DNA from: a virus
Strand: one strand, 5' to 3'
Length of the DNA: 25,214 nucleotides
IMG/VR virus record: IMGVR_UViG_3300046167_000567
Coordinates: 1 to 25,214 of that record
Below the pieces are notes generated by a model. The model saw only the letters and a list, made by a program, of their open reading frames with translations, ran no database searches and was not told the DNA's origin. Shown piece by piece: positions 1-25,214 of this stretch. The position numbers and the translations under genes are program-made. Position 1 is the first letter of the stretch, and every line of letters starts with the position of its first letter.

Positions 1-696
1 AACCTTACGCTTGTAGTCCACCATCATAAACCAAGGTATAAAACATATTTCCCATTCGCCCTCGCCACGCAATGCTCTCATACATGCATCATAAAACCAT
101 CCGCCTGCTCCATTCGCGGTAGACTCCAACATAATCTCGGACTCTGCTTCGGGGACTGTTTGTAGTAGACCCGGAATAATATCTGAGTTCGGATAGAAGG
201 CTACCTCTGATCCATGTAAATAGTTTGTTGTCCAACCCCTTCCTACTTCCCCGGTTCTCGCAGTCGCAACTCTCCAACGCGAACCATGTTTAAAAGCCAT
301 AGACGAACTTGTATGTTCTTTAATCTCTGGGGTTACTAATGCGTGGGGTAGGTTGTCATAGAAATTACGCACCATTCCAAAGATGGCTTTGGTTGATTCA
401 TTAAGATGGGATACAACTACAGCGTTTTGATTTTCATTTGTGGTCGTCTTCCAAAAGCCTCGTGCCTGGCAATAGGTCGATATACCCGTTTGACGAGACT
501 TTAAGATGAGTATTCTCACCTTACCGTGATGAGCATATTGCTCGTTGATCATATCGTCTAGTAGTTTCTGTGCCTCATTGAACTCAAAGGGTATTAACTT
601 GCCCTGTTTATTTATAATTTTTAGGCAATGCTTGGCATAAAGAGGGAGATTCGTTTTGAAGGTTTTTACAATTTTTTGAATTTGATTTTTTTGCAT
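1..696 (-). CDS. terL: Terminase large subunit, N-terminal ATPase part (runs off the window)
   Basis: The packaging motor ATPase/nuclease that cuts concatemers and pumps DNA into the prohead. The reading frame opens with ATG at 696 and is still open at base 1, giving 232 residues. Visible motifs are a Walker A-like loop KSRQTGIS (residues 66-73), a Walker B-like segment ending in E164 (LHGSEVAF) and the coupling motif ESTANG (191-196), in the order and spacing of phage TerL ATPase domains. The nuclease domain lies outside the window. No good Shine-Dalgarno precedes the ATG apart from a G8 run about 20 nt upstream. Arginine codons are mixed (6 CGN, 5 AGR), unlike most of the window. TerS lies directly upstream. 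Confidence 0.93.
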   Translation of the reverse strand, partial: MQKNQIQKIVKTFKTNLPLYAKHCLKIINKQGKLIPFEFNEAQKLLDDMINEQYAHHGKVRILILKSRQTGISTYCQARGFWKTTTNENQNAVVVSHLNESTKAIFGMVRNFYDNLPHALVTPEIKEHTSSSMAFKHGSRWRVATARTGEVGRGWTTNYLHGSEVAFYPNSDIIPGLLQTVPEAESEIMLESTANGAGGWFYDACMRALRGEGEWEICFIPWFMMVDYKRKV

Positions 697-715
697 TTCG
701 TATTTTTAAAAACTA

Positions 716-739
716 CCCCCCCCTAAAGGGACATAGGGG
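716..739 (-). other. GC-rich hairpin in the terS-terL spacer
   Basis: Read on the minus strand, CCCCTA (739-734) pairs with TAGGGG (725-720) around an 8-nt loop, with four more G residues after it, then TAGTTTTTAAAA, just upstream of the terL ATG. It could be a weak intrinsic terminator, a translational control hairpin for terL, or part of a packaging site. Only the hairpin itself is directly visible. Confidence 0.35.
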
Positions 740-839
740 TATACATATATATAGGGTACCATGTCCAGCACCCCCGGGTAGTAATCACGCGTATATGTGC
801 ATAAAATAAGGGTTTCGCACACATGAAAAAAGTATCGCC

Positions 840-1250
840 TTAGTTAAGCGAGTCTTTTTCTACAAAATCCAAGCTTTCAAACCAACCATTTTCTGCCATA
901 TTTACTTCAAGCTTCTGTTTGTCGTCAATCATTCCGTAATACTTCATGAGTAATTCTAAGGCTTTTAGACGGCTTCCGCCTGTATGTCCTGATACATCAC
1001 CTAGTGCCTCCTCTTTTAAGCGGTCTATTAGGCTGTCATGGTCTTTTAAATGCCTTTCCTTACTCTCTGCTAGTTCAAATGAAAGCATTTTCTGTACTTC
1101 ATCATCTTTCATCAGACGATACCCTTGATTATAACTACTCTTTTCTGAGTATCCGCAACGCCTTGCCGATTCTGTGGCGTTCTTAGTTGTTAAATAATGT
1201 TGTACAAACTCCGCTTTCCTTTGGCTCATTGTCTTATCTTTAATAGTCAT
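840..1250 (-). CDS. terS: Terminase small subunit
   Basis: DNA-recognition subunit of the packaging terminase. The 136-residue protein has the N-terminal helix-turn-helix typical of phage TerS: the segment from MSQRKAEFVQHYL (residues 8-20) through TESARRCGYSE (26-36), where target recognition normally lies. The middle is charged and helical and probably drives oligomerisation. It sits directly upstream of terL on the same strand, as expected. ATG at 1250 is preceded by AAGAGGATTAAAAGA, a usable ribosome-binding site; an internal ATG at codon 8 is a possible alternative. Arginine codons are mixed (4 CGN, 3 AGG), as in terL. The family call rests on remembered pattern and gene order. Confidence 0.85.
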   Translation of the reverse strand: MTIKDKTMSQRKAEFVQHYLTTKNATESARRCGYSEKSSYNQGYRLMKDDEVQKMLSFELAESKERHLKDHDSLIDRLKEEALGDVSGHTGGSRLKALELLMKYYGMIDDKQKLEVNMAENGWFESLDFVEKDSLN

Positions 1251-1475
1251 TCTTTTAATCCTCTTATGTTTATATCTCTCTACTAGATACCTTGTCTTTT
1301 ATTATATATATATTACTGCTTGATGTGTAGCGGTGTCTGTTGCCTCTTCTTTTTCTTCCCCCAAAAAACGCCCTCCAAGATACCAGATAGATTCCAGATC
1401 ACACAAAAACGCCTTGCAGCTCCACCCTTTAAACGCCCATAAATACAGGCTTTTTTAAATTAGTTGTTAAAGTTG
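1251..1475. other. Divergent intergenic region with AAACGCC repeats
   Basis: No convincing gene was found between terS (minus) and the first early gene (plus). The heptamer AAACGCC occurs three times (1366-1372, 1407-1413, 1431-1437), and CCAGAT twice (1383-1388, 1394-1399). A pyrimidine-rich stretch lies around 1340-1362. The repeats may be protein-binding sites, but spacing is irregular (41 and 24 nt) and chance cannot be excluded. Confidence 0.3.
1301..1329 (-). promoter_or_regulatory. Candidate sigma70 promoter for terS-terL
   Basis: On the minus strand TACACA (1329-1324), a 17-nt spacer and a perfect TATAAT (1306-1301) lie 51 nt upstream of the terS start. The -35 matches only 4 of 6 consensus positions. 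The AT-rich setting makes chance TATAAT matches likely. The 19-bp element found after the plus-strand promoters is absent here. Confidence 0.3.
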
Positions 1476-1523
1476 TTGACATGCAGCTTAACATATTATT
1501 TAATTGTATACATTGATTACATA
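1476..1523 (+). promoter_or_regulatory. Promoter P1 with downstream 19-bp element (early operon)
   Basis: TTGACA (1476-1481), 17 nt, TTTAAT (1499-1504), then TGTATACATTGATTACATA (1505-1523), which covers the expected transcription start. The same arrangement occurs at 7595, 12602 and 15621. Downstream come GGAGGG and the ATG at 1544, so this should drive the tiny-gene operon through to the methyltransferase. The element is an imperfect dyad (TGTAT...ATACA) and could be an operator. Confidence 0.62.
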
Positions 1524-1543
1524 CATACAGGAGGGAATCAATC

Positions 1544-1957
1544 ATGGATATAAAGAAAACTAAAAAATTAATTAATGAAGGTTATAACAATCTTTATGTA
1601 TTAACTAATATCACTTGGAAAGATTACAGAGAGGAAATGCTCAAATCAGAAAAAAGAAGCGTTAGAAAATGGAGAGAGGACACCAAGCACATTTGGAACA
1701 TAGATAGAAAATATTATTTAACAATAACAGAAGAGGCTAAGTATTTTGCTATTCGTCATGTTGTAGAGGCTATGCTTTCAACAAGAAGCCTAGAGTTAAA
1801 AGAGACTTTACATGTAAAAAAATCTTTTGCTATGGCTCATGCGGTAATGGATGCCTATCCTGAAAAAATACAAGAAGCCTTTAAGGATTTCGACACATGT
1901 GCATTCTTAGAATTAAACCATACAGATTTCTGTGTTGATGCTAAGGAGGTAGCGTAA
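1544..1957 (+). CDS. First gene of early operon, unknown function (137 aa)
   Basis: Not recognised. Soluble-looking, charged protein; the N-terminal third is rich in Lys and Arg with several Trp/Tyr, and the C-terminal half looks helical. It follows promoter P1 and has the strongest leader of the region, GGAGGGAATCAATC before ATG; the same leader is reused before the gene at 4274. Its stop overlaps the next start by one base (TAATG), so translation is probably coupled. Position directly after an early-type promoter suggests a host-takeover or regulatory role, but this is inference from location only. Confidence 0.8.
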   Translation: MDIKKTKKLINEGYNNLYVLTNITWKDYREEMLKSEKRSVRKWREDTKHIWNIDRKYYLTITEEAKYFAIRHVVEAMLSTRSLELKETLHVKKSFAMAHAVMDAYPEKIQEAFKDFDTCAFLELNHTDFCVDAKEVA

Positions 1958-2142
1958 TGGAAATATTTTTAACAGTAAAAAATGTTTACGGTAATAATTT
2001 AGTTTACCCTCAATGCATAACTTCTGAAAACCTAGCAAATTTTAAAGGGGTTAAGACATTCAAGGCGGACGATATTTGCATACTTTCAAAACTTGGCTAC
2101 AAGGTCACTTGGGTAGCACAAAAAATTCAGGGGGTAGCGTAA
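1957..2142 (+). CDS. Small phage protein, unknown function (61 aa)
   Basis: Not assigned a function. The opening MEIFLTVKNVYGNNLVYP resembles small proteins seen in many phages, where a strand-rich N-terminus (VKNVYGN) is followed by a short helix and a closing KLGYKV strand; this likeness is from memory. It starts at the TAATG junction with the previous gene, with AAGGAGGTAGCG as its ribosome-binding site, and ends in another TAATG junction with the next. Its C-terminal residues (GVA) and those of the previous protein (EVA) are both encoded by a GTAGCGTAATG linker. Confidence 0.75.
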   Translation: MEIFLTVKNVYGNNLVYPQCITSENLANFKGVKTFKADDICILSKLGYKVTWVAQKIQGVA

Positions 2143-2453
2143 TGGAAGAATACATGGAGTACGAACAAGCCATGGTTGATTATGAGGATGACAACGATAT
2201 TGTATATTGTTGCTTTCCTCTAGACATTGGAAAGGTTGAAATCTTTATGCATGAAACATCAGCACACAAAGAACAAGGTATTACTTACAACATTTTTATC
2301 AATAAAAAAGAGTTTGATGGTGGTATCTATAGGCATGAACTCTTCCAAGATGCTGACGAGTTGGGAGACTTTGAGTTTGACCTATGCGTCATTGATGCTT
2401 TGCGATACATAAAACAAAGATTTCAAGAATCAAATTTAATAATTAATACATAA
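2142..2453 (+). CDS. Acidic small protein (103 aa)
   Basis: Not recognised. Very acidic: 24 Asp/Glu against 8 Lys/Arg, with a dense acidic N-terminus (MEEYMEYEQ...YEDDND). The start at 2142 is chosen because it shares the TAATG junction and has GGGGGTAGCG before it; an upstream in-frame ATG at 2076 would overlap the preceding gene by 67 bases and has no ribosome-binding site. Strong net negative charge would fit a DNA-mimic or inhibitor of a host nucleic-acid-binding enzyme, but that is only one possibility. Confidence 0.75.
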   Translation: MEEYMEYEQAMVDYEDDNDIVYCCFPLDIGKVEIFMHETSAHKEQGITYNIFINKKEFDGGIYRHELFQDADELGDFEFDLCVIDALRYIKQRFQESNLIINT

Positions 2454-2463
2454 GGGGTAAATA

Positions 2464-2619
2464 ATGAATTTTAATATCAACATACAAAAACAAGGCGGTT
2501 TCTATGAACTGTCTTGTGTTCACTTAGGGCTAAGAGTTAGTAAGGTATATCATGGGTATTCACTTGCTGATTCTATCAAAGCATTTCAAGAATATTTAGA
2601 TTATGGGTTTGGGGGGTAA
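2464..2619 (+). CDS. Small hypothetical protein (51 aa)
   Basis: Not recognised. ATG at 2464 is preceded by AAGGGGTAAATA, a good ribosome-binding site. The predicted peptide has an N-terminal strand region, a central aromatic segment (KVYHGYSLADSIKAFQEYL) that looks helical, and ends YGFGG. It lies 10 bases after the previous gene and 2 bases before the next, consistent with a co-transcribed gene rather than spacer. Confidence 0.65.
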   Translation: MNFNINIQKQGGFYELSCVHLGLRVSKVYHGYSLADSIKAFQEYLDYGFGG

Positions 2620-2621
2620 TC

Positions 2622-2810
2622 ATGGCACAGTTTAAGGTGATTAAGGTTTCAAAGATTGTATCTGTTGGATATGTTGAGGCTAAAGATAGGGATGAGGCTT
2701 TAGAGTTTGGTGTTAGTTGTTGCGTCTTAGAAGATAACCCTGATTTTATTATAGATAATATAGAAGATACGGTTGAGGTTGAGACTGTTAGTATTACTGA
2801 TGAGGAATAA
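2622..2810 (+). CDS. Acidic small protein (62 aa)
   Basis: Not recognised. 16 Asp/Glu against 5 Lys/Arg, with an acidic tail ending VSITDEE. GGGGGG lies 5 bases before the start. The DNA for the last residues belongs to a 100-bp repeat: at 4011-4029 a near copy can still be read as SITDEQ-stop although no gene precedes it in that frame, so the repeat was probably duplicated from (or to) the 3' end of this gene. Confidence 0.72.
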   Translation: MAQFKVIKVSKIVSVGYVEAKDRDEALEFGVSCCVLEDNPDFIIDNIEDTVEVETVSITDEE

Positions 2811-2893
2811 TTTTCCGAAACTTTCTTTTTTCCCCAAATCGAGGGGCGGAGAAAGTCTAATACATATACGAACATTAAAGGAGGGAATATATG
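2791..2893 (+). repeat. Hairpin leader repeat, copy A
   Basis: About 100 bp, closely matching 4011-4110. It contains the end of the upstream gene, a hairpin (ACTTTCT 2820-2826 pairing with AGAAAGT 2850-2856; inner CCCC 2832-2835 with GGGG 2843-2846), then CTAATACATA, then an AGGAGGGAAT ribosome-binding site and ATG. Stem bases are the same in both copies while the loop differs, which supports a functional RNA structure. It has no U-run after the stem, so it is not a classical terminator. Confidence 0.8.
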
Positions 2894-3427
2894 CATACAT
2901 TTGAAGTTGATACATGGATATTCTTTGACAGAGATTCTTTTAATCTCAAGGGATATAGATATAACTTTTGTGAAGGGAAGCAGAATCTTTTAGAGATTAA
3001 CAAAATTGATCTTCCTAAGCTTAAAAAGGAACTAAGTTCCTATCATTATGATTGGGCAACAGACGGAAGCGATACAGTCATTTTTTCAGAAGATGACTTT
3101 GAGGATACCTATAATCCTTTTAGGGGTTTAGGTTGGGTTGATTATTATAAAGACCTAGACATTCCCAATGATTGGGAAAACATATCTTATTCTAATGATG
3201 AACTACCTAGTTTTTTATATAAGGATTATCAGATTTGGATTAATTCGCCTTTGCTTAGTGAAAGGCAGGAAGGATATCTTGGTATAGGGTTTGAAAACTT
3301 AGATAATTATAAGGATTGGAGGTTTGCAGTTTGCAACTACAACGCCAACGACTGCGAAACGCAAGACGAAATATTTACAAGCTTAGAACTAGGCGAGGTT
3401 ATTAATTTTTTAAAGGAGCAAGACTAA
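2891..3427 (+). CDS. Hypothetical protein (178 aa), first gene after leader copy A
   Basis: Not recognised. Longest unknown of the early operon. It is acidic and unusually rich in Trp, Tyr and Phe, giving a compact, soluble-looking protein without membrane segments. Translation starts after AAAGGAGGGAATAT, the ribosome-binding site inside the repeated hairpin leader. The C-terminus FLKEQD is encoded by the linker that also forms the next gene's ribosome-binding site (AAGGAGCAAGACTAATG), and stop and start overlap by one base. Confidence 0.8.
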   Translation: MHTFEVDTWIFFDRDSFNLKGYRYNFCEGKQNLLEINKIDLPKLKKELSSYHYDWATDGSDTVIFSEDDFEDTYNPFRGLGWVDYYKDLDIPNDWENISYSNDELPSFLYKDYQIWINSPLLSERQEGYLGIGFENLDNYKDWRFAVCNYNANDCETQDEIFTSLELGEVINFLKEQD

Positions 3428-3633
3428 TGGATATAGGAAATAATTGCGTATGTTGTAATCAAGATACATCTTTTGGAAGTGGTAGATTTGTAAACAGAAT
3501 ACCCTCAGATGCAGAATACGAAAGTCTTGATGATAAAGGTAATACTATCTTTGCAGAAGAAGAATACAGGGATGGGTATTTATGTCCTAATTGTCAAATG
3601 AGTGAAGAAGAATTTGAGGAGTTATGCCAATGA
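3427..3633 (+). CDS. Putative zinc-binding acidic protein (68 aa)
   Basis: Function unknown. Two cysteine pairs, C7-x2-C10 (with an extra C9) and C53-x2-C56 in the context YLCPNC, suggest a small zinc ribbon. The C-terminal region is strongly acidic (SEEEFEEL). It starts on the RBS linker at 3413-3429 and its stop overlaps the next start (ATGA). Small zinc-ribbon proteins in phage early operons often bind host enzymes or nucleic acid; that role here is only inferred. Confidence 0.72.
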   Translation: MDIGNNCVCCNQDTSFGSGRFVNRIPSDAEYESLDDKGNTIFAEEEYRDGYLCPNCQMSEEEFEELCQ

Positions 3634-3854
3634 AACATTTTAAAAATAGGGAGTTTAGTTTGTTTAATTATATGTGTGACATTCTTTATGACTTCTACGA
3701 AAGGAATGAATTAGAGCATATGTGTGCTTTAGATTCTCTTTCGGTAGGTAATTATAAAGATACTAAGCATTATCTATTCTTGCAGAGGTTCTGTGATGTT
3801 TGGGATAGGGTTGAGCAAAGGGAAGTTAATATTAATTTAAAGGAGCAAAGATAA
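3630..3854 (+). CDS. Hypothetical protein (74 aa)
   Basis: Not recognised. Mostly helical-looking with many aromatic residues. The start at 3630 is preferred over an ATG two codons earlier because GAGGAG (3616-3621) is 8 nt upstream of it and the ATGA overlap with the preceding stop is the usual coupling in this operon. The C-terminus NLKEQR is encoded by the next ribosome-binding linker (AAGGAGCAAAGATAATG). Confidence 0.68.
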   Translation: MKHFKNREFSLFNYMCDILYDFYERNELEHMCALDSLSVGNYKDTKHYLFLQRFCDVWDRVEQREVNINLKEQR

Positions 3855-4006
3855 TGAATGCAAAGCAAATAGAAGCAGTTAAAAGCCTAGTTGATGACTT
3901 GGGTTGGGATTATCAGTCTATGACGCAAGGAGGAAGGGATACCTATAAGAAGTTATGTCTTGCCCTTGGGTGGGTTTTTGAATGGGATGATGAAGAACTT
4001 GGTTAA
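3854..4006 (+). CDS. Small hypothetical protein (50 aa)
   Basis: Not recognised. Helical N-terminus (MNAKQIEAVKSLVDDLGWDY) and an acidic Trp-rich end (GWVFEWDDEELG). It begins at the TAATG junction with the preceding gene on a strong AAGGAG site. Just after its stop lies the second copy of the hairpin leader repeat, so this gene ends one sub-block of the operon. Confidence 0.65.
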   Translation: MNAKQIEAVKSLVDDLGWDYQSMTQGGRDTYKKLCLALGWVFEWDDEELG

Positions 4007-4010
4007 TACA

Positions 4011-4110
4011 GTATTACTGACGAGCAATGATTTTGCGAAACTTTCTTTTTTCCCCAACCAAAGGGGTGGAGAAAGTCTAATACATAACAAACCATAGGAG
4101 GGAATGTATG
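4011..4110 (+). repeat. Hairpin leader repeat, copy B
   Basis: Near copy of 2791-2893. The hairpin stems are kept exactly (ACTTTCT 4040-4046 with AGAAAGT 4070-4076; inner CCCC with GGGG 4063-4066), while the loop changed from AAATCGA to AACCAAA. It starts with GTATTACTGACGAGCAATGA, a leftover of the 3' end of the gene at 2622-2810 that no longer belongs to a gene here. It supplies the ribosome-binding site for the gene at 4108. Confidence 0.8.
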
Positions 4111-4290
4111 AGGGTACAAATTAAAGGAACAACCATATTTGGTTATATTAGGGAGGACTTGCAAGAGTCCAGATCCTCAAAAAAAATTAGTTTTTTAGAT
4201 GAGGAAACCAATGAAATTATAAAAGTAAATTCAAATCAATTAAAAGAAACATATGAAAGGGAGGGAATCAATCATGGAACAAATAGATAA
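4108..4290 (+). CDS. Small hypothetical protein (60 aa)
   Basis: Not recognised. Strand-rich, basic N-terminal half and a charged C-terminus. Start follows the AGGAGGGAATGT site of leader copy B. The last residues (EREGINHGTNR) are read through the next gene's GGGAGGGAATCAATC leader and start codon, a 17-base overlap, so the C-terminus is probably shaped by the downstream leader having been inserted there. Confidence 0.62.
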   Translation: MRVQIKGTTIFGYIREDLQESRSSKKISFLDEETNEIIKVNSNQLKETYEREGINHGTNR

Positions 4291-4552
4291 AATGGATGTT
4301 GGTAATTGGGTAAACCAATTTGATTACAATTCAGCAGAGGAGTTCATAGTAGAAATCTTACAAGGCAAAGTGGCTATTGAGAAAATGCATGACTCTGTAT
4401 TGCAATTGAGAAGTGGCAATCTTGATGATGCAACAGAACTACAACAAGAAATGTACTATGAAGACAAGATAGAGGTTGAAGAGGGAGAATGGGGAAGACA
4501 TGAAAGGCACATGGAGTCTATAAACAAAGCAAGGAGCAAGACTAATGAATAA
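4274..4552 (+). CDS. Acidic hypothetical protein (92 aa)
   Basis: Not recognised. Acidic, helical-looking protein (about twice as many Asp/Glu as Lys/Arg). The start at 4274 is chosen because it has the leader GGGAGGGAATCAATC eight bases away, the same leader as the first gene of the operon; an in-frame ATG at 4253 lacks a ribosome-binding site. It overlaps the preceding gene by 17 bases and the following one by 8 bases. Confidence 0.72.
   Translation: MEQIDKMDVGNWVNQFDYNSAEEFIVEILQGKVAIEKMHDSVLQLRSGNLDDATELQQEMYYEDKIEVEEGEWGRHERHMESINKARSKTNE
4530..4551 (+). repeat. 22-bp RBS linker, exact copy at 4700-4721
   Basis: The sequence CAAGGAGCAAGACTAATGAA plus two more bases occurs identically at 4530-4551 and 4700-4721. 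Close relatives span other gene junctions at 3413-3429, 3840-3859, 4823-4839, 5115-5131 and 5292-5309. Each contains ribosome-binding site and start codon of the next gene, and most also encode the last residues (KEQD, KEQR, EEQDQ or QEQTQ) and stop of the previous one. Confidence 0.85.
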
Positions 4553-4715
4553 TAATTATACTTTATGGGAATCAGACTTTAATAATACTGAAGATTGGGA
4601 AACTGTTTGCAAGGCGTTTAAATTACCAAACAACACAACTTGTATAGATATTAAAGTTAGCAGTTTAATAACTGCTGAAAGAAACGCAATTGTATTTAAC
4701 AAGGAGCAAGACTAA
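4545..4715 (+). CDS. Small hypothetical protein (56 aa)
   Basis: Not recognised. Asn- and Thr-rich N-terminus and a short hydrophobic core (CIDIKVSSLI). Translation starts within the 22-bp linker at 4530-4551, overlapping the previous gene by 8 bases in another frame. Its own end, FNKEQD, is encoded by the second exact copy of that linker. Being flanked by two identical linkers makes it look like an exchangeable one-gene cassette. Confidence 0.65.
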   Translation: MNNNYTLWESDFNNTEDWETVCKAFKLPNNTTCIDIKVSSLITAERNAIVFNKEQD

Positions 4716-4840
4716 TGAATATGATTGAAGAACTACTTGATAAATACCATGTAGACGATTTTGATAATTTATTAATTGAGATTATCAAACATATGAAAGA
4801 CCGAAAAGAAATTATATATTCAGAGGAGCAAGACCAATGA
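4715..4840 (+). CDS. Tiny hypothetical protein (41 aa)
   Basis: Not recognised. Acidic, probably one helical hairpin (MIEELLDKYHVDDFDNLLIEIIKHM). The start shares the TAATG junction inside the exact linker copy at 4700-4721, and the tail SEEQDQ is encoded by the next linker. Too short for homology-free assignment; the consistent operon spacing is the main support. Confidence 0.55.
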   Translation: MNMIEELLDKYHVDDFDNLLIEIIKHMKDRKEIIYSEEQDQ

Positions 4841-5001
4841 AAGTAAATAAAAGTATAACAATCGAGAGAATAAAAAACATTGCAAAAGATATTATTGCTG
4901 ATGATGGATGGGTGAACGATAGCCATACTAAACGAGAACATGAGGGTATCAAGGATGGATTAAATAGACTGATAGAACACCTAGAGGAGGTGCAAGAATG
5001 A
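4837..5001 (+). CDS. Small hypothetical protein (54 aa)
   Basis: Not recognised. Amphipathic, mostly helical peptide (ITIERIKNIAKDIIADDGW, then GLNRLIEHLEEVQE). ATGA overlap with the previous stop, GAGGAG site, and ATGA overlap with the next start. No membrane segment or metal-binding motif. Confidence 0.58.
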   Translation: MKVNKSITIERIKNIAKDIIADDGWVNDSHTKREHEGIKDGLNRLIEHLEEVQE

Positions 5002-5132
5002 ACTGTGAATTATGTAATAGCGTTGGGTGGATTGATACATTCAATACAGAAGACCAAGTGCAGGAAATACAAAAATGTGATGACTGCAATATTTACCAAA
5101 CAGATAAAGAAGCACAGGAGCAAACACAATGA
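4998..5132 (+). CDS. Tiny four-cysteine zinc-finger-like protein (44 aa)
   Basis: Function unknown. Cysteines at C3-x2-C6 and C27-x2-C30 (MNCELC ... KCDDC) make a classic four-cysteine zinc-binding arrangement in a 44-residue peptide. ATGA overlap with the preceding gene, GAGGAGG site 7 nt upstream. The tail QEQTQ comes from the next ribosome-binding linker. It could be a nucleic-acid- or host-protein-binding mini zinc ribbon. Confidence 0.6.
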   Translation: MNCELCNSVGWIDTFNTEDQVQEIQKCDDCNIYQTDKEAQEQTQ

Positions 5133-5293
5133 GTAAGATAACTAAAAACGAAGTAGCCGACATGTTGGGGTGTTCTGATATATCTAGCGATATAGATTAC
5201 AGAATAACTGAATGTGCAACCAAGGGCGTGGCGTGTATTGTTTATTTCTATGAAGATAAACTTAACGAAGAAGACCAAATAACAGCATATTAA
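5129..5293 (+). CDS. Small hypothetical protein (54 aa)
   Basis: Not recognised. The start MSKITKNEVADMLGCSD has a short helix-turn-helix flavour (EVADMLGCS), but the rest is strand-like and acidic (VACIVYFYEDKLNEED), so DNA binding is doubtful. ATGA overlap with the previous gene; its stop is part of the linker TAAGGAGCAA that serves the methyltransferase gene 10 bases downstream. Confidence 0.58.
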   Translation: MSKITKNEVADMLGCSDISSDIDYRITECATKGVACIVYFYEDKLNEEDQITAY

Positions 5294-5303
5294 GGAGCAA
5301 AAA

Positions 5304-6389
5304 ATGAATGTACTAAGCCTATTTGATGGAATGAGTTGTGGAAGAATTGCACTTGATAGACTTGGAATCAAGGTAGATAACTATTATGCAAGTGAGATAG
5401 ATAAGTATGCTATTGAAGTAAGTAAGGCTAACTACCCGGAAATTATCCAAGTTGGAGACATAACCAAGCTTGACTTGTCTACATTACCGCAAATTGATTT
5501 GATTATGGGTGGTAGTCCATGCCAAGGATTCTCTTTTGCAGGGAAGCAACTTGCTTTTGACGACCCCAGATCCATGTTGTTTTTTGAATTTATTAGATGT
5601 GTTGAAACATTAAAACCTAAATACTTCTTACTTGAAAATGTAAGAATGAAAAAAGAATACTTGGATGTTATCTCTGAATACATGGGAGTTGAGCCTATTT
5701 TTATAAACAGTTCTCTTGTATCAGCACAGTCAAGGCAAAGATATTATTGGACTAACATTCCAGGAATAGAGATGCCAAAGGAAAGGGGTATTGTTTTAAG
5801 AGACATATTAGAAGAGAACCCAAATGAAAACCCAACGAAAGATACCGCAAGAAATAGAAGACATTACAAAAATCTAGATGACAAGTCGCTTTGCATGACA
5901 GCAACCATGTATAAGGGAGCTGGGAACAATGGAATGACTTTAGTGCCTCAACATATAGGCACAGCGATTGATGTTAATGGGCATGACATTTTGAAAAGGG
6001 TCTATAGTCCAGAAGGAAAATCTCCAACAGTAAACACTTGTCAAGGTGGTAATAGGGAACCTAAAGTAGTCTGTGGAAGATACGTTGGAAGATATAAGGT
6101 GGATGGAGTGCGACAAGATCACAAAGGATCTATTGCAGGAAAGTCTAAGCAGATGCTTGAACTAAGAAGGGATGACAAAACCAACAACATATCTACAGTA
6201 CAAAAGGATAATGTTTTAGTTAAAGATGATGTTTATTGGAGAAAGCTTACGCCTTTAGAATGTGAAAGACTGCAAACCGTTCCTGATAACTACACCAACC
6301 ATGTCTCTAATACACAAAGATATAAGATGTTGGGCAACGGTTGGACTATAGAAGTGATTGCTCACATATTAAAGAACATGGAGTCTTAA
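5304..6389 (+). CDS. DNA (cytosine-5) methyltransferase
   Basis: Transfers a methyl group from S-adenosylmethionine to C5 of cytosine in a specific DNA site. 361 residues, a typical length for a phage Dcm-type enzyme. Conserved motifs in order: motif I LSLFDGMSCGRIAL (4-17), motif IV SPCQGFSFAG with catalytic C73, motif VI LLENV (109-113), motif VIII QSRQRYYW (142-149), a target-recognition region in the middle, and motifs IX-X near the end (LTPLECERLQTVP, KMLGNGW). AAGGAG precedes ATG at 5304. It is the last gene of the P1 operon and the gene here with the clearest anti-restriction role: self-methylation against host nucleases is the likely purpose. The nearest nuclease gene is convergent, so a restriction-modification pair is possible but not shown. 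Confidence 0.95.
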   Translation: MNVLSLFDGMSCGRIALDRLGIKVDNYYASEIDKYAIEVSKANYPEIIQVGDITKLDLSTLPQIDLIMGGSPCQGFSFAGKQLAFDDPRSMLFFEFIRCVETLKPKYFLLENVRMKKEYLDVISEYMGVEPIFINSSLVSAQSRQRYYWTNIPGIEMPKERGIVLRDILEENPNENPTKDTARNRRHYKNLDDKSLCMTATMYKGAGNNGMTLVPQHIGTAIDVNGHDILKRVYSPEGKSPTVNTCQGGNREPKVVCGRYVGRYKVDGVRQDHKGSIAGKSKQMLELRRDDKTNNISTVQKDNVLVKDDVYWRKLTPLECERLQTVPDNYTNHVSNTQRYKMLGNGWTIEVIAHILKNMES

Positions 6390-6892
6390 TTATTTTTTGA
6401 GATGTTTTTACACCAATCTATGAGTTCTTCTAACTCTAAGGTGTACTTCATCATATTTACTGCTAGACACACTAGGGCAATGTTACCCTCCTCGTAACCC
6501 TTAGTGTTGTCAATGCGGTCTATTGATATGTTTTGTAAGTGATATCCAGATCCGTCTTTTACATTAGTCATAGCCACCCCTGAATATTTACAGATTCCTT
6601 TTTGTGAATCGTATAACTTGTGTAGGTATTCTCTTGTTATATTAAACCTATGGGTTTTCTTTCTTCTGTATGCTAGTTGTCCGTATAGGTTGTTTATATA
6701 AAGATGTGGATTATTGCTGATTTTTTTTCTTTTCTCCGCCGAACGGCAGGGGCGACATTCTCTTCTTTTGTAGCCTTTAGCTACCTCATAGTCATCTATG
6801 TGCTTGTTGATTAAACAAGTCTTACATATCCTAGTCTTATGACCAGTCGTATGGGGTTGTGTCTTTAATTTCGATATCGAAGCTTTCAACAT
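6386..6892 (-). CDS. HNH endonuclease with N-terminal zinc finger
   Basis: Probable DNA nuclease of the HNH (His-Me finger) type. The N-terminus has two cysteine pairs, C23-x2-C26 and C46-x2-C49, forming a zinc finger; the C-terminal half holds KGICKYSG (C101), the nuclease core SIDRIDNTKGYEEGNIALVC (123-142) and VNMMK (145-149), a pattern known from phage HNH enzymes in which Asp replaces the first core His. 168 residues. The start at 6892 overlaps the upstream gene by 56 bases and has only a weak ribosome-binding site. Its stop overlaps that of the convergent methyltransferase by a few bases. It could be a free-standing homing-type nuclease, a packaging-associated HNH or a restriction partner of the methylase. 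Confidence 0.8.
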   Translation of the reverse strand: MLKASISKLKTQPHTTGHKTRICKTCLINKHIDDYEVAKGYKRRECRPCRSAEKRKKISNNPHLYINNLYGQLAYRRKKTHRFNITREYLHKLYDSQKGICKYSGVAMTNVKDGSGYHLQNISIDRIDNTKGYEEGNIALVCLAVNMMKYTLELEELIDWCKNISKNN

Positions 6893-7265
6893 CTTTTAAA
6901 GTCTCTCTAAATCTATTAACCGCAACCTTGCTAGAAGATACTGCTGATTGATTATCCATCAATCTTTCGCCAAGCAGAATACATCCATGAGAATCTTTTT
7001 CTGGAAAGTTCCCAACATGAAAAAGAATATATGTTCTGTTTTCTACATCAGTAACCTCGAATGTTTCTCCAAATCTTTTTGATGTATAAGCTTTACAGGT
7101 ATAGTTTCCATTGGGAATGCAGCTCACTTCTTTTTGATTGTTTCTCCAGGGACGTTCAGCAGTCCAAAAGACTTCAGTTCCTATGGTAAGTTTTCCCAAA
7201 GTTCCTTGTGGCATATATGCAATTCTCTCAAGAACAGCGTCTGAATCTTTTTTATTAAAGAACAT
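6837..7265 (-). CDS. DUF5675 family protein, possible peptidoglycan-acting lysis enzyme
   Basis: Matches the DUF5675 pattern: an N-terminal strand region (GTLGKLTIGTEVFWTAERPW), SCIPNGNYTCKAY (48-60), FEVTDVENRTYILFHVGN (69-86) and DSHGCILLGE (91-100). H83 followed by S92-H93-G94-C95 resembles the active-site signature of YkuD-type L,D-transpeptidases (H ... [ST]HGC). Function of the DUF is not established; a cell-wall role is inferred from this motif and from the XhlA-like membrane protein gene just upstream. ATG at 7265 is used; a TTG at 7286 would add seven residues and a longer overlap. Overlaps the upstream gene by 11 and the HNH gene by 56 bases. Confidence 0.8.
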   Translation of the reverse strand: MFFNKKDSDAVLERIAYMPQGTLGKLTIGTEVFWTAERPWRNNQKEVSCIPNGNYTCKAYTSKRFGETFEVTDVENRTYILFHVGNFPEKDSHGCILLGERLMDNQSAVSSSKVAVNRFRETLKDVESFDIEIKDTTPYDWS

Positions 7266-7524
7266 AAGTAAACACTGCTCCGCCAATTCCTATAATAGAA
7301 CCAATCACCACGCCACCTATTATTCTTTCAGCCCACTTAGACTGAACATTGTCCCTCATTTGAGACTGTTCAAGAGTTCTAAGTCTTACTTCGTGATCTG
7401 AAGATTGACTCAATGATCTTCCTATTCTCTCTTCAAGCACTGGTATATGCCTAACAAAAGAAAGAACCTCTTCCATGTGCTTCTCCAAGTTTGCTATACG
7501 CATTTCTATGCCTGTTGCTTCCAT
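7255..7524 (-). CDS. XhlA-like membrane protein (holin-associated)
   Basis: 89 residues: a long charged coiled-coil region (about 8-60, with IANLEKHMEEVLSF and EVRLRTLEQSQ heptads) followed by a single C-terminal membrane segment (about 68-88, IIGGVVIGSIIGIGGAVFTYV). This layout is that of haemolysin XhlA-type and holin-accessory proteins of phages. It lies immediately upstream of the DUF5675 gene and probably helps release or localise it at the membrane during lysis. The ribosome-binding site is poor (A-rich leader). It faces away from the promoter at 7595. Confidence 0.7.
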   Translation of the reverse strand: MEATGIEMRIANLEKHMEEVLSFVRHIPVLEERIGRSLSQSSDHEVRLRTLEQSQMRDNVQSKWAERIIGGVVIGSIIGIGGAVFTYVL

Positions 7525-7594
7525 TTTTTTTATTAAAATGTGTGTGAATAATACTGTAAAGATACATTAATTAATAAATAAAACAATATTTCGA

Positions 7595-7642
7595 TTGACT
7601 ATAAATTGTTATGGTCTTATTATCGTAATCATTAATTACATA
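7595..7642 (+). promoter_or_regulatory. Promoter P2 with downstream palindromic element (nrdR-like gene)
   Basis: TTGACT (7595-7600), 17-nt spacer, TATTAT (7618-7623), then CGTAATCATTAATTACATA (7624-7642). Within the element GTAAT-N5-ATTAC (7625-7639) is a perfect dyad centred near the expected +1, the best operator candidate of the four related promoters. AAAGGGGATGACAAG and the ATG at 7657 follow, so it drives a single 53-residue gene before convergent minus-strand genes begin. Confidence 0.72.
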
Positions 7643-7656
7643 AAGGGGATGACAAG

Positions 7657-7818
7657 ATGGTTTGCTATGAATGTGGAACTGACACTAGGGTTATTGATGT
7701 TAGAAAGTTTGTTGATGGTACTGTTTTAAAAAGGAGAAGAGAGTGCTTGTCGGAAACATGCAGAAATAGATTCACTACTTATGAAGAGCCTCATAAAGAA
7801 AAGAAGAAAAAACTATAA
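7657..7818 (+). CDS. Stand-alone NrdR-type zinc ribbon (53 aa)
   Basis: Resembles the N-terminal zinc ribbon of NrdR, the repressor of ribonucleotide reductase genes: C3-x2-C6, [21 protein letters not shown] (10-30) and RFTTYEEP (38-45) align with the DNA-binding part of NrdR. The ATP-cone that makes NrdR respond to nucleotides is absent; the protein ends in a Lys-rich tail. The second cysteine pair is C30-x4-C35 instead of the usual x2. It may act as a DNA-binding regulator of phage promoters or of host nucleotide metabolism. Monocistronic behind P2; its last bases overlap the convergent gene. Confidence 0.82.
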
Positions 7819-8010
7819 AAGGTCTATTGTTTTTGATGCTTCTTCAAAATTCTTTCCAAGCCCAGACCATTCTAAGTCTCCTGATATCCTATAAATCCAT
7901 CCAGTCAACTTATGTCTTTTGCCGTAGGGGTTTGTTGGAATCCATCGAAGAGAAACTCTTTCGAATCCTTTTTCCTTAAATAGATTAATGAGTTCTTCTT
8001 TTTTGCTCAT
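7813..8010 (-). CDS. Small hypothetical protein (65 aa)
   Basis: Not recognised. [23 protein letters not shown] begins a helix-then-strand fold, followed by a basic stretch ([26 protein letters not shown]) and a terminal helix ([12 protein letters not shown]). ATG at 8010 is preferred, giving a 26-base overlap with the upstream gene; another ATG at 8040 would add ten residues. The stop lies 6 bases inside the convergent zinc-ribbon gene. Confidence 0.65.
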
Positions 8011-8152
8011 TGCTAAAATACCAGTCCCAATACTCTTCATAGATTTCTCTAAATTCTTTTAGTGTTGGGATAATTAAATGTGGGGTTTCTTTAAACGAGG
8101 CAACATATACCCTGTAGGCAGTATGTAATTCCTGTTCGCTATATAAGATCAC
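7985..8152 (-). CDS. Small hypothetical protein with GTG start (55 aa)
   Basis: Not recognised. The frame from GTG at 8152 to TAA at 7985 reads as a sensible peptide rich in aromatic and charged residues (YSEQELHTAYRVYVASF, EFREIYEEYWDWYF) and would otherwise be an unusual 160-base gap. It has no in-frame ATG; a weak AGGT precedes the GTG. The reading frame is closed upstream by TAA at about 8183. Supported by composition and by the overlap pattern of neighbours, not by homology. Confidence 0.5.
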   Translation of the reverse strand: MILYSEQELHTAYRVYVASFKETPHLIIPTLKEFREIYEEYWDWYFSNEQKRRTH

Positions 8153-8200
8153 ACCTATTATGATAAACGAAATTGTAAATTAATTCATCTAAGATATATT

Positions 8201-8536
8201 TTAGGGACTTTTTTTCTTTCCGCCTTTGCCTGCCCATAATACTTTTCTCGCCCAGTGGTTTGCAGAGAACTTATCATCCTTCGTAAGCCCACCAGATTTG
8301 TTCTTGATTCCTGCGGATCGTTTAAGATAGTTGTCCCTAGCTTTACTAGAGTAATTATGACCATAGTCTTTATGACCAAATCTGACGACCTTAATTTCAT
8401 TACCCTTTTTAGCAAGAACCTCCATCTTGTGTTTGCTTGACCCACTGTTTCTTTTTGGTTTGTTAAACCCAGGGTATTTCTTACCCCTGTAAACGACTCC
8501 GTTTGAAACTCTTTTAGTATCTTTTACTGTAGCCAT
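8201..8536 (-). CDS. Basic conserved phage protein (111 aa)
   Basis: Function unknown. Strongly basic, with the recognisable core GVVYRGKKYPGFNKPKRNSG (13-32), LAKKGNEIKVVRFGHKDYGHNY (41-62), KARDNYLKRSAG (66-77), DDKFSANHWARKVLWAG (87-103) and a Lys-Ser-Pro tail. Proteins with this GFNKPKR...RFG...ARKVLWAG pattern occur in many marine and other small tailed phages (from memory). Stop-to-start overlap (one base) with the upstream gene at 8536 indicates translational coupling in a basic-protein cluster. Nucleic-acid binding is likely from charge; a virion or DNA-packing role is inference. Confidence 0.82.
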   Translation of the reverse strand: MATVKDTKRVSNGVVYRGKKYPGFNKPKRNSGSSKHKMEVLAKKGNEIKVVRFGHKDYGHNYSSKARDNYLKRSAGIKNKSGGLTKDDKFSANHWARKVLWAGKGGKKKSP

Positions 8537-8778
8537 TATCTTTTCCTTCCCTTGTGCAGTCCGTGTTTGGCATGTTGTTTACCCTTTGCGGTTGCTTTTC
8601 TCTTGACTGTGTTTGCTTTAGATAGTTTCTTCCTACCCTTGGCTGTGGACTTCAACTTAGCAATGGTCTTGGCTGGAGCATAAACCTCTCCAGTCTTGCT
8701 AGATTTTTTACCACTAGCTGTTCTCCATTTTTGTTTTGTCCATCTTATTAAAGACTTTTGTGCTTTCTTTAAAGGCAT
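8536..8778 (-). CDS. Very basic phage protein with SL-WTKQKWRT motif (80 aa)
   Basis: Function unknown. More than a third of residues are Lys or Arg. The N-terminus KKAQKSLIRWTKQKWRTASGKKSS and the following EVYAPAKTIAKL match a small-protein family common in marine phages (from memory); the C-terminal half is a low-complexity Lys/Arg/Gly/Ala tail like that of histone H1-type proteins. Coupled by a one-base overlap to the downstream gene and 3 bases from the upstream gene. Probably binds DNA or RNA. Confidence 0.8.
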   Translation of the reverse strand: MPLKKAQKSLIRWTKQKWRTASGKKSSKTGEVYAPAKTIAKLKSTAKGRKKLSKANTVKRKATAKGKQHAKHGLHKGRKR

Positions 8779-8781
8779 AAC

Positions 8782-8913
8782 TTATTTCTTTTTAGCGTTA
8801 GCCCTGCGTCTTACCCTTGAGACTTTTCTCTTGGGTTTAGGTTTCTGCATTAAGTGTTGTTCTTGCCTGTTAAGGCTCCACTCAATAAACCTGTCAAATA
8901 ATTTACCAATCAT
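8782..8913 (-). CDS. Tiny basic protein (43 aa)
   Basis: Not recognised. Short amphipathic N-terminus (MIGKLFDRFIEWSL) followed by a dense basic tail (KPKPKRKVSRVRRR and KKK). Starts with ATG at 8913 after a strong GGAGG site, overlapping the upstream stop by 4 bases (ATGA). Belongs to the run of basic mini-proteins. Confidence 0.65.
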   Translation of the reverse strand: MIGKLFDRFIEWSLNRQEQHLMQKPKPKRKVSRVRRRANAKKK

Positions 8914-9095
8914 TTTTTATATCCTCCGCCCTTTGCTCGATACATTTTTGCTAACATTTGGGCTTTTCTTGCTGACCACTGACCAGCTCTACCACCTTTT
9001 GATCCTGCCTTTATACGATTAAACAGGTTCTTACGCATGGTTGGTTTCGTATAGTTACCAGCAGAGTTGACTGTGGATTTCTTTTTAGAAGCCAT
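8910..9095 (-). CDS. DUF5872-like basic protein (61 aa)
   Basis: The segment LFNRIKAGSKGGRAGQWSARKAQMLAKMYRAKGGGY (24-59) fits the DUF5872 pattern (Lys/Gly-rich GGxxGQWSARKAQxxxxxYxxxGGGY), found in phages and some giant viruses. No biochemical role is known. The N-terminus is Lys/Asn/Thr-rich (KKKSTVNSAGNYTKPTMRK). Start at 9095 is at a TAATG junction with the upstream gene. The positive charge and tandem position among other basic genes suggest nucleic-acid binding. Confidence 0.8.
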   Translation of the reverse strand: MASKKKSTVNSAGNYTKPTMRKNLFNRIKAGSKGGRAGQWSARKAQMLAKMYRAKGGGYKK

Positions 9096-9184
9096 TACTT
9101 TTTCTTTTTAGCGGTTTTCTTTTTTCCTTTTTTCATTGGCGGTCTTCCAACTTTAGATCCGTATGTTCCTTTTCCTTGTGGCAT
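9095..9184 (-). CDS. Tiny Lys/Gly-rich peptide MPQGKGTYGS type (29 aa)
   Basis: A 29-residue peptide: MPQGKGTYGSKVGRPPMKKG followed by a poly-Lys tail. Peptides starting this way are recurrent in marine phages next to DUF5872-type genes (from memory), which together with the clear GAAGGAGAT ribosome-binding site and TAATG coupling supports it as a real gene despite its length. Function unknown; composition is protamine-like, and the GRPP segment resembles an AT-hook core. Confidence 0.68.
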   Translation of the reverse strand: MPQGKGTYGSKVGRPPMKKGKKKTAKKKK

Positions 9185-9186
9185 AA

Positions 9187-9480
9187 TTATCTCCTTCTAA
9201 ATTTTCTAACTACTTTATTATAGACCATTCCCTTCATACTCTTAAGTGATCTGGTATGATCTGGTAATTCTTCCCATGCTTTCTTTCTTTTTTCCCGAGT
9301 CGAAAGCCTTGCAATAGTATTGCAGACTCCCATCTGCATAGATAAAAGATACAACAAATCATAAAACTTTTCATCTACATCTTCTAAATATTTTATTCTA
9401 TCCGCCTGTGATGGCATGTTAGCAATCTTGTGTGCATAGCTAAGTAAATCTATATCTCCAAAGACGGTAACATGTTTCAC
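9187..9480 (-). CDS. Hypothetical protein (97 aa)
   Basis: Not recognised. Helical-looking protein with an acidic/neutral N-terminal half (DIDLLSYAHKIANMPSQADRIKYLEDVDEKFYDLLYLL) and a basic C-terminus (GMVYNKVVRKFRRR). It overlaps the upstream DUF3310-like gene by 4 bases (ATGA) and lies 2 bases before the basic mini-gene cluster, so it is part of the same transcript. Confidence 0.75.
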   Translation of the reverse strand: MKHVTVFGDIDLLSYAHKIANMPSQADRIKYLEDVDEKFYDLLYLLSMQMGVCNTIARLSTREKRKKAWEELPDHTRSLKSMKGMVYNKVVRKFRRR

Positions 9481-9770
9481 TTCTTGTTTTGCATGTCGTG
9501 GTTGTACAGTGCAAAGAACCCATAATGAATTACTTTAAGTATGTCAGCCCTGTTCTTGCCTTCTTTTTTGCCATAGCGTTGTGCATATTTCATCACGTTG
9601 CCCATACAGAAGCCCTCTCCATGACCACTGTCCATGATAAATTCTGTAGCCTGAAATTTGTTTAAGGAATAGTGTTGCTCGTATGTTTTATCTACATACT
9701 TTGCGAACTCGTTAATCAGCTCGCCTTCGTTGTACTTATAATTTATTTTTTCTTTTTTTCTTTTTGGCAT
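9477..9770 (-). CDS. DUF3310-like phage protein (97 aa)
   Basis: The core HYSLNKFQATEFIMDSGHGEGFCMGNVMKYAQRYGKKEGKNRADILKVIHYGFFALY has the DUF3310 layout: HY, an 'xFI' helix, GNxxKYxxRYGKK and a terminal helix. The family was once called phage nucleotide kinase-like, but no activity is proven. It lacks a P-loop. The N-terminus is basic (MPKRKKEK). It lies between replication genes and the basic-protein cluster and overlaps neighbours on both sides, indicating one operon. Confidence 0.75.
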   Translation of the reverse strand: MPKRKKEKINYKYNEGELINEFAKYVDKTYEQHYSLNKFQATEFIMDSGHGEGFCMGNVMKYAQRYGKKEGKNRADILKVIHYGFFALYNHDMQNKK

Positions 9771-9886
9771 TTATCTTCCTTATTTTTTTTATTAAAAATC
9801 TTATCCCAGTTTTCTGAATATAGTTTTTCGTTAGAGTTTCTTCTTACAGAACCCTTGCCGCCTTTCCACTCTCCATGATTACTCAT
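9743..9886 (-). CDS. Tiny basic protein MSNHGEWKGG type (47 aa)
   Basis: 47 residues, MSNHGEWKGGKGSVRR at the start and a Lys-rich end. A similar N-terminus occurs in small phage proteins near DUF3310-like genes (from memory). Good GGGAG site 9 nt before ATG at 9886. It overlaps the upstream nuclease gene by 8 bases and the downstream DUF3310-like gene by 28 bases in another frame. Function unknown. Confidence 0.65.
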   Translation of the reverse strand: MSNHGEWKGGKGSVRRNSNEKLYSENWDKIFNKKNKEDKCQKEKKKK

Positions 9887-10181
9887 TGTTTATTAACTCC
9901 CTAAGTTTTATTAAAAGATCAGTTTGTTTTCCGTATCTTTTTTCAAACTCTCGTTTAAAAGGATGTCGTGAAACATAAAGATCGTTGTTGATTCCTTCTC
10001 TGTGATGTTTGTAACAGAGGCTTAACGACATCAAGTGTGCGTTTGGTTTTGTTTTTCCATCTATATGATGCACCTCTGACGGAGAATAACAATCGTAGAA
10101 AAGATGACAGACAATACATCCAAAGTTAGATATAGCATCCATCCAATCTTTCTCTTCTTTATTTGGGGATCTGCCCTGCAT
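9879..10181 (-). CDS. Ref-like HNH nuclease (RecA-dependent nuclease family)
   Basis: 100 residues resembling phage P1 Ref C-terminal nuclease domain and its many phage relatives: C22-x2-C25 (GCIVC), SPSEVHHIDG with H38-H39, SLCYKHHREG with C56 and H59-H60, then HPFKREFEKRYG. In the family these residues bind zinc and form the HNH active site, which cuts DNA at RecA-made displacement loops. Being in the operon with dnaB, it probably serves replication-linked recombination or DNA processing. Start at 10181 overlaps the upstream small gene by 23 bases. Confidence 0.82.
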   Translation of the reverse strand: MQGRSPNKEEKDWMDAISNFGCIVCHLFYDCYSPSEVHHIDGKTKPNAHLMSLSLCYKHHREGINNDLYVSRHPFKREFEKRYGKQTDLLIKLRELINNE

Positions 10182-10317
10182 ATTTCTTTAATAACATTTT
10201 GTTGTTAGCCTTAATATAATCCTCGAAGCTTATTTCTTTCTCGTTATGCTTTCTTCTTTCAGACCTGCACTCTTCATGCATCATTCTGCAAAAGCTTTTA
10301 AAATTATCATGCCCCAT
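10159..10317 (-). CDS. Small basic hypothetical protein (52 aa)
   Basis: Not recognised. Helical, charged peptide (CRMMHEECRSERRKHNEKE, then FEDYIKANNKMLLKKYAG). ATG at 10317 with GGAAAG nine bases upstream. It overlaps the upstream gene by 11 and the downstream Ref-like gene by 23 bases in different frames; without it there would be a 125-base gap in an otherwise gap-free operon. Confidence 0.6.
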   Translation of the reverse strand: MGHDNFKSFCRMMHEECRSERRKHNEKEISFEDYIKANNKMLLKKYAGQIPK

Positions 10318-10642
10318 ATCTATTTCTTTCCATCCTCAAGTTTGCCATTTTTGTTCTCCATTCCTCAAACTGCATATCTACTGCAAGTTTTTCTGTTTGT
10401 AGTGCATCAAGTGATGCTTTGGCAACAGCAACCTTCATAGATGCCTGGGCGTATTCATCAGTAGATTCTGCTTTAGATTTTTGAGAGTTATAACTTCTCT
10501 CCCCCTCTTCTTTTGCTATACAAAGCTCTCTCCAAAATACCCTTTTAAGACCAACATCTGCCTTAAGGACATTTACTCTAGCCTCTGATATCCTTGGTAT
10601 TATGTCTCTTAATTGTTGATGAAAATTTTCAGATTGGTCCAT
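10307..10642 (-). CDS. Coiled-coil protein, unknown function (111 aa)
   Basis: Not recognised by motif. Almost entirely helical with long heptad-like runs (IPRISEARVNVLKADVGLK; TDEYAQASMKVAVAKASLDAL; EKLAVDMQFEEWRTKMANLRM). No zinc or nucleotide motif. It starts 14 bases inside the end of dnaB, so translation is coupled to the helicase; a helicase-loading or single-strand-binding helper role is possible but unproved. Confidence 0.72.
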   Translation of the reverse strand: MDQSENFHQQLRDIIPRISEARVNVLKADVGLKRVFWRELCIAKEEGERSYNSQKSKAESTDEYAQASMKVAVAKASLDALQTEKLAVDMQFEEWRTKMANLRMERNRYGA

Positions 10643-11933
10643 ATTCTTTTTTCCTCCCGAAAGCCCTGTCTTCTGGGTCTATAAACTTGGATAGTGAGCC
10701 ATCAAAACTTAGTTCAAATGTTCCCATCTCTCCCATTCTATTCTTTTTAACTATCACTTCAGACAAACCTGTGTCTAATGCATCATAATAATCTTCTCTA
10801 TACAGCATTATAACCATATCCGCGTCTTGTTCTATAGAACCAGAGTCTCTTAGGTCTGAAAGCAATGGTCTTTTATCTGGTCTTGATTCAACACCACGAT
10901 TGAGTTGAGATAAGGATATTAAAGGACAGCCTATTTCTTTTGCCAATCCTTTTAAAAGGTTTGATATATAAGTCATAGATGCTGTTCTGTTATCTGATCC
11001 TGCTGGTGCTTTGCTTGTTGTCATTAAAAGCTGTAGGTAGTCCACAATTATTAAGTCTATCTGCTTGACCGCTTGAATTGATTTGGTTTTGTTAACAAGA
11101 GTCTCTATTGTTATTGGAGACTTATCGTAAACATATAAGTTAGATTGAGATAATTTGTTTTTTGTTTCTTCAAACAATCTCCAATCTGATGCTGTTAAAT
11201 TTCCGCCGTCCATTTTGTCAATAGATATTCCCGATTCAGAACTTACAATCTTTTTTATAAGCTGCTCGTTTGTCATCTCAAGACTAAAAATTAATACGTT
11301 TTTATGTGCAAAAATATTATTTGTTGCTATATTTAAAGCCCATGTTGTCTTACCCATTCCCGGTCTACCTGCAACTATAACCAAGTCCCCTGGTTTAAAT
11401 CCTCTAATTTTTTTATCTATTTGCGTAAACCCTGTCTTTACTATGTTCTGTAAATTTGTTCCTGCATTTTTTAATTCTTGATGAACTGTCTCAAGTATGT
11501 CCTTAATCTCTCTTGGTGTTCCATTGTTTTTTGTTATCTTATTGTCTATAAGTAACTGATTTACCGTGTCTATTTTTTCTGCTATGCTTATTTTTTCCCC
11601 AACAATTCTTGGTATTTCTTCAGCAAGTCGCAATAATTTATTATTAGCTGACTTGTCTTGCATAAGATCAATCCACCCATCAAATCCTGCTGAGCTTACA
11701 CAGTAAGCACTTGCTTCTTGCACCTCCTTAAACATAATATCATTATCCATATTTGTTCTAATAGTAACTATGTCATTTGCATTTTCTCTAATCATAATTT
11801 CGTAAGCGTTCTTATAAGAAATTACATCAAAGTCATCTGGCATCAATCCTTTTTCTTGTGCACTTTGAAATCTTTTATAATCCAAAACCATTGAGCCAAT
11901 TATGTTTGCCTCTAACTCATAAATATTATCCAT
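10629..11933 (-). CDS. dnaB: Replicative DNA helicase, DnaB family
   Basis: Hexameric 5'-3' helicase that unwinds the replication fork. 434 residues, slightly short of bacterial DnaB (about 470). An N-terminal DnaB-type helical domain (ELEANIIGSMVLD, 6-18) is followed by the RecA-like domain with Walker A GRPGMGKT (189-196), Walker B LIIVDYLQLL (294-303), LSQLNRGVESR (341-351) and DLRDSGSIEQDADMVIML (360-377). No intein or fused primase is present. Its start overlaps the end of the winged-helix replication gene by 8 bases, so the pair should act as initiator and helicase. No polymerase, primase or separate loader is seen in the window, so the phage likely borrows the host's. Confidence 0.95.
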   Translation of the reverse strand: MDNIYELEANIIGSMVLDYKRFQSAQEKGLMPDDFDVISYKNAYEIMIRENANDIVTIRTNMDNDIMFKEVQEASAYCVSSAGFDGWIDLMQDKSANNKLLRLAEEIPRIVGEKISIAEKIDTVNQLLIDNKITKNNGTPREIKDILETVHQELKNAGTNLQNIVKTGFTQIDKKIRGFKPGDLVIVAGRPGMGKTTWALNIATNNIFAHKNVLIFSLEMTNEQLIKKIVSSESGISIDKMDGGNLTASDWRLFEETKNKLSQSNLYVYDKSPITIETLVNKTKSIQAVKQIDLIIVDYLQLLMTTSKAPAGSDNRTASMTYISNLLKGLAKEIGCPLISLSQLNRGVESRPDKRPLLSDLRDSGSIEQDADMVIMLYREDYYDALDTGLSEVIVKKNRMGEMGTFELSFDGSLSKFIDPEDRAFGRKKEYGPI

Positions 11934-12558
11934 ATCTTCTCTCTATTATTGCTTCAAATTGATTTAGACCTATCATTGTCATAAGGGTTGGTTTCTTAGC
12001 CCAGAAAGATCTAATCCATTTTTTATGACCATCTGAATTTGCTATCTCAAAATACTTATACCAAAACTCTTCAGTGCTTAAATCTATTTTCTTGCCTGTC
12101 TTTGGAGATATTATTCCTTTTCTCCCCAATTCACGCAGCTCTTTCCATCTTGTATTGGCTTTGAATGAGTTAGCACTATGCTGATAAAAAACCTTATCGC
12201 ATTGCTCTTTATAAATTTCATTCATCCTATCTAAATCTAATATATATATTTGTTTAGTATTACCTTTAGTATTGTAGCCACCTGACGGCGGGGGGTAGCC
12301 ACCTGACGGCGACACCTTTAACTTATAAAGATTGCTTGTATTATTTCTTTTTTCCCAATCTAAGTATCCTATTTCCCTAAGCTTTTTAAGATTATCTTTT
12401 ATAGCTGTAAGAGATAGGTTGGTAAGTTCTGTTAACTTTCTATGTGATGGATATGACTGACCAAATTCATCAGAATAATTTGCTAATACTATTAGTATAA
12501 GTTTTTGCGTAGAGTTAACTTCCACTTTTAAAACTTTAGTGATGTATTCCAATGACAT
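11926..12558 (-). CDS. Winged-helix replication initiator-like protein
   Basis: The N-terminal 80 residues form a winged helix-turn-helix (TQKLILIVLANYSDE, YPSHRKLTELTNLSLTAIKDNLKKLREIGYL), the HTH_36-type fold seen in phage replication proteins analogous to lambda O. A flexible linker (PSGGYPPPSGGY, 84-95) follows, then a C-terminal region with EFWYKYFEIANSDGHKKW that could contact helicase. First gene of the replication operon, immediately before dnaB. The linker DNA carries a 17-bp direct repeat, so the gene may also contain the origin, as in lambda. Start at 12558 follows CGAGGGAAAAT. Confidence 0.8.
   Translation of the reverse strand: MSLEYITKVLKVEVNSTQKLILIVLANYSDEFGQSYPSHRKLTELTNLSLTAIKDNLKKLREIGYLDWEKRNNTSNLYKLKVSPSGGYPPPSGGYNTKGNTKQIYILDLDRMNEIYKEQCDKVFYQHSANSFKANTRWKELRELGRKGIISPKTGKKIDLSTEEFWYKYFEIANSDGHKKWIRSFWAKKPTLMTMIGLNQFEAIIERRYG
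12274..12311. repeat. Tandem 17-bp GC-rich repeat inside the replication gene
   Basis: GTAGCCACCTGACGGCG occurs at 12274-12290 and 12295-12311, period 21 bp (two helical turns), separated by GGGG. It is markedly GC-rich in an AT-rich gene and encodes the repeated PSGGY. This position in the linker of an initiator gene is like the lambda origin iterons, so it may be a replication origin or initiator-binding site. Only two copies are present. Confidence 0.6.
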
Positions 12559-12578
12559 ATTTTCCCTCGTAAGAGAAC

Positions 12579-12608
12579 ATTAAAGCACATAAATATAATT
12601 ATTGTAAA
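12579..12608 (-). promoter_or_regulatory. Candidate promoter for the replication operon
   Basis: On the minus strand TTTACA (12608-12603), 18-nt spacer, TTTAAT (12584-12579), 20 bases before the ATG at 12558. Its -35 box occupies almost the same base pairs as the -35 of the divergent promoter at 12602, so RNA polymerase probably cannot use both at once. Confidence 0.42.
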
Positions 12609-12649
12609 TACTTGATTTAATATATTATAAAGAATACAATCATTCCAAG
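12602..12649 (+). promoter_or_regulatory. Promoter P3 with weak 19-bp element (recombination operon)
   Basis: TTGTAA (12602-12607), 17 nt, TTATAA (12625-12630), followed by AGAATACAATCATTCCAAG (12631-12649), which agrees with the element at 15650-15668 at 13 of 19 positions in the same register. AAGGAG and the erf ATG at 12660 follow. The half-site ATTAC is lost here, so any regulator should bind less well. Confidence 0.5.
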
Positions 12650-12659
12650 GAGAAATAAT

Positions 12660-13277
12660 ATGGCAAAAGAAAAAATATACGAAGCTTTACAGTGCGTTCA
12701 AGAATACATGGTTTTAAACCCTATCGCAAAAGAAGGCGTTAACAACTATCAAAAATATAATTACAGAGGTATTGACCAGATCATTCAGTCTTTTTCAAAA
12801 CCTTTATTTGAAAACAAAATATTAACAATTGTACAACCGGGGTTAAATGTTTCTACTAAATTTATAGACGGTAAGAATACTTTAACTAGAGTTGTTGGAA
12901 CTCTTAGGTTTTTATGTACAGAGGATGGGTCTTTTATTGACAGGTCTTATGTTGGTCATAGCTTATCACAACAAGCCAAAGACCTAGAGGCTGCAAGATC
13001 TTTTGCTTATAGAAATGCTTTATTGGAAACATTTTGTGTCCCTTTTGAGGGAGTTGTTGAACCAGAGATGGAAGGTGTTGATAAAAACTCAAAACCTGAA
13101 GCTGACCAAGAAGAGGTTTCTATTATAGAAGAGTTTAAAACACAACTTAGAAAGGTTTATAAAGATAAAGAAAAAGCCCTAAAACTATTTCAACAATACG
13201 ACAAGGTTGCAGAGCTTAGTAACGACAAAGAAACTAGAGTCCAGTTAAATCTTTTATACAGCAAGGTAGTTAAGTAA
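12660..13277 (+). CDS. erf: ERF family single-strand annealing recombinase
   Basis: Anneals complementary single strands during phage recombination and genome circularisation. 205 residues, typical for ERF. The family core is visible: NYQKYNYRGIDQIIQSFSKPLFENKIL (29-55), the strand pair around GTLRFLCTEDGSFIDRSYVGHS (80-101), and QQAKDLEAARSFAYRNALLETFCVP (104-128), which corresponds to the ERF helix with its conserved Ala/Lys pattern. The C-terminus is a charged linker and helices, likely for partner binding. ATG at 12660 follows AAGGAGAAATAAT. It ends one base into the YqaJ exonuclease gene, forming the common annealase-exonuclease pair. Confidence 0.92.
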   Translation: MAKEKIYEALQCVQEYMVLNPIAKEGVNNYQKYNYRGIDQIIQSFSKPLFENKILTIVQPGLNVSTKFIDGKNTLTRVVGTLRFLCTEDGSFIDRSYVGHSLSQQAKDLEAARSFAYRNALLETFCVPFEGVVEPEMEGVDKNSKPEADQEEVSIIEEFKTQLRKVYKDKEKALKLFQQYDKVAELSNDKETRVQLNLLYSKVVK

Positions 13278-14233
13278 TGCAAAAAATTAAACAAGGATCA
13301 GAGGCTTGGCATCAACAAAGAGCAAATAGAATTACTGGCACAAGGCTCTGTAAGACCGCACAAGAATGTATTTGGACAAAGGGAGATCAATGGGAGTCTT
13401 TGGGAAGAGATATGTATAGAGAGGCTAACGGATTATCACAAGACCCATTTAATCAATTTGCTATGTTTGCAATGAAACACGGTACAGACAGCGAGCCCTT
13501 AGCCTTAAAAACCTTAGAGAGAATGGGATATAAAATAACACAACCATCTTTTGTGGTGCACCCAAAGTATGATTGGCTTGGTATATCTCCAGACGGAATA
13601 ATGCTTGAAGGTAGAAATGGAAATGTTTCTGCTGTTGAGGTTAAATGTCCTCAAGGTAAGCCTTGTAAAGATGTTAAGCAAGACAAAAGAAATTATTGGC
13701 ATCAAATACAAATGGCTTTAGAGTGCATGGACTTAGATGAAATGTTATTTTTTCAATGGTATAGCGATGAAGAGCATTATGAAGAGTGGGTCAAGAGAGA
13801 CAAAGATTGGGCAAAAACATATATACCAAAAGCAAAAGAATTTATGGACTGGTATGCAGAAAAAAAACTAGACCCAAATTATATTGAAAGGTGGACTCAA
13901 GACAAAGAAGAGCCTGGAATAAATTATAAGTCAGTTGATGATGAAGATGATACGTCTGAATTAGCATCTGTTTTAAAAGAACTGAAAGAGCTCAAGGACA
14001 AGGCTTTAATCCTAGATGAAAGGAAAAAGATATTGTCTTCTGTGTTAATAGCAAAACATGGCGGAGCATTTAGTACCTCACAAGTGAAATGTCATATGAC
14101 ACAAGCAAGAGGAAGAATAAACTACGCTAGGTTGGTTAAAGAACAGGAAATCCCCAGAGATGTAATGGAAAGTTATAGATCTGAGGGAGACTCTAGGATT
14201 TATACCAAGCTATTGGAGGAAAAAAATGGCTAA
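13277..14233 (+). CDS. YqaJ-type viral exonuclease
   Basis: Lambda-exonuclease-like nuclease that resects DNA ends to give single strands for the ERF protein. 318 residues. PD-(D/E)XK catalytic residues are in place: QGSEAWHQQRANRITGT (6-22, the YqaJ start motif), E73 in GTDSEP, D106 in ISPDGI, E121-x-K123 in VEVKCP, and the helix HQIQMALE (Q143/Q145). An extra C-terminal region (from about 215) contains an acidic coiled coil and a basic tail. Coupled by TAATG to erf and by an 8-base overlap to the next gene. Confidence 0.93.
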   Translation: MQKIKQGSEAWHQQRANRITGTRLCKTAQECIWTKGDQWESLGRDMYREANGLSQDPFNQFAMFAMKHGTDSEPLALKTLERMGYKITQPSFVVHPKYDWLGISPDGIMLEGRNGNVSAVEVKCPQGKPCKDVKQDKRNYWHQIQMALECMDLDEMLFFQWYSDEEHYEEWVKRDKDWAKTYIPKAKEFMDWYAEKKLDPNYIERWTQDKEEPGINYKSVDDEDDTSELASVLKELKELKDKALILDERKKILSSVLIAKHGGAFSTSQVKCHMTQARGRINYARLVKEQEIPRDVMESYRSEGDSRIYTKLLEEKNG

Positions 14234-14384
14234 TAATAAGAAATCAATTAGCTCAAGAATCGACAGCGATATATACGATAAGCTTGTAAAAGTTAGCAAG
14301 ATAGAAGGTCATAGATTTAATGACAGAAAGATTGCTTATATTGTAAATAAAGTTTTAGAAGACTGGTCTAAAAAGGAGAAATAA
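14226..14384 (+). CDS. Ribbon-helix-helix-like DNA-binding protein (52 aa)
   Basis: A short basic strand (KKSISSRIDSDIYDKL, 5-20) followed by two helices (VKVSKIEGHRF; KIAYIVNKVLEDWSKK) matches the Arc/CopG ribbon-helix-helix layout, where a strand pair from a dimer reads the major groove. This makes it a candidate transcription regulator, possibly autoregulating the P3 operon. Starts within the last codons of the exonuclease gene (AGGAAAAAA-ATG) and abuts the next gene directly. Family assignment is by pattern only. Confidence 0.6.
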   Translation: MANNKKSISSRIDSDIYDKLVKVSKIEGHRFNDRKIAYIVNKVLEDWSKKEK

Positions 14385-14651
14385 ATGAAACAGTATGACA
14401 ATAGTAATCGTGGATCTATTTGGAAAAACGATAAAAAAGAAAAAGAAACACAACCAGATTATACTGGAGGTATAAATATTGAGGGCAAAGAATACTTTCT
14501 GAATGGTTGGGCAAGAAAACCAGGTGCAAATCCAAAAGCTCCCGTAATGAGTTTTAGTGTAATGCCAAAAACAGAAGGGTATAATGCAACAGAAAAAAAA
14601 TCAGAAGAAGTTTTTCCATCTGGAATTACAGAAGATGATTTACCATTCTAA
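14385..14651 (+). CDS. SSB-like phage protein ending in DDLPF (88 aa)
   Basis: Likely single-stranded-DNA-associated protein. The opening DNSNRGSIWKNDKKEKETQPDYTGGINIEGKEYFLNGW belongs to a phage family of short strand-rich proteins ('NRGSxWKNxKKEKxTxPDYTG'); a short OB-like fold is plausible. The last residues EDDLPF match the acidic SSB C-terminal tip that recruits RecO, RecQ, exonuclease I and others. It lies in the ERF-exonuclease operon, where a phage SSB is expected. Start directly follows AAAAAGGAGAAATAA. Confidence 0.72.
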   Translation: MKQYDNSNRGSIWKNDKKEKETQPDYTGGINIEGKEYFLNGWARKPGANPKAPVMSFSVMPKTEGYNATEKKSEEVFPSGITEDDLPF

Positions 14652-14660
14652 GGAGTAAAA

Positions 14661-14945
14661 ATGGAAGAAGATAAATATATAAAACTAACTGTAGATGGAG
14701 AGGTAAGACAGTACGAAGTACAAACTCTATCTCAAGAAGCAAAAAATCGTTTAGGCGTTTTAGGCTTTCACTCACAATCTATTATGCCGCTGCTTACAGA
14801 AATCATTAGATTGGTTCAGCTAGGCAATCAGGTTGACCAAGGGCAGTTGACAGGACTTCTACCAGAAAAGTATGAAGTTATTCCTCAAGAGGATGTTGAA
14901 GAAGCTGAGGTTGTAGATTCTGAGGTTGAAGAAACCAAAGACTAA
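14661..14945 (+). CDS. DUF6447-like small acidic protein (94 aa)
   Basis: MEEDKYIKLTVDGEVRQYEVQTLSQEAKNRL resembles the DUF6447-type start (short strand, 'L[ST]xEAKxxL'), then a helix (QSIMPLLTEIIRLVQLGNQVDQGQL) and a disordered acidic tail rich in Glu and Val. Function unknown; the family match is tentative. AAGGAGTAAAA precedes ATG, 9 bases after the SSB-like gene; its stop overlaps the next start (TAATG). Confidence 0.68.
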   Translation: MEEDKYIKLTVDGEVRQYEVQTLSQEAKNRLGVLGFHSQSIMPLLTEIIRLVQLGNQVDQGQLTGLLPEKYEVIPQEDVEEAEVVDSEVEETKD

Positions 14946-15220
14946 TGACTGACGATATAGACAAGGGTCTTTCAGATTTTGAGAGACTCTCGGCTATTCT
15001 AGGAAAGAGATCCCTGTCTGGATCTCCGTGTACTGGGGGTGTTTGCACTACAACCCTTGGAGATCAAAGGTGTAAGACGTGCGGAAGATATGAGGATGAA
15101 ATCCTTGAGTGGAATGAGCTATCAGAGGTTGTTAGAAAGGGAATAAACATGAAGAACATTTCTCAAGGCTATAAAATAAGACAGACCTTTACAAATAAAC
15201 CAAAAGAAGAAGAAGAATAA
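14945..15220 (+). CDS. DUF1289-like cysteine-rich protein (91 aa)
   Basis: The central stretch SPCTGGVCTTTLGDQRCKTCGRYEDEILEWNEL matches the DUF1289 pattern SPC-x(3-4)-C-x-C-xxCgRtxdEixxW, with cysteines C29, C34, C43 and C46 that probably bind a metal. DUF1289 proteins are widespread in proteobacteria with no known activity (some are listed as Fe-S-like). The C-terminus is basic then poly-Glu. Coupled by TAATG on both sides within the recombination operon, so a DNA-repair-related role is possible. Confidence 0.78.
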   Translation: MTDDIDKGLSDFERLSAILGKRSLSGSPCTGGVCTTTLGDQRCKTCGRYEDEILEWNELSEVVRKGINMKNISQGYKIRQTFTNKPKEEEE

Positions 15221-15651
15221 TGACCAATCCATCAGATGCTTTTAAGAAAGATCTAGCGGTTGGACATGAAATAGAAAACAAAGTTCTAATATCACTTAGA
15301 AAAAAATATCCAACAGCAGTTCTTGTACCTGGAAAGTTCAAGCCCTATGACATATTTATCCCAGAAAAAAACCTTAAAATAGAAGTCAAGGTTGATTATA
15401 AGAGTCAAGAAACAGGAAACATTCTTGTTGAATTGTTTATGTTTAACAAACCGTCAGCACTTCTTAGCACAGAAGCAGACTTTTGGATTATAGAAACAGG
15501 AATTGAAACCATGTGGATAACTCCAAGAAAAATAATGGAATGCATCATGATCAATAATATTGAGTCAAGAGATATAGTTGGTAATGGAGATGATCAAAAA
15601 AAAATAGCATGCCTTATTCCTTTACAGCTATTTAAAAAATACATTATATAG
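15220..15651 (+). CDS. PD-(D/E)XK endonuclease-like protein (143 aa)
   Basis: A likely nuclease: E17/E19 in GHEIENKVL, D44 in KPYDIFIP, and E55-x-K57 in LKIEVKVD form a PD-(D/E)XK-type active site in the right order, with a following strand/loop TGNILVELFMFNKPSALL. The fold resembles phage Holliday-junction or very short restriction-like nucleases, and position after ERF/YqaJ/SSB favours a junction resolvase. No known resolvase family could be named firmly. The 3' end carries promoter P4. Confidence 0.75.
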   Translation: MTNPSDAFKKDLAVGHEIENKVLISLRKKYPTAVLVPGKFKPYDIFIPEKNLKIEVKVDYKSQETGNILVELFMFNKPSALLSTEADFWIIETGIETMWITPRKIMECIMINNIESRDIVGNGDDQKKIACLIPLQLFKKYII

Positions 15652-15668
15652 TTTACAATGATTACATA
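15621..15668 (+). promoter_or_regulatory. Promoter P4 with downstream 19-bp element (integrase unit)
   Basis: TTTACA (15621-15626), 17 nt, TTATAT (15644-15649), then AGTTTACAATGATTACATA (15650-15668), aligned in register with P1 and P2. It lies over the end of the nuclease gene and precedes the genes at 15691-16962, so the integrase can be expressed separately from the recombination operon. Confidence 0.6.
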
Positions 15669-15690
15669 TTCAAATACAAATGGGGAAATT

Positions 15691-15972
15691 ATGAATAAGA
15701 AACTAACAATATTTAACGAAGATACAAAGCACGGAACCGTTGAGTGGAGATGGAAGACCACTGGAGAACCTTCTGCTATGTACAAATCATTTAATCATCA
15801 ATGGTGGTTTCCAAAGAAAAAAGACTTTGAGGTTCTTACCAGGTTAAGCACCGAAGCAAGAAAAGAAGTTAGAGATGAGATTTGGGGGAACATGCAAGAA
15901 GAAATAGAATACTTCAAAAGGTTTTATAAAATGCATAAAGATAATAAGAAGAGGGTCAAAAATGAAACATAA
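15691..15972 (+). CDS. Hypothetical protein (93 aa)
   Basis: Not recognised. Basic, Trp-rich (VEWRWKTTGEPS, NHQWWFPKKKDF) with two C-terminal helices (EARKEVRDEIWGNMQEEIEYFKRFYKM). ATG at 15691 is chosen because TGGGGAAATT is a suitable site and the upstream in-frame ATG at 15658 lies inside the promoter's downstream element. It overlaps the next gene by 11 bases. Confidence 0.72.
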   Translation: MNKKLTIFNEDTKHGTVEWRWKTTGEPSAMYKSFNHQWWFPKKKDFEVLTRLSTEARKEVRDEIWGNMQEEIEYFKRFYKMHKDNKKRVKNET

Positions 15973-16042
15973 TACTTTAATTATAATATCTGTAATGGGC
16001 ATGTTTTTATGTGCAGCTTTTTTGGTTTTGCTAAATGGATAA
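15962..16042 (+). CDS. 26-residue single-span membrane peptide
   Basis: MKHNTLIIISVMGMFLCAAF then LVLLNG: one hydrophobic segment from residue 5 to 24 with a short charged start, so almost all of it would sit in the inner membrane. The start overlaps the preceding gene (GAGGG 7 nt upstream) and the stop overlaps the next start by 8 bases. Tiny but consistent with operon spacing. It is not a clear lipoprotein signal (no small residues before the Cys). Confidence 0.5.
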   Translation: MKHNTLIIISVMGMFLCAAFLVLLNG

Positions 16043-16190
16043 TATAACTAGAAGATGTATTGCTTTGAACGAAGCAAAGAAAAGAGCCAAGGATCCAGAG
16101 TTTAAAAAGCTTTGGGGTCTTAAGCTAAGGGAACTATTAAATCAACCAAAGAGGATTCAAAATGAATACATGGAAAGAAGCCGTTACTGA
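16035..16190 (+). CDS. Small basic protein (51 aa), overlaps integrase
   Basis: MDNITRRCIALNEAKKRAKD followed by PEFKKLWGLKLRELLNQPKR: a basic helical peptide. Similar short peptides with TRRC-ALNEAK-RAKDPEFK occur in phages (from memory). Function unknown. It overlaps the integrase start by 29 bases in another frame, so integrase synthesis may depend on its translation; an excisionase-like helper role is conceivable by position only. Confidence 0.68.
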   Translation: MDNITRRCIALNEAKKRAKDPEFKKLWGLKLRELLNQPKRIQNEYMERSRY

Positions 16191-16962
16191 ATATTATAAG
16201 TTTAATAAAATGGGTAAAAATGATTTTACTTATCGCAAATACTTTGACCCAAGACTAGATGGCATAGATATAAAAGACATAAAGAAATCAGATATTGTAA
16301 ACATTAGATCTGGAATAAAAGGCAAACCCGGAACTGTTAATAGATATTTAAATTATTTCAGAGCAATACTTATGTACGCCTATGAAGAGCTGGGATGGTT
16401 AGACTCTAAGCCTATAATTAAAAAAGTTAAAGAGGAGTCTGCGAGGGTTAAGTATTTTAGTTTGGATGATATAAACAGGCTTCGTAATGAACTACCAGCT
16501 CATCTACAAAAACCATTTGTCTTTTCTTTACTTACAGGTGTAAGAATGTCGAACTGTTTTAATCTTAAGTGGATTGACATCATGGAAAATCAAATAGCTA
16601 TTGATGGATCTGAAACAAAAAACGGTAGAAGTTTGTGTGTACCTTTGAATAACAAGTGTAAAGAATTGCTAGATTCTATAGACCGAGTTGGTCCTTACGT
16701 TTTTACATACGCTGGCAGAAAGATTGGCAGAGCCTCTAATACAGGATGGTACAACGCTTTAAAGAAAGCAAACCTAGAAGGTTTTAGGTGGCATGATATA
16801 AGGCATACTTGGGCTACTCACCATGTACAGAACGGAACACCGCTTCACACATTACAACATCTTGGTGGTTGGTCAGACTTTAACATCGTCAACAGGTATG
16901 CACATCTGTCAAAAGATTATCTAAGCGATGCTTGTGAGGTTAGTAATACTCTGATATCTTAA
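16162..16962 (+). CDS. int: Tyrosine-family phage integrase
   Basis: Site-specific recombinase for integration into and excision from the host chromosome. 266 residues, short for a phage integrase (often 330-400) because the arm-binding N-terminal domain is reduced; a core-binding SAM-like helix region spans about 1-90. Catalytic residues: R128 (LLTGVRMSN), K153 (SETKNGRS), H211-x2-R214 (WHDIRHTWATH), W237 in the second His position (LGGW, a known variant) and nucleophile Y246 (NRYAHLS). GAGGATTCAAA precedes ATG. Last gene of the P4 unit, facing a convergent virion gene across a hairpin. Confidence 0.93.
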   Translation: MNTWKEAVTEYYKFNKMGKNDFTYRKYFDPRLDGIDIKDIKKSDIVNIRSGIKGKPGTVNRYLNYFRAILMYAYEELGWLDSKPIIKKVKEESARVKYFSLDDINRLRNELPAHLQKPFVFSLLTGVRMSNCFNLKWIDIMENQIAIDGSETKNGRSLCVPLNNKCKELLDSIDRVGPYVFTYAGRKIGRASNTGWYNALKKANLEGFRWHDIRHTWATHHVQNGTPLHTLQHLGGWSDFNIVNRYAHLSKDYLSDACEVSNTLIS

Positions 16963-16969
16963 TGTTTAC

Positions 16970-17029
16970 AGCAGGATTAATGGGCTTTGTCATATTTCCC
17001 CCTATCAGTATGTATCTGTTAGTCCTGCT
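16970..17029. terminator. Inverted repeat between integrase and virion operons
   Basis: AGCAGGATTAA (16970-16980) pairs with TTAGTCCTGCT (17019-17029): 11 bp with one G:U, loop 38 nt. On the plus strand it is followed by the T-rich TCTTTGCCTCTTTTA. It separates convergent operons and covers the last codons of the 1698-residue gene, so a two-way terminator is the simplest reading. The long loop is atypical. It might also belong to the phage attachment site, since it is next to int, but no core site could be identified. Confidence 0.45.
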
Positions 17030-20000
17030 TCTTTGCCTCTTTTACTAAATTATTAAACTCTTGATAAAAATCATTTCTTTCTAAGTTTATACCTTCTAGT
17101 AATTTATTATATTTGTCATTATCAGATCTGTAATATTTATTTCTAATTTCATCTTCTCTATCTTTAAAAGATTTTACTTTTTTGATGGCTTTGTTAAGTG
17201 CAGATTTATTTCCTCTAGCTCTGGTAAGTCTTTCGCTTTTTGTGTTGATTAATTCTCTAGCCCAAGGATTAGAGCCACTAAGCCACTCATCTCGATCTCT
17301 GACTTTGGAGTCTTTGCCATCATTATATCTTGATTGAATATTAATAAGCTCTATGTAGTTGTCATAAAACTTACTACTGTCTTCAACATCTCTAGTTGTT
17401 ACCATTAATCTTCTTACAAACGATCTTTCTTCTAATGGTACATTGTCCTCTGTCGCCATCTGAAAGAACCTTCTTCCAGTTCTGCCAAGACCACCAAACA
17501 TATAATCAAAACCATACTGTATTATTGATGGATCTATATCAACTTTACCCGGAGCATAGTCAGTACCTCCTGTTTCTTCATTTATAAACTTAGTAAAGTC
17601 TTCTAGGTAATCCATAGTCTTATTTTTTTCATGCCAAGAGCTTGGCTTGCTTTGACCTGGAAAGTTTTGAAAGTATATCGGAGCCCCAAAAAAGTCTTCA
17701 TTAACAAGAAGTTCTGTAATTTGTTTTACGGGAACCATTCCTAAAGAATCCGGGCTTAATGTTTTAGCAATATTTTTAAAAGTATTATCACTATTATCAA
17801 ACCCTAGCGGGCTATAGTTCGAGATAAGGGACTGACCAAGCTCTAATGAAGCCTCACCTATATCTCTATCATAATTGTCCATTCCCTTCGCCATGGCAAT
17901 TTCTGTTGTGATTCTACCTAAGTTATGAAAAAAAGCATATCCATAGGGTAGTGGTATCTTAACAGCAACAGGTCTTTTCTTGCCCTTATTATCAATCATA
18001 AAATATCTTTTTCCCCTACCAGAAACTCCATATTTTTCTACGGTAAACTTTCCGTCTATTTGAGATACGTTTGGCAACATCATTATTATGCCAGTCATTT
18101 TATCAAAATCAGATATTTTTTCGTAGTAAAGACCTTCTTTATCTTCACCACTTGACATAATATTGGTCATTGTAGTGGCGGATCCTAATGCAAATATTCC
18201 TTTAAATATATCTTGTTTTTGTTTTGTTCCCATTCCCCTAAAAACATTCATGGTTCCTTGAACACTTGCATTAAAAAATAAATACATAGATCCTATTTTT
18301 CCAGTGCTTGTTCCGCCCCTGTTAAAGTTTACTGTTAGGTTTTTTGCCAACGCCGCTGCTCTGTCCAGGTCGGCTTGAGATACTTTATCTAAACCTCCTT
18401 TTGCATTTACATAAGCTTCAAATGCAGTAATCCTAGAAGCATTTTCAACCGCGAAGTTTGTATCCTCAATAAAATCTAATGCTATATCTTTTGCCCTTGA
18501 AGCCTTAGCCTTAAGGTCGCCTTGATACATATCCATTAATTTTCTCATATGCTCTTGTCTTTGGTCTAATGTTTTTTGATCCAAAAACCCTGTTTGTCCG
18601 CCTGCCTCTTTAAAAGCTTTAATTAATTTGTACTCATAGCTTTCTCTGTCCATTGGGTTTTTAGAATTTCTATTTCTTTCATAAACAAAATATGATTTCA
18701 TATTCTTAAATAACGACTTAGCATTGAAATTTTTTGCAACATCTTCTCGTGCTAAGGTAGACACACCCTCAAATCTTCCGCCCTTCATATCTCTTTCAGT
18801 TAAAAGATTATAATACCCAGTTTGAACATCTCTCATAAAGTTGTTGACAACAAACTCGGGATCAACAGATGTGTTCATATAAGAAAGATAGGATACTAAT
18901 GGTCTTGATGCTTTATATAGCATTTCATTTACAGAGTTGTCCATATGTTCTAAGCCAACAGAAAGCTTTTTGCTTTTTAATAACAACGAATAAGACTTAC
19001 CGTTACTTTTAAAGCTTATTTGTGAAGTGTTTGGCAGTCTTGGGTTTGCGTCAAAAGCCCAAGTTTTTCCTGTATTATCTGGTTTAACATCCCAAAGTTT
19101 TGAGTTTGGAAATGCAAGTGCCATGTCTCCAGCAGCCTTATGAACTCTATTTTTTTGTGCATAAATTTTAGAAGCCATAACATCTGATAGTGTTTGAGTC
19201 AAAGGTGATGCTGCTACAGAATCTCTGCCCTTTGCAGCTCTTTCTATTGTTTTAGGAGTTCCTAAAGATTTATTAATAAGCCCATTAGTGGATTGTTTTT
19301 TCTGCATAGTAACCCCATCTACTTCTAGGGTGTTTTCGGCAAAACCTTTTAAAGGAACATAATACTTATATCTTTCATTCCAATCGTCTATTTGATTTTC
19401 ATCAACCAACCCTGATTCTCTATATGCATCTCTTTTCATATCAAGCAATGTCGTAACAAAGTCTTCATATCCAGCTAAAAGGTTTGTACCTTTTTTGCTT
19501 TTTGCAATAGCGGTGCCATCATCCATTATTTCTACACCATATTCTCTTAAAGTGTCTTGTGCGTCCTCAGTAGTAACACCAGAACCCTTGCCTGTTTCAA
19601 TTCTTTCTTTTAGAACTTCTATTCTTTTCTTTTGCTTTGGTGTTGTTTTTCCACTTTTTTCTAATGTGCTTAAGTTTTTTAGCTCTTTAATATTTTCATC
19701 TTTAATAAAATTATTTCTTTCTGTGGCATGAAGGTTGTAAAGAAAATGATCAAAAGATTCTAAATCAATATTGTTTTCTTCTAAATGTTTTACTAGCTTT
19801 GGTATTATTTCTTGTTGGATAACATTGCTAGTCTCTACAACTGGTCCTTGATATATATCCGATTGAACTCCAACCCTCCAATCTCTTTTGGATGGGTCTA
19901 TCCCAGCCTCTAGCAAGTATTGTTCAACACCATCAAATCCTATCTCATTAACTAAATCTTTTTCTAATTTTCTCCAGTGAGAATACTTGTCAGCATATTT

Positions 20001-22115
20001 CATGCTGACTCCCTCAAAGAAGTTCATCATTCCACTTATGTCATTGTATTCAAAAGAATCTTTTGGATCTGGGTCGTCTGCGACTTTTCTTTTCTTTATT
20101 CTTTTTGGTGTCACTATTACTGGCACCAATGACCCTTCATCTATCTTTTGTTGTTGTTCTGCTTGTTGATCTTGAGAAAACTCATCTACGGGCATGCTTT
20201 CTATATCTTGTTGTGTGAATCCTATTGTGTCTGTATCCAAGGGAACCATGTCAGCATCTCTATTATCAACAACACGCCACCCATTTTCGTCTTCTACAAC
20301 CTCTCCTTTTTCTTCAAGCCTAGTTAATGATTCAAAAACATCATCTCCCTTAAGTTTGTTTTTATTTGCTATTTTTTTATTATCTAAAGAATCTTTTTGA
20401 CCCTTTAAAAATGTGTACATTGCAATGTCGTATTGATCTTCAAATCCAGCCCTGTCTTCAATAGCAGTTATGTTTTCTGGGTTATTAGATATTAACTCCA
20501 TAATCTGTTCAGTTCTATCTTCTTCTGGTTTTGTTGGATTAAGATTTTGTATTTTGTTGGGGTTTAAAAAACCTTCTTCCTCAAAAAATATTTGCAACTC
20601 ATCAAAGTCTTTAACTCCTGATTTTGACCAATAGTTTTTTGGAATATCTTTAACATTAATACCAAGGGCATACGCAAGCTCTGGTAGCCTGTAGAAATCC
20701 TTGCTTATTCTTCTGTTTAAGACGCTTCTTGCTTTTACAGGTCTGTCCATTTTTGGAAATTTAACCTTGTTTGGTTTTGTCTCTCTGTCGTATGCGTCTA
20801 TATCAAGAGAAACAATATCGTTTGCTATTTTTTCTATAAACTCATCTTGATTTATAAAGTCTTCAAATGAATCATTGTTTGATGCATCCATTGTAAGTTT
20901 GTTTAAAGGTCTTTGTGACTTCTCAACATTGCTTAAGACTTTTGTGTGTGCTTCTATATAATCAGACCCTTTTTGAATTCCTGCCTTTGCTAGTTTTCCT
21001 AGGGTGTCTCCAGTATACTTTATACCACCCGTCACTCCCAAGGTTCCACCTGCACCAACACCTGCAGCTATAACTGTTGTTTGTAAGTAATCCATTAGAA
21101 GTTCTCCTACACCTGGACCATCATACTGAGGGTTATCCTGATTATCTAAGGCTATTCTCAAATCACTTTGTATATCATGTAGAACTGTAGATGTCTCTTG
21201 TAATAATGTGGTAGCAGACTCTGCACCCATTTCTGTCAAAACATTTATTGGTGCCTGCTTTATCATTTTCTTAAAAGAGCCATCATTTTTTGAAATAAAC
21301 TGTTTCATGAACTGCGAGTTGGGACCAAATCCAACTCTTCCCAACGCAGACTCAATAGACCCACTCCAGTTAGAGTTGGACATAGCCTGACTATAGTCAG
21401 AGCCCCTGTTAATTGCATCAGCAAAAGCCATTCCTTTAGACTGCACCCCCATAAGAGCTATATATGACTCTAAAACTGCCGGGCTTCTTGTTGCATATAG
21501 TGCAATTGCTGCTGGAACATATGTCATTGCACTAGACATTCCACCAATTACTCCTTCGTTTAAGTCGTTATATCCTTTTTCATTGAACTTTTCTTGGAGT
21601 TTTTTTTGTTTTGCTTTTACATTTTTGTCAAAAGCACCCATAACAGCTTCTTCATATCTGTCTACTTCAGCTTTATATTCTGGGTTATTCTTATAAGAAT
21701 CTTCATGACTAACTTTTTTACTTTGTACAAACTTTTTAACAGCACTGACGGAACTTGCTGACGTAAGTTTTCCTGGCATTAAAGATTTTGCCAAATCATA
21801 TGCAAAGTCACCATAACCATACTTACCTTTTAGAGAGTCTATCTTTGCAAACTCGTCTTCTAAGAGCAATGTTGACATTGCAACTGACGTGTTATTAAAA
21901 GCTGTAGATAGACTGGCATCTGTATAATCAGAAACATTTTTAAAAAGAGACTTTGAGGGGGTGTCTGTAGTTTCTTTTCTATAAAAGTCTAAAAAAGGAT
22001 CTGTTTCTGCTTGTGAAGCTATGTCAGAACTTTCTTCAACAGAAGCATCTTCGTCTTCATCATCTAATGGTTTTATGTTTTGTTTATAAAAGTCCAAGAA
22101 GTTATCATCTGCCAC
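17019..22115 (-). CDS. Giant internal virion / DNA-ejection protein (1698 aa) with LPD38-like domain
   Basis: Probably ejected into the host with the DNA, like T7 gp16 (1318 residues). N-terminus has two FLDFY-type motifs (residues 6-11 and 41-46) in an acidic disordered segment. Hydrophobic Gly/Ala-rich stretches near 195-215 and 345-370 could insert in membrane. The middle is charged and helical. Around residue 1085, VDPEFVVNNFMRDVQTGYYNLL resembles the large polyvalent-protein domain LPD38. The C-terminus is a long helical, charged tail ending KEAKKQD. I see no clear lysozyme-type transglycosylase motif. It follows the 548-residue gene by 12 bases. The virion role is inferred from size, order and domain. 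Confidence 0.82.
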   Translation of the reverse strand: MADDNFLDFYKQNIKPLDDEDEDASVEESSDIASQAETDPFLDFYRKETTDTPSKSLFKNVSDYTDASLSTAFNNTSVAMSTLLLEDEFAKIDSLKGKYGYGDFAYDLAKSLMPGKLTSASSVSAVKKFVQSKKVSHEDSYKNNPEYKAEVDRYEEAVMGAFDKNVKAKQKKLQEKFNEKGYNDLNEGVIGGMSSAMTYVPAAIALYATRSPAVLESYIALMGVQSKGMAFADAINRGSDYSQAMSNSNWSGSIESALGRVGFGPNSQFMKQFISKNDGSFKKMIKQAPINVLTEMGAESATTLLQETSTVLHDIQSDLRIALDNQDNPQYDGPGVGELLMDYLQTTVIAAGVGAGGTLGVTGGIKYTGDTLGKLAKAGIQKGSDYIEAHTKVLSNVEKSQRPLNKLTMDASNNDSFEDFINQDEFIEKIANDIVSLDIDAYDRETKPNKVKFPKMDRPVKARSVLNRRISKDFYRLPELAYALGINVKDIPKNYWSKSGVKDFDELQIFFEEEGFLNPNKIQNLNPTKPEEDRTEQIMELISNNPENITAIEDRAGFEDQYDIAMYTFLKGQKDSLDNKKIANKNKLKGDDVFESLTRLEEKGEVVEDENGWRVVDNRDADMVPLDTDTIGFTQQDIESMPVDEFSQDQQAEQQQKIDEGSLVPVIVTPKRIKKRKVADDPDPKDSFEYNDISGMMNFFEGVSMKYADKYSHWRKLEKDLVNEIGFDGVEQYLLEAGIDPSKRDWRVGVQSDIYQGPVVETSNVIQQEIIPKLVKHLEENNIDLESFDHFLYNLHATERNNFIKDENIKELKNLSTLEKSGKTTPKQKKRIEVLKERIETGKGSGVTTEDAQDTLREYGVEIMDDGTAIAKSKKGTNLLAGYEDFVTTLLDMKRDAYRESGLVDENQIDDWNERYKYYVPLKGFAENTLEVDGVTMQKKQSTNGLINKSLGTPKTIERAAKGRDSVAASPLTQTLSDVMASKIYAQKNRVHKAAGDMALAFPNSKLWDVKPDNTGKTWAFDANPRLPNTSQISFKSNGKSYSLLLKSKKLSVGLEHMDNSVNEMLYKASRPLVSYLSYMNTSVDPEFVVNNFMRDVQTGYYNLLTERDMKGGRFEGVSTLAREDVAKNFNAKSLFKNMKSYFVYERNRNSKNPMDRESYEYKLIKAFKEAGGQTGFLDQKTLDQRQEHMRKLMDMYQGDLKAKASRAKDIALDFIEDTNFAVENASRITAFEAYVNAKGGLDKVSQADLDRAAALAKNLTVNFNRGGTSTGKIGSMYLFFNASVQGTMNVFRGMGTKQKQDIFKGIFALGSATTMTNIMSSGEDKEGLYYEKISDFDKMTGIIMMLPNVSQIDGKFTVEKYGVSGRGKRYFMIDNKGKKRPVAVKIPLPYGYAFFHNLGRITTEIAMAKGMDNYDRDIGEASLELGQSLISNYSPLGFDNSDNTFKNIAKTLSPDSLGMVPVKQITELLVNEDFFGAPIYFQNFPGQSKPSSWHEKNKTMDYLEDFTKFINEETGGTDYAPGKVDIDPSIIQYGFDYMFGGLGRTGRRFFQMATEDNVPLEERSFVRRLMVTTRDVEDSSKFYDNYIELINIQSRYNDGKDSKVRDRDEWLSGSNPWARELINTKSERLTRARGNKSALNKAIKKVKSFKDREDEIRNKYYRSDNDKYNKLLEGINLERNDFYQEFNNLVKEAKKQD

Positions 22116-22127
22116 GTTGCTTTCTCC

Positions 22128-23774
22128 TTAAAGATCACCATTTTTGTCTATAGTTTGTAAAAGAGGAAGTATATTTTCAACAGTTACTGGCATACCACTG
22201 CTCTTTAGCCACTCCTCTATTAATGGATATGTATTGGGATTGGCTTCATTAATAACGCCTTTAACCTCTTGCAATGACATAGTATTATCTAGGTCTTCAT
22301 CAAAACTGTTAAATGAATATGTAACTTTATTTGTTTGGTTTGCAAACATATTTGGATTGCCAGAGGAAAGTTCTTTTCTAATTTCTTCTGTGCTTTTCAT
22401 AGATGTTGTCTTAAGTTTCCAAAGAGGGAGTGGATTGCCATTTTCATCTCTTTTAAGTTTATAACCTGTTGGGTAGTTTTCGTCATCAGTTACTTGATCT
22501 AAATACAGATCCTTATCTGGGAAGTTATTGATTATATCCGATACAACCAAGTTCTCATCTCCTACATCGCCAGTGGTAAAAAATTCTGCGTAACTATCAT
22601 TAACTCCAGCTTTATTAAACTTGCTCTCTATTTGAGTTTGTTGTTTAAGAAATAAACTTTCAGCCTGAGCCTCTATTTTCTTAACCTCTCCATAATCAGC
22701 AGATGGGAACATTATTGCTTTTTTGTATGCAGCTTTTTTACCCGCCTTAACTACCTCTTTAAGTTTTGGGTCCCCTATATATGAAAACATTGCAGCACCA
22801 GAGGCAGTGTAATCAATAAGGTCATTCATAGAAAAAGCAACTTCATCTGATGCATCTAAGTCTGATTTTATAATCTCTCTATCGGTGTCATTTAAAGTGC
22901 CATTAATTGTAACTACTTCTCCGTCTTCTTTTTTAACCTTATAGTTAGCCTTAAGTATTAATGTATTATTATCCGCATCAAGTTTATAACTAGAAAAATC
23001 TATATTAACATCTTCAACAATACCTTTTACACCGCCACCCTCAAATGCTTTACCTTTAAATCTTTTAGTCTGCATCCCAAACAAACTATTAAGACCACCC
23101 GCATAGTCATTCAAATCTAGTCTCTCTAATGCACTTGGATCCTTTTGTATCATGTTTTGAATTTTATTTGCTACTCTGTATCCTGGAACATTGCTATCTA
23201 AAAAAGGTTCTAAGGGGTTATCTCCTAAATCATCTTCTATGCCCTGAGCCTCTGCCGCCTTAGTTTGTAAAAAAATATCTTTTTCTACATCTGACATATT
23301 ACTCCATTCCTCTGGGTTATCTATGATTGAATCAAATCCACTAAAAAAACCATGTATCATTACACCCTGTTGAGTTGTGCGACCTTTGACATTCATAATT
23401 CTTTGGGCTTCTGTATTAGCATCTCTTTGATCTAATAAGCTTTGAACCGAGGATTTTGCTAAAGCCCTCATCTCTGGTGTGTTTTGATATTCCGCTGACT
23501 CTGTTAAAGCGGCTTGTTGTCTTAATCTTCCGGGTCTAAATTTAACACCTTCTAACAAAGACTCAGTTCCATCTTCATTTTTTACAAAAGCTTGATCTCT
23601 GTTTATAACTTCTCCTAGTTCATTTTGATAAAATCCTTTTGCCTCTTGCTCATCAAGTGCTAATTTTTTTTCATCCCTAAGCCTAATTCTTTCACTTTCT
23701 TTTTGTTGTTGAGCTAGGCGAACCCCATCTAAGACAGAACCATAACCACTATTAAATCCTCTTGCAAAACTCAT
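22128..23774 (-). CDS. Internal virion protein-like (548 aa)
   Basis: Helical, acidic protein. The N-terminus SFARGFNSGYGSVLDGVRLAQQQKES, followed by long Glu/Lys/Arg/Gln helices (residues 20-50), is characteristic of podovirus internal (ejection) proteins lying between a small glycine-rich protein and a giant one. The position matches T7 gp15 by order, though sequence similarity cannot be judged here. The last 60 residues include an EF-hand-like acidic segment (SFDEDLDNTMSLQEV). It overlaps the upstream gene by 4 bases (ATGA). Confidence 0.72.
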   Translation of the reverse strand: MSFARGFNSGYGSVLDGVRLAQQQKESERIRLRDEKKLALDEQEAKGFYQNELGEVINRDQAFVKNEDGTESLLEGVKFRPGRLRQQAALTESAEYQNTPEMRALAKSSVQSLLDQRDANTEAQRIMNVKGRTTQQGVMIHGFFSGFDSIIDNPEEWSNMSDVEKDIFLQTKAAEAQGIEDDLGDNPLEPFLDSNVPGYRVANKIQNMIQKDPSALERLDLNDYAGGLNSLFGMQTKRFKGKAFEGGGVKGIVEDVNIDFSSYKLDADNNTLILKANYKVKKEDGEVVTINGTLNDTDREIIKSDLDASDEVAFSMNDLIDYTASGAAMFSYIGDPKLKEVVKAGKKAAYKKAIMFPSADYGEVKKIEAQAESLFLKQQTQIESKFNKAGVNDSYAEFFTTGDVGDENLVVSDIINNFPDKDLYLDQVTDDENYPTGYKLKRDENGNPLPLWKLKTTSMKSTEEIRKELSSGNPNMFANQTNKVTYSFNSFDEDLDNTMSLQEVKGVINEANPNTYPLIEEWLKSSGMPVTVENILPLLQTIDKNGDL

Positions 23775-24046
23775 ATTATTTTACTGAATAAATAACCAGC
23801 TGTTGCACCTATTAATGCTCCCACTGGTCCTCCGACTGAGCCACCCATCGCTGCATAAGCACCGACTCCTGCACCTGCGGATGTTAATGTTGCTGCCTGC
23901 CCCATCTCAGCAGCTGCCATTTGACCTTCTATTTGTTGTTTCATAACCTCATTCCTTGATTCTTCTTCTGCTGCTTTTGTTAAAGCCTGAAGACCTTGTT
24001 CTTTGGTTTTTAAACCAGTTCCTATTAAACCTAATCCACCTGCCAT
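23771..24046 (-). CDS. Small Gly/Ala-rich membrane-active virion protein (91 aa)
   Basis: A helical Glu/Gln/Lys segment (KEQGLQALTKAAEEESRNEVMKQQ) followed by a hydrophobic Gly/Ala-rich half with glycine-zipper spacing (GAGVGAYAAMGGSVGGPVGALIGATAGYLF), which should span a membrane. In podoviruses such small proteins help form the channel through which DNA enters the host. Stop overlaps the next start and its own start overlaps the preceding stop by one base. Confidence 0.68.
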   Translation of the reverse strand: MAGGLGLIGTGLKTKEQGLQALTKAAEEESRNEVMKQQIEGQMAAAEMGQAATLTSAGAGVGAYAAMGGSVGGPVGALIGATAGYLFSKII

Positions 24047-24519
24047 TATCCTACTCCTTGTAATACCGATCTATCCCTGACGCTTCCTAAGCCACCAGAT
24101 ATTATATCCATTCTTCTTTGTTCTGATCTTTCTCTAGCAAAGTTTTTTGCCGCAACTATTGCAGAGGTTTCAGACCTATCAAAATCACCCTGTCTGTTTT
24201 GACTTGGATCCAAACCATAGCCAGACCTTCTTCTTTGTTGCTGCCCGCGTGAAATAGAGTATTGTTTTGCCACCGCAGACTGTGCTCTTCCTATCTCTTC
24301 CTGTTGCAATCCCTCAAATCCTGTGGTCATTTGCTCTATTAAATCTTGTTCCACTGGGAAGAATCTGTTCAAATAATCTTGAAATTCACTTTCATATAAA
24401 TCAGATAAAGTTTCTTGTGCTGATTTATCTCCACTCCTAAAAGGATTTACATACAAACTTCCATCGTTTGGATTGTAAGGATCGTCATTTTTTTCATCTT
24501 CGTAAAGTCCAAACATCAA
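24046..24519 (-). CDS. Virion-associated protein (157 aa)
   Basis: Not recognised with certainty. Acidic N-terminus (YEDEKNDDPYNPNDG), helical middle (SDLYESEFQDYLNRFFPVEQDLIEQMTTGF) and an Arg/Gln/Ser/Gly-rich part (SRGQQQRRRSGYGLDPSQNRQGDFDRSETS). Composition and position between two small virion-like genes suggest a structural or ejection role. Three bases separate it from the upstream gene; a one-base overlap joins it to the downstream one. Confidence 0.65.
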   Translation of the reverse strand: MMFGLYEDEKNDDPYNPNDGSLYVNPFRSGDKSAQETLSDLYESEFQDYLNRFFPVEQDLIEQMTTGFEGLQQEEIGRAQSAVAKQYSISRGQQQRRRSGYGLDPSQNRQGDFDRSETSAIVAAKNFARERSEQRRMDIISGGLGSVRDRSVLQGVG

Positions 24520-24522
24520 TTA

Positions 24523-25110
24523 TTACCCAGTATTCTTAAGTGTGCTATTAAGTGTGCTAAAGGTTCCAAGACCTGTTCCAATAAGCGTGCCTGCCATCTC
24601 TTGTCTGCCTAAATATCTATCTAATCCTGACCTAGCTTGGGCTCTACCAACATTGCCAGCCATAGAGGCTATATCTCCCAAACCAGATATAGAAGTTCCA
24701 GCTTGACCTTGCCCTAACGCAACAACATTTTGCATGCCTTGGTAGTATCTGTCTACCTGCCCTCCAAGACCGCTTGCTGTACCCGTGCCAACACCTCTTG
24801 CTTCTGCTTGTGCAACTTGTGAAGTTATTGCTTCATATTTTCCGCTACTGGGATCTACATTTTGTTGTGCAAGGTTTTGTTTTACCTGATTATACATCTG
24901 TTGAAATTCTGGTTTTATAGATGCAGCAACCACTGCCTCAGTTGTATCAAAGCTTGCTTGTGTATTCATAGCTTGTACTTCTGAGATAAACTGGTTCTCC
25001 ATAGGAACATGATATTTTTGATAAAGATTAAATCTTTGAGCTGCAATTGATGCTAACTTTTTGCTAGATTTAGTCTCTTGTATATTTGCTGATCCGCCGC
25101 CTCCACTCAT
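24523..25110 (-). CDS. Putative gp14-like ejection protein (195 aa)
   Basis: 195 residues, the same size as T7 gp14 (196), with Gln/Gly/Ala-rich composition, a helical N-terminal region (KLASIAAQRFNLYQKYHVPMENQFISEVQAM) and an Ala/Gly-rich C-terminal half (GLGDIASMAGNVGRAQAR, TLIGTGLGTFSTL). It is the first of five consecutive genes whose order and sizes (small, small, small, medium, giant) mirror podovirus ejection modules. Preceded by AAGGAGTTATA with a one-base overlap to the upstream partial gene. Homology not provable here. Confidence 0.65.
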   Translation of the reverse strand: MSGGGGSANIQETKSSKKLASIAAQRFNLYQKYHVPMENQFISEVQAMNTQASFDTTEAVVAASIKPEFQQMYNQVKQNLAQQNVDPSSGKYEAITSQVAQAEARGVGTGTASGLGGQVDRYYQGMQNVVALGQGQAGTSISGLGDIASMAGNVGRAQARSGLDRYLGRQEMAGTLIGTGLGTFSTLNSTLKNTG

Positions 25111-25214
25111 TATAACTCCTTTTCCACTATGTATAATTTCGTTTTATAATCCTTGTGAGATAATGCCTGGGCTAGTCCTCTCCATGGAGTCCAAAGTTCA
25201 ACCTTGTTACATCC
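25110..25214 (-). CDS. 3' end of a virion-region gene (34 residues visible)
   Basis: Open from base 25214 to a TAA that overlaps the next ATG by one base. The visible tail GCNKVELWTPWRGLAQALSH then ends in LYIVEKEL. The 'xxxPxxGLAxxLxxxxYK' ending is reminiscent of the C-terminus of phage GNAT-type acetyltransferases found near ejection genes, but the fragment is too short to say. Confidence 0.5.
   Translation of the reverse strand, partial: GCNKVELWTPWRGLAQALSHKDYKTKLYIVEKEL

Follow-up and report, generated by a model that had tools for sequence, protein, structure and literature searches.

Ribbon-helix-helix (RHH) repressors are built of a short strand followed by two helices, with the base-contacting residues in the strand, and they characteristically autoregulate their own operon and occupy operators in which short subsites recur at a constant step, with one dimer on each. 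Among phage proteins of this kind, the Arc repressor of P22 measures about 53 aa. The repressors of phages L5 and phiC31 act through many dispersed operators. A report on mycobacteriophage L1 describes the same arrangement, with many scattered operators near promoters (PMC1934351). Arc represses its own promoter, PANT (PMC12111858). RelB of E. coli, an RHH antitoxin that is also an autorepressor, contacts bases through N5 and R7 of its N-terminal strand at the site [A/T]TGT[A/C]A, and its operator, relO, spans -10 to +17 of the promoter (PMC2812701). Each dimer of Omega (ParB) of plasmid pSM19035, also an RHH protein, occupies one short non-palindromic repeat, whichever way the repeat points (PMC9499535). 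No repressor homologue came to light in a search of T7-like cyanophages (PMC8776855), and integrase-carrying marine phages can be without a recognisable repressor.

The window analyzed here, by which the whole stretch of 25,214 nucleotides is meant, comes from an uncultured marine temperate phage, and a search for cultured relatives returned no close one. Four of its promoters (P1 to P4) carry arrays of 8-bp half-sites, TGTAAWCA, in exact 9-bp steps and in either orientation, which cover the promoter spacer, the -10 or the +1. With a probability of roughly 0.6, these are sigma70-type promoters whose covered cores are repressed by a 52-aa RHH protein encoded in the P3 operon. Like Arc, this candidate is a small phage protein, predicted to be of the RHH kind, and its PHROG family is named 'Arc-like repressor'. 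The Arc operator sequence probably differs from the arrays, the sites here are dispersed over four operons including that of the integrase, unlike those of Arc, and no counterpart of the separate P22 lytic-cycle repressor C2 was seen in this phage. The RelB residues I4-N5-L6-R7-I8-D9 are in register with the predicted strand I8-S9-S10-R11-I12-D13 of the phage protein (I-x-x-R-I-D), and the RelB subsite core resembles TGTAAWCA. However, RelB works together with a toxin co-repressor on a single promoter and its subsites are 6 bp long, whereas the phage has a 9-bp step at four or more promoters and no toxin partner recognized adjacent to its RHH gene. Omega, too, acts over several promoters, but its sites hold 7-10 repeats of the 7-bp WATCACW and have a partition role, compared with the 2-3 half-sites at a 9-bp step in the phage. 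The L1/L5 and phiC31 systems share with this phage the use of one repressor at many sites, but their repressors are larger and of another protein kind, with asymmetric or otherwise different sites. No paper found in a literature search combined all the features of a phage early regulon that is under RHH control and has dispersed sites.

Half-site arrays at four promoters

A sequence-only reading of the window had proposed that four -35/-10 pairs with 17-nt gaps (from 1476, 7595, 12602 and 15621), each followed by a shared 19-bp element, place the early operon, the NrdR-like gene and the recombination and integrase operons under one regulator. All four sequences are found at these places with that gap. 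A simple promoter scan returned 52 consensus promoters in the region compared to 60.9 +/- 8.5 in shuffles. As this is no excess, consensus hexamers alone prove nothing here, and conservation therefore had to decide. Relatives were obtained by searching a virus collection with four proteins, which gave about 100 loci; several of these records are fragments, and because all of the relatives descend from one phage group, the counts below are not independent trials. The sites proved to be kept in related phages, where a lack of conservation would have counted against the proposal.

The 19-mer of P1 agrees with that of P2 at 15/19 positions and with that of P4 at 16/19, which exceeds the chance matches to it in shuffled windows (0.25 at 15/19 or better, 0.02 at 16/19 or better). 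The likeness of these three sites thus stands, but P3 matches P1 at 12/19, which is chance level (85 real vs 76 expected), and an asymmetric 19-mer model was rejected on this account. The GTAAT-N5-ATTAC dyad described at P2 is present in the sequence, and a strict 17-bp palindrome, TGTAAWCAWTGWTTACA, fits both P1 and P2. The arrays of P4 and its homologues are direct or mixed, and for this reason a half-site model replaced the palindrome. What had been taken for one 19-bp unit is a set of 8-bp half-sites at 9-bp steps (Table 1).

Table 1. Positions of the phage features, putative promoters and putative operators in the window
Feature	Position	Strand	Details
IMG/VR virus record IMGVR_UViG_3300046167_000567	1..25214		25.2 kb, 35.6% GC
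P1 promoter, early operon	1476..1504	+	-35 TTGACA (1476-1481), N17, -10 TTTAAT (1499-1504)
P1 operator, strong inverted pair	1505..1521	+	TGTATACA 1505-1512 forward, TGATTACA 1514-1521 reverse
Early operon, P1-driven	1544..6389	+	last gene: C5 cytosine methylase
P2 promoter, NrdR-like gene	7595..7623	+	-35 TTGACT, N17, -10 TATTAT
P2 operator, strong inverted half-site pair, 9-bp step	7624..7640	+	CGTAATCATTAATTACA, just after -10
NrdR-like zinc ribbon protein, P2 target gene	7657..7818	+	53 aa, without ATP-cone; Pfam PF22811, E 5.8e-13
P3 upstream half-site	12603..12610	+	TGTAAATA (TGTAAAGT in relatives), just before -35
P3 promoter as conserved	12612..12640	+	-35 TTGATT (12612-12617), N17, -10 TACAAT (12635-12640)
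P3 operator	12631..12647	+	AGAATACA 12631-12638 reverse; degenerate TCATTCCA 12640-12647
Erf/YqaJ recombination operon, P3-driven	from 12660 on	+	
Erf-like single-strand annealing protein, P3 operon gene 1	12660..13277	+	Pfam ERF 1.2e-07; phrog_155 3.7e-14
RHH (Arc-like) protein, P3 operon gene 3	14226..14384	+	52 aa; phrog_3180 'Arc-like repressor' 9.2e-07
P4 operator, direct pair, 9-bp step	15650..15666	+	AGTTTACA 15650-15657, TGATTACA 15659-15666
Tyrosine integrase, gene 3 after P4	16162..16962	+	Pfam Phage_integrase 1.5e-22

A half-site matrix (8 bp; consensus TGTAATCA, in general TGTAAWCA) was built from P1/P2-type operators only. Applied to 17 distinct P4 regions, it identified 21 half-site pairs at spacing 9 and seven at spacing 18, where shuffles led to expectations of 0.23 and 0.17, respectively; pairs at other spacings nearly never occurred, and all orientation classes were represented. 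Genome-wide, strong pairs (score 16 or more) numbered 21 at spacing 9 compared to 0, 2, 3, 0, 1 and 1 at spacings 6, 7, 8, 10, 11 and 12, as counted in 19 records, for which six near-duplicates were dropped from the set of 24 and L190 was added. The 24 records contain 29 strong arrays, and in 27 of them a -35-like hexamer lies 19-21 or 29-30 bp upstream; one of the two exceptions is cut by the end of its record. Even a matrix made from the window's two sites alone produced 15 hits scoring 14 or more in 22 other records, compared to 3.25 in shuffles. From phage to phage the sites are limited to one small set of promoters, and divergent relatives keep them even upstream of a different gene. Within the window, pair scores are 21.2 for both P1 and P4, 18.6 for P2 and 14.1 for P3, where the pair keeps the 9-bp step and its second half-site is not conserved. 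It is near certain that this multi-promoter operator system is real, and the recurrence of the same half-site, step and position makes one shared regulator for all four operons, as originally proposed, a well-supported prediction.

Promoter contexts among the relatives

The P1 operator begins directly after the -10 and has the 9-bp step; the forward label of TGTATACA is arbitrary because this half-site is its own reverse complement. Both P1 hexamers and TGTATACATTGATTACATA are identical in L086-L089, and in L088/L089 the 17-18-nt spacer is almost wholly changed with the operator unchanged. The operator occurs at P1 across G003-G018 with differing first early genes, and the site just 3' of the -10 reads TGTATTCATTGTTTACA, TGTAATCAATGTTTACA, TGGAATCAATGTTTACA or a near variant in the relatives compared (G003, G005, G010, G012, G014, G017 and G018). 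The 47.9-kb relative G024, which was held out of matrix building, has TGTAATCATTGTTTACA (score 24.0, a top-scoring P1 site) ahead of its first early gene, an array of three parts at P4 and the RHH protein, and a search of it for the NrdR zinc ribbon found none. The P2 promoter is kept in L077-L081, L084 and G002, the last with another gene downstream. Counterparts of the P2 operator are TGTAATCTTTGGTTACA in G011 and TGTAAACATTCATTACA in G002, and the sites of L079 (TGTAATCTTTAATTACATA) and L084 (TGTAATCTTTGGTTACATA) have the form TGTAA-N7-TTACA. Upstream of P2 lies an AT-rich block, TGTAAAGATACATTAATTAATAAATAAAACAATAT (7556-7594), which is also largely retained in G002 despite the different gene after P2.

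At P3 the hexamers originally named, TTGTAA/TTATAA, do have a 17-nt gap, but they are not what the relatives conserve, and they were rejected as the promoter since TTATAA is not conserved. The relatives share TTGWTT-N17-TACAAT plus outer half-sites TGTAAA and TTTACA, and the conserved columns of 19 distinct sequences are TGTAAA, which is invariant, TTG (12612) and TTACAAT (12634-12640). The half-site AGAATACA reads TGTTTACA in relatives. It should be noted that the two conserved P3 half-sites lie 28 bp apart, which is not a multiple of 9 and runs against the 9-bp rule.

P4 had been named as the integrase promoter. The integrase is indeed downstream, but it lies two genes beyond the first, an unknown gene of ~94-104 aa. 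Members of the integrase family were found in all 23 ERF-bearing records (23/23). The operator includes a possible -10, TACAAT (15654-15659), and because the homologous place in relatives shows TTGACA-N17-TACAAT or TTTATA, the choice of -35 and -10 is ambiguous at this promoter. Orientations are forward-reverse-reverse in L046 and L190, forward-forward-reverse in L038, reverse-reverse in L010, L024 and the window, and forward-forward in L061 and L064, such that the 9-bp step is retained while orientation flips between homologous promoters. The listed start of the first open reading frame, 15658, overlaps the operator; comparison with relatives and the upstream GGGGAAATT suggest that its true start is the ATG at 15691.

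The candidate binder and rival explanations

The 52-aa RHH protein probably binds all four putative operators. Its gene is the third of the P3 operon in 23/23 ERF-bearing records, and the conserved half-sites on P3 lie at the promoter of its own operon. The N-terminal strand, KKSISSRI, is almost unchanged over all members, and phrog_3180 is matched by 7 of the 13. Pfam RHH_3 falls below cut-off (0.048 for the window protein and 0.0014 for the best member), and the AlphaFold monomer, a low-confidence model (pLDDT 68) with two helices at 14-24 and 34-51, had no structural match to a solved relative in the PDB and did not confirm the RHH fold. The RHH assignment rests on the PHROG match. Where the step is fixed and the orientation free, as in these arrays, one dimer per repeat is called for, so RHH dimers would fit them, and a classical HTH dimer would fit less well because inverted pairs would be needed. 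For a regulator of the lambda CI/Cro type, an HTH_3 repressor that often has an S24 peptidase domain as well, searches detected no HTH_3 in 8 records and no peptidase S24 in 12, several of them partial, and the earlier remark that no CI-like repressor is visible holds in the records searched.

Some other phage regulator, such as the zinc ribbon or a small protein of the P1 operon, is unlikely to be the binder, although many early proteins match nothing and the zinc ribbon, whose own gene is P2-driven, occurs in every relative reaching far enough left except G024. That phage keeps arrays at P1 and P4 without a zinc ribbon, and for this reason the zinc ribbon is disfavoured and the RHH protein favoured of the two binders that the sequence-only reading had named. 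NrdR oligomerizes by means of its ATP-cone, and an NrdR regulon is recognized by a zinc ribbon together with an ATP-cone. The 53-aa phage protein contains the zinc ribbon only, and the array site appears to differ from the NrdR box. Against a small P1-operon protein, early-operon genes vary among relatives and the RHH protein does not. Co-occurrence with the arrays was discarded as a discriminator, both candidates being nearly universal in the main group, and an apparent lack of the zinc ribbon in G017/G018 was an artefact of ORF length. The second cysteine pair of the zinc ribbon is CX4C in the window and close relatives and CX2C, as in NrdR, in most others.

Binding by a host transcription factor, with the phage having borrowed the site such that early transcription tracks host physiology, appears quite unlikely; what speaks for it is that a search of 85,000 genomes (GTDB) for a related provirus via ERF or integrase found none. 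Control of phage genes by a host regulator has a precedent in CtrA and phages of Alphaproteobacteria, as one report describes (PMC9437464). However, the arrays lie over -10 and +1, as suits a repressor, host HTH dimers rarely use 9-bp steps of free orientation, and, as noted above, the sites are limited to a small set of promoters. Further, G022 (L141-L142), another phage type represented by a single partial record, also has the first P1 gene (53% identity), with no half-site upstream of it and no RHH gene. It would be very improbable for the arrays to be mere extended promoter sequence, favoured bases near the -10 and start that strong promoters have in common, with no binding protein, even though part of the array coincides with the -10 hexamers TACAAT and TTTATA at P3 and P4. 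The two half-sites of P1, and likewise those of P2, follow the -10 and are fixed while the spacer changes, and the P4 homologues hold the 9-bp step constant as orientation flips. An activator in place of a repressor is likewise very improbable; it would suit the imperfect hexamers at P3 and P4, but P1 and P2 have a near-consensus -35 and a usable -10, and operators with their centre near +1 typically serve repression.

G022 has no ERF, RHH or integrase family members and shares several small basic proteins with the group, from which it seemingly differs in replication type.

Predicted circuit and observations on the early operon

In the preferred reading, the RHH protein would bind as stacked dimers, one per half-site, and block RNA polymerase, and P1 (early), P2 (NrdR-like), P3 (recombination) and P4 (integrase) would therefore be repressed, as the position of the arrays suggests. 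Early after entry, P1-P4 would be free and transcribed by the host polymerase, and the output of P3 would be Erf, the YqaJ exonuclease and the RHH protein. The accumulating protein may then fill P1, P4 and P2, where the arrays are strong, before it reaches the weaker site at its own promoter, P3. As P3 is the weakest operator and its operon includes the RHH gene itself, the result would be negative feedback: with P3 filled last, early, recombination and integrase transcription would drop together and the RHH protein would settle at a steady level. Its role may be a Cro/Arc-like shut-off in the lytic cycle, or maintenance of lysogeny. The sequence-only reading had suggested a possible lysis-lysogeny switch, and an early shut-off of the Cro/Arc kind fits the data too. 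It is a doubtful extension that the RHH proteins of 52-57 aa are the group's only specific repressor, doing the work of both CI and Cro via orientation-free 9-bp arrays at the early, recombination and integrase promoters.

Here, sequences of uncultured phages from one group yield a conserved operator system together with a small candidate repressor, and the control of lysis and integration in such phages can now be tested directly with one small protein and short oligonucleotides. Other contigs can also be searched for the regulon by means of the half-site matrix and its 9-bp rule.

The P1 operon itself contains a hairpin sequence (ACTTTCTTTTTTCCCC...GGGG.GGAGAAAGT) in two near-identical copies (2820-2856 and 4040-4076), just upstream of the genes at 2891 and 4108, and one copy recurs in G001 and G011 at homologous places. 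The second copy (4040-4076) folds better than shuffles (z -2.3), and the copies are possibly an RNA processing or attenuation element.
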